52,188 nucleotides of DNA from a virus, in IMG/VR virus record IMGVR_UViG_3300047546_002180, positions 1-52,188 of that record; one strand, written 5' to 3'. Shown piece by piece: positions 1 through 52,188 of the stretch; position 1 is the first letter of the stretch; each line of letters begins with the position of its first letter. The notes beneath the pieces were generated by a model. The model was given only the letters and a program-made list of their open reading frames with translations. It made no database searches and was not told the DNA's origin. Made by a program: the position numbers and the translations under genes.

Positions 1-2
1 AA

Positions 3-407
3 GTCAAATTCAAAAGACACTGGTGGAATAATTACTGCATTGTTCGTATTGGCGCACCCGGAAAATATGAGTTTTTATGCTACGAGACTAATTATGTCGC
101 TACGATAATTGAACAAAAAGAGGCGACAAAGTACAGAACTTATTGGGTGAAGTGCTACAGGAAGTCACTTGAAATTTTGCAGTGGCTCTGGCAGATACAA
201 CACGAAAACTACTCTTGGGACTTGCATCAGCATTTGAAACAGCTTATTGTTACGCCCCGCCCGATTCTTTCAGAAGTACAGCGCTATGGCAAGCTCACAG
301 AAAAAGAAGTTACATCTGAAGTATTCAGAAAGTGGGGCGATATTATTCACAGAGCAGCAGACGAAAAAGAGATTCGCAATTTGCAGAACAGCACTGACAA
401 ACAATAA
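3..407 (+). CDS. Uncharacterised phage protein, 5' end cut by the window edge
   Basis: The frame is open from the first bases of the window to a TAA at 405-407, giving 134 visible residues; the true start lies outside. The visible protein is rich in Trp, Tyr and Lys/Glu (WWNNY near the cut, WLWQ about residue 60) with no membrane segment. I recognise no family. Its last 122 bases overlap a second frame that continues downstream (start proposed at 286), so either the two genes overlap or one of them is read only in part. It belongs to the AT-rich left arm of small accessory genes. Confidence 0.6.
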   Translation, partial: VKFKRHWWNNYCIVRIGAPGKYEFLCYETNYVATIIEQKEATKYRTYWVKCYRKSLEILQWLWQIQHENYSWDLHQHLKQLIVTPRPILSEVQRYGKLTEKEVTSEVFRKWGDIIHRAADEKEIRNLQNSTDKQ

Positions 408-834
408 GAAGTATTCATTGCGACTGAAAAGAATTTATAGATCGCAGCAGGAGATAGAAGATTTTTCATTGCAGAAATTCGTGACAATTACACGATTCAC
501 GAATCACTATTTTCAGCTTGCGCAACGTGGCTGGGGTGGTGAATACTTTGCGTATGACAAAACATGTGCAACGGAAGGTGCATTTTATCCTTTCGTTCGC
601 ACAAGATTTAATTCTCACCAACCAGTTGATGAGGGTTGCATTTGGATTGGCGCACTTGATTGTTATCCGCTGATTTTTGTTGCAAATACGATTGCGCAAT
701 GGGTCTGTCCATATTCGCAGGGTGGATTTTTAAGAACAGAACCATTTCTTCCGTATCACGAAGCGATGCAAATTCTTCCTCGCCTAATGAACAAAAAGAT
801 CTACCCAGATCTCGACGTGCAATTAACTTATTAA
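286..834 (+). CDS. Uncharacterised protein, start uncertain
   Basis: ORF of 182 residues from the only in-frame ATG. The part after 407 is free of competing frames and reads as a normal globular protein, with an aromatic/Gly-rich stretch (QRGWGGEYFAYDKTC) and WIGALDCYPL further on. The first about 40 residues overlap the preceding gene by 122 bases in the +1 frame, which is unusual here, where overlaps are 4-14 bases. Possible readings are a long overlap, a non-ATG start such as TTG at 418, or a +1 frameshift joining the two frames. No domain recognised. Confidence 0.55.
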   Translation: MASSQKKKLHLKYSESGAILFTEQQTKKRFAICRTALTNNKKYSLRLKRIYRSQQEIEDFSLQKFVTITRFTNHYFQLAQRGWGGEYFAYDKTCATEGAFYPFVRTRFNSHQPVDEGCIWIGALDCYPLIFVANTIAQWVCPYSQGGFLRTEPFLPYHEAMQILPRLMNKKIYPDLDVQLTY

Positions 835-852
835 GATTGTTCGTGAATTTAC

Positions 853-904
853 TTGACACGTTCCGACGCGCTGCTAACCTGTAACGGCCTCGGTCGCTGA
901 CCGT
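853..904 (+). promoter_or_regulatory. Left-arm promoter 1 with 5' stem-loop
   Basis: TTGACA at 853-858, 16-bp spacer, TAACCT at 875-880, preceded by GAATTTAC as in the other left-arm promoters. A hairpin CGGTC-gct-GACCG lies at 891-903, with an alternative outer pairing ACGG/CCGT at 884-904. This is the only member whose -10 also fits the GCTAnnCTG element seen before structural genes. Confidence 0.7.
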
Positions 905-1361
905 GTTCACCATTATTTCACGACAGGAGACTGTAAAGCGTGACCCACGCAAAAAGAATTTACACGAATGGATGTGTTTTACGGCAGAAGAAACTGTCCG
1001 TCACAACTGGAACGATGTGGCGTGGCATGACAAAAGAATCCTGGAGAAAATGCGTCCGGGCGAAACAAGGCTCTGGGCAATCTACGAATTAGGCAGTGCA
1101 TTTCTTCCGATGTACTGCAGAACTTACGAAAACAATCATTCAGGCGCAACGCAGCATGAATTTGCAGCTGTTGAAGTTTTCATGATGCGCTTTTTCAAAG
1201 AACATGAGATCGGACAGGTGGAGGCTAATTTCAGAAAAAACACAAGATTTTATTTCATTACTAAAGGCAACTCTGAGTATGACTACATTGTTACTCCCTC
1301 TACTCTTTCTGATGTCGTGGATCTGGTTTTCTGCGGCAACGCAAATTACCTTCTGAACTAA
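903..1361 (+). CDS. Uncharacterised phage protein
   Basis: First gene after promoter 1. The longest reading starts with GTG at 903 (152 residues), inside the leader hairpin; ATG at 969 would give 130 residues and may be the true start. The protein has an acidic/aromatic N-terminal half (TAEETVRHNWNDVAWHDKR) and an MMRFFKEHE segment. No domain recognised. It ends one base before the next gene's ATG, so the two are probably co-transcribed. Confidence 0.65.
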   Translation: MFTIISRQETVKRDPRKKNLHEWMCFTAEETVRHNWNDVAWHDKRILEKMRPGETRLWAIYELGSAFLPMYCRTYENNHSGATQHEFAAVEVFMMRFFKEHEIGQVEANFRKNTRFYFITKGNSEYDYIVTPSTLSDVVDLVFCGNANYLLN

Positions 1362-1362
1362 C

Positions 1363-1671
1363 ATGAAAATCAAGTCTGAGCTTTATTTGTACGAAACAAT
1401 GTTCATCCTTGAGGGAATCAATCTCAAGGCAGAGCAACTTTTCAAGCTGCTGAAAGCAGAACGCAGAAAAGCACAGGTGGCTTCATTTTTTGCGCCCTGG
1501 GCTGCTGGTGCTATTTGGTCAACACTTTCAATTAAGTGCGACATTATCATGCAGCAAATGAATATGCTTTCTGAGTTGCGTGAAAAAATCATGCTTGCTG
1601 AAGGGCAAGACGATGACATGCAACCAATCACTCTTGAGCAAATAATCGACAACTATCAGAAAACAAATTAA
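1363..1671 (+). CDS. Uncharacterised small helical protein
   Basis: 102 residues, starting one base after the previous stop with no clear Shine-Dalgarno site. The sequence is mostly helical with a central hydrophobic/aromatic run (ASFFAPWAAGAIW) that could be a buried helix rather than a true membrane span, flanked by charged helices. No family recognised. It is second in the promoter 1 cassette. Confidence 0.65.
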   Translation: MKIKSELYLYETMFILEGINLKAEQLFKLLKAERRKAQVASFFAPWAAGAIWSTLSIKCDIIMQQMNMLSELREKIMLAEGQDDDMQPITLEQIIDNYQKTN

Positions 1672-1715
1672 CATTCATTCAACGTTTAGATACTTACCGT
1701 TTACTCATAGCCGCA

Positions 1716-2123
1716 ATGAATCCTTTGAACCCGACAGCAGAAGCTTTGCTTGAGACCCTTCTTTGGTCAACGACTGACGAATTTGGGAACCCGCTCGACA
1801 GAGATTTCAGGGCGAGTGATTTTAGCGAGGAAGACGTTCAAAAGCTTTATGGTGAATTTCAAAAGTTTGTTTCAATCGTAGAAAAACAAATTTCTGAAAA
1901 AGTTGGCGATAGCTGGGACTGCATTGATGACTTTTATGATTTAATGCAGCCCACTCAAAATCAAGCAGAACACGATTACATTTTGACTCGCAACGGTCGT
2001 GGTTGCGGTTTTTATGATGGAGATTGGGCGAGAGAAGTAGCTTTCATTCTTGCAGAAGCTGCACAGGATCAGGGAGAAATTACGCCATACATTGGAGACG
2101 ACGGCAAGCTTTATATTTATTGA
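1716..2123 (+). CDS. Conserved phage hypothetical protein
   Basis: 135 acidic residues. The C-terminal half carries a signature I associate with small conserved phage proteins of many hosts: HDYILTRNGRGCGFYDGDW followed by a short segment ending in a YIGDDGKLYIY-like tail. Function is unknown in that family. The 44-bp gap upstream holds only a weak GATACT-like box near 1700. It ends just before left-arm promoter 2, so it closes the first cassette. Confidence 0.75.
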   Translation: MNPLNPTAEALLETLLWSTTDEFGNPLDRDFRASDFSEEDVQKLYGEFQKFVSIVEKQISEKVGDSWDCIDDFYDLMQPTQNQAEHDYILTRNGRGCGFYDGDWAREVAFILAEAAQDQGEITPYIGDDGKLYIY

Positions 2124-2128
2124 GATTC

Positions 2129-2191
2129 AAAATTTAGTTGACACGCCCTGGAGCGTCGTGCGATACTAGCTATGCGCTCGGGGATCGAGCG
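2129..2191 (+). promoter_or_regulatory. Left-arm promoter 2 with 5' stem-loop
   Basis: AAATTTAGTTGACA with TTGACA at 2138-2143, 18-bp spacer, GATACT at 2162-2167. A hairpin CGCTCG-GGGAT-CGAGCG at 2175-2191 starts about 8 bases after the -10, at or near the expected transcript start. The following spacer up to the ATG at 2216 is poor in G. Confidence 0.8.
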
Positions 2192-2215
2192 TTCAACTTC
2201 AACTAACAGAAAATT

Positions 2216-2425
2216 ATGACGCGCATTCTTTCTGGTGAGGATTATTACGTTCTCACTGAAACAATGTCTCGCTATGGCGGGCATTTTTGCAAAAAGCTTG
2301 CAGAAGCTATCCGCGCTGCAGATGGCAACAACAAACAGAAAATTATCGACGCTTTTCCTGAGATCGTAAAAGATTACGGTCCCAGTTCAGTTTTTGCCCG
2401 TGCATCGGGTTTTGCTCATGTCTGA
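2216..2425 (+). CDS. Small conserved phage hypothetical protein
   Basis: 69 residues, first gene after promoter 2. The pattern SRYGGHFCKKLAEAIRAAD followed by N.....AFPE and a Tyr is one I recognise from short conserved proteins in many tailed phages, function unknown. The start ATG follows a G-poor leader ending in CAGAAAATT with no Shine-Dalgarno site. The 3' end overlaps the next start by 8 bases. Confidence 0.75.
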   Translation: MTRILSGEDYYVLTETMSRYGGHFCKKLAEAIRAADGNNKQKIIDAFPEIVKDYGPSSVFARASGFAHV

Positions 2426-2771
2426 CATTTATGGTCGTCCGTCTGCACCTATTGAAGAACCCGAAACTATTTTTGTAGAGGAGGTTCTTCTTTGCAGCGC
2501 ACACGGTGTTTTCATCCCAAAGTTTTTCACGCAAAGCATTAAGCGACCAGACTACGTTCCTGAATGGGCGTGGGAAAATTGTCTCAAGGGTCCAGGAGCT
2601 TTTGAGGATCAGGCTGATTATTGGGATTCATGGAGTGAAATTCTCGACACATTTCAATACGAAAAAACAGGCCCCGGAGGTTCTACCGAGCGTTATTTTC
2701 TTGATTACGAAGAAGGCGATTTATGCCTGATGCGTGAAATTGTTGAGCCACCCGATTACAACGACGAATGA
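2418..2771 (+). CDS. Uncharacterised acidic protein
   Basis: 117 residues from the ATG at 2418, which overlaps the previous stop by 8 bases and is preferred over an upstream start at 2394 that would overlap more. Strongly acidic and Trp/Tyr-rich (VPEWAWENC, DYWDSWSEIL). No domain recognised. Its stop overlaps the next start (ATGA at 2768), which points to coupled translation. Confidence 0.7.
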   Translation: MSDIYGRPSAPIEEPETIFVEEVLLCSAHGVFIPKFFTQSIKRPDYVPEWAWENCLKGPGAFEDQADYWDSWSEILDTFQYEKTGPGGSTERYFLDYEEGDLCLMREIVEPPDYNDE

Positions 2772-3064
2772 TGAAACTTATTTTTGAGTCTGACAGTTCC
2801 TGCCCTGTCTTTGATTCTTTTCGCCTAGATCTCATGCGAAAAGAAATTCAGCGAATTTACGACGACAATGAAAAAGCTGGGCAAATGGATCATGATTATC
2901 AGCTCGCCGATTGCTTAAGCGAAGTGCTTGATCTTCTTGATGGTTATCTGGATTACGATCCAACGCCACAATTTTTGTACGATGCTACGGGTGGCGAGCC
3001 CCCAGTAACTTCTGCAGAAATGCAAGCAAACGCTTTTCAACAAAAAATGGAGCTTCACAAATGA
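2768..3064 (+). CDS. Uncharacterised acidic protein
   Basis: 98 residues beginning at an ATGA overlap, and itself overlapping the next gene by 4 bases. The centre is a Leu/Asp-rich helix (LADCLSEVLDLLDGYLDYD). No known family. Position and overlaps place it in a translationally coupled run from 2216 to 3571. Confidence 0.7.
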   Translation: MMKLIFESDSSCPVFDSFRLDLMRKEIQRIYDDNEKAGQMDHDYQLADCLSEVLDLLDGYLDYDPTPQFLYDATGGEPPVTSAEMQANAFQQKMELHK

Positions 3065-3405
3065 TGATCGAAGACTGCAGCTTTTCTGAATCTCTCGTCG
3101 CAACTTACACGTCTTACAAAAATGGTGGGCGAGACAGGGAAAAACTTACGCCCGAACAGATTTCAACTGCATTTATTCTTGAGTCTGAATTTCTTCTGAC
3201 TGCCGTGTATTACTTCACGCAATACATGGAAAGCCTCAAAGGGGGAGAATCTTTTGATTGCATTAGTTCTCCTGCTCATGTAATTGATGCGGTTGACTTT
3301 GCAGACATGGTTGACATTTCAAACGTCTTTCTCAAAAGTCGCTTGCAAGAAACAAACGTTGAAGTCGATAAACTTGAAGAACTACTAAGTAATGGCGCTG
3401 AGTAA
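3061..3405 (+). CDS. Uncharacterised small protein
   Basis: 114 residues, starting at an ATGATG that overlaps the previous stop. It has an aromatic helix (FLLTAVYYFTQYMESL) and an acidic C-terminal helix. No domain recognised. A terminator-like hairpin begins six bases after its stop, inside the following gene. Confidence 0.7.
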   Translation: MMIEDCSFSESLVATYTSYKNGGRDREKLTPEQISTAFILESEFLLTAVYYFTQYMESLKGGESFDCISSPAHVIDAVDFADMVDISNVFLKSRLQETNVEVDKLEELLSNGAE

Positions 3406-3571
3406 AAAAGAAAAGCTGACGCTTCTTGCAGCGCTCAGCTTTTTTCATAACATCGGCGAAAACTATGTCGATGTAGTAAAAAACGGAACAGCAGAAGAAA
3501 ACAAAGCGGCGTGGAAGGAAGCACGCAAGATCTGCAAAGAATTGCACGCTCGCATTAAGTCACAGCTCTAA
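3392..3571 (+). CDS. Uncharacterised 59-residue protein
   Basis: Short ORF starting with ATG at 3392, overlapping the preceding gene by 14 bases. It begins MALSKKEKLTLLAAL and has a Lys/Glu/Ala-rich helical C-terminal half (KAAWKEARKICKELHAR), so it reads as a real small helical protein. Oddly, codons 7-18 are embedded in a near-perfect terminator-like hairpin with a T run, so its transcription may depend on its own translation. Confidence 0.65.
   Translation: MALSKKEKLTLLAALSFFHNIGENYVDVVKNGTAEENKAAWKEARKICKELHARIKSQL
3411..3445 (+). terminator. Terminator-like hairpin inside a coding region
   Basis: AAAAGCTGA (3411-3419) pairs with TCAGCTTTT (3435-3443), with an inner CGC/GCG (3420-3422/3431-3433), and the right arm runs into a further TT. 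It lies after the stop of the 3061 gene but within the 3392 gene, so it could end transcription when the downstream ORF is not being translated. The A-run on the left would also make it work on the other strand. Confidence 0.6.
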
Positions 3572-3766
3572 CTTAATTTCGATTAAGTAATCGTTGCCGG
3601 GGCGTCAAATCCTTTCCGACGCCTCGATTATTTCCCTCTCATCCCCGCCAGAATCGCCCGCAGCTGGCCTTTCCAGCCCCGCCCGAACCTTTCCCCGGCG
3701 CAGAAAACAAGCCAGCTACAGAGCCTTCTGTGCGCTAGGTATTTCTACGCATTTGCAAAGTAATTG
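3572..3766 (+). other. GC-rich non-coding spacer with hairpins
   Basis: Two dyads are visible: ACTTAA/TTAAGT (3571-3576/3583-3588) and GGGGCGTC/GACGCCTC (3599-3606/3618-3625, one G-T pair). The second is followed by GATTATTTCCC rather than a clean T run, so termination is possible but not certain. The remaining 130 bases are C/T-rich on the + strand, much richer in GC than their neighbours, with no open frame of note. Confidence 0.5.
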
Positions 3767-4033
3767 ATGAGTTCAAAATCTTTCTCTCTGCGCATGGCAG
3801 ACATCATCGCCGTGCAACACAAATCAAAAACTTGTAATTACTGGAAGAATCGTTATCTTTATACAAAGTCTGGATTTAGAATTTGTGGGGCATGTTGTGT
3901 CAAGCATCGCAAAAAGTTTGCACTAGATCGGCATTGGCAGGTGCATGAGGACAAAATCAACACGTCGCAACTTTTTCTAAAATGCACTTGTTGTCAGGCA
4001 AAGATTCCTTGCATTGGCGAGCGTGAAATTTAG
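3767..4033 (+). CDS. Small Cys-rich, probably zinc-binding protein
   Basis: 88 residues from ATG at 3767. Cysteine pairs CGACC and CTCC, plus an IPC near the C-terminus and a His-rich middle (DRHWQVHED), are spaced as in small zinc-ribbon or zinc-finger folds, so metal binding is likely, with nucleic-acid or protein contact as the usual role. No specific family recognised. The stop codon sits inside the AAATTTAGTTGACA box of promoter 3. Confidence 0.6.
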   Translation: MSSKSFSLRMADIIAVQHKSKTCNYWKNRYLYTKSGFRICGACCVKHRKKFALDRHWQVHEDKINTSQLFLKCTCCQAKIPCIGEREI

Positions 4034-4088
4034 TTGACACGTCCGGGGGCGATGCCTTAAGATGTAGAAGCGCAGGGGAAACGCTGCG
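4024..4088 (+). promoter_or_regulatory. Left-arm promoter 3 with 5' stem-loop
   Basis: GAAATTTAGTTGACA with TTGACA at 4034-4039, 18-bp spacer, TAAGAT at 4058-4063. The transcript start is followed by a hairpin, CGCAG/CTGCG (4071-4075/4084-4088) or alternatively AGCG/CGCT (4069-4072/4082-4085). The sequence continues TATTTTTT, so this leader also resembles an attenuator. Confidence 0.8.
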
Positions 4089-4109
4089 TATTTTTTACCT
4101 CTCAGAAAA

Positions 4110-4391
4110 ATGAAGATTCAAGAAATTCAAGAGTTCAAAATCTTTAATCGCAGTCAAAAAGAATTGCGAATCATTCGTTTTCATCGCATTGATTGGGGCG
4201 CTTTTGAGAATTGTTTTCGCATGGTTGCGGAAAATCAAAAGGGCGAAATGGTAAATGCCAAGCCCTGCACAGAAGAATTTGCACAGCACATTCTTGATGA
4301 TGCGCTGCAAAATCTTGACCCACAAGATGTGGAGATCACAAAGTTTCAGCCGGTTGACGTTTCTCGCCCTGAAGTCTCAAATCATTTCTGA
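4110..4391 (+). CDS. Uncharacterised protein
   Basis: 93 residues, first gene after promoter 3. The ATG follows CCTCTCAGAAAA, the G-poor leader common in this arm, without a Shine-Dalgarno site. Basic N-terminal half (FKIFNRSQKELRIIRFHR) and acidic C-terminal half. No domain recognised. Confidence 0.7.
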   Translation: MKIQEIQEFKIFNRSQKELRIIRFHRIDWGAFENCFRMVAENQKGEMVNAKPCTEEFAQHILDDALQNLDPQDVEITKFQPVDVSRPEVSNHF

Positions 4392-4414
4392 TCGTTAATT
4401 TTCAACTTAAAATC

Positions 4415-5134
4415 ATGAAACTCACTTACGCTACTTGTCAGGAAATTCTTTCTAAGCGTGACAGCAAAAAACTCGCAAACAACACTTATCTCTGTCGCAG
4501 CGATGATGTATTTCGCGTCAAGCTGCACAATACTGACGTTGTTACTATTAACAGCGACGATACACAAACTCTCAACTCAGGCGGTTATCTCACAAAAACG
4601 ACAAAAGATCGCTTGAACACTTTTTCGTATGCTTCTATTTTTCAGAAGCGCGGATTGTGGTTTATTCAGCAAGGCGATGCTGAAGTTGCATTTTTTGATG
4701 GTGTCAAACTTAATGCGTTTGGCGAGATTGTGCCGGGCGAAACGTCTGCGCCCGATGTGAAAGAATTGCTTGCTCGCAAAACGATTCTCGATCACAAAGT
4801 CAAAAAGTACATTGATGGCTTTGTTAAAGATGCAGTCGAAAATGGTTTGGGTGCCCCTGAACTTGGTGACTGTTTGTATTGTCAGATGTACGCACAAAAT
4901 CCTGACAAGATTGCAGAACACGACTTTGAACACATTTTCTCGCACATCGAGGAAGGTTATTACGTGCGATCTTTTCTGCTGATGGCGATCAAAGCTCGCG
5001 GCTACAACAATGTTGGATTTATCTGGGATTATCATCGCAGCAAAATCGAACACGGTGACGGCGAATTTCTGCGCGAAGAACTTCGTGGGTTCTTCAAGAA
5101 ATACAAGAGCAAGCTTCTGCAATTTATCGACTGA
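4415..5134 (+). CDS. Conserved phage hypothetical protein with CxxC and His motifs
   Basis: 239 residues, the largest product of the left arm. The N-terminal part reads as a small beta domain (NNTYLC, VKLHNTDVVTI, LNSGGYLTKTTKDRLN), a layout I recognise from conserved hypothetical proteins of many phages. The C-terminal half has GDCLYCQMY followed by an acidic/His helix (FEHIFSHIEEGYYV), which could bind a metal ion. Function unknown. It follows the 4110 gene by 23 bases with a TTTTCAACTTAAAATC leader. Confidence 0.75.
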   Translation: MKLTYATCQEILSKRDSKKLANNTYLCRSDDVFRVKLHNTDVVTINSDDTQTLNSGGYLTKTTKDRLNTFSYASIFQKRGLWFIQQGDAEVAFFDGVKLNAFGEIVPGETSAPDVKELLARKTILDHKVKKYIDGFVKDAVENGLGAPELGDCLYCQMYAQNPDKIAEHDFEHIFSHIEEGYYVRSFLLMAIKARGYNNVGFIWDYHRSKIEHGDGEFLREELRGFFKKYKSKLLQFID

Positions 5135-5135
5135 T

Positions 5136-5218
5136 GAAATTTAGTTGACAGGTCGGGTGTCGATCGGTTACCATTAAAAGGTGAGGCGGGCGAGAGTTGC
5201 AACTTTCTCTCGTCTCAC
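5136..5218 (+). promoter_or_regulatory. Left-arm promoter 4 with long 5' stem-loop
   Basis: GAAATTTAGTTGACA with TTGACA at 5145-5150, 18-bp spacer, TACCAT at 5169-5174. Seven bases later a two-part hairpin begins: GTGAG/CTCAC (5181-5185/5214-5218) enclosing CGAGAG/CTCTCG (5191-5196/5207-5212). Stem placement matches promoters 2, 5, 6 and 7 although the arm sequence is different. Confidence 0.85.
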
Positions 5219-5243
5219 AATTTTCAATCTTCACAACAGAATT

Positions 5244-5504
5244 ATGCAGACTCAAATTGATCACGCAGACGGATCTGTTACGCCCGTCTGGATTATTTAC
5301 GCAGACGAATCGCAATGTCGCGAGTGGAATACTTCTGAAGGACTTGGAAATTACGCAGACGACGATTGTTATTCGCCCGGCTTTTATTGGGCGGTCTGCC
5401 ATCCAGGTTGTATTCCCGACTCAGATTTTTTCGGCCCGCACAAAACTGAAGAGTTGGCGGAAAAAGACGCTGAGGAATTTCTTACTGCTCACGATTGCTA
5501 CTGA
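5244..5504 (+). CDS. Conserved phage hypothetical protein
   Basis: 86 residues from ATG at 5244, which follows the leader hairpin and a TTCACAACAGAATT spacer; a longer reading from 5181 would start inside the hairpin and is rejected. The pattern FYWAVCHPGCIPDSDFFGP followed by an acidic helix is one I recognise from small proteins of many phages, where it is annotated only as hypothetical. No catalytic residues can be assigned. Confidence 0.75.
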   Translation: MQTQIDHADGSVTPVWIIYADESQCREWNTSEGLGNYADDDCYSPGFYWAVCHPGCIPDSDFFGPHKTEELAEKDAEEFLTAHDCY

Positions 5505-5509
5505 TAACG

Positions 5510-5884
5510 ATGGAAATCTTTGACGGCTACAAACTTCGTCAGGCGATTGAAGCTTTTGGTTTTGACGTTAAATGTTCTGATCCTCTGAAGGATTGGTATT
5601 TAACTGTTGGTGACAATGCAATTTTTCTGAACTGGGAAGTTTCACGTGACAGTCTGATTGATCTGTATCTCGAAAAGAATCGCACACATTCGATTGATTT
5701 CTTCGTCGGAGATCTTGATCTTTCTGCGATTGATTCAGAGCTGCAAGTTTATGCGCCCTGGCTTCATTTTGAAATGATTGATCTTTGGGAGCTTGCAGAA
5801 GTTGCAAAGCGCTGCGAAAAGTGGCACGTTCGCTGCATGTTGTACGTTCAGGATTCTCCTCACGCCCCGACACTTTTTGAATAA
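5510..5884 (+). CDS. Uncharacterised acidic protein
   Basis: 124 residues from ATG at 5510. Rich in Asp, Trp and Leu, alternating helical and strand-like segments (DWYLTVGDNAIFLNWEV). No domain recognised. Five bases separate it from the previous gene and 12 from the next, so it belongs to the promoter 4 unit. Confidence 0.7.
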   Translation: MEIFDGYKLRQAIEAFGFDVKCSDPLKDWYLTVGDNAIFLNWEVSRDSLIDLYLEKNRTHSIDFFVGDLDLSAIDSELQVYAPWLHFEMIDLWELAEVAKRCEKWHVRCMLYVQDSPHAPTLFE

Positions 5885-5896
5885 CAATCAAATCTC

Positions 5897-6100
5897 ATGA
5901 AAAATCTAATCTCTGACAACGAAGAATTTCTCAAGAGCGTTCTTGCAATTTCTGTAGGACTTGTTCTTGGATTTACTGGCGCACATTTAATTCAGACTGC
6001 AGCAAATGATCGCGTGCAAAAAACATGCGATGACAAAATTGTTGCGATCAGAACTTTACTAACAACAGAGTCGTTTTACTGCGTTAAACAAACAGATTAA
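5897..6100 (+). CDS. Small single-span membrane protein
   Basis: 67 residues. An acidic N-terminus is followed by one hydrophobic segment at about residues 12-33 (FLKSVLAISVGLVLGFTGAH) and a polar tail with two Cys. Probably an inner-membrane protein; topology is uncertain. No family recognised. Last gene of the promoter 4 unit. Confidence 0.65.
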   Translation: MKNLISDNEEFLKSVLAISVGLVLGFTGAHLIQTAANDRVQKTCDDKIVAIRTLLTTESFYCVKQTD

Positions 6101-6101
6101 A

Positions 6102-6173
6102 AATTTGTTTTGCAGCTTGCTTTTCTCTGATGACTTGTTAAGATGCGTCGGCGCTCGGACTTTTATCGAGCGC
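6102..6173 (+). promoter_or_regulatory. Left-arm promoter 5 with 5' stem-loop
   Basis: A degenerate member: AAATTTGTTTTGCAG replaces the usual AAATTTAGTTGACA, and the best-spaced -35 is TTGCTT at 6117-6122 (16 bp to TAAGAT at 6139-6144). A perfect hairpin GCGCTCG/CGAGCGC (6151-6157/6167-6173) starts seven bases after the -10, at the expected transcript start. Confidence 0.7.
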
Positions 6174-6198
6174 TTTCGCAACTTCACTAAACAGGATC

Positions 6199-6387
6199 AT
6201 GAAGGTCTCCGTCAAGAAATTTATTCAGTCGGACATGAGTTTCTTCTGGCTCACTCTTTCTGATGGGCGCAGAACTTATTGCCGTTCGATTTCTGGAGAA
6301 TTCGACAAGCGAACAGAATCTGCAGCTCGCGGAGTTATTGATGCTATCTACAACATTCGCCCTAACAACATTAAATTTGAGATCTGA
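6199..6387 (+). CDS. Small uncharacterised protein
   Basis: 62 residues, first gene after promoter 5. Reads as a compact alpha/beta protein (FFWLTLSDGRRTYCRSISG). The ATG follows an AACAGGATC leader, which has a weak AGGA. No domain recognised. Confidence 0.65.
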   Translation: MKVSVKKFIQSDMSFFWLTLSDGRRTYCRSISGEFDKRTESAARGVIDAIYNIRPNNIKFEI

Positions 6388-6388
6388 A

Positions 6389-6703
6389 ATGTTTACAAGA
6401 AAGGATTACATGTCTGGGAAATGCAATGAAAATGAATACTATTCTCAATTCTTAAACGAGAAAGTTATTGACGTTATCAAACGTTCAGTAACTTACAAAT
6501 ATATTGTTCAGGCGAGAGATAAAAAAGACTTTTTTGATGTTTCGGCGCAGCAGTGGGACTTTGCTACTGGCGCAATTCTTTGTTTGCTCGGCAAGGAACC
6601 TTTTAAGGAGCGGGGCGATTATGTCACGCACAACGGTTTAATTTGTATTGCAAAAGCTGCAGCGCGTCAAATCCTTGCAGAAAGGGAGGTGAAATTTAGT
6701 TGA
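6389..6703 (+). CDS. Conserved phage hypothetical protein
   Basis: 104 residues from ATG at 6389, one base after the previous stop. It begins MFTRKDYMSGKCNENEYYSQF; the DYm.gk...eYY.qf start is one I recognise from phage proteins of unknown function. The stop codon TGA at 6701-6703 is shared with the TTGACA of promoter 6, so gene end and promoter are fused. Confidence 0.7.
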   Translation: MFTRKDYMSGKCNENEYYSQFLNEKVIDVIKRSVTYKYIVQARDKKDFFDVSAQQWDFATGAILCLLGKEPFKERGDYVTHNGLICIAKAAARQILAEREVKFS

Positions 6704-6768
6704 CAGATAGCGGGGCGATGTCCTAAGATACAAAGGTGCGGGAGAGGGAGTCTTTCTTTTTCCCGCAC
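6691..6768 (+). promoter_or_regulatory. Left-arm promoter 6 with 5' stem-loop
   Basis: GAAATTTAGTTGACA with TTGACA at 6700-6705, 18-bp spacer, TAAGAT at 6724-6729. An 8-bp perfect hairpin GTGCGGGA/TCCCGCAC (6736-6743/6761-6768) begins exactly seven bases after the -10. Confidence 0.85.
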
Positions 6769-6795
6769 TGCATCAAAAATCTCATCTTCAGAAAA

Positions 6796-6984
6796 ATGAC
6801 TACTTACAAAACCATTCTGTTTCGTTTTGAGGGCAAGAATAAAGTTCTCGATCGTGGGCTAACTCTTGAGCAGGCGCAAGAGATTTGCAGCGACCCGAAC
6901 ACTTCTTCTCGCACTTGCGAAAAAGCTGCCAACTTCAAGAAATGGGGCGATGGCCCGTGGTTTGTCGGCTACGACGAAGAATGA
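6796..6984 (+). CDS. Conserved phage hypothetical protein (TLEQAQ...TSS...GYDE type)
   Basis: 62 residues from ATG at 6796 after the TCTTCAGAAAA leader; a longer reading from 6736 would start inside the hairpin. The order RGLTLEQAQEICSDPNTSSR, then WFVGYDEE at the C-terminus, is a recognisable small protein found in phages of many bacteria; its role is unknown. Confidence 0.8.
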   Translation: MTTYKTILFRFEGKNKVLDRGLTLEQAQEICSDPNTSSRTCEKAANFKKWGDGPWFVGYDEE

Positions 6985-7013
6985 TTCTCTCGCAAACTTC
7001 ATCTTTTAGAAAA

Positions 7014-7382
7014 ATGACTGATTTCGTTTGGACTGATTATTCACGAGGTTTTCGTGGTGGGGAATTTACTTCTGCGCCGATTGTTGTTTTTGACGAAGAT
7101 GGAGAAAAAACTACTCTGATGTTTACCGTCAAAGAATACACTTCGGAAGATACAGATTATTTTGGTGTAGAGGTTGCAAAGTGGTATCTCGAAGTAGAAA
7201 TTGTCGATACTAAAAAAATCGGCGACATGCAGGAATACGACACTGCACGAACTTATGGGCTCGGCGACGACTTTTCGCGAGCTGATTATGCTAAAGAGTT
7301 TGCAGATTTTGTTCTGCAATCTTACAAAACTCATCAGTCTTTGGCAGTTATGCCCGTGGCTGTTCTTGACGGTTATCAGTAA
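7014..7382 (+). CDS. Uncharacterised protein
   Basis: 122 residues from ATG at 7014, preceded by TTCATCTTTTAGAAAA. Acidic with strand-rich N-terminal half (APIVVFDEDGEKTTLMFTV) and a helical C-terminal half. No domain recognised. Second gene of the promoter 6 unit. Confidence 0.7.
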   Translation: MTDFVWTDYSRGFRGGEFTSAPIVVFDEDGEKTTLMFTVKEYTSEDTDYFGVEVAKWYLEVEIVDTKKIGDMQEYDTARTYGLGDDFSRADYAKEFADFVLQSYKTHQSLAVMPVAVLDGYQ

Positions 7383-7393
7383 TTATTTTCATC

Positions 7394-7720
7394 ATGATTA
7401 AATTTCCAAGCAAAAGAGACTGTCAAGTGCTTTGGGTTTTTGCAGCACTTGAAAGATTGCAGAATCTAGGGATGATTGGCGGGGCAAATTACAGTCTCAC
7501 GCCCGATGGAATTGATCTGTTCATCGAAATTGATGAGCATCGTGACGTACTTTTTGACAGCGAGCGTGATTTTGATCTGGCAGTGACACTTGTATGTCGC
7601 GACAAAAATCCTGATCACTCAGAAGAAGACATTGCTGGAATAATACAAGTTGTTAGAGATTTTCGCGATCGACGCGAAGATCTTGTAAAGTTTGCTCTTA
7701 ATGAAATTGTCAACAAATGA
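7394..7720 (+). CDS. Uncharacterised protein
   Basis: 108 residues. N-terminal helix (CQVLWVFAALERLQNLGM) followed by a strand-like section and an acidic helical C-terminus. No family recognised. Eleven bases after the previous gene. Confidence 0.7.
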   Translation: MIKFPSKRDCQVLWVFAALERLQNLGMIGGANYSLTPDGIDLFIEIDEHRDVLFDSERDFDLAVTLVCRDKNPDHSEEDIAGIIQVVRDFRDRREDLVKFALNEIVNK

Positions 7721-7755
7721 ATGCTCGCATGAAAAACTTGTATTCCTTCTCAAAA

Positions 7756-7914
7756 ATGAAAACGTTCAGAATTCTTTTTGAGCGCAACGATCATTCGGGC
7801 AAAATAGGATGGACAACAATCGAAGAATGTTATGACATGGATGAAGCTGTTTCTTATTTTCAAAAGCATTTCCCCGAGCAGGAAATTATTCAAGTGCGAG
7901 AAATTGCTGAGTGA
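7756..7914 (+). CDS. Small uncharacterised protein
   Basis: 52 residues from ATG at 7756 (MKTFRILFERNDHSGKIGW...), chosen because the preceding TTCCTTCTCAAAA matches the leaders of neighbouring genes. A longer 65-residue reading starts at 7717 with an ATGA overlap to the previous stop and cannot be excluded. The compact beta-alpha layout ending FPEQEIIQVREIAE looks like a complete small domain of unknown role. Confidence 0.6.
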   Translation: MKTFRILFERNDHSGKIGWTTIEECYDMDEAVSYFQKHFPEQEIIQVREIAE

Positions 7915-8071
7915 GAGCTGATTGCTCGCCTCAGGGATTCTTTCAGCGCCGCTCAGAAGCCTCTGGAAGCCCGTTGTTTTGCCCGGCAGGTATCTTTCCC
8001 GCCCGAGGCAGTTTCGACGGCTCTCAGGGGCTTTTCCGCGAGGGCTAAAAGGTGACTGCATTTAAGAAAAA
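7915..8071 (+). other. GC-rich structured non-coding spacer
   Basis: A 157-bp island of high GC between AT-rich genes, with no convincing ORF. Pairings include GCCTCaGGG with CCCgcccGAGGC across most of the spacer and GCtCTC with GAGgGC near 8020-8047. It has no T-run terminator. Composition resembles the spacer at 3572-3766. A structured RNA is possible; I cannot assign a class. Confidence 0.4.
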
Positions 8072-8533
8072 ATGAGATTCTTCACTGCTGCAGAAGTTCA
8101 AAGAAGATTGCGTGCAACAAAAACTTATTTGATGAAGTATAGAAATCAAAGAATTAAATTTCTGTGCTCGCACAATCTCCCCAGACTTGAACTTTTGTAT
8201 TACGACGCAGAAGATGAAATGAATTTTATTTGTGCGAGTGAGTTGAAAGAAGATGCGTTTAAGAAGGTTGTACGAGAGAATCTAGATTTATTTGCTGATG
8301 AAAATAATTACAAGCACATGAGTTTATCTGATTATGTAGATTCTCATTGTGCGCAACTTCAACAGCTATTTACTTTTACGTGTTTTTATTTATGTGATAC
8401 GCAAGGAAAAAATTTGTTCAAGGTGATAATTTGTCTCGGGAGTTTACATCATGCGCCGAGACTTCTTTATCGCGATGAGCTGTTAAATAGAACGTATTAT
8501 GAAAAATTAGTTGCTTATGATGATTTGCAGTGA
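8072..8533 (+). CDS. Uncharacterised protein
   Basis: 153 residues from an ATG preceded by TTTAAGAAAAA. Basic helical N-terminus (AEVQRRLRATKTYLMKYRNQR), then a mixed region with several Cys. No domain recognised. It stands alone between the GC-rich spacer and promoter 7, and uses more A/T-ending codons than its neighbours. Confidence 0.7.
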   Translation: MRFFTAAEVQRRLRATKTYLMKYRNQRIKFLCSHNLPRLELLYYDAEDEMNFICASELKEDAFKKVVRENLDLFADENNYKHMSLSDYVDSHCAQLQQLFTFTCFYLCDTQGKNLFKVIICLGSLHHAPRLLYRDELLNRTYYEKLVAYDDLQ

Positions 8534-8561
8534 GTGCTCGTTCCTTGCAAAAACTGGTGTC

Positions 8562-8634
8562 GAAATTTACTTGACATGCGATCCTTGAGGGCTTACAATG
8601 TAGGAGTCGGAAGGGAAAGAAATTTCTTTTTCGA
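8562..8634 (+). promoter_or_regulatory. Left-arm promoter 7 with 12-bp 5' stem-loop
   Basis: GAAATTTACTTGACA with TTGACA at 8571-8576, 17-bp spacer, TACAAT at 8594-8599. From 8607 the sequence TCGGAAGGGAAA pairs fully (with three G-T pairs) with TTTCTTTTTCGA at 8623-8634 around a GAAA tetraloop, so the transcript again begins with a hairpin. Confidence 0.85.
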
Positions 8635-8666
8635 TCACAACTGAATCTTTCGCTTTTCAAAAAATC

Positions 8667-9026
8667 ATGAGCAATCAGCAGCTTTTTGGTCTTGGCGAAA
8701 TTGCACTCGTCGCCACCAAGACTTTTCGTTACAAAGATCAATTTTCGTTCAGGTATTATTTCAACACTTGGAAAAAGGTTGAGCACTGCGGTGAAAATTG
8801 CGTTCTGTTTGAGCGTTTTTATGTTCATGCAGAAGCTGTTGACATTGCGTACAAAATTGCAGTGCAGCATCTTTATCGTGAGCTGAACGAAAAAGTTGAC
8901 GGCGCTGAACTTATTTCTGACTCGCTTGTTTTTGTTGGTGACAAACAGTACGAGGTCTCGCTGAATGTTCAGCACGAAGAAGTAATTTTCGATGACGCAG
9001 AGGATTTCGCTTATTGCTGTGATTGA
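8667..9026 (+). CDS. Uncharacterised protein
   Basis: 119 residues, first gene after promoter 7. Mixed alpha/beta, with an aromatic section (FSFRYYFNTWKKVEHCG) and an acidic C-terminus. The ATG follows CTTTTCAAAAAATC with no Shine-Dalgarno site. No family recognised. Confidence 0.7.
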   Translation: MSNQQLFGLGEIALVATKTFRYKDQFSFRYYFNTWKKVEHCGENCVLFERFYVHAEAVDIAYKIAVQHLYRELNEKVDGAELISDSLVFVGDKQYEVSLNVQHEEVIFDDAEDFAYCCD

Positions 9027-9065
9027 TTTCTGATCATTTCTAACTTTTCACATCGCAAACAGAAA

Positions 9066-9326
9066 ATGAACTATCGCGCCCCTTTGTTTCTCAACGACAA
9101 AAAAGAAGTTGACTACGATGTTTGGCAGCTTCTGACAGATGCGCAAAAAGCAAAACTTTGCACTTGGGCAATGATTCTTGAGGTGCAAGTCAAAGAAATG
9201 CTTGCTGATGCAAAGTTTATGGTTGAGCAAATTAACTCTGACAGCCAAGAAGTTTTCTTGTTCGGAATGTTGCCGAACTGCAAACTTTATGGGTGTGTTG
9301 CGCCCGATGGTTCTTCTCACACTTAA
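9066..9326 (+). CDS. Uncharacterised protein
   Basis: 86 residues, starting MNYRAPLFLNDKKEVDYDVW after a CACATCGCAAACAGAAA leader. Mostly helical, with Ala/Lys/Glu-rich centre and a Gly/Cys-containing tail. No domain recognised. Part of the promoter 7 unit. Confidence 0.7.
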   Translation: MNYRAPLFLNDKKEVDYDVWQLLTDAQKAKLCTWAMILEVQVKEMLADAKFMVEQINSDSQEVFLFGMLPNCKLYGCVAPDGSSHT

Positions 9327-9346
9327 TTTTCACTCGCATTAGAAAA

Positions 9347-9481
9347 ATGATTGATCACGAACAACTTGCGCAAGAGTCACAACTTTTCCCGTGGCTCGAT
9401 TCTGATTGCATGAGCGATAGTTTCATCGAAGAAGACTTTTTCGATGAAGCAAATCTTTTTGATGAAATGGACGAGGATTGA
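9347..9481 (+). CDS. Small highly acidic protein
   Basis: 44 residues from ATG at 9347, after the leader CTCGCATTAGAAAA. About a third of the residues are Asp or Glu (FIEEDFFDEANLFDEMDED at the C-terminus). Such very acidic small phage proteins sometimes act as DNA mimics or bind host regulators, but nothing here shows which; function unknown. Confidence 0.6.
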   Translation: MIDHEQLAQESQLFPWLDSDCMSDSFIEEDFFDEANLFDEMDED

Positions 9482-9485
9482 TCTT

Positions 9486-9647
9486 ATGTATTTTATCAAT
9501 CGTCAATCTAATAACTATCACGAAACTGTTGATGAGTATGAAACAAAAGCAGAGGCGTTGAAAGTTTTGCCCGAGTATCAATTCTCTGAACACGGGCGAG
9601 CTTTTTATTATGTTAGTCAAGTTTCTCAAAACAACTGGAAAAATTGA
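9486..9647 (+). CDS. Small uncharacterised protein
   Basis: 53 residues from ATG at 9486, four bases after the previous stop. Aromatic and polar (MYFINRQSNNYHETVDEYE...). Compact beta-alpha layout, no family recognised. Confidence 0.6.
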   Translation: MYFINRQSNNYHETVDEYETKAEALKVLPEYQFSEHGRAFYYVSQVSQNNWKN

Positions 9648-9649
9648 TC

Positions 9650-9997
9650 ATGAACAAAGAAATTAAAGCTCGCTGGGTTGAAGCATTGCGTTCTGGAAAT
9701 TATGAACAGGGTAGATACAACTTGCGACATCAAAATCAATTTTGTTGCTTAGGAGTTTTGTGCGATGTAGTAAAAGATGAAGTGGGTTGTAATTGGTTGC
9801 CCGCGCAAGATGATTTCAGTGGTTACAGATTTGATGAGGCCGATGAAATTTTGCCCAAGGTCGTAGCTGAATACGCGGACTTACAACTTTCGCCCAGACT
9901 CAAAACTTCTCAAGGCGTAGTTGAAATTGCAAATCTAAATGATTCGGCTGAGTATTCTTTTGAGCAACTAGCAGATTTGATTGAGGAGCAATTTTAA
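9650..9997 (+). CDS. Conserved phage hypothetical protein (WVEALRSGxYxQG, CCLGVLCD)
   Basis: 115 residues from ATG at 9650. It carries a well-known but uncharacterised phage signature: WVEALRSGNYEQGRYNL near the N-terminus, FCCLGVLCDVV in the first third, ANLND in the last third and a C-terminal FEQLADLIEE helix. Two adjacent Cys and a third Cys four residues on could bind metal. It is the last gene before the left-arm terminator. Confidence 0.8.
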   Translation: MNKEIKARWVEALRSGNYEQGRYNLRHQNQFCCLGVLCDVVKDEVGCNWLPAQDDFSGYRFDEADEILPKVVAEYADLQLSPRLKTSQGVVEIANLNDSAEYSFEQLADLIEEQF

Positions 9998-10064
9998 TGA
10001 TGTGATTGTTATTTTGTAAGTAACAGGAAATTAGGGACTTTCACGCCTCGCCCAACGGCGCAGA

Positions 10065-10090
10065 AACCTCGCTCAGCGCGAGGTTTTTTT
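10065..10090 (+). terminator. Rho-independent terminator of the left arm
   Basis: Perfect 8-bp stem AACCTCGC/GCGAGGTT (10065-10072/10078-10085), 5-base loop, continuing into seven T. It separates the accessory left arm from the packaging module. Confidence 0.92.
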
Positions 10091-10180
10091 GTGCTTGCAA
10101 CTTGTTGTTGCTCGCACAAGCTTTTTTATTGCGCCCGAGCTTTTCGTGTGATACTATCTTTTCACGCACTAACTCTTTTT

Positions 10181-10822
10181 ATGAGCGATCTTAACTTCTC
10201 TGATCAAGAAATCTTCTCTGATGATGATTCTGATTTACAAGATCTAAATGTTGAAGAATCGAATCTATTCGCGCAAGACTCTAACGCAATTTTGCATGAA
10301 CATCTTAATACAAAAAGTTTTTTTATTAGACAGGGTGGTGCAATTAATGAGAGTCAAAAAGAATTTGAATTGTTCGATTTCTACGCGAAGTGCGGTGGTG
10401 GTAGATCTTACAATTATATCAGCGCAATATTTAATTTGCAAGAGTCGAGAGTAGCTCAGATTGCAAAGAAAAATAATTGGGCACAACGTGTAGCTGATTA
10501 TGATCGTAATGAGTTTGCAAATAAATTACAGCTTGAGAAAGATGCAAGAGCAATTGAACATAAGCGCAAACTAGAAGAATATCGCTCTCAACAAGAATTT
10601 CTAGGGCGTGCTCTTTCTCATGATGCTGCAAAACTTGCGCAACTAGCTAATCGTACTTTAGATGAGTATCTAAATTCTGATCGCGCTTTAGATATGCGTG
10701 ACATTCCTAGCATTTTGAACAGCGCTGCAAAAGTTGCTGAAGTTGCAAAAAGTTTGCAATCTAATGCTCTGGGCGTTGATCAACTACTTATTGCACTTGA
10801 AGAAGCAGATTTCGATGAGTAA
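10181..10822 (+). CDS. Probable terminase small subunit
   Basis: 213 residues from ATG at 10181; an upstream reading from 10091 would begin in the terminator T run. After an acidic N-terminus, residues about 65-110 form a helix-turn-helix-like unit (FELFDFYAKCGGGRSYNYIS, then a second helix and NNWAQRVADYDRNE). The W..R...YD ending is a signature I associate with the DNA-binding domain of phage small terminases. A long charged coiled coil (LEKDARAIEHKRKLEEYR) follows, suited to oligomerisation. Position two genes upstream of the large subunit agrees. TerS sequences are very diverse, so the assignment rests on motif and position. Confidence 0.65.
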   Translation: MSDLNFSDQEIFSDDDSDLQDLNVEESNLFAQDSNAILHEHLNTKSFFIRQGGAINESQKEFELFDFYAKCGGGRSYNYISAIFNLQESRVAQIAKKNNWAQRVADYDRNEFANKLQLEKDARAIEHKRKLEEYRSQQEFLGRALSHDAAKLAQLANRTLDEYLNSDRALDMRDIPSILNSAAKVAEVAKSLQSNALGVDQLLIALEEADFDE

Positions 10823-11017
10823 TAGCTTTCGGAGTCGGCAAACATTTAATGTAGACGGCTTTTATCGTCTCTCATCTTTAGTTACTAAATATCCTAAATA
10901 AGTGTTCCCGAAATCGACTGCGCCGCAATAAGTTTCAGCCATGCTGCGATAGTATTTTCTCGCCGTTGCTCTAGTGAGCGACTGCGTTCTTATGTTGAGT
11001 CTAGAGCTTTCTCACTC

Positions 11018-11449
11018 ATGCCGAATTTTGCAGATCAGCGCGGAAAAGAAATGTTCAAAAACTTAATTGTTAAACGAAAAATACTAGGACTGACAACTTT
11101 TGACCTTGCGCTTTTTGGTTATTTGGCATTCATTTCTCGCAGCAGAGTTATTATTTCTGTCACCACAGCAGAACTTGCAGAGATAGTAGAAGAGCCCTAT
11201 CAGAAAGTTTCTGCATCTATTAAAAAATTCATTCATCTAGATTTATTAAAGAAAGTGAAATATAAAAACCATTCAGGCCTAATGATTTCACCATTGATAA
11301 TTAACAATGGCGGGATGAAAACAAAGACATTCAAGGTAAAATTATGGCAGGGCGAACTTAACATTCAACAACCAAAAGAAATTAAGTTTGAGCGAATTTA
11401 TCCCATTCAACGCAAATCTAAAAATGATGAAAATTTGCATTCATCTTAA
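11018..11449 (+). CDS. Winged-helix DNA-binding protein, RepL-like
   Basis: 143 residues. Residues about 25-95 look like a winged helix: FDLALFGYLAF (helix 1), VTTAELAEIVEEPYQKVSAS (turn and recognition helix), LLKKVKYKNHSGLMISPLII (wing and last strand). The final ISPLIINNGG segment resembles the end of the wing in plasmid RepL-type initiators. The C-terminal 40 residues are basic. The 195 bp upstream hold two small dyads and TAGTAT near 10950 but no clear promoter. Its 3' end runs directly into a long repeat array, so it may bind that array as a replication initiator or as a regulator; both are inference. Confidence 0.5.
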   Translation: MPNFADQRGKEMFKNLIVKRKILGLTTFDLALFGYLAFISRSRVIISVTTAELAEIVEEPYQKVSASIKKFIHLDLLKKVKYKNHSGLMISPLIINNGGMKTKTFKVKLWQGELNIQQPKEIKFERIYPIQRKSKNDENLHSS

Positions 11450-11750
11450 AATTTGCATTCATCTATAAAATTTCATTCATTCATAAATTTTGCATTCATC
11501 TATAAATTTGCATTCATCTAAAGTTTCGCATTCGCATAAATTTCACAGACGCGTAAATTTTATAAGTTGCATAAATTTTGCACTTGCGCAAATTTTGCAA
11601 GCGTGCTAAAATTTCACAGATGCTAAAATTTTACAATGTATAAAAATTATTGCAATTACAAAAGTTTTATAAATGCAAAAATTTTACAACTTACAAAAAT
11701 TATAAATGCAAACTGAATCTGTAAAGTATAAATAAATTTTGCAATGTGCT
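11431..11750 (+). repeat. Degenerate direct-repeat (iteron-like) array, AT-rich
   Basis: About 18 imperfect units of 15-20 bp based on AAATTTTGCATTCATCTAT, beginning inside the last codons of the 11018 gene. The first five units are close to each other (AAATTTGCATTCATCT core), later units drift while keeping AAATTT followed by TGC/CAC. Very low GC. This layout, next to a RepL-like gene, suggests a replication origin; a packaging (TerS-binding) site is the alternative because TerS and TerL flank it. Confidence 0.7.
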
Positions 11751-11807
11751 AAATGTTAAACAGCAATCGTTAAATGTTAAATAGTAATCGTTGTTTTATA
11801 CTTTACA
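11720..11807 (+). repeat. Perfect 13-bp inverted repeat around a tandem repeat pair
   Basis: TGTAAAGTATAAA at 11720-11732 is repeated inverted as TTTATACTTTACA at 11795-11807. Between the arms lie two adjacent 21-bp direct repeats at 11751-11771 and 11772-11792, differing at two positions, each of the form AAATGTTAAA...ATCGTT. Such a nested dyad at the end of an iteron array is typical of initiator or partition binding sites. Confidence 0.75.
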
Positions 11808-11882
11808 CTTTACTGATTCTATAATTGATGCAAACTAGCTAACAGTGTGACAGCTTGCTAACTTGCACAGCGTGGTGTGGAT

Positions 11883-11955
11883 GGGTCCCGATCGGTGCTG
11901 TAGGATTGGCGCAAGCCGGAAGGAACCCGGCCCCCAAACAATCCGATAGGACCCA
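11883..11955 (+). ncRNA. Structured 5' leader of the GC-rich island
   Basis: Three nested helices: TGGGTCC/GGACCCA (11882-11888/11949-11955), GGATTG/CAATCC (11903-11908/11939-11944) and GCCGG/CCGGC (11915-11919/11927-11931). The 3' arm of the outer helix contains the AGGACC that serves as ribosome binding site for the ATG at 11959, so folding would hide it. GTAGG and GGAAGGAAC in the middle recall the core of the cyanobacterial glnA/Downstream-peptide riboswitch class, but the match is partial. TATAAT at 11820-11825 is a candidate -10. Confidence 0.5.
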
Positions 11956-11958
11956 CAG

Positions 11959-12477
11959 ATGACCCGCACCAACAAAGCCGCCGCCGCTTCCCCCGCTCCC
12001 GAGAACGGCAACAACCGCCGTCCCCTGCCCACCGGCAAAGCCGGCCCGGTCCGCACCGTGAAGGCAGAGTCCGGCGCTGATCTCACTGACGACGCCATCG
12101 CCGCGCTACTGGCCAACGCGATGGTGGAGAAGGTCAAGCCGGCCCGCGCCGCCGCCAGCCCCCGCGTTACCCTGACCGCCGAGGCGGCCGCCACGTTCGC
12201 CGCGATGGGGTGGAACGCCCCCCGCGTTGACCACACCCACACGTGGAAGCACAACGCCGAGCAGACCCGCTTCAACGAGTGCAAGGGATCCCGCCCTTAC
12301 ACCGTCGCCGTGCAGCTCCTGCAGTCCGGCCCGCTCACCCTTGAGACCCTCGGCCGTATCTGGCTCCGCAACGGCAACGAGCCTGCCAAGCTGAACGCCA
12401 TTGCCAAGCAGCTTGCCAACCGTGCCGGCTGCCCCGTGCAGCAGATCGGCGACCGTTTGCAGCTGGTGACCGCCTGA
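11959..12477 (+). CDS. Uncharacterised GC-rich protein, possible C-terminal winged helix
   Basis: 172 residues. The first about 60 are Ala/Pro-rich and probably disordered; the C-terminal 65 (SRPYTVAVQLLQSGPLTLET, then an ANRAGCPVQQIGDRLQLV strand) resemble a small winged-helix domain, so DNA binding is a possibility. Codons end almost always in C or G, unlike all neighbours, and unlike them the gene has a clear AGGA site. This points to recent acquisition from a GC-rich phage or host. Confidence 0.7.
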   Translation: MTRTNKAAAASPAPENGNNRRPLPTGKAGPVRTVKAESGADLTDDAIAALLANAMVEKVKPARAAASPRVTLTAEAAATFAAMGWNAPRVDHTHTWKHNAEQTRFNECKGSRPYTVAVQLLQSGPLTLETLGRIWLRNGNEPAKLNAIAKQLANRAGCPVQQIGDRLQLVTA

Positions 12478-12498
12478 CGCATCACGACCACGACCACC

Positions 12499-12519
12499 AG
12501 GGGCCGCACCCCGGCCCCT
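12499..12519 (+). terminator. GC-rich hairpin between the two island genes
   Basis: Perfect 8-bp stem AGGGGCCG/CGGCCCCT with a CACCC loop, 22 bases after the stop of the 11959 gene. No T run follows, so it may limit readthrough or 3' decay rather than act as a simple terminator. Confidence 0.4.
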
Positions 12520-12542
12520 CAACCACACACCGACAGGACCCC

Positions 12543-12731
12543 ATGCCTCGCATCCTCTCAGCCATCGCAGCCGCCACCCTTACCGTTACCCTCAGTGCCG
12601 GCATGATCGAAACCACCCGCACCATTGACCGCGCCCTCGCATGGCACGCCTGCCTGACCGAACAACAACGGGCCGGCCTTTATAAAGAGTCGCACGCTAT
12701 CTGTAGAGGCAAACTACAAAACAACGTCTAA
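12543..12731 (+). CDS. Small exported or membrane-anchored protein
   Basis: 62 residues after GACAGGACCCC, a Shine-Dalgarno arrangement almost identical to that of the 11959 gene. The N-terminal hydrophobic stretch (ILSAIAAATLTVTLSAGM) is a signal peptide or membrane anchor; the rest is polar with two Cys. GC-rich at its start, but the last about 15 codons revert to AT-rich usage, so the right boundary of the acquired segment lies inside the gene. Confidence 0.6.
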   Translation: MPRILSAIAAATLTVTLSAGMIETTRTIDRALAWHACLTEQQRAGLYKESHAICRGKLQNNV

Positions 12732-12747
12732 CCGTTAAAAGTTAGAA

Positions 12748-12768
12748 CCCCCCGAAACTTACGGGGGG
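12748..12768 (+). terminator. Perfect hairpin after the GC-rich island
   Basis: CCCCCCG (12748-12754), loop AAACTTA, CGGGGGG (12762-12768), 17 bases after the stop at 12731. The nearest T run (eight T at 12812-12819) is 43 bases downstream, so termination here is uncertain. Confidence 0.5.
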
Positions 12769-12820
12769 TGACCACCTCGCCAGGAGGGGGGACACTACCC
12801 GTCAGCACAAATTTTTTTTG

Positions 12821-12829
12821 GCTATTCTG
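12821..12829 (+). promoter_or_regulatory. GCTAnnCTG element (candidate late promoter)
   Basis: GCTATTCTG, with TATTCT at 12823-12828 as the presumed -10, just after a run of eight T and 39 bases before the 31-residue ORF that precedes the large terminase. No -35 box is seen 16-18 bp upstream. Confidence 0.5.
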
Positions 12830-12867
12830 TGACCGAATACAAAATGTAACTGCATTTCTTTTTCTAT

Positions 12868-12963
12868 ATGAACCCAACACTTCAAGAAATAATAACTGTA
12901 ATGACGATCTATGTAATTGTATGCTGCATTGCCGTGTATATTATGTCCAAAATACTCGATTGA
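12868..12963 (+). CDS. 31-residue single-span membrane protein before the large terminase
   Basis: Short ORF starting MNPTLQEIITV and ending SKILD, with one hydrophobic span at about residues 8-26 (IITVMTIYVIVCCIAVYIM). Its stop at 12961-12963 lies four bases before the GTG of the terminase, suggesting coupled translation. No GC-rich island bias. The size, one clean transmembrane helix and exact fit in the gap make it credible, but I know no family; a small regulator of lysis or a membrane-docked packaging accessory are only guesses. Confidence 0.55.
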   Translation: MNPTLQEIITVMTIYVIVCCIAVYIMSKILD

Positions 12964-12967
12964 CTCA

Positions 12968-14365
12968 GTGCCCGCAAAATCTCGCAGTTCGCGCTACGCC
13001 GATCGCGCTGCACTAAATTCGCTCGGGCTGTTTCAAGACGTTTCTGCCCTACGCAAACTTGCTAAAAAGAATAATACTGCTTTTGATACAAAAGAATGTG
13101 AATTACGCATAATTAACGATCTACTCCCACACCAGTTCAACTTCGTAACAGACTTTACCCATCGCCTCGTTGCACTATGCGGCGGATTTGGTAGCGGGAA
13201 AAGCTTTGCTGCCGTAGCAAAAGCAATATTGCTCTGCTTCAAAAGTCAGGGCTTCACGCACCTATTCCTAGAACCCACAATCCCTCTCCTCCGAGACGTT
13301 GCAATCCCAGCCTGGCAAAACGTGCTTGATAAATACGGCATCCCTTATGAATTTCGTACTTCGCCCCTTCCTGTCTTTACCTTAAAACTCCCGAACGGCG
13401 ACACACCTGTACTTCTACGTTCATTTGAAAACTACAATCGCCTCATCGGCGTTAATGCTGCAAGTATGACTGTTGACGAAATTGATACAGTTTCGACGCA
13501 AACTGCTGAAGCAGCAATTATCAAATTACAAGGGCGCGTTCGTGTGGGCAACTGCCCTCAACTTTGTTTTGCATCTACGCCCGAGGGACACAAAGCGCTT
13601 TATAACATGTTCGTGCGTGAAGCATCAGATGAAAAAGCACTTTATAAAGCACGCACTGCAGATAACCCCTTCCTTGATCCGGGCTTTATTGAAAACCTGC
13701 GTGCTTCATATCCCGCCAACCTGATTGAAGCCTATCTGAACGGCGAATTTGTTAATCTCGCACAAGCAACTGTATTTTACGAATTCGATCGTCAAAAACA
13801 TTGCACAAGTGTATTCCATCCAGAGCCCAACGAACTTATTGTCTTCGGCGCAGACTTCAATATTGGCAAGAGTCAATCTTGTTACGCCGTTGTACGTCCG
13901 GGACCAATGGGCCAAATGCTTCATATTTTCGCCGAACACACCTGTCGCACAACTTTTGATCTCGTCGAGCACATCAAACGTCAATACCCTCGTCAACTCG
14001 CCAATGGCATGATCACCTGCTACCCAGATGCCAGCGGCAGTCACGCCAGCACCAGCTCAACGGAAAGCGATCACGACATTCTGCGCGGCGCGGGCATCAA
14101 AGTCGTTGCCGAACGTCGCAACCCACCCGTTGCAGAGACTATTGCTCACGCAAACTTGCATATTCACTCGGGCACAGTGCTTGTAAATCCAACAACATGC
14201 TACGAAACCATGCAAAGTCTTGAAAACTGGGGGTATGACGAGAGCTACAAGCCAATGAAGGGCGGGAAAAATGATCTTTCGCACGCCGGAGACTCCCTTC
14301 GTTATCTCGTTTGGCAGACGATGCCACGGGCAATTGCGCAAACAAATCGTCCTCGCTGGAGATAG
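12968..14365 (+). CDS. terL: Terminase large subunit
   Basis: 465 residues from GTG at 12968, chosen because an upstream TTG reading would overlap the small membrane ORF. ATPase domain: Walker A GGFGSGKS at residues 72-79, Walker B MTVDEID at 167-173. RNase H-like nuclease: acidic residues in FGADFN (Asp 296), CYPDASG (Asp 354) and DLSHAGDSLRY (Asp 436/442). It pumps DNA into proheads at the portal and cuts it to length. TerS-like gene upstream and portal immediately downstream. The order and a DUF4055-type portal fit SPP1-like packaging, usually headful, but the cut type cannot be read from this sequence. Confidence 0.95.
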   Translation: MPAKSRSSRYADRAALNSLGLFQDVSALRKLAKKNNTAFDTKECELRIINDLLPHQFNFVTDFTHRLVALCGGFGSGKSFAAVAKAILLCFKSQGFTHLFLEPTIPLLRDVAIPAWQNVLDKYGIPYEFRTSPLPVFTLKLPNGDTPVLLRSFENYNRLIGVNAASMTVDEIDTVSTQTAEAAIIKLQGRVRVGNCPQLCFASTPEGHKALYNMFVREASDEKALYKARTADNPFLDPGFIENLRASYPANLIEAYLNGEFVNLAQATVFYEFDRQKHCTSVFHPEPNELIVFGADFNIGKSQSCYAVVRPGPMGQMLHIFAEHTCRTTFDLVEHIKRQYPRQLANGMITCYPDASGSHASTSSTESDHDILRGAGIKVVAERRNPPVAETIAHANLHIHSGTVLVNPTTCYETMQSLENWGYDESYKPMKGGKNDLSHAGDSLRYLVWQTMPRAIAQTNRPRWR

Positions 14366-14380
14366 ATAGATAGTCGTAGG

Positions 14381-14389
14381 GCTACACTG
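14381..14389 (+). promoter_or_regulatory. GCTAnnCTG element before the portal gene
   Basis: GCTACACTG with TACACT at 14383-14388, 21 bases before the portal GTG. The -35 region (14360-14365) is AGATAG inside a GATA microrepeat, so no -35 box is present. Confidence 0.5.
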
Positions 14390-14409
14390 TCTGAAAAGAC
14401 CCTAGAGCA

Positions 14410-16134
14410 GTGGCGATCGTTCCTAATTCTCTTGTTCCGTCCGCAGATGATCTCGTTCTGCCTTTTGAACGGCGTCATCCCGAGTACGAGCAAGCGATTG
14501 AGGGCGTTGTAGGGGTCGATTCTTACTCGATCGAGCAGTCTGAACAGATTGCACGTCTCGCCCCCATTCGATATTGCACGCTTCCTGAGTTCAGTCTCGT
14601 TGAAGCATCATCCGAATACCTGCCGCAAGACTATTTAGAAGAAAATCCGAGCTATGAAGTGCGTAAAACACGCGCTCAAAGCAGCTTTCAGAACTACTAC
14701 GCACATCTACGCGACCTTGTAACGGGCACTGCACTGCGAAAGGGTGTATCTCTGCCCGAAAATATTGCTTCTCAATGGGGCAACTTCTTTGAAGATGTCG
14801 ATTTAGAAGGGCATTCTCTGCTTTCCTTCGCCAAAGAAGCCTTCACTGAAGCTCTAGACGGGGGCGTGGCTGCAATTTGGGTCGAATACCCGAAATTACC
14901 AGAGAATTTGAGCGCTGCTGAGGAGAAGAGACTCAATCCTCGCCCTTATTTTGTGTTAATGCGCATGGATCAAGTGCTTGAATGCCGTTATGACGTATTC
15001 AATGCACAAATCAATGATCAAAACGTTTTCGGCGCATTCCCTACTTATCTGCGCGTCAAGTCTGAAATTCGTCGTCAGAGCGTTGACAACGAGTTTTTTG
15101 AAGAAGTCGTGCCTGCAGTGCGTGTTTATGACATTGTTTCTCTCGCCGACAACAGTGTTTCACTGCTGAGCGACACGCCTGAGTACATGACAGTGACCGA
15201 GCGCGTTCGCTGCCGTCTTTATGCAAAGATGAACACTCCGGGCGATGTAGACAAATACTCGCTTGAAGAGACAACGTATCTTTCTGTGCCATTTATTCCG
15301 TTTGTGCCCGTATTCGGGGGCAAGAAAGAAGCATTCTTCCGAGGGCGTCCCTTACTTTTTGATATTGCACGCCTCAATCTGCATCATTGGGCAGTGTCTG
15401 CTGACCTTGCAGAGTCAATCCACCTGACTTCCTCGCCAATTCTTACTGGTACGGGCGTGCGTCCCGACGATGAGATCAAGGCGGGTGCGGGCCGTGCCCT
15501 GTTCTCCCAGAACCCGGACGCCAAATTCAACCTGATGAGTGCCTCGATGGAGGGCGCTTCCGTCACCCTGGAGAACCTGAGGCGCATTGAATCGGCCATG
15601 GAGCGGCTTGCTGCCGTCGCCATGACAACCGGCAAGACGCAAGCGGAGAGCGGCTTTGCGAAGCTCCTGGACCGCTCTCAGAGCGATTCTCAGCTGGCTG
15701 TGCTTGTGCAGTCCCTTGAGGATGCCTTGAATCGAGCACTCCTTTACGCCGCCTCTTATCGCCAGTTCCCCGAGGTGCGCGTAACGATTAGCAAAAACTT
15801 CATCCCCGTCAAGTTGCATTCTCAGCAAGTCATGGCGCTCAGCTCGCTGTTCAAAGACAGCAACGCCATCACGATTGGCATGTTCCTGCGGATGCTTGAA
15901 GCGGGCGAAATGTTTGAAGGGCTGCCCGAGTTTAGTGTCAGCAACATGCTTGACGACATGGGGCTTGACGGCACTGAAACGGCCCGTGACCTTGGAATTG
16001 GTGCAGTCGGGCGCGAGGTTGCAAATCGCGGGCAAATCCCTGTTGATAACAGCTCGCCGCTCAGCGAGGGTCTTGACAGCGAAGATGTCGAAGTGACCGT
16101 ACAAGCAAATGAAGCAACTGGTGCTATCATTTGA
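14410..16134 (+). CDS. Portal protein (DUF4055-like)
   Basis: 574 residues with a GTG start. Typical portal features of the SPP1-like/DUF4055 type: an N-terminal section ending in YEVRKTRAQSSFQNYYAHLRD, a long middle with LHHWAVSADLAESIHLTSSP, and the late helices (LRRIESAMERLAAVAMTTGK) that form stem and crown. The dodecameric ring would sit at one capsid vertex and bind terminase, then connector. From about 15,460 to 15,740 codons become GC-rich, suggesting a recombinant patch. The last codons contain GCTATCAT (16123-16130), a weaker relative of the GCTAnnCTG element. Confidence 0.85.
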   Translation: MAIVPNSLVPSADDLVLPFERRHPEYEQAIEGVVGVDSYSIEQSEQIARLAPIRYCTLPEFSLVEASSEYLPQDYLEENPSYEVRKTRAQSSFQNYYAHLRDLVTGTALRKGVSLPENIASQWGNFFEDVDLEGHSLLSFAKEAFTEALDGGVAAIWVEYPKLPENLSAAEEKRLNPRPYFVLMRMDQVLECRYDVFNAQINDQNVFGAFPTYLRVKSEIRRQSVDNEFFEEVVPAVRVYDIVSLADNSVSLLSDTPEYMTVTERVRCRLYAKMNTPGDVDKYSLEETTYLSVPFIPFVPVFGGKKEAFFRGRPLLFDIARLNLHHWAVSADLAESIHLTSSPILTGTGVRPDDEIKAGAGRALFSQNPDAKFNLMSASMEGASVTLENLRRIESAMERLAAVAMTTGKTQAESGFAKLLDRSQSDSQLAVLVQSLEDALNRALLYAASYRQFPEVRVTISKNFIPVKLHSQQVMALSSLFKDSNAITIGMFLRMLEAGEMFEGLPEFSVSNMLDDMGLDGTETARDLGIGAVGREVANRGQIPVDNSSPLSEGLDSEDVEVTVQANEATGAII

Positions 16135-16155
16135 CGAGTCAAGTTCTGACTTTGC

Positions 16156-16986
16156 GTGACGAACACCCCAGAAACCCTTGAAGAAGCCCTGGCGCAAATC
16201 GCCGAGCTGCAGAAGAAAGCCAATTCCGTAGAAAGCGAAAATGCGAAATTAAAGGCTACAAAAGAAGGTTTGATGTCTGATCTTAAAAAGAAAAAGGCAA
16301 TCGACTCTTTCTTGAAAGTAGCCGGCATTGAACTGAGCGACGATATTGATGAAGAGGCAATTGCTGATCGCATTGCTTCTCTTCGCACCGTTCAGGAGCA
16401 ACAGGAGCCTCAGTCTCAGTCCGCCGCCCAAGTGCCTCAGGGGCAAACCCCTGCTGACGCCATGAATGAGGCGGTCAAAGCGCAGTTTGCTTCCCTGCGC
16501 AAAGAGCTTGACGATCTGCGCAAAGCAAAAGAGCAAGTTGAGGAAGAGCGCAATCTTGAGCGTCAAAAACGCCGCGAGAGCAAGCTTGAACAGCTTGTGA
16601 CCGATGAGCTTGCAAAGGCTGAGTGCCGCCGTCCGCAGCATCTCTTCAAGTTGATGAAAGAAAATTTCCGTCTGCTTGAAGATGAAAGCACTGTCGTGTA
16701 TGGGACTGAGCAAGATCCCGTTGCACTGCGCGATGCTGTTATTCGTCTGCGAGACGATGAAGAGTATTCTCCGTACTTCATGGGCAGCGGCGCAACCGGT
16801 TCGGGCATGACAACTACCCGTGCCGCCACTCCGTCTTACACAAACAACCCATTCGCCTCGGGCAGTGTTAATGCAACGAAAGTTGCTGAGCTGATGCAAA
16901 AAGATCCCGACAAAGCTCGTCGCCTTATGAACGAAGCGCGTCTTGCGGGCAAGCTCGATCCCGTCATGGCACGCGCCTTCAGCTGA
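16156..16986 (+). CDS. Capsid scaffolding protein
   Basis: 276 residues with a GTG start. Long charged heptad-like helices (AEEALAQIAELQKK-type start, then ELDDLRKAKEQVEEERNLER) and a low-complexity Gln-rich linker are typical of siphovirus scaffolds, as is the position between portal and capsid. The C-terminus (MQKDPDKARRLMNEARLAGK) would bind the inside of the capsid protein. Expected to guide prohead assembly and then leave or be degraded. Confidence 0.75.
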   Translation: MTNTPETLEEALAQIAELQKKANSVESENAKLKATKEGLMSDLKKKKAIDSFLKVAGIELSDDIDEEAIADRIASLRTVQEQQEPQSQSAAQVPQGQTPADAMNEAVKAQFASLRKELDDLRKAKEQVEEERNLERQKRRESKLEQLVTDELAKAECRRPQHLFKLMKENFRLLEDESTVVYGTEQDPVALRDAVIRLRDDEEYSPYFMGSGATGSGMTTTRAATPSYTNNPFASGSVNATKVAELMQKDPDKARRLMNEARLAGKLDPVMARAFS

Positions 16987-17015
16987 TATAGAATCAGCAA
17001 GTGGTTGAAGCTCTC

Positions 17016-17043
17016 TACCTCCCGCAAGGGGGGTATTTTTTTT
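17016..17043 (+). terminator. Rho-independent terminator after the scaffold gene
   Basis: TACCTCCC/GGGGGGTA stem (17016-17023/17028-17035, one T-G pair) with a GCAA tetraloop, followed by eight T. Confidence 0.9.
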
Positions 17044-17047
17044 GACC

Positions 17048-17056
17048 GCTATTCTG
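17048..17056 (+). promoter_or_regulatory. GCTAnnCTG element after the terminator
   Basis: GCTATTCTG with TATTCT at 17050-17055, five bases after the terminator T run and 21 bases before the ATG at 17077. The place where a -35 would lie is occupied by the terminator stem. Confidence 0.55.
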
Positions 17057-17076
17057 CTAGCAGATTCCCGCGTGAC

Positions 17077-17364
17077 ATGGCGATCCCCGAGCGCGTTAAA
17101 GCAGCAATGAAAAAGAACGGGCTTACCCGTGTAAATTCTCCCAAGCGCACGCCAAATCACCCAACCAAAAAGGGTGTTGTCATGGCGAAAGAGGGCGACA
17201 AGTATAAGTTGATTCGTTTTGGCGATGCAAATATGACGACTGCGGGCAATCGAAAAGATTCCGAGTCGAAGCAGCGTCGCGAAAAATTCCGTTCTCGCCA
17301 CGCGAAAAACATTGCACGCGGCAAGATGTCGGGCGCCTACTGGGCCGATAAAGTTTTATGGTGA
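17077..17364 (+). CDS. Small basic DUF6321-like protein
   Basis: 95 residues from ATG at 17077; a longer reading would start within the scaffold-gene terminator. The order VNSPKRTPNHPTKKGVVMAK, then KLIRFGDAN, then RHAKNIARGKMSGAYWADKV is the pattern of a small basic protein common in phages (DUF6321 type). Rich in Lys/Arg. Function unknown; a DNA-associated virion or internal head protein is plausible from charge and from the position between scaffold and capsid. Confidence 0.75.
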   Translation: MAIPERVKAAMKKNGLTRVNSPKRTPNHPTKKGVVMAKEGDKYKLIRFGDANMTTAGNRKDSESKQRREKFRSRHAKNIARGKMSGAYWADKVLW

Positions 17365-17379
17365 CCTGCCGCTCTCGCC

Positions 17380-17553
17380 ATGAAAAAGAAAACTAAGACT
17401 GAAAAGAAAATCAGCAAAGTCATGCGTGAGTATGGCAAGGGCACGTTGAAATCCAGCTCGGGCCAGAAAGTGAAGAGCCGCAAGCAAGCCATTGCAATTG
17501 CAATGTCTGAAGCGGGCATGACTCGCAAACCCAAGAAAGGCGCCAAGAAATGA
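17380..17553 (+). CDS. Small basic DUF6496-like protein
   Basis: 57 residues. KKISKVMREYGKGTLKSSSG, then VKSRKQAIAIAMSEAG and a Lys-rich tail match the small basic protein often listed as DUF6496. Strongly positive. It overlaps the next gene by an ATGA. Part of a trio of small basic proteins ahead of the capsid gene. Confidence 0.75.
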   Translation: MKKKTKTEKKISKVMREYGKGTLKSSSGQKVKSRKQAIAIAMSEAGMTRKPKKGAKK

Positions 17554-17720
17554 AAAAGAAAACTGGACCCTACGAAAACATCAGGCGAAAGCGCGAGCGT
17601 ATTGCTGCAGGTAGTGGCGAGAAAATGCGTAAGCCGGGCGATCCTGGTGCGCCAACTGCTACTAATTTCCGTGCCGCCGCAAAAACCGCCAAGAAGCGCA
17701 AGTCCAAAAAGAAACGCTAG
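17550..17720 (+). CDS. Small basic protein, third of the trio
   Basis: 56 residues starting at an ATGA overlap. IRRKRERIAAGSGEKMRKPG, then GAPTATNFRAAAKTAKK and a poly-basic tail are features I recognise in short proteins of cyanophages and other aquatic phages. Possible role in DNA condensation or in binding the scaffold or capsid interior, by charge only. Confidence 0.7.
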   Translation: MKKKTGPYENIRRKRERIAAGSGEKMRKPGDPGAPTATNFRAAAKTAKKRKSKKKR

Positions 17721-17733
17721 TATTTGTGAGTTA

Positions 17734-17810
17734 GGGGCCGTGCCCCGTGTGCGCAGAAAGTGGCCGTGCCTCATTCTGCCTGTCTTGAGAGTGTGGACAT
17801 AGGCCGTGCC
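17734..17810 (+). repeat. Three GGCCGTGCC repeats upstream of the capsid gene
   Basis: GGCCGTGCC at 17736-17744, 17762-17770 and 17802-17810 in a 157-bp spacer. The first forms the hairpin GGGGC-cgt-GCCCC (17734-17746). A near copy (CGGGC-agt-GCCCG) precedes the tail tube gene at 21191-21203. A further hairpin GCGG/CCGC lies near 17830-17842. Candidate binding or processing sites for the most expressed structural messages. Confidence 0.55.
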
Positions 17811-17877
17811 TGTCCGCTCGCAAACTTTTGCGGTCGAACCGCAGCCAACTCCAATCATTCTCTTTTGAGGCAAAGCC

Positions 17878-18870
17878 ATGCTTCTCGCAGGTGTTCCGCT
17901 GATCCCCGAACTGTTCCTGGGCTATCAGCAAGAAGAAGTGCAAGACCGTAACGCTCTTGTGACTTCTGGTCTTATGACCACCAATGGTGCCATCCAAGGT
18001 GAATTCCAGAAGGGCGGCAAAACCATTGATCTGCCTTTCTTCGGTGATCTCTCGGGTGACTCTGAGATCCTGAATGACACCACCGGTCTGACCCCTCAGA
18101 CCCTGGCTGGTGGCGTGCAGATCGGTGTGCGCAACATGCGCGGCAAGAGCTGGAAGTCTTCTGATCTGGCCGCCGAACTGGCTGGTTCCGATCCGATGCA
18201 GGCCATTGCCCGCAGCACCGGTCGCTACTGGGTGCGTGACATGCAGAAGACCCTGATCAATGTGATCAAGGGCCTGTTTGCAACTGGCGGCCCCCTGGTC
18301 AGCTCCCATGCTGCTGGCGGCACCGGTACTGCCCTGACCCCTGATGCTCTGATCGACGCCATCGCCAAGCTCGGTGATGCCGGTGAAGAGCTGACCGGTG
18401 TGTTCATGCACTCCCGGACCTTCTACGCCCTGATGAAGCAGGATCTGATCGTTCCTGCCTCCACCACCTCCCAGCTCGATTCCCGCCTGTCTGCCGAGCG
18501 TCTGGAGAAGGGCACCTATCTGGGTCGCCCGGTGTTCGTGGATGACACCCTGCCTGTTGATGCTGGTGCTGGCACCGGTAGCGGCTCTGGCAAAGATGTG
18601 CTCTCCACCTATTTCTTCGGCCCTGGCGCCTTCGCTTATGCGACTGCTCCTGCCAAGACTCCTCTGGAGACCGACCGCGATTCCCTGAAGGGCATCGACT
18701 TCCTGATCAACCGCACCCACTATCTGGTGCATCCGAACGGCATCAGCTGGACCGGTACTGCTGCTGGCAACTCGCCCAGCAATGCTGAACTGGCCACTGG
18801 CACCAACTGGACGAAGGTGTTCACGGACAACCGGAACATCCGCATCACCCAGCTCAAGGCTTACATCTGA
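17878..18870 (+). CDS. Major capsid protein
   Basis: 330 residues from ATG at 17878 with a GAGG ribosome site. The HK97-fold signals of the SPP1 gp13-like group are visible: LIPELFLGYQQEEVQDRNAL at the start, then KTIDLPFFGDLSG, LAGGVQIGVRNMRGKSWKSS, and a C-terminal section with INRTHYLVHPNGISW. Codon use is strongly optimised (C-ending codons, GC-rich) compared with flanking genes, as expected for the most abundant virion protein. Isolated by a strong terminator directly behind. Confidence 0.9.
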   Translation: MLLAGVPLIPELFLGYQQEEVQDRNALVTSGLMTTNGAIQGEFQKGGKTIDLPFFGDLSGDSEILNDTTGLTPQTLAGGVQIGVRNMRGKSWKSSDLAAELAGSDPMQAIARSTGRYWVRDMQKTLINVIKGLFATGGPLVSSHAAGGTGTALTPDALIDAIAKLGDAGEELTGVFMHSRTFYALMKQDLIVPASTTSQLDSRLSAERLEKGTYLGRPVFVDDTLPVDAGAGTGSGSGKDVLSTYFFGPGAFAYATAPAKTPLETDRDSLKGIDFLINRTHYLVHPNGISWTGTAAGNSPSNAELATGTNWTKVFTDNRNIRITQLKAYI

Positions 18871-18888
18871 TCGGTGTAAGTTGTAAAT

Positions 18889-18913
18889 GCCCCCTTCGGG
18901 GGGCTTCTTTTTT
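18889..18913 (+). terminator. Rho-independent terminator after the capsid gene
   Basis: GCCCCC-TTCG-GGGGGC stem-loop (18889-18904) followed by TTCTTTTTT. Confidence 0.93.
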
Positions 18914-18931
18914 ACCTAGGAGGTATTTGTC

Positions 18932-19090
18932 ATGGGAATGGCTTCATTCCGCCTTGCAGAACAGGAGCGTCAAGAGCGTGAAGCTCAAGCCGCTGCTCCT
19001 GCAGAATGCCCTATGCCCGAACCTGCTGCTGAGGAAGCCCCTAAAGCAGCTACGGTGACTGCAAAGGCTCGGACCACTTCTAAGGGCTGA
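18932..19090 (+). CDS. Small Ala/Glu-rich head-region protein
   Basis: 52 residues behind a strong AGGAGGT ribosome site. Helical charged N-terminus (FRLAEQERQEREAQAAAP), then Pro/Ala-rich and a basic tail (TAKARTTSKG). Low-complexity, probably partly disordered. It sits between capsid and connector genes; comparable positions in other phages hold head fibre, decoration or short virion proteins, but no family is recognised. Confidence 0.65.
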   Translation: MGMASFRLAEQERQEREAQAAAPAECPMPEPAAEEAPKAATVTAKARTTSKG

Positions 19091-19109
19091 GCTGTAACGG
19101 AGCGGGTCG

Positions 19110-19769
19110 ATGGCCTTTGTATCAACACTTGGCGCTTCTAACGCCAACTCATTTTTGAGCGTTGCTCGGGCCACGACCCTTCTCGGTGAGCTTCCTGTGA
19201 GTGCGGGCATTACAGCTTGGCTCGCGCTGACTAGCACCCAAAAAGAGCAGACTCTTGTCGCTGCTTCGATGGCAATCAATCCTCTGAAGTGGAAAGGGAC
19301 TGTTGCTACGCAAGAGCAGTCATTGGCATGGCCGCGCCGCATGAAAGTTGACGGGCGCGTTTTGCCATATGATGAGCTGCCGATTGATTTTGAGATTGCT
19401 GTTGCTTACATGGCGGCATTTCTTGGTGGCGGCGGTGGATATACGGCTGTTGCAGCAAATGATGGCGGTTCATCGCTGCTTAGCACAAATCAGTATGACG
19501 AAGTTGAACTTGGCAACGGCGCACTGCGCGTGAAGTTCAAGGGTGGCGACACTCCTCAAACGGGCATGGATTATATTCCGCCCTTCTCGATGGATATTCT
19601 GAGCCGTTATGCAATCGACTCAAGTTTTAATCAGCCCTATGTAACACGCGATAGCGTCGCAAAGCTTGATCCGTACTACGGAAATTCTGCGTTCCGCCCA
19701 AATCGTATTCGTGTCGTGGGCAGTCAAATTTATCCTTCCTATGGTGGGTGGGCGAGCAACCCACTCTGA
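19110..19769 (+). CDS. Head-tail connector/head completion protein (DnaT-like)
   Basis: 219 residues. The pattern SNANSFLSVARATTLL near the start, then MAINPLKWKGTVATQEQSLA followed by WPR, is the signature of the phage head completion family often labelled DnaT-like. It would form a ring under the portal. The C-terminal third is Tyr/Pro-rich. A GGAG ribosome site precedes the ATG. Confidence 0.75.
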   Translation: MAFVSTLGASNANSFLSVARATTLLGELPVSAGITAWLALTSTQKEQTLVAASMAINPLKWKGTVATQEQSLAWPRRMKVDGRVLPYDELPIDFEIAVAYMAAFLGGGGGYTAVAANDGGSSLLSTNQYDEVELGNGALRVKFKGGDTPQTGMDYIPPFSMDILSRYAIDSSFNQPYVTRDSVAKLDPYYGNSAFRPNRIRVVGSQIYPSYGGWASNPL

Positions 19770-19775
19770 TGAGCC

Positions 19776-20156
19776 ATGGCGCTGGTCGATGACATTTTCG
19801 GTTCAATCCCGGCGCCACTGATCAATCAGTTCGGGATTAACGCCACGTATATCAAGCTTTCGCAAAATCAAACCTACAACCCAGAGACTGGCGTAGTTTC
19901 GGGCTATTCGCAAGAGATTCCCGTTAAGGTTTTTATTTATACGCCGGGTGGCGATGATCTTGTTGGCGTTAAATTTGAGCAGACGGGCGTAAAAATTCTT
20001 CTTTCGGCGCAGGAACTTGGTGGGTACTACCCGCAACATGGCGATTCAATTCGTTACGCAGAAAATGGAGTCACTAGAACTGCGATAATTATTGGAACTG
20101 AAACAAGCCGTGGCGATAATCCTATACTGCACATGGTTGTTGCGAGGTTGAGCTGA
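19776..20156 (+). CDS. Head-tail stopper/joining protein
   Basis: 126 residues, beta-rich (NATYIKLSQNQTYNPETGVV and KILLSAQELGGYYPQHGD), with a layout like small head-closure proteins that follow the adaptor. Assigned mostly by position between the connector and the gp10-like gene. The start is six bases after the previous stop. Confidence 0.6.
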   Translation: MALVDDIFGSIPAPLINQFGINATYIKLSQNQTYNPETGVVSGYSQEIPVKVFIYTPGGDDLVGVKFEQTGVKILLSAQELGGYYPQHGDSIRYAENGVTRTAIIIGTETSRGDNPILHMVVARLS

Positions 20157-20157
20157 T

Positions 20158-20739
20158 ATGGCTCGTTTTAAGGGTGGCGGTCTTGAAAAAAGTATCGCAT
20201 CAAAGCTCGCGGCAGATATAAATAACAGGCTTGCCGTGTCTATTCAGGAGTCTGCAGTTGCCATTACCAACGGGCTCGCAGAAGCCGGGCCAGCATGGAC
20301 TGGTGAATTTGCCGCTTCTTGGGATGTTGTACCAGAAGGGCAGGCAGCTCGTCAGCCGCGCTCATCAGGCGGACAACTTTACCAGTACACAAAAAGGAAC
20401 TTTCCCGCCTCACGTTTTCAAAAAGCTCTTGAAAGAGGTGTTACTCAATTTCAGGTTATAAATACATCTCCTCATGCTGCTCAAGCGATGGATGAAGTCA
20501 CTGATATTTTTACTCGCCCAGACAGTGATCCTATTAAAACACCAGAACTTGGCGATTATCGACCGAGGCCAAGCTTCCGCTATGAGATTGGCGGCTCGTT
20601 CGCCGGCCTCCTGAAAGACGCTCCTGCGGCCAGAACGGCAGAGCCGGACTGGTTTTACACATATGCTAAGGGTGGTTCTTTGCAGCTGGATGTAAGGCGA
20701 GGCATTGAGCTTGGATTCAAGTCAAATTACTCCTTCTAA
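20158..20739 (+). CDS. Neck/tail completion protein (HK97 gp10-like)
   Basis: 193 residues. N-terminal long helix (SIASKLAADINNRLAVSIQE), then AGPAWTGEFAASWDVV, a pattern shared by gp10-like minor tail/neck proteins in which a helix is followed by T.G.(L/F)..S..V. Position before the tail terminator agrees. Overlaps none; one base after the previous stop. Confidence 0.7.
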   Translation: MARFKGGGLEKSIASKLAADINNRLAVSIQESAVAITNGLAEAGPAWTGEFAASWDVVPEGQAARQPRSSGGQLYQYTKRNFPASRFQKALERGVTQFQVINTSPHAAQAMDEVTDIFTRPDSDPIKTPELGDYRPRPSFRYEIGGSFAGLLKDAPAARTAEPDWFYTYAKGGSLQLDVRRGIELGFKSNYSF

Positions 20740-20742
20740 GCA

Positions 20743-21171
20743 ATGAACTATCAATCAATCCGCGCAAAAATTGAAGCTCCGCTTCTCACGGCATACAATA
20801 ATCAGGCGCCCGCGATTCCAGTGTATTTTGACAATATAACTTTTGTTCCTCCTGATCCGCCTAAGGAGTATGTGCGTGTTAATTTAACTTTTGGCATGAT
20901 GTCGGAATGCGCCCTGACAGATGAGTTTGATTTTGCCAGGGGTGCAATTATCATTCGTTGCTTTGCGCAAAAAAGCAATGGCCCTGCTCGCTGCCAGCAG
21001 CTATTAATGATCGCTAAAAGCGTAATAGATTCAATAAATGCCACTGGCAAGACAGCAAGCTCGACCTATGTAAGAATCAAAGATATTAGCGGCCCATCTT
21101 TTACTTCCATGGAAGACAATCCACACTTTATGGGCAAAATGGAAGCCGGTTGGCAAGCAACTGTGAAGTAG
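20743..21171 (+). CDS. Tail terminator protein (DUF4128-like)
   Basis: 142 residues. IRAKIEAPLLTAYN at the start, EYVRVNLTFGMM in the middle and repeated strands near the end correspond to the tail terminator fold (DUF4128-like, lambda gpU analogue) that caps the tail tube. Directly upstream of the tail tube gene, as usual. Confidence 0.75.
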   Translation: MNYQSIRAKIEAPLLTAYNNQAPAIPVYFDNITFVPPDPPKEYVRVNLTFGMMSECALTDEFDFARGAIIIRCFAQKSNGPARCQQLLMIAKSVIDSINATGKTASSTYVRIKDISGPSFTSMEDNPHFMGKMEAGWQATVK

Positions 21172-21173
21172 TC

Positions 21174-21203
21174 GCTACGCTGCTGTTAGCCGGGCAGTGC
21201 CCG
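21174..21203 (+). promoter_or_regulatory. GCTAnnCTG element and hairpin before the tail tube gene
   Basis: GCTACGCTG at 21174-21182 (TACGCT 21176-21181) followed by a hairpin CGGGC-agt-GCCCG at 21191-21203. No -35 box. The hairpin begins about 10 bases after the -10, so it would cap the message; its loop and arms closely match the hairpin in front of the capsid gene. Confidence 0.5.
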
Positions 21204-21228
21204 CACAAGCCACTACCCCCTGTTTGTC

Positions 21229-21996
21229 ATGGCAACCGTTCTGTCCGGTATTTCCGGGGCTTTTTATTACAAGCCCGCTGGCACCAAAGCAACCTTTGGT
21301 GAAACCGATGTAAATGCAACTAACAACACACTTTTTGTTGGCACTTACATGGGTTTTCGCGTTGGCGATCCCGTTAAGTTCAGCATTGTGAATACCACGA
21401 CCGGTGGAGCTGGTACTGGTACGCTTCCCGGCACGCTGAGTGATTCCACTACCTATTACGTGCTGACCTACGTTGCTAGCACGGGCCTGATGACTGTTTC
21501 CACCGCTGCTGGTGGCACCGTTGTTGATATTACTGACGACGGCACCGCAACCGGCTCTAACAAGTTCCAGGTCGCTTATGCCACTTTCGGCGCTGTTGCA
21601 GAGGTTCGCGACTGGAGTATTGAGATCTCTCGCGCTGAGATCGACGTTACCACCATTGGCCAGACCCAAGGCCAGTACGTTCCCTTCCGTTCGTACATCT
21701 CTGGCTTCGGCGATGCAAACGGCAGTGCAACGGTCTATATGACCGACGAGGATAATGCTTTTGCCAACCGCATTATTCAAGACGTGCTTCAGCGCAAGCA
21801 AGTGGGCGCCACGATGAAGCTTTACATCGACCGCGTTGAAGCTGCTGGCGTTGTTGATGACACGAAGAGCCGCTCGATCGAGACTGAGGTTACCCTGACC
21901 TCCGCCTCGTTCACCGTCAACCCGGACGATGCTCAGAGCATCGCCATCAACTTCCGTCCTTCCTCTGCCGTGTCCTTCGATCTTACTACCACCTGA
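21229..21996 (+). CDS. Major tail tube protein
   Basis: 255 residues. Thr/Gly/Val-rich beta protein. The core AEVRDWSIEISRAEIDVTTI is a recognised tail-tube motif, followed by a strand NGSATVYMTDED and a C-terminal strand pair. Residues about 30-110 are an inserted Gly/Thr-rich domain (GVDAT-like repeats, TGGAGTGTLPGTLSDSTTYY) that may be surface exposed. Two paralogues lie at 33129 and 33563. Codon use is GC-rich, consistent with high expression; a strong terminator follows. Confidence 0.85.
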   Translation: MATVLSGISGAFYYKPAGTKATFGETDVNATNNTLFVGTYMGFRVGDPVKFSIVNTTTGGAGTGTLPGTLSDSTTYYVLTYVASTGLMTVSTAAGGTVVDITDDGTATGSNKFQVAYATFGAVAEVRDWSIEISRAEIDVTTIGQTQGQYVPFRSYISGFGDANGSATVYMTDEDNAFANRIIQDVLQRKQVGATMKLYIDRVEAAGVVDDTKSRSIETEVTLTSASFTVNPDDAQSIAINFRPSSAVSFDLTTT

Positions 21997-22013
21997 TCAC
22001 AGGCCGCTTGATT

Positions 22014-22040
22014 GCCCCGCTTCGGCGGGGCTTTTCTTTT
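22014..22040 (+). terminator. Rho-independent terminator after the tail tube gene
   Basis: GCCCCGC-TTCG-GCGGGGC stem-loop (22014-22031) followed by TTTTCTTTT. Confidence 0.93.
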
Positions 22041-22056
22041 ATTTGGAGCCATTGCA

Positions 22057-23346
22057 ATGCCTACTTCTGTCACCCACGGAACACTGCCTGATGGCAGCAT
22101 TCTGGAAATTGGCTCAACTGATGATGGCAGGCTTGAAGTAGATGCTGACTTTTCTGACTCTTCCGTAGATTCGTTTGGCCGTCTTCGCACGTCAACACCA
22201 TTTACGTTATTCGATTCCAGTCATCGCTTTTCTGATAACGGTCACTGGGCAACTTCTGTATCCACTGGTGGATCAGCAACCTTCAATGCAAGTCAGGGAC
22301 TTGTTGATCTTGCTGTTACTGCAGCCTCTGGGTCTGAGGTAATTCGTGAAACAAAGCGCGTATTTGCCTATCAACCTGGCAAATCGCTGCTGATGATGAA
22401 TACGGTTGTTTTTGCTACTGCAAAGACAGGCCTTCGTCAGCGCGTTGGCTATTTCGGGACAGAAAATGGAATCTATCTTGAGCAAGATGGCGCAACTGTA
22501 AACCTTGTACTTCGCTCAAAGGTTTCCGGGTCTGTCGTAGATACCAAAGTTGCACAATCCAACTGGAATGGCGACGATAAATTAAATGGAACCGGACTGT
22601 CAAAAATCACCCTTGATTTATCCAAGGCGCAAATTTTCTGGGTTGATCTTGAATGGCTTGGCGTTGGCACTGTTCGTGCTGGCTTCGTGATTAATGGTCA
22701 ATTTATTCACTGCCATTCCTTCCATCACGCCAACCTGATTTCCTCTACATATACAACTACTGCTTGCCTGCCGCTTCGTTATGAAATAACAAATACGGCT
22801 GCGACTTCGGGCGCAAGCACTATGAAGCAGATTTGCTCCACGGTGCTATCAGAGGGCGGCTACGAACTTCGCGGCATCGCCGAAAGCGCTGGCACTGCAA
22901 TTGGATCCGCTTATTCCTTGGCCGTCGCTGGAACCTACTATCCAGTTATTTCTGTTCGCCTGAAATCAACTCGATTGGATTCGATCGTTGTTCCCATCGG
23001 TGGCGCTTTGATGGGCGTTGGCAACGGCCACAATTATTCGTGGCGCGTTTATGAAGCGTCAACGATTTCCGGTGGCAGCTGGCTAACTACAAGTGCAGAC
23101 TCATCAGTTGAATACAATTTGTCGGGAGCGTCGTTTTCCGGCGGCAAAATTATTTCCTCTGGATATTTTTCCTCTTCAAATCAATCGACTCCGATTGCAA
23201 GTATTATCAGGCAAGCTTTATTTAGCCTTCAGCTTCAGCGGAATAGTTTTACTTCTAGTGCTGAAACTCTTACAATTGCCGTTGCGTGCGATACGGCCAC
23301 AAGTACCGCATATGCAAGCCTTGACTGGGGCGAGATTACGCGTTGA
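22057..23346 (+). CDS. Virion structural protein of cyanophage type
   Basis: 429 residues from ATG at 22057 with GGAG upstream; a reading from 22012 would begin inside the terminator. The order SFGRLRTSTPFTLFDSSHRF, then VIRETKRVFAYQPGKSLLMM and RVGYFGTENGIYLEQDG is a conserved domain I know from structural proteins of cyanophages and other aquatic phages, role unknown. It sits between tail tube and chaperones, an unusual position for an adhesin-like protein, so it may decorate the tail. Confidence 0.75.
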   Translation: MPTSVTHGTLPDGSILEIGSTDDGRLEVDADFSDSSVDSFGRLRTSTPFTLFDSSHRFSDNGHWATSVSTGGSATFNASQGLVDLAVTAASGSEVIRETKRVFAYQPGKSLLMMNTVVFATAKTGLRQRVGYFGTENGIYLEQDGATVNLVLRSKVSGSVVDTKVAQSNWNGDDKLNGTGLSKITLDLSKAQIFWVDLEWLGVGTVRAGFVINGQFIHCHSFHHANLISSTYTTTACLPLRYEITNTAATSGASTMKQICSTVLSEGGYELRGIAESAGTAIGSAYSLAVAGTYYPVISVRLKSTRLDSIVVPIGGALMGVGNGHNYSWRVYEASTISGGSWLTTSADSSVEYNLSGASFSGGKIISSGYFSSSNQSTPIASIIRQALFSLQLQRNSFTSSAETLTIAVACDTATSTAYASLDWGEITR

Positions 23347-23413
23347 TTGACAGTCGGCCCATTGTGCTTTTGCTTATTGTGCATTACGCTTTGGGCTGAC
23401 CATTTTTCCTTTT

Positions 23414-23782
23414 ATGGCCAACGCACCCGCCGTTTCTGGTCCGATGAGGGCTATCGACATCCTGCGCAAAGCAGCGAATTTTGAGCCTATCAAGCAGGAG
23501 ATCACGCTCAGCGATGGCACTGAGTTTGTTTTTTATGTTTCTCCGCTGAATGCCGCCGAGCGCGAAAAAGCGCAGAAGGATGGCGGCGCAGATAGCAATG
23601 GCTTTGCTATGCAGCTTCTCATTCAGAAGGCCCTCGATGAAAATGGCGAGCGGATGTTCAAGTCTGGTGACATCCCCGTTCTGAAGCGTGATGTTGAAGA
23701 CGAGGATCTCCAGAAAATGATCCTTTGTGTTCTTCGCCCGCGTGGTGGAAAGGACGAAGATACTGATCTGAAAAGCGCTTGA
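23414..23782 (+). CDS. Tail assembly chaperone (gpG-like)
   Basis: 122 residues. Small acidic alpha/beta protein (DGTEFVFYVSPLNAAEREKA, then a conserved-looking helix) immediately upstream of a second small frame and the tape measure: the classic place of the G/GT chaperone pair that coats the tape measure during tail assembly. The second ORF lies in the +1 frame and can be joined at CTGAAAAGC near 23768. A plausible promoter (TTGTGC, 17 bp, TACGCT) lies at 23364-23392. Confidence 0.7.
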   Translation: MANAPAVSGPMRAIDILRKAANFEPIKQEITLSDGTEFVFYVSPLNAAEREKAQKDGGADSNGFAMQLLIQKALDENGERMFKSGDIPVLKRDVEDEDLQKMILCVLRPRGGKDEDTDLKSA

Positions 23783-23810
23783 GAAAGAGCTTGAGTTTGA
23801 TAGTAGACTC

Positions 23811-23972
23811 ATGTTTCAGCTCTCTCTTGCAGAGGAGCTAAAGATGACATTGGCTCAACTCAAAGAGTCAATGACAGACGAAGAAATGCTCCTCTGGGCT
23901 GCATATTTCCGCATCAAGAAACGTCAACACGACAAAATGATGCAAGATGCAAAAAGAGGGGCAAAACGCTAA
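23811..23972 (+). CDS. Tail assembly chaperone C-terminal part (gpT-like), probably frameshift-expressed
   Basis: Stand-alone reading: 53 residues, MFQLSLAEELKMTLAQLKES, then the typical MTDEEMLLWAAYFRI motif of gpT-like domains. The frame is open upstream to 23772, and residues encoded before the ATG (LEKELEFDSRL) continue the same helical pattern. No ribosome site precedes the ATG. A +1 slip on AAAA at 23771-23774 would fuse it to the 23414 product, giving about 185 residues. Directly upstream of the tape measure terminator/promoter. Confidence 0.7.
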   Translation: MFQLSLAEELKMTLAQLKESMTDEEMLLWAAYFRIKKRQHDKMMQDAKRGAKR

Positions 23973-23980
23973 CGGTCATC

Positions 23981-24005
23981 AGCCGCCCACTTGGGCGGCT
24001 TTTTC
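23981..24005 (+). terminator. Rho-independent terminator before the tape measure gene
   Basis: AGCCGCCC-actt-GGGCGGCT stem-loop (23981-24000) running into TTTT. Confidence 0.92.
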
Positions 24006-24012
24006 TTGCCTA

Positions 24013-24021
24013 GCTAGACTG
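24013..24021 (+). promoter_or_regulatory. GCTAnnCTG element before the tape measure gene
   Basis: GCTAGACTG with TAGACT at 24015-24020, right after a terminator and 23 bases before the GTG start. The -35 region lies within the terminator stem. Confidence 0.55.
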
Positions 24022-24043
24022 CCACTAAGTTCAGGTCGAACAA

Positions 24044-27000
24044 GTGGCTAGTTACGACGCGCAAATTAATTTAATTATTGGCGGCGTCAGGCAGCTTCGT
24101 GAACTTGAGGACCGGTTAAATGGAATACAAAATACGATCGAAGAAATAAATGATCTCGGCGCTAACGCCGTGATGGGCAGAAATATTGACATGTCTGGCT
24201 ATGCCAGAGTCCTCAGAAACCTTGAAGCAATAAGAGCTTCGACGAATGCGCAGGCAGGGGAGCAGCAGAGAGCAAATGCATTGGTCAGGGATCAGCTACT
24301 TCTTTATTCTCAGTTAAACAGAGAGCAAAACCTTTATCGCCGTAGAAGCTCCGCTTTCACGGAAGAGTCTCGTGGCGTTCGAGAGACGAACCAACAAGTA
24401 ATTGAACTTACTACTCAGCTCCGCACGGCCCAAAGAGCTTTTAGTCAGCTTTTTGCCGAGGGTGACATTCAGGGTGTTCGGACGATTAATGCTGAAATTG
24501 GGTCTTTGCTTGAAGAGCTGCGCGAAATAAATCGTGTTGCTACGGGCACCAAGAATGTTGGCGCAAATACTGCACAGCTTCAGTCTCAGGCCGACGCCTG
24601 GCAAATTCAGATAAATGCACTGCGTCAACGCGCAGGACTTCTCTCTGAAAACGAAGAAATTCTTGCGCGTTTATTGACCGCAGAAAGGAATCTGATTCAG
24701 CTTCGGAATGTTGACATGACATTTCGTGATGACGCAAATGTGCGCCTTGGCAGACAAGAGCTTGAAAACGCCAAGCTTTTATTAAAGGCGGAAGAAGATA
24801 TAGCCACAAGAAGAGATAGGGATGCAAGAGCTTATCAGGCGCAAATAGAGCAACAAACACGTCAAATTCAACAGCAAGCGAAGGAGCTTCGCTCCGTGTT
24901 GTTTAGCGCTGGCAAATTAGCTGGCAAGGCTGGCTCTGCAGCCCTTGATGCGCTGACATTTGGAAGGGGGTCACAAATTGCCAAAGGAGCAAAAAATGCT
25001 GCAATTAGAGGGGGAATTGGACTTGGGGCACTTGGGCTTGGTGGGGCCTATACCGCCGTTGAAGGTGCGTTGGGAAATGTCGATCTTGGAATACTTCAGG
25101 GGCCAGCGACGCAAGCAGCAAACGCAGTCGGCGGCGCCATAAATAATGCCCTCGGGGGAATTCCTGAGATCGTAGGAAATCTTCTTTCTGCGCTTGGCGA
25201 TATTCCCGGCGCTCTCGGTCTTGCGTCTGTTGCTGCATTAGCATTTGCGCCTGCAATGAAAACGGCCGGTGAGGCTGTTTTTGAAGCTGGGAAGAAATTC
25301 GGCTCAACTAAGTTTGGTGAAAACGTAAAACTAACACTTGAAAGGCAGACAAATTTATTTGAGTCTGTAATAAATGCAGCGTCAGAAATGAACATGACGC
25401 TTGACGCATCTAAATCTGGGCTTAATGCAGTTGGCGCCGCGATTAAATCCCTGCCGGCCCTTCCAGCTGCTGGACAGACTTCTTTCCGTGGGGAGGTTCG
25501 TCGCGGTAGAAGTGGCGCATTCATTGGCGGCGGGGCAAGGGATTTACTTTCCAACCCTGACTACTTAGTTGGCGCAGCCGGAATTATTGCTGAGCGAACT
25601 CAAGATGCTGCGGATACCTCGCTTCGTTTTGCCGAGGGTCTTGGCCAGGCTGCAGTAGAGGCAAAAACTGTTGCAGATTATTTAAGCGAGGCCGTAAAAC
25701 TTCAGAAAACGTCAGAGACATCCGCTCAAAGGTTTGTTCGTCAAACGATAGAGAAAGGGCGCGCAATACTAGAAAATCAAAGAAGCGCCGATATAGCTAG
25801 AGAACGCTCCGCGCAGTTCCTCGGTGGTCAGTATTCACTCGCGCAGGTTCCTCCGCGAGGGGAGCTTCTTCCTGGGGGTCGAACCGAGACTCGTCAGCCC
25901 GATTACAGGGAAATGCTCAACCAGGCTGCTCAAGCGCGAGCAGTCATCGAGGATTCCCTTAATTCCCTGAGAAGTAGGGCAATTCAGAGTCTTGGCCTCT
26001 CCAAGGCTGTTATTGACGCGATGACAGAGGAGCAGCGCATTGCATTGGCAAACGAACAAATACAAAAAAGGTCCCTTGGCAGTGTGTCTGAGGCAGTCGC
26101 CGCCAGAAGGACATCCCTTGGTGTTATGCGGCAGGAGCAAGTTACGCTTGCTAGTATCAACGCTGAAAATGAGCGTTCTGTTGAAATAATTAGACAGCGA
26201 AATCGTGAATTGCGCGCAACTCCAGTTGCCGCAATGACGCCGCAGGAGCGAGTTGGGCAAGGCATTTTTGATCCTGCGACCCTCCGCGCAGATCGTCGTC
26301 GTCGTGTTGCCGCTGGTCGTGCGCGTCAGGAAGCAATAGGTCGTGCAACAAGCGAAGGCTTAATCGGCGGCGCCTTCCCTCTTCTGTTTGGTCAGGGTGT
26401 TGGCGCGTCGCTTGGCGGCCTTGCTGGCGGCATTGGCGGTGGCCTTGCTGGTGGCGGCCTTGGCTTTGGCTTGTCGCTAATTGGTACAGCTCTCGGCACT
26501 GCTATAGACACGCTTGGCGCAAAGGCCACGGAAGTTGGCAAGTCACTTCGCTATCCAGCCGAAGCATTTGAAAAACTGAAAGAGGCCGGACTGCTTGCAA
26601 GTCGTCAACAAGAATACTATATTGCAAAATTAATCGAATCTGGCAGAATCGTAGAGGCGAATGGCGAGATCCAGAAAGAAATAATCAAAAAAGTTGGCGT
26701 TTCTGGTGTGAAAGACCTAGCGGCTCTTGGTGACTCTTCAACGAAACTGAGCAAAGTTTGGGCCGAGTTTAATCTTCAGTTGCAGGCTGCTATTGCTGGG
26801 CCTCTTGCTGGCCTGCTTGATTGGGTGTCAAATATATTGGCGGTTGGAAATGAGGTCACAAGAGAAGCCGCCAGGCAACAGCAAATATTAGATAGCCTTT
26901 CGCCAGAAAACAAAAAAGCCTTGCTTGGTGAGCAGTCTCAAATTCAGCAAGGCATGACACTGTTTAATGAGGCGCAGAAAAATAAGCAAATTTCTGAACT

Positions 27001-28855
27001 CTACACTAGGTATCAGCCACTTGGCGCGGCGCCAGCTATTCAGCCTGGCGCCCTGACCCCGGAGCAAAGAGATGCTGTTGCTCAAGCGCAAGCGCAAACA
27101 CGTCAGCTTCAGGCCCAAGTGGAGCTTGCGGCTAAGCGACTTTCCCTCACTGGCTTAACCTTAGAAAGGGATGGCGCTCGGTATATTCAGGCATCAAAAT
27201 CAATCGCGCTACAAGAATACGAAAACAAGCTTCTTGAAATCAAGGATGGCTGGATAGGAAAAGTCTTTGACAAAGAAAAAAATATAGCAATGATTCGCGC
27301 AGCAAATCTTGAGTATGCTGCAAAACTCAAGCAAATTGAAGCAGAAGTTGCCGAAGCCGCTCGCGCAAGAGCTTCGGCCTTGTATCAAGCGGAAATACAG
27401 TATTACCAAGAGGTGGAGAAAAGACTTGATCTTGCCGCGAGAGAAGAGGAGGTTGCAAATGGTCAACAGGCTGGCATCAAAAGACAGATTGAACTATCGG
27501 AGACTCTGCGCGCCACTCGCGAACAAATACTTTTAAGAGAGGAAACATTGGCGCTTGTAGAGGCAAGAAAGAATGGAACAGAGCAACAAGTTCGCGCAAC
27601 TTTCGAGCTTAGGTTTGCGAGCCTCCGAAGAGAGTTTGCGTTAAATGAAAAAATTCTTAAGCAACGAGAGGCTGAATACAGGTTTGATAGGATGATGTCA
27701 ATAGAGCAGGCAAAGAATCAGGCTGCTCAACCATTTATTCAGTTCCGCCAAGATCAAGAACTAAGCATTCAATACGCGAAAACATATCACAGGCTTCTCA
27801 CGGAGGGTGTCGCGCCTACCGAAGCAAAAAGAATTGCCGATTTTGAGAGAATGGTGGCTCAGCAAAAGAATTCTCTTGATCTTCAAATCTTAATTGCGAC
27901 TGCAGCAGTTACGCAGGCGGAATCATACGGCGTTAGTGTTGATAAAATTGCTGAATTACGGCTTGAGCTTGAGCGCCTGAACAAGGCTAGAGAGGAGACC
28001 GATAAATACGCTCAGCAAGGCCCCGGAGAAAAACCAAAAGATATTCCTGGGGCTAAAATTCAAGAATTTATTTCCGAAGCAACGGCCCAGCTCAATGATC
28101 TTGAGTCAGTCGCCATTCGCGTATCACAAAGCATTGGCGACGCCATAGGCAACTCTCTTGCCAATGGCATTTCTGGCCTGATTGAAGGCACAACTACTGC
28201 CAAGCAAATCTTTGCCGACTTCTTAAAGAGCGTTGGCCAGATCCTTGTGCAAGAGGGCACGAAGATGATTGCAACTTACATTGCAATTGGTATTGCGAAG
28301 ATGTTTGCCGGTCTTTTTACTGCTGGATCGTCAAGTGCAAGCGCGATTCCATCAAGCGGTATTCCTTCTGCTCCCACGATTAACGGATTTGACACGGGCG
28401 CTTTTGCAAACATTGCTGCGAATGGTGCTTATTTTTCTGGCGGAGCTTCATATTTCGCCAATGGTGGTGTGTTCACAAACAAGATCGTTTCCTCGCCAAC
28501 TCTCTTCAAATTCGCTGATGGCGGCTCCATGAACACTGGCGTCATGGGCGAGGCCGGACCTGAGGCAATCATGCCCCTGCGTCGCGGTGCTAGCGGTCGC
28601 CTAGGTGTTGATGCCTCCGGCCTCCGCGAGGCCATGGGTAGCGCTCCTGGCGCCTCTTCTGGCAGTTCCGTCTTGAATATGACCTTTGAGACGACTTCGA
28701 TCAATGGCGTGGAATACGTCAGCAGGGAGCAGCTTGAGTCTGCAATGGCTGCCACTCGACGCCAAGCAGCTTCGGACGGCGCAAAGCGTGGAATGTCGAT
28801 GGCCTTAGATAAACTTCAACAGTCACCCCAAGCTCGTCGTCGGATCGGGATCTAA
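24044..28855 (+). CDS. Tail tape measure protein
   Basis: 1603 residues with a GTG start, by far the longest gene. Long coiled-coil sections (residues about 1-280 and 1080-1420) flank Gly/Ala-rich hydrophobic segments (about 330-400 and 780-850) that can insert in the host membrane. The C-terminus (YFANGGVFTN, FADGGSMNTGVMGEAGPEAI) is typical of tape measures. At about 0.15 nm per residue the tail would be near 240 nm, which fits a siphovirus. It sets tail length and is ejected ahead of the DNA. Confidence 0.95.
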   Translation: MASYDAQINLIIGGVRQLRELEDRLNGIQNTIEEINDLGANAVMGRNIDMSGYARVLRNLEAIRASTNAQAGEQQRANALVRDQLLLYSQLNREQNLYRRRSSAFTEESRGVRETNQQVIELTTQLRTAQRAFSQLFAEGDIQGVRTINAEIGSLLEELREINRVATGTKNVGANTAQLQSQADAWQIQINALRQRAGLLSENEEILARLLTAERNLIQLRNVDMTFRDDANVRLGRQELENAKLLLKAEEDIATRRDRDARAYQAQIEQQTRQIQQQAKELRSVLFSAGKLAGKAGSAALDALTFGRGSQIAKGAKNAAIRGGIGLGALGLGGAYTAVEGALGNVDLGILQGPATQAANAVGGAINNALGGIPEIVGNLLSALGDIPGALGLASVAALAFAPAMKTAGEAVFEAGKKFGSTKFGENVKLTLERQTNLFESVINAASEMNMTLDASKSGLNAVGAAIKSLPALPAAGQTSFRGEVRRGRSGAFIGGGARDLLSNPDYLVGAAGIIAERTQDAADTSLRFAEGLGQAAVEAKTVADYLSEAVKLQKTSETSAQRFVRQTIEKGRAILENQRSADIARERSAQFLGGQYSLAQVPPRGELLPGGRTETRQPDYREMLNQAAQARAVIEDSLNSLRSRAIQSLGLSKAVIDAMTEEQRIALANEQIQKRSLGSVSEAVAARRTSLGVMRQEQVTLASINAENERSVEIIRQRNRELRATPVAAMTPQERVGQGIFDPATLRADRRRRVAAGRARQEAIGRATSEGLIGGAFPLLFGQGVGASLGGLAGGIGGGLAGGGLGFGLSLIGTALGTAIDTLGAKATEVGKSLRYPAEAFEKLKEAGLLASRQQEYYIAKLIESGRIVEANGEIQKEIIKKVGVSGVKDLAALGDSSTKLSKVWAEFNLQLQAAIAGPLAGLLDWVSNILAVGNEVTREAARQQQILDSLSPENKKALLGEQSQIQQGMTLFNEAQKNKQISELYTRYQPLGAAPAIQPGALTPEQRDAVAQAQAQTRQLQAQVELAAKRLSLTGLTLERDGARYIQASKSIALQEYENKLLEIKDGWIGKVFDKEKNIAMIRAANLEYAAKLKQIEAEVAEAARARASALYQAEIQYYQEVEKRLDLAAREEEVANGQQAGIKRQIELSETLRATREQILLREETLALVEARKNGTEQQVRATFELRFASLRREFALNEKILKQREAEYRFDRMMSIEQAKNQAAQPFIQFRQDQELSIQYAKTYHRLLTEGVAPTEAKRIADFERMVAQQKNSLDLQILIATAAVTQAESYGVSVDKIAELRLELERLNKAREETDKYAQQGPGEKPKDIPGAKIQEFISEATAQLNDLESVAIRVSQSIGDAIGNSLANGISGLIEGTTTAKQIFADFLKSVGQILVQEGTKMIATYIAIGIAKMFAGLFTAGSSSASAIPSSGIPSAPTINGFDTGAFANIAANGAYFSGGASYFANGGVFTNKIVSSPTLFKFADGGSMNTGVMGEAGPEAIMPLRRGASGRLGVDASGLREAMGSAPGASSGSSVLNMTFETTSINGVEYVSREQLESAMAATRRQAASDGAKRGMSMALDKLQQSPQARRRIGI

Positions 28856-28858
28856 GTC

Positions 28859-29248
28859 ATGTCGATACCATTCCCCGCACTTGTTCCGACCGGACGCAGA
28901 GTAAAGCTCGGCGAATACCCGACGAGGGTTTATAGGTCAATGTCGGGCGCAACTGCAAAACGCAGCTTTGGTAACAGAGCGTTCAGGTATCAGTTAACAC
29001 TTGAGTTCAAAAACATACTTGATGCAACCGCCGCTTCAATTGTTACACACTACACAAGCGTTAATGCTGGTTTTACGCGCTTTACGCTTTCAACGCAACT
29101 TTTTGATGGCATGGATTCAACTTTGAGTTCACAGCTTCGCGCTCCGACTGGAATTTTATGGGAATATGCATCGCCCCCCGATGTTGAATCAGTGACGAAG
29201 GGCATTAGTACTGTTAGGGTTGAGCTTGTAGGAGAAATTGATCCATGA
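28859..29248 (+). CDS. Tail tip protein (distal tail/gpM-like)
   Basis: 129 residues, three bases after the tape measure. FPALVPTGRRVKLGEYPTRV near the start, then a beta-rich core with FKNILDATAASIVTHY and a C-terminal VRVELVGEID strand. Assigned by position as the first ring of the tail tip. Its end overlaps the next gene by four bases. Confidence 0.6.
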   Translation: MSIPFPALVPTGRRVKLGEYPTRVYRSMSGATAKRSFGNRAFRYQLTLEFKNILDATAASIVTHYTSVNAGFTRFTLSTQLFDGMDSTLSSQLRAPTGILWEYASPPDVESVTKGISTVRVELVGEIDP

Positions 29249-29712
29249 CACTCGAAATTAGAGTTGCGCAGTTTTTCAAGCTTCTCGATAAAGCTGGAAA
29301 TACTTATCGCTATCAAAATTATTTTATTAACTCAACGTCATCTATTCCGGGCGAAAGTTATAGCTTCGCGCCATTTCAAGTGCAAGGAACGATGTCAACC
29401 CTCGGGGGCGACAATGAACTGCTACAGATTTTATTTCCTAATGTTGAATTTGCGATTCGTCTCTTAGAGGCTGCCGATGGCAATAGGCTATCCAAGTTGA
29501 CACTTGGAACCTACTGGCTTAGCGCATCTGGCTCTGTACTTAAGTCATACACAGAAAAATATATTGGCATTGGCTCAAGTTTTAGCGATACTACAATCGA
29601 GCTTCGCTATAGGGCCGCAACCGACGCAGCAGGCAATCAGTTTCCCGCCTTGACACTTACAAGAAATCTTGTTGGCATCCTTCCTCTTGATTCAGAAATT
29701 TCGACAAGATGA
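29245..29712 (+). CDS. Minor tail tip protein (gpL-like/DUF1833-like)
   Basis: 155 residues, ATGA overlap with the previous gene. YIGIGSSFSDTTIELRYRAA followed by a PALTLTRNLVG section is typical of a small tail tip protein that binds the hub. No cysteines suggestive of an iron-sulphur site as in lambda gpL. Overlaps the next gene by four bases. Confidence 0.65.
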   Translation: MTLEIRVAQFFKLLDKAGNTYRYQNYFINSTSSIPGESYSFAPFQVQGTMSTLGGDNELLQILFPNVEFAIRLLEAADGNRLSKLTLGTYWLSASGSVLKSYTEKYIGIGSSFSDTTIELRYRAATDAAGNQFPALTLTRNLVGILPLDSEISTR

Positions 29713-30089
29713 ACGACCTAATTGGACTCAAAAGAGCCTGGAGTGCATTGCCGGGCGATGGCTCTGGCACGGTTGATTGCTGCGCTCTTGCAGCAGAAGT
29801 GCACAAAAGACTTGGGTATCACGATTACACGAATGAATTAATTGAGATATTCAGTAAGTACACAGACGATTCACTGCCTAAAAGCTTTATAGCAAAATGG
29901 CTGCTGAAGAATGCTGAGCGAATTGACGGCCCAGAGCCACACGCTGTAGTTTTGCTACCCGGCAATCGAGCTGGAGCACTTGGCACAGTTCTCGACGATG
30001 GAAGTGTTCTTTTTATCGCGCCGAACAGCTATGTTGTACGTGCGCCAATTCCAGAAGGGATGGGCTGGTACTTTCGGATGAGAAAATGA
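29709..30089 (+). CDS. NlpC/P60-like tail tip protein (gpK-like)
   Basis: 126 residues. SGTVDCCALAAEVHKRLG puts Cys 24/25 at the start of a helix as in NlpC/P60 peptidases, and PHAVVLLP lies where a conserved His is expected, but the second catalytic His is not obvious (ALGTVLDDG instead). It may be a weakened or inactive peptidase domain. Position between gpL-like and gpJ-like genes matches lambda gpK, which joins tip assembly and can cut cell wall. Confidence 0.6.
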   Translation: MNDLIGLKRAWSALPGDGSGTVDCCALAAEVHKRLGYHDYTNELIEIFSKYTDDSLPKSFIAKWLLKNAERIDGPEPHAVVLLPGNRAGALGTVLDDGSVLFIAPNSYVVRAPIPEGMGWYFRMRK

Positions 30090-33076
30090 CTCGCAAGCTT
30101 CTCCCCTACGAACACCAGCTCATTGAAGCCCTCGGTGTGTCAGAAGAAGAATATATTCAGTTCTTGTACCATCAGAAAGAGTACAAGGACATAAAAACAG
30201 GCACACAACTAGACATACGGAACGACGCTGGAGTAGTTGCTTTAGTTCTAACAATTGTAGGCACTCTACTTCAGGTCGCAGCAGCGCTGCTAGCTCCCAA
30301 ACCCCAAATCCCAGACCAAAAAGGGCAAGGGCAGACCAAGGAGCAGCGCATAAATCCCCGCTACGGTTTTAACGGCGCGCAAGAACTTGCGGTCTACGGG
30401 GACGCTGTTCCCCTCGTATACACCAACACTATTCAAAACGCACAAGGAGGCGTCCGTCTAAGCACAGCTCTGTTGTGGTCGGCTGTGCTTTCATTTGGCT
30501 CCTCACAATTTATGCGTCTGATGATGCTCGTGGGCGCGGGCGCCATCGCTCAGATCGACCCGAAGCGCACTGCGATAGGGAATGTCCTCGTCACGTCGAT
30601 ACCTGGAAGCGTGATGTGGCAGTATTTCAATAGCAACCGCTACACCACATATGGTGATCTGATCGAGGGCGGGAATGACGATCCCACCTTAATTAACGCT
30701 GGAGCATACACAGCTAATTTCACCTGGAAGAACACCAGTGGGTTCAGCCAGGCTTACGCCCCTAGTTCAGTGAATGAAGCGACTATTACAGCTGTCATTC
30801 CTATTGGAACGGATATGTTAGCGATTGATCCCAGTGGTGATCGGCGCAGCGCAAAGACATTCACTGAATTCAAACCTCTGTCCGGTAGCGTTAATACTTA
30901 CTGGCCGAGTTCATCTCAGCTCGGGCCTAGAGAAACAGTCCAGGTAGGTCAAGAGTGGGCACTTGTGATCCCAGCAGCAAACGAGAGCGCAGGGACTGAT
31001 AACTATGCTGCAGACTTTGCCCAAGAGACGAGGGTTGCGCTCTCCGAGATCGTAGAAGAGGGGTCTGTGTTCAAAATAGGCAGTGCGCTTTTTAAGCTCG
31101 TTTCGTACTCATATGCAGGCAGCGAAGCAGATATTTCTATAAATCGGATGACGGCCATCTTGAAATGTACACAAGCGGGCAAGCTTCCTTATTTTCCTTA
31201 CGAAATAGGCCACCACATAGGACAAGCGGACTCCACGGGCGCCTCTTCCGAGAACTTCTACACGAAATGCTTATCACGGGTTTCAATTGCAAACTACTCC
31301 TCGATCACGCGTAGCCATGCCATTGAGCTTGCTCTCCGCCTAAGTGCATACCGCCGTATTAGTGGTAGAGCCTCCGAGTACGGAACAGAAACCAACGATT
31401 TTGGGTACTCAGACAGAGACAATGGCAAGAAGATGCGTACTTCTTTGTTTGTCATTAAGTATAGATTTGCGCCTACAGCGGCCTGGGTAACGTTTCCTGT
31501 TGTGTTCGCGTTTAACGGTAGCAGCGAGCAGGTTTACTTCAGCGCACTTAGGCTCATATCTCCTACCACGCAGAACTGGGAAATACAGGTCGAACCTGTG
31601 GTTGAACTCAAAACAGAATATGATATTTGTGCCCACCAGGGTGTTTTTCTAATAACTCAAACAGAGACACACACGACATTAAGTCCTAGTGGCTCGCCGA
31701 TCACGATGCACGCGTATGGGGTGTACAAGCCTGGTGTATTTGCCTATCCACCAACGGGGCGCACAGATAAGCCCACGGATACTCATTCATTTGGTTTGTT
31801 TAGCCAAGAGACATACACAGATACTCAATTCTCGTTTGAGCAAACCGCAGAAGTGACAGTAACTGCAGTTAACGAGATTCAGGATATAGCCTGGGAATCT
31901 ATCAGTACTAGTCTTTACGACGGGCTTTCTACCTTTGCGCTACACGCTTTCTCGGGAAGAAACATACAACAATTACGCGATACCTCTGTATTTGTTACCC
32001 AGGGAAAGAAGTGTTGGACCGTGAGCGGGACAGGCGCTTTAAGCAAGTCCACAGTCTCCAGTAGCTATGCACCGGATATTTTCATTGACACCGTTCTTGA
32101 CGCGGTTAACGGTATAGGGGCATACGCCGATAGTGACTCCATTCAGCTGACCAAGCTCGGTGAGGCTAAAACCTTTTGTGTGGCCAACAATCTCTTTATG
32201 GATGGGGTTATCGCAGATCTCGCCAATTGGCGAGAGTTCTGGTCGCAGTACGCACCGTTTAGCCTACTAGAGTTCGCACGTCTTAACGGACAGGATACCC
32301 TCATTCCTGCTGTTCCGTTTAACTCCGCAAATGGGCTTATTACAAATCAGATCACAGTATCTGCGCTGTTCAACCAAGGCAACATTATAGATGGTACTTA
32401 CAAGGAAGAATTTACTGACTACATAAATAACACGCGCTACGTCAATGTCAGTGTTGTCTATCGTGATGGCTCAACATCTAGCGCTTTTCCCAAGAACTCG
32501 ACAGTCAATGTGCGCCTAAGCGGGGCTCCGGCAAACGCTCCCCGAGAACGGATTGACATGTCTCAGTTTGTAACTAGAAAAGAGCAGGCAATACTTGTTG
32601 CAAAGTATTTATGCAATGTCAGATTTTACAATCAACGCTCTGTTGAATTTAGTACGTTTCCGGGTGATTCTCCTGTTTCTCCCGGCGACTACTGTTTTGT
32701 CGATGTTGGCGTTAATCGCTGGGAAGGCATTTACACGGGCAGGGTTGAGGCGGGCGGCTTCCTTAATGCGCCGATTGCTTCGATTCCGAACGGCACCTAC
32801 TCCGCCATGGTGAGTCTTCCTGGCTCAACTCCAGCAACAGTTGGATCCGTTTCGGTCAGCGATAACATTGCCTCCGCGCTTTCTGCTTATACTGGCGCTT
32901 TATTTGTTCTTGGAACAACTGTTAGCACTAAAAGAGTTTTTCGTGTTGTCGAGGTCTCCATGGATGAAGAAGGGCAGGTGACAATTAAAGCCGTTGAACA
33001 CCCGTGTGCTGGGTCTGGCGCAAATCTTACAAGTAAGATAGCTCAGTTCTCTTCTGGCTTTGTTGTCGAGGAATAA
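30086..33076 (+). CDS. Tail tip attachment protein/central hub (gpJ-like)
   Basis: 996 residues, starting at an ATGA overlap. An N-terminal part with a hydrophobic helix (ALVLTIVGTLLQVAAALLAP, about residues 51-70) and a following YGDAVPLVYTN segment is shared with gpI/gpJ-type hub proteins. The middle contains several beta domains; the C-terminal third has EEFTDYINNTRYVNVSVVYR and PGDYCFVDVGVNRWEGIYTG typical of the hub core. From about 30,100 to 32,550 the codon use is more neutral than in the rest, a sign of mosaic exchange of the exposed part. Confidence 0.8.
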   Translation: MTRKLLPYEHQLIEALGVSEEEYIQFLYHQKEYKDIKTGTQLDIRNDAGVVALVLTIVGTLLQVAAALLAPKPQIPDQKGQGQTKEQRINPRYGFNGAQELAVYGDAVPLVYTNTIQNAQGGVRLSTALLWSAVLSFGSSQFMRLMMLVGAGAIAQIDPKRTAIGNVLVTSIPGSVMWQYFNSNRYTTYGDLIEGGNDDPTLINAGAYTANFTWKNTSGFSQAYAPSSVNEATITAVIPIGTDMLAIDPSGDRRSAKTFTEFKPLSGSVNTYWPSSSQLGPRETVQVGQEWALVIPAANESAGTDNYAADFAQETRVALSEIVEEGSVFKIGSALFKLVSYSYAGSEADISINRMTAILKCTQAGKLPYFPYEIGHHIGQADSTGASSENFYTKCLSRVSIANYSSITRSHAIELALRLSAYRRISGRASEYGTETNDFGYSDRDNGKKMRTSLFVIKYRFAPTAAWVTFPVVFAFNGSSEQVYFSALRLISPTTQNWEIQVEPVVELKTEYDICAHQGVFLITQTETHTTLSPSGSPITMHAYGVYKPGVFAYPPTGRTDKPTDTHSFGLFSQETYTDTQFSFEQTAEVTVTAVNEIQDIAWESISTSLYDGLSTFALHAFSGRNIQQLRDTSVFVTQGKKCWTVSGTGALSKSTVSSSYAPDIFIDTVLDAVNGIGAYADSDSIQLTKLGEAKTFCVANNLFMDGVIADLANWREFWSQYAPFSLLEFARLNGQDTLIPAVPFNSANGLITNQITVSALFNQGNIIDGTYKEEFTDYINNTRYVNVSVVYRDGSTSSAFPKNSTVNVRLSGAPANAPRERIDMSQFVTRKEQAILVAKYLCNVRFYNQRSVEFSTFPGDSPVSPGDYCFVDVGVNRWEGIYTGRVEAGGFLNAPIASIPNGTYSAMVSLPGSTPATVGSVSVSDNIASALSAYTGALFVLGTTVSTKRVFRVVEVSMDEEGQVTIKAVEHPCAGSGANLTSKIAQFSSGFVVEE

Positions 33077-33088
33077 ATCGCCAGCCCC

Positions 33089-33097
33089 GCTAACCTG
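33089..33097 (+). promoter_or_regulatory. GCTAnnCTG element before the second tube-like gene
   Basis: GCTAACCTG with TAACCT at 33091-33096, 12 bases after the gpJ-like stop and 32 bases before the ATG at 33129. Confidence 0.5.
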
Positions 33098-33128
33098 AGG
33101 CCATTGAGCCCCCCAGTCCTGCTTTCAG

Positions 33129-33566
33129 ATGGCTTTCTACACGGGTTGCAACGGCTCTGTCGTCTATAACTTGAAGCCGGTTGCCAAGGTTCGTGACTGG
33201 TCGCTTGAGACGACAGTTACCCTGCTTGAAACTACAACTATGGGCAGCTGTATTAATACCTACATCACCGGCAACAAGAGTGCGACCGGAAGCGCAACTC
33301 TTATGTACTATCGTCTGGAGACTGGTGAATCGACAAATTTCACTGAATTCACTGCACTGCTTTCCAATATTCACAAAATTGGTGATGTTTCAAAAACCCC
33401 AGTTCAGTTAACTCTAAAAGTTGGCACTGGAACCAATGATGACATTATCGCAAATGTCTTCATTACTTCCGCGTCAATTTCTGTTGGTACTGGCGAACTT
33501 GTAACTGTTCCCATTCAGTTCACGGTTGATGGTGATTTTCTTGCTGGTGGTGTTATTACTGCATGA
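33129..33566 (+). CDS. Tail-tube-like protein, paralogue of the major tail protein
   Basis: 145 residues. AKVRDWSLETTVTLLETTTM and ATGSATLMYYRL align with AEVRDWSIEISRAEIDVTTI and ANGSATVYMTDE of the 21229 product, so the two share a fold and ancestor; this copy lacks the inserted Gly/Thr domain. Located after the hub rather than before the chaperones. It may form a ring at the tail tip or baseplate, or a minor tube. Confidence 0.7.
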   Translation: MAFYTGCNGSVVYNLKPVAKVRDWSLETTVTLLETTTMGSCINTYITGNKSATGSATLMYYRLETGESTNFTEFTALLSNIHKIGDVSKTPVQLTLKVGTGTNDDIIANVFITSASISVGTGELVTVPIQFTVDGDFLAGGVITA

Positions 33567-34429
33567 CATATTTTGTTGGCTATCAAGGCGGGATAAAGCT
33601 TAAGCGCTCATCCACCGGATTTTTTTCGTCTTCAATTTTACCAGATGACGTAAATACGATCCTAAATCGTATTGGCATCGAGGACGCCATAAATAATTTA
33701 CTAACAGGAGACAGAATTGTTTTAACTACGGAAGATCCAAGGGGTTTGGAGTGCTTTCCAGTTGGGACATGGGACAGCTTGACGATTGAATCTGAAATTG
33801 ATGCTTACATTAATATAAACGCTGCTGGCGGAGTTCGCTTATTTACGAGTTTCGAGGATGCAGTCAATAACAATAGATCTGCTGAGCTGATAGTCGCTGA
33901 ATTTTCTGGCGATCCCATTCCTGTCTTGGTTCAAATCAAAGACAGCACATACAAGCTTCTTGGTGACGTTACCGGCTATACGATTAATACAGACAGGGAG
34001 GCTATAGATGTCACCAGTCTTTCCGACAAGTTTAGAAAGCAGTATAGCGCCGGTTTAATTAGTGGAAATGGTAGCATTGATTGTATTTTCAATCCTTTTT
34101 CATCTGGACTTGAAGAAGCTTCAATGCTGATGCTTCAGTTAGTGCAGCGCATTGATGTGGGAAGTGGATTCCAGTGTGCCCTATATTTGGTTAATTCAGA
34201 AAATCAAAGTGATCAGCGAAGCATTTTTTATGAATTTTCGGGCATAGTAACCAGGGCTGGCGTTACCGTTGATAACGATGTTGCGATTACATGCAGTATT
34301 GATTTTGTTTCTACTGGCGATATCAGGCTTCTTGTTGGAGAAATTCAAGGCTATGTTCTGCAAGAGAACGAAGACAAGCTGATTGTCGAGCCAACGCTTG
34401 GCTACCTGTTGAAGGAAACCATAGACTGA
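33563..34429 (+). CDS. Second tail-tube-like paralogue with an extra N-terminal domain
   Basis: 288 residues, ATGA overlap with the 33129 gene. Residues about 135-190 (LGDVTGYTINTDREAIDVTS, then SGNGSIDCIFN) repeat the tube motif, preceded by a domain of about 120 residues with the start YFVGYQGGIKLKRSSTG. The C-terminus ends in a charged segment (EIQGYVLQENEDKLIVEP). Together with 33129 it probably forms part of a tip structure that joins hub and fibres; that is inference. Confidence 0.6.
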   Translation: MTYFVGYQGGIKLKRSSTGFFSSSILPDDVNTILNRIGIEDAINNLLTGDRIVLTTEDPRGLECFPVGTWDSLTIESEIDAYININAAGGVRLFTSFEDAVNNNRSAELIVAEFSGDPIPVLVQIKDSTYKLLGDVTGYTINTDREAIDVTSLSDKFRKQYSAGLISGNGSIDCIFNPFSSGLEEASMLMLQLVQRIDVGSGFQCALYLVNSENQSDQRSIFYEFSGIVTRAGVTVDNDVAITCSIDFVSTGDIRLLVGEIQGYVLQENEDKLIVEPTLGYLLKETID

Positions 34430-34453
34430 GGCATCGTCTTCTACTGCAGCGAC

Positions 34454-37400
34454 GTGGCCGACTCGCGCATAACACAGCTAACCGCTCTTTCCGGTGCTGC
34501 TTTAGCTGCAAATGATGTTCTGCCTATAGCAGACATAAGTGCGAGCGAAACTAAAAAGATTACGTCGAAAGATCTCATCCAGTTTGGTCTTGGGCTAACC
34601 GATGCTGGGTCAATTGATCTCGAAAAGCTCAACCAGTCAAGTGTTACAAAAATTGGCTCTACTGCAATTGGTACTGGAGCTATTACAGCAAGCAAGTTTG
34701 CCAGCAGTTCCAGTATTGCGGTTCAAACTGGTGCACCCATTTCTGACAATTTCGAAGGACGCGGATGGTTTGATAGCGCAAACAATAAACTTAGTATCTA
34801 TGAATCTGGCGCATTTTCACCACTAACGATTTCTGGCGCCAACATTGATGTTGGCAGTATTGGCGCTGATCAGATAGCCAGTGGTGTCATTACCACTGCA
34901 AAAATTTCGGCAACCGGACTGAGCACTGCTGCTTTTGCTGATCTTAGCATTACAACTGAAAAAATTGCAGTTGGTGCCGTAACCGACACAAAGCTTGCCA
35001 CTGGTGCCGCAATTGCAAATATCTTAGACGGCTCAATTGACATCGCAAAGATCAATCAGTCAAGTATAACGAAGCTCGGCGCCTCTGCTATTGCGGATAG
35101 CTCAATTATTGCCTCCAAGTTTGCGGGTAATTCAAGTATTGCTGTTCAGGCTGGCCAGCCAGCAGTAGATAATTTTGAGGGTCGTGGCTGGTACAACACA
35201 ACCACTTCAGTTCTCAGCATTTACAGCAGTGGCGCCTATGAGACACTCGCTCTTGGGGGCGAAAGCATCGCAGATGGTTCCATCACCAATGCAAAGATTG
35301 CTGACGACACAATTACAACTGCGAAAATAGTATCAACAGGGCTGACGACGAGTGCCTACGCAGATGGAAGCGTAAGCACCTCAAAGATAGCTTCGCAGGC
35401 CATAACCTCTGGCTTGTTGTCGGACTCGGCAGTCACTGAAGCCAAACTTGGTGCTGGCGCAGTGACGACTACAAAAATTGCAGACGCAAGTGTAACATTC
35501 TCCAAGCTTCAAAGCATTTCGCCCAATGTTCTGCTCGGGCGGGGAACAGGTGGCGCCGGCAACGTCGAAGAAGTCGCTTGTACTGCGTTTGGTCGTTCAA
35601 TCCTTGACGATGTTGACGCAGCAACCGTGCGCAGCACACTCGGGCTCGGCACGCTCGCGACGCAGAACGGCACAGTCTCCGGCACGAATACCGGAGACCA
35701 GACTATTCAGCTCACAGGCGACGTTACAGGAAGCGGCACGGGCAGCTTTGCGACCACAATTAGCTCACTTGCCGTTACCTCGGGCAAGCTTGCCGATAGC
35801 GCTGTTATCACTACAAAGCTAAGTGATAACGCTGTTACTAACGACAAAATCGCCAGTGGCACAATAACAGGGTCACGCCTCGCAAATCACTCCGCCTGCA
35901 AAGTAGAGGCAAACGCTCCCGTAGGTAGTGGTGATTTCGTAGGTCAGAGCTGGTTCAACTTAAACACAGGCATCGAATACACCTGGAGCGGAACTAACTG
36001 GATCAGGCAGGCCGCAATAGGGTCTCTAAGTTTCTCTGATGCGTCCCCTCTCAGCTTTGCTGTTTCTTACCCTGATACCTATAGCGCAACGATCACTACA
36101 AGCCTAGACGTACAAGGCGCGAATACTGTCTGGGCCGGACCTACAACCGGCGCGGACGCATCCCCATCATTCAGGGCACTAACGCCTGCTGATTTACCTG
36201 AAGCCAGCGCCACAACAAAAGGTATTATCGTGCCTGGTACAGGGCTTTCTGTTGCTTCGGGCACGTTAAACCACAGCAACTCAGTAACGGCAGGCACTTA
36301 TACCAAAGTTGGTGTTGACGCACAGGGGCACGTCACAGTTGGTAGCGCACTTGCTAGTAGCGACATCCCCGAGCTTGACGCTTCCAAAATTACCTCAGGC
36401 GCTTTCTCCACAGCGAGGCTAGACGACGACGCCGTAACAGCCGCCAAGCTCGCTAACTATTCGATTGCAAAAATCACAGACACCCTCCCGAGTTCGGTAG
36501 TCGCAGACTTTACCTCTCAGCTCTTGCTCAACACGCTTGAGCGTACATTCTATATGTACGACGGGAACGTATGGCAGCCAATTGGTATTTCTGCGGGTGC
36601 AATTACATTTGCGGGGACTTACGACGCTAGCACCAACACCGTCGCTTCAGTAACAGCCGAGGGCTCAGCTATCGGGCTGACCGTCGGCAACGCGCTTCCA
36701 AACTCCTCGACTGCCAACAAGAGCTACTACGTTGTTGTCTCTGAGCTGGGCACGGGCACAGCCCCTGCGCCGACCGTTGCGCTTGCCCCTCCTGACATCC
36801 TGCTGAGCACGGGCACCGCTTGGGTTGAAATTGATGTTTCGAGTACGTACACAGCGCAAAGTGCATCTAACGTTGCCTTTAGCCCCGCTGGTCAAATATC
36901 TTCCACAACAGTGCAGGCGGCGGTCGAAGAAGTTAGTAGTGAATGCCGAAACGCCGCCAACATTACAAGTGGGACACTTTCAGTTGCCCGTGGCGGCACA
37001 GGCTTAACAAGCTACACAAAAGGCGATCTACTCGCTGCCACAGCCTCAACACTGACGGCGCTCACCGTTGGCACCAATGGACAGGTTCTCGTAGCCGACA
37101 GTACTACTGCCACAGGTCTCAAGTGGTCTTCAGCCGCGACAGGCACAGTTACTAGCGTCACAGCATCAGCACCTCTTTCTGTAAGCAATGGCACTTCGAC
37201 ACCTGCGATCTCAATTAGCGCAGCAAGTACATCAGCCGCAGGTGTAGTACAACTAAGTGACTCTACTAACACAACAAGCAGCACTACTGCTGCTACATCG
37301 ACCGCAGTTAAGGCGGCCTACGACCTAGCAGCGCTCGCGCTACCGAGTGCGGGGGGCAGTATCACAGGAGAGCTTCGAATTGCACCGCTGGGCTCTATTG

Positions 37401-37537
37401 TTTTTGAAGGCAGCACTGACGATGCCTTTGAAACGTCGTTCGCGTTTTCAAACCCTACAGCAGACCGCACCGTAACTTTTAGAGATCAGAGTGGCACAGT
37501 CGCCTACACATCCGAGCTTGACGACGGGACATTCTGA
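34454..37537 (+). CDS. Tail fibre protein 1, repeat-rich
   Basis: 1027 residues with a GTG start. N-terminus ITQLTALSGAALAANDVLPI is the usual virion-attachment start of phage fibres. The body is made of short beta repeats around ITTAKISATGL and LADSAVITTKL, and two copies of a segment with FEGRGWF/GRGWYNTTTSVLSIY. From about 35,520 the codons become GC-rich and the repeat type changes (TGDQTIQLTGDVTGSGTG), so the gene is a fusion of modules from different sources. Probably a trimeric side or tip fibre. Confidence 0.8.
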   Translation: MADSRITQLTALSGAALAANDVLPIADISASETKKITSKDLIQFGLGLTDAGSIDLEKLNQSSVTKIGSTAIGTGAITASKFASSSSIAVQTGAPISDNFEGRGWFDSANNKLSIYESGAFSPLTISGANIDVGSIGADQIASGVITTAKISATGLSTAAFADLSITTEKIAVGAVTDTKLATGAAIANILDGSIDIAKINQSSITKLGASAIADSSIIASKFAGNSSIAVQAGQPAVDNFEGRGWYNTTTSVLSIYSSGAYETLALGGESIADGSITNAKIADDTITTAKIVSTGLTTSAYADGSVSTSKIASQAITSGLLSDSAVTEAKLGAGAVTTTKIADASVTFSKLQSISPNVLLGRGTGGAGNVEEVACTAFGRSILDDVDAATVRSTLGLGTLATQNGTVSGTNTGDQTIQLTGDVTGSGTGSFATTISSLAVTSGKLADSAVITTKLSDNAVTNDKIASGTITGSRLANHSACKVEANAPVGSGDFVGQSWFNLNTGIEYTWSGTNWIRQAAIGSLSFSDASPLSFAVSYPDTYSATITTSLDVQGANTVWAGPTTGADASPSFRALTPADLPEASATTKGIIVPGTGLSVASGTLNHSNSVTAGTYTKVGVDAQGHVTVGSALASSDIPELDASKITSGAFSTARLDDDAVTAAKLANYSIAKITDTLPSSVVADFTSQLLLNTLERTFYMYDGNVWQPIGISAGAITFAGTYDASTNTVASVTAEGSAIGLTVGNALPNSSTANKSYYVVVSELGTGTAPAPTVALAPPDILLSTGTAWVEIDVSSTYTAQSASNVAFSPAGQISSTTVQAAVEEVSSECRNAANITSGTLSVARGGTGLTSYTKGDLLAATASTLTALTVGTNGQVLVADSTTATGLKWSSAATGTVTSVTASAPLSVSNGTSTPAISISAASTSAAGVVQLSDSTNTTSSTTAATSTAVKAAYDLAALALPSAGGSITGELRIAPLGSIVFEGSTDDAFETSFAFSNPTADRTVTFRDQSGTVAYTSELDDGTF

Positions 37538-37580
37538 CTATGCTCTAGGCATAATCTCCGGCCCTTTTGGGTGTTAAGGA

Positions 37581-39719
37581 ATGGCTCTGCAGCACTACCG
37601 CAGCTCTACTGCTAACAAGCGCCCTGTCCCCTCAAACATGGCAGACGGGCAGCTAGCTATCAACACTGCTAGCGCGTCTCCTGGTGTGTTTGTTAAGGAT
37701 AGCGGCGGCAATTTAGTAAAAATAGGCCCCGTCCACGTAGGTAGTACGGCCCCAAACGCCTCCCCTGCGCCTGGAGGAGCAACCGGCAACTCGATCGGCG
37801 AGATCTGGCTCGACAACTCCGGTGGGAACTATGTCTTAAAAGTATGGGACGGCGCAGCGTGGCGCACCGAGGACAATAGCTACGTCAACGTGACCGGCGA
37901 TTCGATGACCGGCAACTTGACGCTAGACGCGTCGAGCCTGGTGTTCGACACCGGCACTTTCAACACGACGGTCACAGCGGCCACGGCGACTGCGGCTCGA
38001 ACTATTACCGTGCCTGACACCACCGGCACGATGGTGACCACCGGTGACACCGGAAGCGTTACCAGCACAATGCTGGCCAACGGCACGATTGTGGATGAGG
38101 ACATCAGCGCCTCAGCCGAGATCGCGGTGAGCAAGCTAGCTGACGGTGCAGCGCGACAAGTGCTTCAAACCGACGCTGCGGGCACTGGTGTTGAGTGGAC
38201 GGACAACCTCGACCTACCTGGAACCTTAAGCGTTACTAGTACAACCACGCTTAAGGGCGACGTTACGCTGAACGCCCAGTCGGATCTTCGCTTCGCCGAC
38301 GCCGATAGCAGCAACTGGGTTGCTTTTCAGGCCCCGACTACCGTGGCGGCCAATGTCACCTGGACGCTCCCGAGCGCGGATGGCTCCGCCGATCAGGTGC
38401 TCAAGACCAACGGCTCTGGGACCCTTTCTTGGACGACGGTTACAAGCGGTGGTGGCGATGTCACCCTTGCAGGTGCAAACGCTTTCACTGGCGCCAATAC
38501 CTTTACCAATACAACGGGGCAAACGTTCCGCCAAGCCGCAACACAGGATGGCATTCTCCTCCGAGGACGGGCAGGCGGCACAACTTCCAGAACAGTTGAG
38601 ATTGTTCCAGCGGCATTAACGGCTTCTAGGACGTTAACAGCGCCGGACACAAGTGGCACAATCATAACAAGCAATGACAGTGGAACCGTAACTTCTGCCA
38701 TGATTGCAAGTGGCACGATTGTTGACGCCGATATTTCTGGTACAGCGGCTATTGCTGACTCAAAATTAGCAACAATTACGACGGCAGGAAAAGTAAGCGG
38801 AAGCGCTATTACTTCTGGTACGATTGGCGGGACCACTATAATTAATACCAGTGGCTCAATAATCAGTGGCGCAATAAGCGTTGGCAATATAAGCAGCAGT
38901 GGCAATGTAAGTATTACCGGCTTTTTAGAAGTAACGGCAGGCACGCGCACATCACCTAATCTTAAAATTGGCGGGACAGGTGGAAGTTGGATTTATGGTG
39001 CTTCAAGCACTATAGGATTCGGTAGTTCCACCGGCCTCCTCGGTGCGTTACTTGGCTTCAGCGTAACTAACGGCTTCAAAGTTGGCTCAAATACAAATGG
39101 ATCTTTCGATATAACCGCCGATGATTTTGCTGACATCGGCGAAACGAATAGCTTTTACAAGTCAGGCGCGACCGTGGCCACATTTCGTCGTAACACAAGC
39201 GACGGCACAGTTATTTCTATCAACCAAGCTGGCACAGAAGAAGGCACTATCTCCGTCTCCGGCACCACCGTCTCCTACAACGGTGCCCACCTCAGCCGCT
39301 GGTCACAGCTTCCAGGCGGCGCGGAGCGCACCGAAATCCTGCGTGGCACCGTGTTGAGCAACATTGACGAAATGTGCTCATGGGGAGAAGAAGCCAACGA
39401 GCAACTGAACCGCATGAAGGTCAGCGATGTTGTTGGCGATCCCAACGTGGCTGGCGTTTTCCAGGCGTGGGATGACGACGATGACACTTACGTTGACGAC
39501 TTCTATTGCGCCATGACGGGTGACTTCATCATCCGCATCGCCGAGGGCGTCACCGTACAACGCGGCGATTTACTCATGTCTGCAGGTGACGGCACCGCTA
39601 CACCCCAGGCCGACGATATTATCCGCAGCAAAACCATCGCAAAGGTGACTTCAACAAACATCACCTGCACTTACGATGATGGCAGCTACTGTGTGCCCTG
39701 CGTCCTCATGGCTTGCTGA
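37581..39719 (+). CDS. Tail fibre protein 2 with C-terminal peptidase_G2-type domain
   Basis: 712 residues. N-terminal LQHYRSSTANKRPVPSNMAD followed by ADGQLAINTASASPGVF is the standard cyanophage fibre start. Long beta-repeat shaft. The last about 140 residues (HLSRWSQLPGGAERTEILRG, NEQLNRMKVSDVVGDPNVAG, FIIRIAEGVTVQRGDLLMSA, DGSYCVPCVLMAC) match the intramolecular chaperone/auto-cleaving domain known as peptidase_G2, which helps trimers fold. Codons change from GC-rich to AT-rich near 38,550. A TAATCT box lies 23 bases before the ATG. Confidence 0.85.
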   Translation: MALQHYRSSTANKRPVPSNMADGQLAINTASASPGVFVKDSGGNLVKIGPVHVGSTAPNASPAPGGATGNSIGEIWLDNSGGNYVLKVWDGAAWRTEDNSYVNVTGDSMTGNLTLDASSLVFDTGTFNTTVTAATATAARTITVPDTTGTMVTTGDTGSVTSTMLANGTIVDEDISASAEIAVSKLADGAARQVLQTDAAGTGVEWTDNLDLPGTLSVTSTTTLKGDVTLNAQSDLRFADADSSNWVAFQAPTTVAANVTWTLPSADGSADQVLKTNGSGTLSWTTVTSGGGDVTLAGANAFTGANTFTNTTGQTFRQAATQDGILLRGRAGGTTSRTVEIVPAALTASRTLTAPDTSGTIITSNDSGTVTSAMIASGTIVDADISGTAAIADSKLATITTAGKVSGSAITSGTIGGTTIINTSGSIISGAISVGNISSSGNVSITGFLEVTAGTRTSPNLKIGGTGGSWIYGASSTIGFGSSTGLLGALLGFSVTNGFKVGSNTNGSFDITADDFADIGETNSFYKSGATVATFRRNTSDGTVISINQAGTEEGTISVSGTTVSYNGAHLSRWSQLPGGAERTEILRGTVLSNIDEMCSWGEEANEQLNRMKVSDVVGDPNVAGVFQAWDDDDDTYVDDFYCAMTGDFIIRIAEGVTVQRGDLLMSAGDGTATPQADDIIRSKTIAKVTSTNITCTYDDGSYCVPCVLMAC

Positions 39720-39752
39720 CCTTTGTCGGCAATGTTAATCTAATCCAGTGGT

Positions 39753-39950
39753 GTGATCACTTCAATTCCAATGCCCTGCAAAAAAAGCGAATTGGTCTCT
39801 ATGGTCAATTCCTATGTTGCTGCCAAGATGTCTGGCGATAGCAATCTGATTGCTTTTTCAGCAAATGCACTTCAGGCTGTGATCGACACCCTTGAGTATT
39901 CTCCAGAAGAGACTCAGGAGGATGCAGACAAAGAGGAGGCCGCTGAGTAA
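39753..39950 (+). CDS. Small acidic protein
   Basis: 65 residues from GTG at 39753; ATG at 39771 or 39801 are alternatives. Mostly one helix with an acidic tail (EETQEDADKEEAAE). TAATCT at 39736-39741 may be its -10. It overlaps the next gene by one base (TAATG). Function unknown; the position within the fibre module suggests a virion or fibre-assembly role. Confidence 0.6.
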   Translation: MITSIPMPCKKSELVSMVNSYVAAKMSGDSNLIAFSANALQAVIDTLEYSPEETQEDADKEEAAE

Positions 39951-40087
39951 TGGTCGTCAAAAGCAAGGTTGGTACTGCCAGGCTTGAACACCAGCCCGGC
40001 CGCCCTAAGACCACAGCTCAGGGCCAGGGGCAGCATTCTCGGCCTCATCGCAGAGGTAAGAAGAAAATGCGTGGCCAAGGCAGCTGA
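39950..40087 (+). CDS. Small basic cyanophage virion-type protein
   Basis: 45 residues. VVKSKVGTARLEHQPGRPK, then a Gln/Gly/Lys-rich tail ending KKKMRGQGS. I recognise this start from short basic proteins common in cyanophages, whose role is not known. The start overlaps the previous stop by one base and the stop abuts the next ATG. Confidence 0.7.
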   Translation: MVVKSKVGTARLEHQPGRPKTTAQGQGQHSRPHRRGKKKMRGQGS

Positions 40088-40249
40088 ATGAATGATTCCG
40101 CCCGAGAAAAATGGCTCAAGGTAAAACAAGCGCTTGAGGCATCAGGGAAAACGGATTCGCTGTATTACAAATTTGCCATTGACGCTCTTGCGAAAGGTGG
40201 CAAACGTATTAACGAATCTGAACTCGGGCGGGATCAATACAATGTGTGA
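40088..40249 (+). CDS. Small helical protein
   Basis: 53 residues, MNDSAREKWLKVKQALEASG, then KFAIDALAKGGKRINESELG. Helical and basic, immediately after the previous stop, overlapping the next start by four bases (GTGA). No family recognised. Confidence 0.6.
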   Translation: MNDSAREKWLKVKQALEASGKTDSLYYKFAIDALAKGGKRINESELGRDQYNV

Positions 40250-40605
40250 AACCCGCGTCGGGCGACATGGCGGTTTCACCCGGAACCTACAACATTAATC
40301 TTCAGCGTCGCGCCGACTACTCTTTGGCGCTGCAATTCAAAGATAGTACGGGCGCTCCGATTAATTTGACATCCTGGACTGTGTATGCACAGGTCTGGGA
40401 TCGAGCGCGAACTGTAAAATATGCAGACTTCACAGTGACTTACACGAGTCGCCCGAACGGTCAGGTCTCTATTGCTTTGACTGATACGCAAACGACCTCG
40501 CTACCAAATGAATGTTTTTACGACGTTTTACTAGAAAATCCCAGCAGCTTGCGTGAGTATTATCTTGAGGGAAATATTTACGTTTCTGAGGGATACACGG
40601 CATGA
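40246..40605 (+). CDS. Tail/baseplate protein with adhesin-type N-terminal domain
   Basis: 119 residues from a GTG that overlaps the previous stop (GTGA); ATG at 40267 would remove seven residues. YNINLQRRADYSLALQFKDS, then INLTSWTVYAQVWD and a late strand repeat resemble the small beta domains found at the start of phage baseplate and fibre operons. It overlaps the next gene by four bases. Confidence 0.65.
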   Translation: MKPASGDMAVSPGTYNINLQRRADYSLALQFKDSTGAPINLTSWTVYAQVWDRARTVKYADFTVTYTSRPNGQVSIALTDTQTTSLPNECFYDVLLENPSSLREYYLEGNIYVSEGYTA

Positions 40606-42242
40606 CTTCAGTAAGTATTACAGAAAGCTATAAGACAGTCGTTGTCAGCGAAGGCGCTGGCGAGACAGTCATCGTTACAGCGCCCAGTCAGGCTGTCACT
40701 GTTTCAACTGTTGGGCTTGGCCCTCAGGGGCCGGGCGGAGATCTCGGTCTCTACGCCAATTTCATTGACACAACGGATCAGCCGCTTGTTAGCACGGCCG
40801 CGAATCAAGTCATCACGTTCAATACGACACTTGGAAGTCGTGGTATCTCCCTAGTCGATAACAGCAAAATCACTTTTGCGCTTAATGGAACCTACAAAAT
40901 TCTTGCTTCGTTGCAATTGACGAATAGCGGAAATAATATTTCCGAGATCAATGTATTCTTCAAGAAAAATGGAAGTACTATTGCGGATAGCAATACACGA
41001 ATTGATCTTGAGCCAAGAAAATCTGTAAGCACTCCGTATCACGGTTGCTTTACGGTTGAATTTCAGCTTGATCTTGTCGCTAATGATTATGTTCAAATCT
41101 TTTGGGCGGCAGATCACGACGGAATTTCAGTTGATACAATTCCAGCTGACACGCTTCACCCTCAAGCGCCTAGTGCAATTATCAATGTTGCACAGGTTCT
41201 ATTTGCTCAGGCTGGTGTACCGACTGGCGGAAATCCTGGCGACATACTTACGAAAAGCTCGTCAACAAATTACGATACAGCCTGGACTGACTCGCCAACT
41301 GTTGACAAGATCTCGCTTGATCTGACTGCAGCTGAATCCGTTGCGCCCGGTCAAATTGCATGGAATGCCACAGAGGGAACCCTTGATCTTGGCACGCCTG
41401 GTGTTACCTATCAGCTAGGCCAAGAAATTGCTTTTCGATGCAAAAACGTTAGCGCTGACGTGATAACAGATGGCGAAGCCGTCATGTTTATGGGCGCAGA
41501 TGCAACTACTGGCTACATAGAAGTTGCTCATATGATTGCAAATGGCACACTGCCTGGATATGTATTTTTTGGCGTCGCCACTGAAGTAATTCCTGTTGGT
41601 GGTCTTGGATATGTGACGACGCTCGGCAAGGTTCGCGGAATTGATACAAGCGCTTTTCCTGATGATTCTGTTCTCTGGCTTGATCCAGTCAATCCTGGCG
41701 GATTTCAACTTACGGAGCCAGTAGCACCGCATCTAAAAATTGCCGCTGCGGCAGTTGTCAAATCGCACCCTACGGACGGAGTTCTTTTCGTTCGCGCAGA
41801 AACGGGTCGAAATATTTCCGAGTGCCACGACGTTGAAGTTGGTACTGGCGCACAGGATCGCGAGTATCTGGGCTGGAGTGAGGCGATGCAGCACTGGATG
41901 CCGCTGCCAATTCCTAATGCCGCCCCAAGATCTGCAACAATTGCGGGACCAAAAACCGGTGATAATTTTACTTTATTTCGCACTGATGTTTCAACAACAA
42001 TTTCATCGGTCAACGCTTTAGTAAGTGGCTTTTCTCCAAGTGTTACTTACGAAATCAGATACGCAACGAACCGTACATCGACTGGCACGCTTGCTATCAC
42101 GCCAGCGACTACAGTTAACACGACAACAGGTAGCCCTGCTGTCGTTCAAAACCAACCCATTCCCGCCAACTCCTATGTTTGGCTGGTCATCACAGCGGTG
42201 TCCGGTACAGTAGGGGAACTGAACGTCACCATCGCTTTCTGA
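40602..42242 (+). CDS. Tail fibre/receptor-binding protein with collagen-like turn and C1q-like domain
   Basis: 546 residues. N-terminal beta domain, then a short collagen-like GPQGPGG at about residues 40-46. Residues 50-205 (ITFNTTLGSRGISLVDNSKI, then a FALNGTYKILASLQLTNSG strand) look like a C1q/TNF-type jelly roll, a common receptor-binding fold in phages. The middle and C-terminal parts are further beta domains with Thr/Ser/Pro-rich linkers. Probable adhesin. Confidence 0.75.
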   Translation: MTSVSITESYKTVVVSEGAGETVIVTAPSQAVTVSTVGLGPQGPGGDLGLYANFIDTTDQPLVSTAANQVITFNTTLGSRGISLVDNSKITFALNGTYKILASLQLTNSGNNISEINVFFKKNGSTIADSNTRIDLEPRKSVSTPYHGCFTVEFQLDLVANDYVQIFWAADHDGISVDTIPADTLHPQAPSAIINVAQVLFAQAGVPTGGNPGDILTKSSSTNYDTAWTDSPTVDKISLDLTAAESVAPGQIAWNATEGTLDLGTPGVTYQLGQEIAFRCKNVSADVITDGEAVMFMGADATTGYIEVAHMIANGTLPGYVFFGVATEVIPVGGLGYVTTLGKVRGIDTSAFPDDSVLWLDPVNPGGFQLTEPVAPHLKIAAAAVVKSHPTDGVLFVRAETGRNISECHDVEVGTGAQDREYLGWSEAMQHWMPLPIPNAAPRSATIAGPKTGDNFTLFRTDVSTTISSVNALVSGFSPSVTYEIRYATNRTSTGTLAITPATTVNTTTGSPAVVQNQPIPANSYVWLVITAVSGTVGELNVTIAF

Positions 42243-42245
42243 CAA

Positions 42246-42665
42246 ATGGCAACTTTTACTAAATTCAACAGCTTCGTCGAAGCGCTGGCCGAAAAAGCTC
42301 ACAATCTTGGCAGCGATACTTTGACGGTTGCCCTTACTAACACGTTGCCCGTCAACACAAATACTGTTATTGCAAACATCACGCAAATTGCTTATACCAA
42401 TATTCAGAACGGTACTACAACCGGTCGCAACCTGACTGGTGTTACTTCCGCGCAGGCAAGTGGTAGCTACAAGCTCGACGCCAACGATCTTGTTCTTACC
42501 GCAACTGGCACAGTGCCGGAATTTCAATGGGTTGTCCTTTATAACCAAACGGCAGCCAGTGGTGAATTGATTGGTTTTTACGATTACGGCAGCAAGGTGA
42601 ATTTGCTGAACGGTGAAACCTTCACGATCACCTGGGACGCTGCTGGCATCCTCACCCTGGCCTGA
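42246..42665 (+). CDS. Phage structural protein of the fibre module
   Basis: 139 residues. Thr/Asn-rich beta protein. The start ATFTKFNSFVEALAEKAHNL and the late QWVVLYNQTAASGELIGFYD pattern recur in small structural proteins of many tailed phages. Function unknown. Ends in an ILTLA strand. Probably a fibre-associated or capping protein. Confidence 0.7.
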   Translation: MATFTKFNSFVEALAEKAHNLGSDTLTVALTNTLPVNTNTVIANITQIAYTNIQNGTTTGRNLTGVTSAQASGSYKLDANDLVLTATGTVPEFQWVVLYNQTAASGELIGFYDYGSKVNLLNGETFTITWDAAGILTLA

Positions 42666-42687
42666 TAACTGAAGCGGAGGCGGGACG

Positions 42688-44856
42688 GTGGCTGTTGCCC
42701 ATAGTGCTGCCTCCGAGTCCCACACAGGGACGACAGGCTCAGCAAACCAGGCGGCGTTCAGCTGGACGCACACGCAGACGGGCACGCCGCAAGGCGTGGT
42801 GGTTTTTGTATCAACGTATAACAGTACCGCAGATCTAATCACTAGCGTTACCTATGGCGGCGTTGCATTAACACGCCTTACAGGTGGCTTGGCGATTGAT
42901 AGCGCCACCGAGCCCGGCAGGCTCGACACGTTCTTCCTCGGCAGTGGCTTAGGCACCGGCAACCAGACCATCACGGTCAACCGCACGAACAATGCGACGG
43001 TGATGTACGCGGCGGCGGCCACTGTCACCGCTGGTGCCAATACTGCTGTCCCCACCGCGACCATTGTCCTACTGGAGGGCGATGGCACGCTGACGGTTCA
43101 AAGCGTTAATGACACGTCGCCCGGCGTCAACAGCCTTCGCTACGCCGGTTGCTACTCGGGTCTGAACGCACCGCCGGCTGCTGGCACGGGCAGCACGCTG
43201 CTCAACAGCATCGACATCGGCAACTACGGTTCTGCGCTGGTGCGCGAAACCACTGCCGGCCAAGGCGCCCGCAACGTTGGCTTCAGTGGCACCTCCGATG
43301 ACCGTGCAGCGGTGCATCTGGCCATCCGCGAGCTGGTGCCGCGTACGGAGACGCCGATCGTTGGCGCCTTCGCGCTGACGGGTAACGACGCCACGCTGAC
43401 GGTCGCCAGTCCGAAGGTCATTGAGCCTGTCGTCGGCACTTTTGCGCTGGCCGGCAATGCTGCGGATCTACGCCACAACCCGGCTATCGAGGCTGGGGTT
43501 GGCGCCTTCACGCTGACGGGCAACCCGGCCGACGCTCGTCACAACGTACGGCTTGAGGGCAGTACTGGTGCCTTCAGCCTCATCGGCAACGACGCCACGC
43601 TCAGCAAGGCCGCTGCGCCGAAGATCCTCACCACCGAGGTCGGCACGTTTGCGCTGAACGGTGGATCACCGGCGCTGAGCGTTGGCCATCACCTTGATGC
43701 CGCCCCCGGGCTGTTCACCCTGACCGGCAACCCAGCCGGCCTGGCTGACACCGACAATCTGGCGGCCGAAACCGGCACGTTCACGCTGGCCAGCAACGGC
43801 GCCACCCTGCGCCGGAACTATGCGCTCACGGCTGAAGCGGGTGCGTTCACCGCCGCTGGCCAGCCAGCAACCCTGCGGCACAACACCCGGATCGAAGCCG
43901 CCACCGGCTCGTTCGCACTGACGGGTGGCAGCCCTGCCCTGCTGCGCGGTTACTACCTGAGCGGTGGTGCCGGGACGTTCATTGAGACCGGCCAGCCTGC
44001 CACGTTCCGCCGCACCTGGGCGATCCAGGGCGGCACCGGCAGCTTTGCACTGACCGGCAACCCGGCCGGACTGACTGAGCTGGGCGCCTATGAGATCGAC
44101 GCGATTGTTGGATCGTTCTCGCTCACGGGCAATGCAGCAACTCTGGCCCGAAGCCGGAGCTTTGCTGTTGACGCGGGTTCGTTCAGCCTGGCGGGCAATC
44201 CTGTCGGACTCGCGGAAAACGATCGCCTCGAAGTTGCAACGGGAGTCTTTGCGCTTGACGGCAAGCAAGCAGCACTGCGACGGAATTATGTAATTACTGC
44301 AGATCGAGGAGAGTTTTCTCTTTCTGGTGGCTCCGCGACGCTTTCGCATAAGCAAAGTCTTTCGGTAGGATCGGGCTCTTTCAATTTAGACGGTAATAAT
44401 GCAACTCTAGCAAAGCAATATCGAATTGAATGCGGTGCAGGCAGTTTTTCTCTCATTGGAAATTCTGCAACACTTCAGAAGGTTTCAGCGAGTCAACTGC
44501 TTGCGCAGACTGGATCTTTTTCGCTAACAGGGAATAACACTTCTCTGCGGATAGTTCATGTCCTAAGCGCAGAGCGTGGCTTATTTGCATTTGCCGGTCA
44601 AGCAGCGTCTTTATTACAAAACAAAAAAGTTGCCGCAGAAACTGGCAGTTTTGCCCTCACTGGAAATCCTGCAACTTTAGGGCAGTCAGCTGGAGCAACA
44701 CTTAATGCAGAGGTCGGTTCTTTCACGCTTACCGGAAATCCCATCTTCTTTGAAGGCATCATAAATTTATCGCCACAAGTTGGTACTTATGTGCTGAGCG
44801 GGAAAACCGTTCAGTTTGATCATCAGCAACGCAGAAGAGTTGTCATCATTTTTTAA
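42688..44856 (+). CDS. Giant repeat adhesin: 22 tandem repeats of about 22 residues
   Basis: 722 residues, GTG start with a GGAGG ribosome site. Residues 1-220 form a beta domain with SVTYGGVALTRLTGG and repeated strand motifs. Residues 225-722 are 22 tandem units of 22 (a few 23-25) residues with the core GSFALTGNPATL. This regular length suggests a beta-solenoid or beta-roll fibre. The first 13 units are GC-rich; from about 44,150 the codons become AT-rich, so the array has been extended or replaced. I recognise no family for the repeat. Confidence 0.85.
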   Translation: MAVAHSAASESHTGTTGSANQAAFSWTHTQTGTPQGVVVFVSTYNSTADLITSVTYGGVALTRLTGGLAIDSATEPGRLDTFFLGSGLGTGNQTITVNRTNNATVMYAAAATVTAGANTAVPTATIVLLEGDGTLTVQSVNDTSPGVNSLRYAGCYSGLNAPPAAGTGSTLLNSIDIGNYGSALVRETTAGQGARNVGFSGTSDDRAAVHLAIRELVPRTETPIVGAFALTGNDATLTVASPKVIEPVVGTFALAGNAADLRHNPAIEAGVGAFTLTGNPADARHNVRLEGSTGAFSLIGNDATLSKAAAPKILTTEVGTFALNGGSPALSVGHHLDAAPGLFTLTGNPAGLADTDNLAAETGTFTLASNGATLRRNYALTAEAGAFTAAGQPATLRHNTRIEAATGSFALTGGSPALLRGYYLSGGAGTFIETGQPATFRRTWAIQGGTGSFALTGNPAGLTELGAYEIDAIVGSFSLTGNAATLARSRSFAVDAGSFSLAGNPVGLAENDRLEVATGVFALDGKQAALRRNYVITADRGEFSLSGGSATLSHKQSLSVGSGSFNLDGNNATLAKQYRIECGAGSFSLIGNSATLQKVSASQLLAQTGSFSLTGNNTSLRIVHVLSAERGLFAFAGQAASLLQNKKVAAETGSFALTGNPATLGQSAGATLNAEVGSFTLTGNPIFFEGIINLSPQVGTYVLSGKTVQFDHQQRRRVVIIF

Positions 44857-44866
44857 TCCGCCCACG

Positions 44867-44875
44867 GCTACTCTG
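44867..44875 (+). promoter_or_regulatory. GCTAnnCTG element before the 88-residue membrane protein
   Basis: GCTACTCTG with TACTCT at 44869-44874, 25 bases before the ATG at 44900. No -35 box. Confidence 0.5.
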
Positions 44876-44899
44876 TTTCAGTAGCTCGATCACCGGTCC

Positions 44900-45166
44900 A
44901 TGCCTGGCAGCGATGATGTCTCGCATGGAGACATTTACCACAAGCTCGGAAGCCTTGAGGGCAAGCTTGAAACCGTACTAATTCAACTTGGCGAAAAGCG
45001 CAGCGATCTCTCTATTCTCTTTTCTCGTATCAGAGAAATAGAAGGGCGCGTTGGTATAGGAATCGGTATCGCAATTGCTTTTAGTTTTGCAATGCCATTT
45101 TTAATTCAAGCCATGAATCCAAAAGTTCACTTTGAGCATTCGCAGCCCGCTCAAGTAAAACAATAA
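44900..45166 (+). CDS. Small membrane protein, holin-like (XhlA-like architecture)
   Basis: 88 residues: N-terminal part with a coiled-coil-like helix (KLGSLEGKLETVLIQLGEKR) and a single membrane span at about residues 52-73 (GIGIGIAIAFSFAMPFLIQA), then a short polar tail. This layout is like XhlA-type haemolysin/holin-associated proteins. Alternatively a fibre-module membrane protein. It lies 4 kb before the endolysin, so a lysis role is not certain. Confidence 0.5.
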   Translation: MPGSDDVSHGDIYHKLGSLEGKLETVLIQLGEKRSDLSILFSRIREIEGRVGIGIGIAIAFSFAMPFLIQAMNPKVHFEHSQPAQVKQ

Positions 45167-45186
45167 AACTTTGCTTGGCTTTTGTG

Positions 45187-45195
45187 GCTAGCATC
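45187..45195 (+). promoter_or_regulatory. Weaker GCTAnnnT element
   Basis: GCTAGCATC with TAGCAT at 45189-45194, 24 bases before the ATG at 45219. Same spacing as the other elements but missing the CTG end. The start context CATGCCTGGC is shared with the 44900 gene, as if copied. Confidence 0.35.
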
Positions 45196-45218
45196 CAAGT
45201 ACAGCAGTACGCAGTCCC

Positions 45219-45548
45219 ATGCCTGGCTCCTTTCTGATCGGGCGCACCTCGACGGGAACGACGATTCCCGTAAAGGTCAACGCCAGTGGTGAGCTTGTAA
45301 CTGATATTGGAACTGCAACTCTTAATGTCACAGCCGATGGCGTTGAAATCAAGAATGACGCCGGCAACCCGATTCCCACGATCGAGGGCCTGAGCATCCC
45401 CACGCACGACTACATCAGTTGCACTTATACGGGCAGCAACTTGACTGGTGTTGTGTACAAAACAGGCGGATCCAGTGGTACAACTGTTGCAACGTTGACC
45501 CTGACCTACGACGGCAGCAACAACCTGACCTCCGTCACCAAGAGCTGA
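45219..45548 (+). CDS. Phage structural protein of the fibre module
   Basis: 109 residues, starting MPGS like the 44900 gene. Small beta protein, Thr/Gly-rich, with VKVNASGELVTDIG and a final TLTLTYDGSNNLTSV strand pair. Probably a short fibre or adaptor domain. It ends three bases before the next gene. Confidence 0.65.
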   Translation: MPGSFLIGRTSTGTTIPVKVNASGELVTDIGTATLNVTADGVEIKNDAGNPIPTIEGLSIPTHDYISCTYTGSNLTGVVYKTGGSSGTTVATLTLTYDGSNNLTSVTKS

Positions 45549-45551
45549 GCC

Positions 45552-46262
45552 ATGGGATACAAGTTCAACCCACTGACTGGCAACCTTGACGAGGTTGGCT
45601 CGGGCGGCGCCCCTGGCGGCTCCACCACGCAGATCCAGTTCAATGATGGAGGCAGCTTCGGCGGTGATGCCGACCTGACCTACAACAAGACCACCAACAA
45701 GCTGACCACCGGCGGCGATGTTGAGCTGAACGACGGCGGCACTTACACCACCACGCTGCAGACCGTCACCCCAACGGCCAACCGCACCATCAGCTTCCCC
45801 GATGCAACGGGAACGGTTGGTTTAGTTGCTGGGTCTAGTGGGCAGTTCATCTACAACAATGCTGGCGCTCTCGGTGGCACAACGGGGCTGACTTGGGATT
45901 CCACGAACGGCACACGCTTTACCAATCCCTTTGGCTACGGCACTGGCGCTGGTGGCACCGTCACTCAAGCCACCAACAAGTCCACAGGCGTGACGCTGAA
46001 CACTCGCTGCGGGCAGATTACGCTGAACAATGCAGTTCTGGCAGCCGACACCACTGTCTCCTTTGTTCTCACCAACAGCGCCATTGCCGCAGGTGATGTG
46101 CTGATCCTTAACCACATCAGCGGAGGCACGGCAGGCTCGTACCTGCTCAACGCTCGATCCGCAGCAGGGTCCGCAACGATTGATGTCCGCAACATCACAG
46201 CGGGCAGCCTTAGTGAAGCGATCGTAATCGCCTTCGCTGTCATCAAAGCCACTACTGCCTGA
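45552..46262 (+). CDS. Tail fibre protein 3, short repeat-type
   Basis: 236 residues. GYKFNPLTGNLDEVGSGG, then QIQFNDGGSFGGDADLTYNK, is a fibre start I recognise from phages of cyanobacteria and related hosts. Then Thr-rich beta segments with TLQTVTPTANRTISFPDA, similar in type to the shaft of the 37581 fibre. The C-terminal third (SGGTAGSYLLNARSAAGSAT) is another beta domain. Confidence 0.7.
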   Translation: MGYKFNPLTGNLDEVGSGGAPGGSTTQIQFNDGGSFGGDADLTYNKTTNKLTTGGDVELNDGGTYTTTLQTVTPTANRTISFPDATGTVGLVAGSSGQFIYNNAGALGGTTGLTWDSTNGTRFTNPFGYGTGAGGTVTQATNKSTGVTLNTRCGQITLNNAVLAADTTVSFVLTNSAIAAGDVLILNHISGGTAGSYLLNARSAAGSATIDVRNITAGSLSEAIVIAFAVIKATTA

Positions 46263-46273
46263 GGAGGTTAATC

Positions 46274-46519
46274 ATGGCTCAATTCACTCTTGAGATTCCC
46301 GACGAGCTGCTGCCTGCTCTGGCAGCTGAGTTCAGCATCGTTTCTGCGGCTGGTGGCACTGATGCCACAACGGCTGAGGAATATTTCGCTGCCAGCGTGG
46401 TCGAGACCGTGCGCCAACGTGCTGAGATCTACAAGGTCGGCCCGTACTACACCGGCCCCATCCCGCCACAGTTCAACGCTGATGGCACACCGTATGTAAC
46501 ATTGGACGTAACAGAATGA
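46274..46519 (+). CDS. Small fibre-module protein
   Basis: 81 residues behind a strong GAGGAGG. Helical N-terminus (FTLEIPDELLPALAAEFSIV) and a C-terminal polar segment ending in PYVTLDVTE. Function unknown; likely a small structural adaptor. Its stop overlaps a 23-residue ORF by an ATGA. Confidence 0.65.
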   Translation: MAQFTLEIPDELLPALAAEFSIVSAAGGTDATTAEEYFAASVVETVRQRAEIYKVGPYYTGPIPPQFNADGTPYVTLDVTE

Positions 46520-46587
46520 TTAACACCGACTACAACATCTGTTTTAACCGTTTTGTTTTTACTTTTGTACTTGAAGGAGGCAGTTGA
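46516..46587 (+). CDS. Possible 23-residue ORF
   Basis: Starts at an ATGA overlap and ends just after an AAGGAGG that serves the next gene. MINTDYNICFNRF followed by a short hydrophobic end. It may be translated only to deliver ribosomes to the next start, or be a chance frame. Confidence 0.25.
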   Translation: MINTDYNICFNRFVFTFVLEGGS

Positions 46588-46590
46588 TTC

Positions 46591-46725
46591 GTGACACTTG
46601 TAATTAAACCAGGAATAAAACTTGTTTTGATTCCTGACGTTGGACCTGTTGCTTATTGGGCTGATATGGGAGTGCAGATGTTTGACTGGGAATCGCTAGC
46701 CTATATTGGATGGTGGGGTAATTAA
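46591..46725 (+). CDS. Small uncharacterised protein
   Basis: 44 residues from GTG at 46591, with AAGGAGG ten bases upstream (46575-46581). VIKPGIKLVLIPDVGPVAYW, then a Trp-rich end (DWESLAYIGWWGN). Not listed by a length cut-off, but codon use and the ribosome site support it. Function unknown. Confidence 0.5.
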   Translation: MTLVIKPGIKLVLIPDVGPVAYWADMGVQMFDWESLAYIGWWGN

Positions 46726-46731
46726 CTGATC

Positions 46732-47091
46732 ATGGCAGCACCTAATCTCAAGTCACCAATAACAATCACTGGCATCACCGTTGGCTATGCCGTGACTACC
46801 AGCCTGGCAGCCGCTCTCAGCAACAGTGCTGCCAGTGGCAAAGTGCTTAAGATCAACAGCGTCTACTGCGCCAACGTGGATGGCGCTGCTGCCGCTGACA
46901 TCAGCCTGACCTACTACAACGGCACCACAGACTTCTACCTCGCCAAAACCATCGCGGTGCCGGCCGATGCAACGCAGGTATTGGTAACCCGCGAGGCGTA
47001 TATCTACCTCGAAGAGGGCGACAGCCTACGCGCTCAGGCAAGCGCCACCAGCGACCTGGAACTGGTCATCAGCTATGAGGAGATCAGCTGA
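46732..47091 (+). CDS. Phage structural protein of the fibre module
   Basis: 119 residues, beta-rich (ITITGITVGYAVTTSLAAAL, then DISLTYYNGTTDFYLAKTI). A recurring small domain in cyanophage fibre clusters; probably a short adaptor that joins fibres. It overlaps the next gene by one base (TGATGG). Confidence 0.65.
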   Translation: MAAPNLKSPITITGITVGYAVTTSLAAALSNSAASGKVLKINSVYCANVDGAAAADISLTYYNGTTDFYLAKTIAVPADATQVLVTREAYIYLEEGDSLRAQASATSDLELVISYEEIS

Positions 47092-47852
47092 TGGCCGGGT
47101 TGATCGGCGCAGTACGCACATCTCAGCGTGGCGCAGCAGTAGGAATGTGGACGCTAAGCGAGCAGCTTGAGTATCAACGCTTAGGCACTTGGATTGGTGA
47201 CGCTGATTACGACAGCGTTAGCCTGCTGCTCCACATGGACGGCAGCAATGGCGGCACAACGTTTACCGACAGTAGCAAGAACGCAATTTCCGTCACCGCC
47301 AACGGCAACGCGCAGATCTCAACTGCCCAGAGCAAGTTTGGCGGCGCCAGTGCGCTGTTTGATGGCACAACAGATTATTTAACTGTTGCTTCTTCTGCGT
47401 CTTTTGCGCTGTTTGCTGGTAATTTTACGGTTGAATTCTGGGTACGGTTAAACGGAACAACAAATAACCAAGCAGTTGTACAGTTGTCATCTAGCGGCAC
47501 AGAGAGAGCAAATATCTCTATCGTTTCAAATTTGATCGTCCTCTATACCGAAACCGGAGGTAATAACGCAACGCGAATTTCAGGCACTGCACCCAGCACA
47601 GGCACTTGGCATCACGTAGCTTGGACAAGAGATGGAACGACAAGTCGCCTGTTTCTGAATGGCACATCAGTGGGCACGGCAAGCTCCGCGCCATATCCAT
47701 CTGGCAATATGGCCGTTTCAATAGGCGCAAATGACCGCACCAGCGGCGGCACCTGCGTAGACGGCTATATCGACGAACTCCGCATCACCAAAGGCGTCGC
47801 CCGCTACACCGCCAATTTTACGGCGCCAAGCAACCCATTCCCTAACTCCTAG
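47091..47852 (+). CDS. Adhesin with LamG/concanavalin-like domain
   Basis: 253 residues. From residue about 43 a complete laminin G/concanavalin-type jelly roll is visible: SLLLHMDGSNGGTTFTDSSK, SKFGGASALFDGTTDYLTV, FTVEFWVRLNG, WHHVAWTRDGTTSRLFLNG and VDGYIDELRITKGVARYT. This domain binds sugars; here it would recognise cell-surface glycans. Its codons become AT-rich in the centre. Confidence 0.85.
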   Translation: MAGLIGAVRTSQRGAAVGMWTLSEQLEYQRLGTWIGDADYDSVSLLLHMDGSNGGTTFTDSSKNAISVTANGNAQISTAQSKFGGASALFDGTTDYLTVASSASFALFAGNFTVEFWVRLNGTTNNQAVVQLSSSGTERANISIVSNLIVLYTETGGNNATRISGTAPSTGTWHHVAWTRDGTTSRLFLNGTSVGTASSAPYPSGNMAVSIGANDRTSGGTCVDGYIDELRITKGVARYTANFTAPSNPFPNS

Positions 47853-47891
47853 ACTTCAACTAATGTTCCCCTCCTACTAAAAATAAGTTGA

Positions 47892-47900
47892 ACTATCCTA
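47892..47900 (+). promoter_or_regulatory. Possible -10-only promoter
   Basis: ACTATCCTA with TATCCT at 47894-47899, 27 bases before a short ORF at 47927. A partial match to the GCTAnnCTG type, without a -35 box. Confidence 0.3.
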
Positions 47901-47926
47901 GTCAACGCGTTTGGAGCGGCTATCCC

Positions 47927-47977
47927 ATGACGCACCCACTATCCACTGCCACTACTCGCCTGGAGGTGCGGTCATGA
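47927..47977 (+). CDS. Possible 16-residue leader ORF
   Basis: MTHPLSTATTRLEVRS, ending at an ATGA overlap with the next gene and containing the TGGAGG that serves the start at 47974. Could couple translation of the following adhesin. Very short, so support is limited. Confidence 0.3.
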   Translation: MTHPLSTATTRLEVRS

Positions 47978-48732
47978 GCTGGGTTATTACACCGTCCAAC
48001 CTGCTCGTCGATGACCAAGACGCCTTGACTTACCTGACAGCCGTTGAGGCTGCTGATGGTCAGGCATTGGAGTCTGGTGTGCGGTTGGCCGTCAACGCCT
48101 TCGTGAAGGGCTGCAAGGCTGATGGTATCTGGCCTGCGATTAAGGCGAGCTGCATCCTTGCGGGCGCCCGGACGCTGAATGGAGCACTTGTGCCGCTAGT
48201 AGGTACTGCACCAACAAACTTCAACTTTGTGAGCGGTGACTACAACCGGGAGACGGGGCTAGCTGGTAACGCCAGCACAAAATACCTTGGCAGCAACCGG
48301 AACAGCGATTCCGACCCGCAAGACAACTGCCACTTAGCTGTGTATGCCAGCACCGGCGGAACAGCTGCCACGGTTTACATCGGTGGTTCGGTGAACTTCG
48401 GCAAAAGAATCGCGGCAGACAGCGCCCGACTTAACTCCGGGACTAATAACTACGCCATCTCACCCACAGCCCCTACGCTGGTAGCCGCTAGCCGAAGCAC
48501 AAGCGTCTCATACTCTGTACGCTATAACGCCCAAAACTTCACGGCAACCAATGCCTCCGTTTCGTCGGGCACGGCAGCGATGGCTGTATTTGCCACAAAC
48601 AACAACGGGTCTATTACGGGGCTCACAGACGCCCGCCTTGCCCTCTACTCCATCGGTGAATCCCTAGATCTAGCCAAGCTGGACACCCGCGTGACCACGC
48701 TGATCAACGCCATCGCGGCGGCTATACCCTGA
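47974..48732 (+). CDS. Fibre-module protein, probable adhesin
   Basis: 252 residues from ATG at 47974, chosen for its TGGAGG site over an upstream TTG. SWVITPSNLLVDDQDALTYL and a helical N-terminal section (VRLAVNAFVKGCKADGIWPA) are followed by a long beta domain (FNFVSGDYNRETGLAGNAST and on). The layout, with Asn/Ser-rich strands and a final LTDARLALYSIGESL section, recurs in phage tail fibres and adhesins. Last of the fibre cluster. Confidence 0.65.
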   Translation: MSWVITPSNLLVDDQDALTYLTAVEAADGQALESGVRLAVNAFVKGCKADGIWPAIKASCILAGARTLNGALVPLVGTAPTNFNFVSGDYNRETGLAGNASTKYLGSNRNSDSDPQDNCHLAVYASTGGTAATVYIGGSVNFGKRIAADSARLNSGTNNYAISPTAPTLVAASRSTSVSYSVRYNAQNFTATNASVSSGTAAMAVFATNNNGSITGLTDARLALYSIGESLDLAKLDTRVTTLINAIAAAIP

Positions 48733-48836
48733 GCCCCACTAGTGTCCCCGTCTAGCGCCGCTGCGGCTTAGATCAACGCACTACGCGGCCGGCAAGCAAA
48801 ATATCGTCAGAATGATAGGTAGCCAACAGGATTCAC

Positions 48837-49091
48837 ATGCCCACCTGGCTTTGGCGATCAATCGTAGGAATATCTGCATCAATAGCACTGGTTTCCGTGA
48901 TGCAATGGGCATCGTGCAGATTTTTTGTATTGCCCAGAATTTGGCCATGGTATGCGCAATACATAGGAACAAAAGAGGGCACAAAAATAGATTTGACACC
49001 AATTGGCTGCAATGATGTTGATGCAAGAACAATGGCGGCGATGATGGCAGTGCTCACAACCTTGATTAGCCTGAGCAGGAAAGCGGACTGA
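48837..49091 (+). CDS. Holin candidate
   Basis: 84 residues. N-terminal span (SIVGISASIALVSVMQWAS, about residues 8-26) and a C-terminal hydrophobic helix with a basic end (ARTMAAMMAVLTTLISLSRK, about 63-82). The GCNDVDARTMAAMM motif occurs in putative holins of cyanobacterial phages. Placed two genes before the endolysin, the usual lysis position. The 104-bp spacer upstream contains GCCGC/GCGGC but no clear promoter. Confidence 0.65.
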   Translation: MPTWLWRSIVGISASIALVSVMQWASCRFFVLPRIWPWYAQYIGTKEGTKIDLTPIGCNDVDARTMAAMMAVLTTLISLSRKAD

Positions 49092-49093
49092 TC

Positions 49094-49354
49094 ATGCGCC
49101 CGATTTTTCTTTACCTCGCCAAATTCTTTCTTCGCCTCGCAGTAGACAAAGCCCTAGAAAAAACACTGCCGAAGATCTACGACCAACTTGACAAGGATCT
49201 GCCCCAGCTCCTCTACAACAACGCGCCAAAAGAAATTGTGGCCTTTGAAATCTCAAAGGTCATTGCGCAAAATGTAAAAACTGCTAAGTACAAGCCGATT
49301 GTCGATATTGTTACGATGCTGTATGACCCCGCTCAAGCGAGTCGGAGCAAGTAA
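49094..49354 (+). CDS. Small lysis-cluster protein
   Basis: 86 residues, basic and helical (FLYLAKFFLRLAVDKALEKT, then IYDQLDKDLPQLLYNNAP). A short hydrophobic N-terminus could anchor it. Two bases separate it from the holin candidate and from the endolysin. Function unknown; lysis regulator or spanin-like roles are possible but no lipobox or second span is seen. Confidence 0.55.
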   Translation: MRPIFLYLAKFFLRLAVDKALEKTLPKIYDQLDKDLPQLLYNNAPKEIVAFEISKVIAQNVKTAKYKPIVDIVTMLYDPAQASRSK

Positions 49355-49356
49355 AA

Positions 49357-50436
49357 ATGAGTGACTTCCTGACTGCTGCTCGCTGGACCGACAAAAAGCA
49401 TCCAGAGCCTCATCAGATCGCCGCCTGGAACTTTGCCTGGGGCATCCTGAATAAAGAGCAGCAGCAGGAATTCCTTGAAATTTTCCGTTCCGCCCCTGCC
49501 GTTTCTCAGCCTCTCAATTTCGAGAACTCTTGGGATGGCGTAGTTGCTGCAGCAAAGAATTCAGGCGCAAAGTTTCCCGAATGCGTTGCTGCGCAATGGG
49601 CGCTAGAGAGCGGCTGGGGCAAACATACAAGCGGCAAAAACAACTATTTTGGTATCAAGGGGCCGGGCTCTAGTGTTAAAACGCAAGAAGTCGTCAATGG
49701 GAAAACAATCACAATTACAGACGAGTTTCTTGATTTCAGAAGCTTAGGCGAATGTGTCGAATACCTAGTTGATCGTTGGTATCGCGACTGGAAAGAATAC
49801 AAGGGCGTCAATAACACAAATTCGCGAGAGGAGTGCGCTCGCTCACTTGTAAAGCAAGGCTATGCAACTGATCCTGCATACGCAGAAAAGCTGATCAAGA
49901 TCATGAGCGAAAAAGCTCCAGCAGTTAAGCCGGCAATGGCGCAAGCAAAAAATCCATTTCTTTATCTCACTCGCACGCACAAAACAAATGCCAATGGCCT
50001 TGAGCTGTTGAAGCTGCAGTATTTCAAAGAGGGGCGCTCGATCGACTCGATCAACGTCGTCTCCGGGGCGCCGGGCGCACAGCAGTTCAGGGTTGGCTCC
50101 CGCAGTCGCTCGGGCAGCCTTGAGCCCCTCCCAGAGGGCCGGTGGGGCGTTGAGGATGTGCAGTGGCAAGCCGGGAAGGACAACTACTCCGGCAACTGGG
50201 GGCCGGGCCTGGGGCCTGTCAGCACGCCTCTGCGGTATCTGGGGCCTGGGACCACGGAGCGCAGCGCGATCGAGATTCACATTGATTCCAACGCCCGCAC
50301 GTCTCCTGGCACGGCTGGCTGCATTGGAATTGCGAATGAAGCGGACTATCGCAAGTTCGTTGGGTGGTTGCGTGATACAGATCCACGCGATCTTTTTGTT
50401 GATTACTCTCTCGGTACTTGTCCTACGCCGAAGTAG
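49357..50436 (+). CDS. Endolysin: FlgJ-like glucosaminidase plus L,D-transpeptidase-like domain
   Basis: 359 residues. Residues about 60-190 match FlgJ-like N-acetylglucosaminidase: FPECVAAQWALESGWGKHTS with the likely catalytic Glu 84, then NNYFGIKG and CARSLVKQGYATDPAYAEKL. Residues 205-355 form a second domain with IEIHIDSNARTSPGTAGCIG (His 308, Cys 322), the His/Cys pattern of YkuD- and Tlde1-like L,D-transpeptidases or carboxypeptidases. It would cut both glycan and peptide parts of the wall. No signal peptide, so it needs a holin. Its stop touches the stop of the opposing sigma gene. Confidence 0.85.
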   Translation: MSDFLTAARWTDKKHPEPHQIAAWNFAWGILNKEQQQEFLEIFRSAPAVSQPLNFENSWDGVVAAAKNSGAKFPECVAAQWALESGWGKHTSGKNNYFGIKGPGSSVKTQEVVNGKTITITDEFLDFRSLGECVEYLVDRWYRDWKEYKGVNNTNSREECARSLVKQGYATDPAYAEKLIKIMSEKAPAVKPAMAQAKNPFLYLTRTHKTNANGLELLKLQYFKEGRSIDSINVVSGAPGAQQFRVGSRSRSGSLEPLPEGRWGVEDVQWQAGKDNYSGNWGPGLGPVSTPLRYLGPGTTERSAIEIHIDSNARTSPGTAGCIGIANEADYRKFVGWLRDTDPRDLFVDYSLGTCPTPK

Positions 50437-51324
50437 TCAGAGGTTGAGTTTGTTTTTAACTGAAAGAAGCAGGGCGCACTTTTGTATGCCCTTTCTTTCC
50501 AGTGCCTGCAATTTCCCCTTTGATAGTCCAGTCGTCTGCGACAGTTCAAGCCATGATGTTGGCTTTTCTCTGTGTCGCTCAAGAATGATATATCTTGTTT
50601 GCTCGTCAACAAATTCATCAAGTGCGTGATAAAGCGCTTCAATGTTAATCCTTTCCTCTGCATCATCAATTGTATTCGAGTTGCGCGGATCTGCGACTAC
50701 ATCAATGATTGCGCTTGAATCATCATTGTCAGTGCATTTTCTATCAAGACTGAAGGCGTTTCTGGGCGCATCAAGAAGTTTTCTGATGTCTTCTAAATCA
50801 ATGCCAATTTCGTCTGATATTTCTTGAAGCGACGGTTCGCGCCCGAGTGATTGAGCAAGCCTTTCCCCCGCCCTCCTGATTTGATGCAGGGCGTCGTAGG
50901 TGCCGATCGGGAGCCTGATCGTTGAGTCTGTCGCCTGCATCGCCCTCTGGATTGCCTGTCTGATCCACCAGTAGGCGTAGGTGCTCATGGCATAGCCACG
51001 AGTTGGATCGAACTTCTCGACAGCTCGCGCCAAACCGATATTCCCCTCTTGAATCAAATCCATGAAATCAAGAGTTTTTGCAAGTCTTGTGTATTTACGT
51101 GCGATCGTAACCACAAGGCGAAGATTGCAGTTAATAAATTTTGCTCTCGCCCTGATTCCTATTTTTTCTATTCGCAGTTCTTCTTCAGAGTATTCAGAGC
51201 GATCTTTTTCCTGTATTGCAATCCACGCCTGTATCTGCGTCCCAAGCATGACCTCCTGCGTTTTCGTCAGCAGGGGGTAGCGCCCGATCTCATTGAGGTA
51301 AGCCTGGATCGTGTCGCTCGCCAT
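50437..51324 (-). CDS. Phage sigma-70 factor, cyanobacterial group 1/2-like with altered region 4.2
   Basis: 295 residues from the ATG at 51324, preferred because region 1.2 starts there (DTIQAYLNEIGRYPLLTKTQ). Region 2 is well kept: FINCNLRLVVTIARKYTRLA, DFMDLIQEGNIGLARAVEKF, MSTYAYWWIRQAIQRAMQ. Region 3 follows (LAQSLGREPSLQEISDEIGI). In region 4.2 the recognition helix reads TGLSKGKLQALERKGIQ where standard factors have VTRERIRQIEAKALRK, so two of the usual -35-contact residues are replaced (E. coli Glu585 to Gly, Arg588 to Gln). It should bind host core RNA polymerase and direct it to promoters that do not need a -35 box. Converges on the endolysin without a terminator. Confidence 0.9.
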   Translation of the reverse strand: MASDTIQAYLNEIGRYPLLTKTQEVMLGTQIQAWIAIQEKDRSEYSEEELRIEKIGIRARAKFINCNLRLVVTIARKYTRLAKTLDFMDLIQEGNIGLARAVEKFDPTRGYAMSTYAYWWIRQAIQRAMQATDSTIRLPIGTYDALHQIRRAGERLAQSLGREPSLQEISDEIGIDLEDIRKLLDAPRNAFSLDRKCTDNDDSSAIIDVVADPRNSNTIDDAEERINIEALYHALDEFVDEQTRYIILERHREKPTSWLELSQTTGLSKGKLQALERKGIQKCALLLSVKNKLNL

Positions 51325-51484
51325 TTTGCGCTTGGGAACCTGTAGCAGCTTGCATGTAGTGCAGTTTCCAGAGAGCCTGCCACTCTTGCGCATGATCCCA
51401 CACCATGCCCAATCCGTAAACGCGCCATTTCCACTGATTTTCTTCGCATGGCGCTTGAAGCCATGGCTCGTTACGCTCAGTCAT
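51290..51484 (-). CDS. Small Trp-rich protein overlapping the sigma start
   Basis: 64 residues, MTERNEPWLQAPCEENQWK, with seven Trp. It overlaps the sigma factor start by 35 bases in another frame. The high Trp content and the fit between the divergent 51500 gene and sigma support it, but no family is recognised. Could serve to couple sigma translation. Confidence 0.5.
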   Translation of the reverse strand: MTERNEPWLQAPCEENQWKWRVYGLGMVWDHAQEWQALWKLHYMQAATGSQAQNGERHDPGLPQ

Positions 51485-51499
51485 AACTACTGTGTTTCG

Positions 51500-51766
51500 A
51501 TGTCTCATTTAACGTATCGCCCGGAGGATCAGTTTCAGGAGAGACTCAATGCAGAACGCCTTAAGGAACTGTTCACGAAGCATGATCATCAGGGTTTACT
51601 TGACTTTGCGTTACTGTTAAACCATCAAGCGTCTTTCAATAACAGCAGGGCGTACTGGGCAATTTGCGAAGCAGCAAAGAATATGAGCGAAGAATTCAGC
51701 CTTGACAAGTACATGTCAATGGCGTCTGATGTACTAAAAGATGAAAATACCCGAGGCGGGATTTGA
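51500..51766 (+). CDS. Uncharacterised divergent protein
   Basis: 88 residues from ATG at 51500, transcribed away from the 51290 ORF with 15 bases between starts. Helical, polar (YRPEDQFQERLNAERLKELF, then AICEAAKNMSEEFSLDKYM). Its last six codons and stop lie in the 3' end of the minus-strand tRNA-Leu gene. No domain recognised. Confidence 0.6.
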   Translation: MSHLTYRPEDQFQERLNAERLKELFTKHDHQGLLDFALLLNHQASFNNSRAYWAICEAAKNMSEEFSLDKYMSMASDVLKDENTRGGI

Positions 51767-51821
51767 ACCCGCGCTTGAGCGATTTTAAGTCGCTTGCCTC
51801 GTTCCGCTGGGCTACTCGGGC
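51748..51821 (-). tRNA. tRNA-Leu (UAA)
   Basis: 74 bases on the minus strand. Acceptor GCCCGAG/CTCGGGT, D-stem GCC/GGC, anticodon arm AGCGA-CTTAAAA-TCGCT with anticodon UAA, T-arm GCGGG-TTCAAAT-CCCGC, discriminator A. The variable region is only five bases (CAAGC), whereas tRNA-Leu normally has a long arm. No CCA is encoded. It reads UUA. Confidence 0.85.
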
Positions 51822-51827
51822 TTGTGA

Positions 51828-51899
51828 TAGGTCCGCCGAGAATTGAACTCGGTTCTGCCGCTTATAAGGCGACGGCCTTAACCAATAGGCGACGGACCC
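51828..51899 (-). tRNA. tRNA-Ile (UAU)
   Basis: 72 bases on the minus strand. Acceptor GGGTCCG/CGGACCT, D-arm GCC/GGC, anticodon arm GTCGC-CTTATAA-GCGGC with anticodon UAU, T-arm CCGAG-TTCAATT-CTCGG, discriminator A, no CCA. It reads AUA, normally handled in bacteria by a lysidine-modified tRNA, so the phage supplies a direct reader. Six bases from the tRNA-Leu gene. Confidence 0.85.
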
Positions 51900-51903
51900 A
51901 TCT

Positions 51904-52188
51904 TCACGCAGCGATCATATCAGATTCTTCTGCTAATTTCGCTATTTGCCAAATACTTGGCATCACCGTGTCGTTCATGTTGTAATGTCCCTTCATCGCA
52001 TAGCTTGTGCGCGGAGTGGCCTCCATGCGATGGAAAACAATCTGCCCGATCAACATGCCTGGGTACAAGGGAATTGCATGTACCTGACGAATGTTATGCA
52101 GTTCAAGCGTCAGGCGGCTGCCGTAGAAGCCGGGATCAATAAATGCACTCAGAGCGTGAGAATATCCTTCTCGCCCACGGCTTGATTT
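51904..52188 (-). CDS. dcd: dCTP deaminase, C-terminal part (cut by the window edge)
   Basis: 94 residues are visible on the minus strand, open to the window edge. ALSAFIDPGFYGSRLTLELH and the following LYPGMLIGQIVFHRM, then YAMKGHYN, match the C-terminal half of dCTP deaminases (trimeric dUTPase-like fold, Glu in TLEL near the active site). It makes dUTP from dCTP, feeding dTTP synthesis for an AT-rich genome. The two tRNA genes follow on the same strand. Confidence 0.85.
   Translation of the reverse strand, partial: KSSRGREGYSHALSAFIDPGFYGSRLTLELHNIRQVHAIPLYPGMLIGQIVFHRMEATPRTSYAMKGHYNMNDTVMPSIWQIAKLAEESDMIAA

Follow-up and report, generated by a model that had tools for sequence, protein, structure and literature searches.

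A conserved phage sigma factor with an altered region 4.2 and candidate single-element late promoters in a probable cyanophage lineage

Described systems and how the locus compares

The late promoters of bacteriophage T4 consist of a -10 element only. According to the accessible part of a T4 review, they are read by the phage sigma factor gp55 on the host core polymerase, and the review asks why no fused late sigma exists (PMC2988020). As that account has it, gp55 is a small, diverged sigma with domain 2, and gp33 is a separate mimic of domain 4 on the beta flap, whereas the protein described here carries both domains in one chain. It is encoded in a 52,188-nucleotide stretch of viral DNA, the whole of which we call the window.

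In phages phiEco32 and 7-11, the sigma factors gp36 and gp47 take over the host core polymerase, and we propose a likeness of the window sigma to both; in the available text of the same report, the middle and late promoters of phiEco32 have a single element, tAATGTAtA, with no -35 box, and its early promoters use host sigma70 (PMC8948821). The putative late promoters of the window resemble the gp36 type in having one element and no -35. In contrast, the missing -35 of phiEco32 has been explained there by absent region 4 homology, whereas the window sigma has a region 4, conserved but altered, and the 7-11 promoters are bipartite, unlike the single-element sites of the window (PMC8948821). The motif and the host group of phiEco32 and 7-11 also differ from those of the window, gp36 and gp47 being compared by description.

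The -10 element of Escherichia coli sigma38 (RpoS) offers another comparison, since the excerpt available gives it as CTAtacT, with C at both -13 and -8 and without a distinctive -35 box, features that the window late sites have as well (PMC3923258). Position 440 is not Thr in either protein (Glu in RpoS, Gln in the window sigma). However, RpoS keeps R584, E585, R586, R588 and Q589, and its residue at 458 is Lys, in contrast to the Asp or Glu of the phage family.

Cyanophages are known to carry sigma genes. Going by the accessible portions of most of these reports, P-SS2 has two sigma factors (PMC2784084), KBS2A an RpoD (PMC3751600) and S-LBS1 an RpoD (PMC6157547), and a putative sigma factor occurs in 65 of 153 cyanophage genomes (PMC10452541). 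Cyanosiphovirus sigma genes and phage promoters with no -35 box are thus each already known, separately. According to the original prediction, no system of this exact kind is known to have been described in cyanophage siphoviruses. As judged from titles and the opening of abstracts, none of the papers listed in searches on cyanophage or cyanosiphovirus sigma factors, late promoters and phage-encoded sigmas describes such a sigma-promoter pair, and none was found that deals with how cyanosiphoviruses control their late genes. The statement therefore stands for the pair and not for sigma factors as such, which are known in S-CBS1, S-CBS2, S-CBS3, KBS-S-2A, S-LBS1 and P-SS2.

Our residue comparison with cyanosiphovirus sigmas covered S-CBS1, S-CBS3 and KBS-S-2A, which represent the RpsD4 type, and S-LBS1. 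In all four an endolysin gene 0.4 to 1.5 kb away faces the sigma gene in convergent orientation, as one does in the window, and the protein has the cyanobacterial-type Y432 found in the window sigma; the sigma and endolysin genes of S-CBS2, unlike those of the window, are not convergent. S-CBS1, S-CBS3 and KBS-S-2A keep E585, R588 and Q589 in a canonical SRExxRQ helix, in contrast to the window sigma, and S-LBS1 has lost these residues in another way. Enrichment of the window's late motif, GCTAnnCTG, was absent in the four genomes.

The predicted sigma factor and its region 4.2

The sigma gene occupies positions 50437 to 51324 on the minus strand (51324..50437) and is the last minus-strand gene before the late module. 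The predicted protein, of 295 residues, is a complete sigma-70-type factor. It matched PHROG 351 ("RNA polymerase sigma factor") at 4.5e-59, and Pfam profiles recognized regions 1.2 (7.9e-12), 2 (3.2e-20) and 3 (2.5e-14); the Pfam region 4 profile gave no match at an E value of 0.001. In phmmer comparisons, solved SigA chains aligned with it nearly end to end, through region 4 to residue 282, and the segment around DLIQEGNIGL matched SigA chains. The start at 51324 is backed by an N terminus common to the relatives, most of whose matches begin there; an alternative start at 51393, which has a far larger overlap with a small ORF at 51484..51290, was rejected. Comparison with the relative L003 indicated purifying selection (whole-gene dN 0.079, dS 1.45), with region 2 better conserved (dN 0.021) than region 4 (dN 0.108), although dS was saturated in many segments, so that region-wise dN/dS is indicative only.

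We numbered residues as in E. coli RpoD and aligned the window sigma with those of L002 to L039 except the partial L033, the partial L040 being dropped as well (38 rows, 33 distinct), with RpoS added to the alignment. The sigmas of L002 and G001 are identical to that of the window. Region 2 of the window sigma reads WWIRQAIQR (T440 to Gln), and its region 4.2 reads LSKGKLQALE where E. coli has VTRERIRQIE, which replaces E585 by Gly and R588 by Gln, presumably two of the side chains that contact TTGACA in E. coli sigma-70. Both observations agree with the original prediction, which had recognized a phage-encoded sigma with WWIRQAI kept and Gln as the next residue, and a 4.2 helix in which Glu585 and Arg588 were replaced. 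Further changes are R584 to Lys, R586 to Lys, Q589 to Ala, H455 to Gly and K426 to Ala.

Across regions 1.2 and 2, E116, N383, L386, F419, Y425, S428, T429, Y430, W433, W434, R436 and Q437 were unchanged in all 38 family rows, and R423 and R451 were kept in 37; we take the individual roles of the kept positions to be -10 contact or -10 melting. E420 is Asp throughout the family, as in RpoS, and M102 and R103 are replaced by Leu and Asn in every row. The other replacements are equally regular in region 2 (K426A 38/38, F427M 36/38, T440Q 37/38, H455 lost in 37/38) and in region 4 (L573W 38/38, R588Q 37/38, E585 replaced in 35/38). Position 458, at which the lysine of RpoS has a role in reading C-13, is Asp in 25 rows, Glu in 12 and Asn in 1, and Lys in none.

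In a wider scan, matches numbered at least 578 and took in every type of sigma relative, so that the figure is not a clade size; 80 were kept. In the 47 distant relatives that we aligned (42 distinct), L573 was Trp in all and E585 was present in none; position 588 was Gln in 34 and Arg in 2, and position 440 was Thr in 30 and Gln in 12. A phylogenetic tree placed the family, G073 and the 17 distant relatives included in it in one 35-row clade with the window (support 100/98). The sigmas of S-CBS1, S-CBS3, KBS-S-2A, S-LBS1 and G056/G069 and the cellular sigmas fell outside it, with long branches for S-LBS1, RpoS, S-CBS3 and Streptosporangium.

The 4.2 changes are nearly fixed in the family and the altered helix is common to the wider clade, arguing against erosion. 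Thus, the putative -35-reading helix is changed and kept, not decayed, and the word "eroded" in the original prediction does not hold. Structure prediction of region 4, which had been suggested as a check, speaks against it too: helices at residues 241 to 250, 258 to 265 and 269 to 294 fold as a helix-turn-helix in the model, with a pLDDT of 76 to 89 by blocks over residues 241 to 290. The model as a whole, built from an alignment of 27 sequences, had a mean pLDDT of 75.5 and a pTM of 0.45. Its nearest folds were sigmaA chains, that of Synechococcus 7942 among them, with a poor whole-chain superposition (TM about 0.4, rmsd 26 to 28).

The nine distant-clade genomes had been considered viruses with unrelated structural genes, an idea contradicted by their terminase relatives (37 to 39%, in 7 of 9) and portal relatives (25 to 26%, in 7 of 9). 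By terminase and portal they are distant relatives of the window's phage.

We rejected a close cellular source of the sigma: a scan of genome contigs found 17 loci at 29 to 44% identity, and a cyanobacterial plasmid sigma reaches 40%. Y432 occurs in 4 of 4 cyanobacterial plasmid sigmas and in 0 of 3 other sigmas compared, a distribution that fits a cyanobacterial origin of the window sigma. The host is probably a cyanobacterium. This we infer from Y432, from the best isolate matches of the sigma, which come from Synechococcus phages, and from a Kyanoviridae Gp96 domain in the gene at 4415-5131 (5e-8); the best isolate matches of the capsid, at about 40%, are Bacillus and other phages, which keeps the assignment at that strength. 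As a separate observation, record MW495066.1 (L391), labelled Microcystis phage MaAM05, has a 40.7-kb stretch whose annotation lists aconitase, isocitrate dehydrogenase and HemW along with other cellular genes, and it looks like bacterial rather than phage DNA.

An endolysin gene (49357..50436, plus strand; PHROG endolysin, 2.4e-65) lies convergent to the window sigma gene, and the two stops abut tail to tail at 50436/50437 with no gap. The matched ends of the two genes lie at most 35 bp apart in 17 of 38 loci, and an endolysin homologue is convergent with sigma within 3 kb in 25 of 38, more than 600 bp lying beyond the sigma gene in 35 of 38. Given this abutment, late readthrough would be antisense to the sigma gene, possibly a negative feedback. 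Lying at the end of an operon that runs against the late genes, the sigma gene is placed as one would expect of an early or middle gene whose role is to activate late ones. Upstream, a small ORF of 64 residues (MTERNEPW..., 51290..51484, minus strand) overlaps the sigma start, and another (MSHLTYRPED..., 51500..51766, plus strand) is divergent from this pair. Neither has a Pfam match; homologues occur in 36 and 34 of 39 sigma loci, respectively, and some of the loci that form the exceptions are cut near the gene. The 64-residue product could be a partner or regulator of the sigma. Genes for tRNA-Leu (taa; 51748-51821) and tRNA-Ile (tat; 51826-51900) lie upstream of the operon on the minus strand.

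Two classes of promoter-like sites

Gene calls came from a simple caller, and some called gaps are missed genes. Six promoter-like TTGACA sites lie on the plus strand of the left arm: TTGACA-16-TAACCT (853..881), TTGACA-18-GATACT (2138..2167), TTGACA-18-TAAGAT (4034..4063, and again at 6700..6729, where it begins in the last bases of a gene), TTGACA-18-TACCAT (5145..5174) and TTGACA-17-TACAAT (8571..8599). The first holds a GCTAnnCTG site (873), the one with a perfect TTGACA 16 bp upstream. Of the plus-strand TTGACA copies, 5 of 9 in positions 1-12000 lie in called gaps, versus 2 of 18 in 12001-50436. A looser sigma70 scan of the three thirds of the window gave no excess (23 versus 20.4 expected, 19 versus 16.7 and 17 versus 14.4), so that support for the left-arm class comes from the exact TTGACA copies and from relatives. 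Among the latter, G015, G017, G033 and G045 (e.g., G045:3455, 5587 and 8762) repeat an early-type TTGACA-17-TATAAT, mostly as TGCTATAAT.

GCTAnnCTG is not in excess in the window as a whole (9 copies, versus a mean of 6.11 in shuffles, 18 of 100 of which reached 9). Enrichment by whole-window count being not significant, we turned to placement and footprint tests. Upstream of called genes, GCTAnnCTG ranked first among the motifs found de novo, with 7 sites versus 0.38 expected (P 1.6e-7, uncorrected, with about 1e5 patterns tried); these include 873 and miss 17048, owing to a wrong gene call there. Seven of the nine copies precede late genes, on the plus strand. GCTATTCTG stands at 12821..12829, 96 bp before the called start (12917) of the large terminase gene, and again at 17048..17056, after a terminator-like hairpin (17016-17035) and 29 bp (measured in G001) before gene 17077, between the scaffold and capsid genes. 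GCTACACTG (14381..14389) is 29 bp before the portal gene. The site with the best footprint, GCTACGCTG (21174..21182), is 55 bp before gene 21229, and GCTAGACTG (24013..24021) directly follows a second such hairpin (23981-24000), 31 bp before the tape-measure gene. GCTAACCTG (33089..33097) is 40 bp before the tail gene 33129, and GCTACTCTG (44867..44875) 33 bp before gene 44900. The copy at 34040, on the minus strand, is inside a gene. PHROG names for the late genes are terminase, portal, scaffold, capsid, adaptor, tape measure, tail proteins and endolysin; gene 21229 had no PHROG match.

At the seven late sites, the best TTGACA match at 16 to 18 bp was only 1 to 3 of 6 positions, and the motif can be read as a single element with G at -14, C at -13, T at -12, A at -11, C at -8, T at -7 and G at -6. 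Thus, the earlier claim of GCTAnnCTG late promoters with no -35 box stands by placement before seven late genes and by footprint, and falls by simple count (9 versus 6.1). Two stretches nearby deserve mention. Positions 17365-17877, about 500 bp between the site at 17048 and the major capsid gene, have no called plus-strand gene and are possibly a long leader. A TGCTAnnAT sequence near 16130 falls within the last part of the portal reading frame, a short distance ahead of the scaffold gene; shared by the window with six relatives (7 of the 8 compared), it is possibly a weaker promoter or simply coding.

For the footprint, we sampled 80 loci encoding a capsid relative and compared the DNA before three genes wherever the N terminus was reached and enough upstream DNA was present. 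Before orthologues of gene 21229, GCTAnnCTG occurred in 47 of 57 viral loci, with six different nn pairs; it was present in all 30 leaders with at least 79% capsid identity and in 17 of 27 below. In the 17 distinct sequences of those 30 leaders, most columns neighbouring the motif vary. The motif preceded the portal gene in 14 of 42 loci (10/17 and 4/25), always with CA as nn, and the tape-measure gene in 5 of 5, with GA. The sites of more remote lineages have diverged to GCTAnnATG, GCTAnnATT or other forms.

The leader of gene 21229 has a further conserved sequence, GGGCnnnGCCC, at 21192-21202 in the window and in the orthologous leaders (L122-L201). It is present in 57 of 57, with an AGT loop in 54, and lies 8 to 10 bases after the -7 T in 54 of 55 leaders that have both, so that it is better conserved than the promoter itself. 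On sequence grounds, our reading is a 5' leader hairpin or an operator; the folding energy of the leader in the window was not unusual (z -0.86).

To assess how general the motif is, we searched 40 IMG/VR records de novo. Only four, the window, G036, G043 and G073, had GCTAnnCTG among their leading patterns (2/15, 1/15 and 1/10 records by batch); it ranked top in the window, joint top in G043, second in G036 and third in G073, behind GCTAnnnTGA and CTAnnnTGA. The remaining records gave TTGACA-type or terminator-type patterns, or nothing clear.

As a control, we counted GCTAnnnT with no -35 box 27 to 36 bp before called starts and compared it with the other 23 orders of the four letters; sites 19049 and 30028 of the late list, probably in coding DNA, were retained in the counts. 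The window had 4 (mean of the other orders 0.30, maximum 2), the 13 family records other than the window 41 (mean 5.74, maximum 21), group B 28 (mean 2.30, maximum 5) and the nine far-clade genomes 16 (mean 2.04, maximum 12); 32 further far loci gave no clear excess (9; mean 2.70, maximum 19). The excess lay at 27 to 36 bp from starts, with none at 63 to 120. GCTAnnnT was also the top tetramer in G056, G069 and G064 taken together (12; mean 0.74, maximum 3); G056 and G069 carry another sigma, and none was found in G064. Counts were 2 in S-CBS1, S-CBS3, KBS-S-2A and S-LBS1 (mean 0.48, maximum 2), a mildly raised 5 in S-H1, S-CBS2 and S-CREM2 (mean 0.91, maximum 3), 6 in L041-L081, which have other sigmas (mean 3.04, maximum 12), and 0 in both lambda and cell-like Microcystis DNA. 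The GCTA core may therefore be an ordinary cyanophage or cyanobacterial -10, and it is not exclusive to the window sigma clade. The family late class is marked instead by C at -8 together with the absence of T at -15 and of a -35 box.

In 14 family records, thinned for this two-class comparison only, the base at -8 was A in 13 and C in 4 of the 24 sites with a -35, versus A in 9 and C in 29 of the 54 sites with none (Fisher P 0.002 and 0.003, sites being treated as independent, which overstates the evidence where they were inherited together). The late class of the family had no conserved base within 30 positions upstream of GCTA. Among late-type sites, unthinned, C was at -8 in 44 of 71 in the family, versus C in 3 and A in 11 of 18 in G056, G069 and G064 (P 0.001 and 6.5e-5, with the same overstatement). 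We rejected T440Q as the cause of C at -8, because distant genomes with Q440 show C in 6, A in 5 and G in 4.

The correspondence has gaps. G006, whose sigma is 62% identical, had four GCTAnnnT and zero GCTAnnCTG on the late strand 20 to 70 bp from starts, and the called gaps of G007, G037 and G038 had no GCTAnnCTG. G063, G060, G054 and G051 were considered as sigma-less phages with the motif and rejected as evidence either way, since none has an endolysin homologue; the matches of G063, G060 and G054 to window genes run out in the tail module, close to where the contig stops, and coverage probably does not extend to the sigma region. The case is less clear for G051, which is rearranged, and G073, of the same lineage as these four, carries a sigma. 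The records compared included no relative for which absence of a sigma could be demonstrated.

A proposed late switch and its alternatives

The candidate late-promoter class and the rewired sigma are each real and conserved; that the window sigma reads the GCTAnnCTG promoters we infer from the two together. We give a probability of roughly 0.7 to a model in which a phage late sigma directs the host core polymerase to single-element late promoters, the left arm being read by the host sigma. In this model, the left arm would be transcribed first, by host RNA polymerase carrying its primary sigma, and the window sigma, made from the minus-strand operon, would then join the host core polymerase. 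Its regions 2 and 3 would read a -10-type element with no -35 contacts and thereby turn on the head, tail and lysis genes. The late switch proposed in the original prediction is retained in its left-arm TTGACA sites, single-element late sites, complete sigma and conserved late motif, and is revised in that the helix is not eroded.

A rather unlikely alternative is that the host sigma reads both classes, GCTAnnnT serving as an extended -10 for SigA or a group 2 sigma with no -35, while the phage sigma has another task, such as a few genes or host transcription. Many -35-bearing sites of the relatives read TGCTATAAT and so have the GCTA start in common with the late sites (the scans preset CTAnnnT or GCTAnnnT), and GCTAnnnT is found in phages whose sigma is a different one and, at a low level, in other cyanophages. 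Moreover, in the accessible parts of two reports, the late promoters of Ma-LMM01, a cyanophage with no gp55, resemble SigA sites (PMC5780444), and the sigmas of S-CBS2 and S-CBS3, when expressed, changed host metabolism (PMC10452541). Against this, the late sites differ at -8 from the early-type sites of the same genomes and have neither T at -15 nor a -35 box, and the base at -8 differs between lineages with different sigmas.

It seems very improbable that the sigma acts mainly against the host, occupying the core polymerase and lowering host transcription while late genes are expressed by readthrough or antitermination. The better conservation of region 2 than of region 4 against L003 would suit such a role, but the late genes have their own conserved promoter-like sites, two of seven directly after terminator-like hairpins. 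Scarcely credible, in our view, is that GCTAnnCTG is a protein-binding or RNA leader element kept for a reason other than promoter function. That idea draws on the second, better conserved element of the gene 21229 leader, GGGCnnnGCCC, found in all 57 loci; however, none of the window's other six late sites has this element in the 52 bases that follow it, and GCTAnnCTG precedes unrelated genes at a typical promoter distance (27 to 36 bp) and fits a -10 hexamer, TAnnCT.

Extending the model of a phage late sigma that reads single-element promoters, we tentatively suggest, as a possibility we hold doubtful, that the wider viral sigma clade gave up -35 reading and kept domain 4 bound to the flap as a docking arm, on which a phage activator, perhaps the 64-residue protein encoded just upstream, could dock. 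This would be a single-chain version of T4 gp55 plus gp33, with a one-element promoter diverging at -8 along with its sigma. If the late-sigma model itself is right, a viral sigma clade and a promoter predicted letter by letter would allow late promoter calls in many uncultured cyanophage genomes, and the series T440/Q440, R588/Q588 and A/C at -8 would be a natural one for how sigma specificity changes. The sigma and its matching late signal suggest a way in which late genes may be activated in such viruses.
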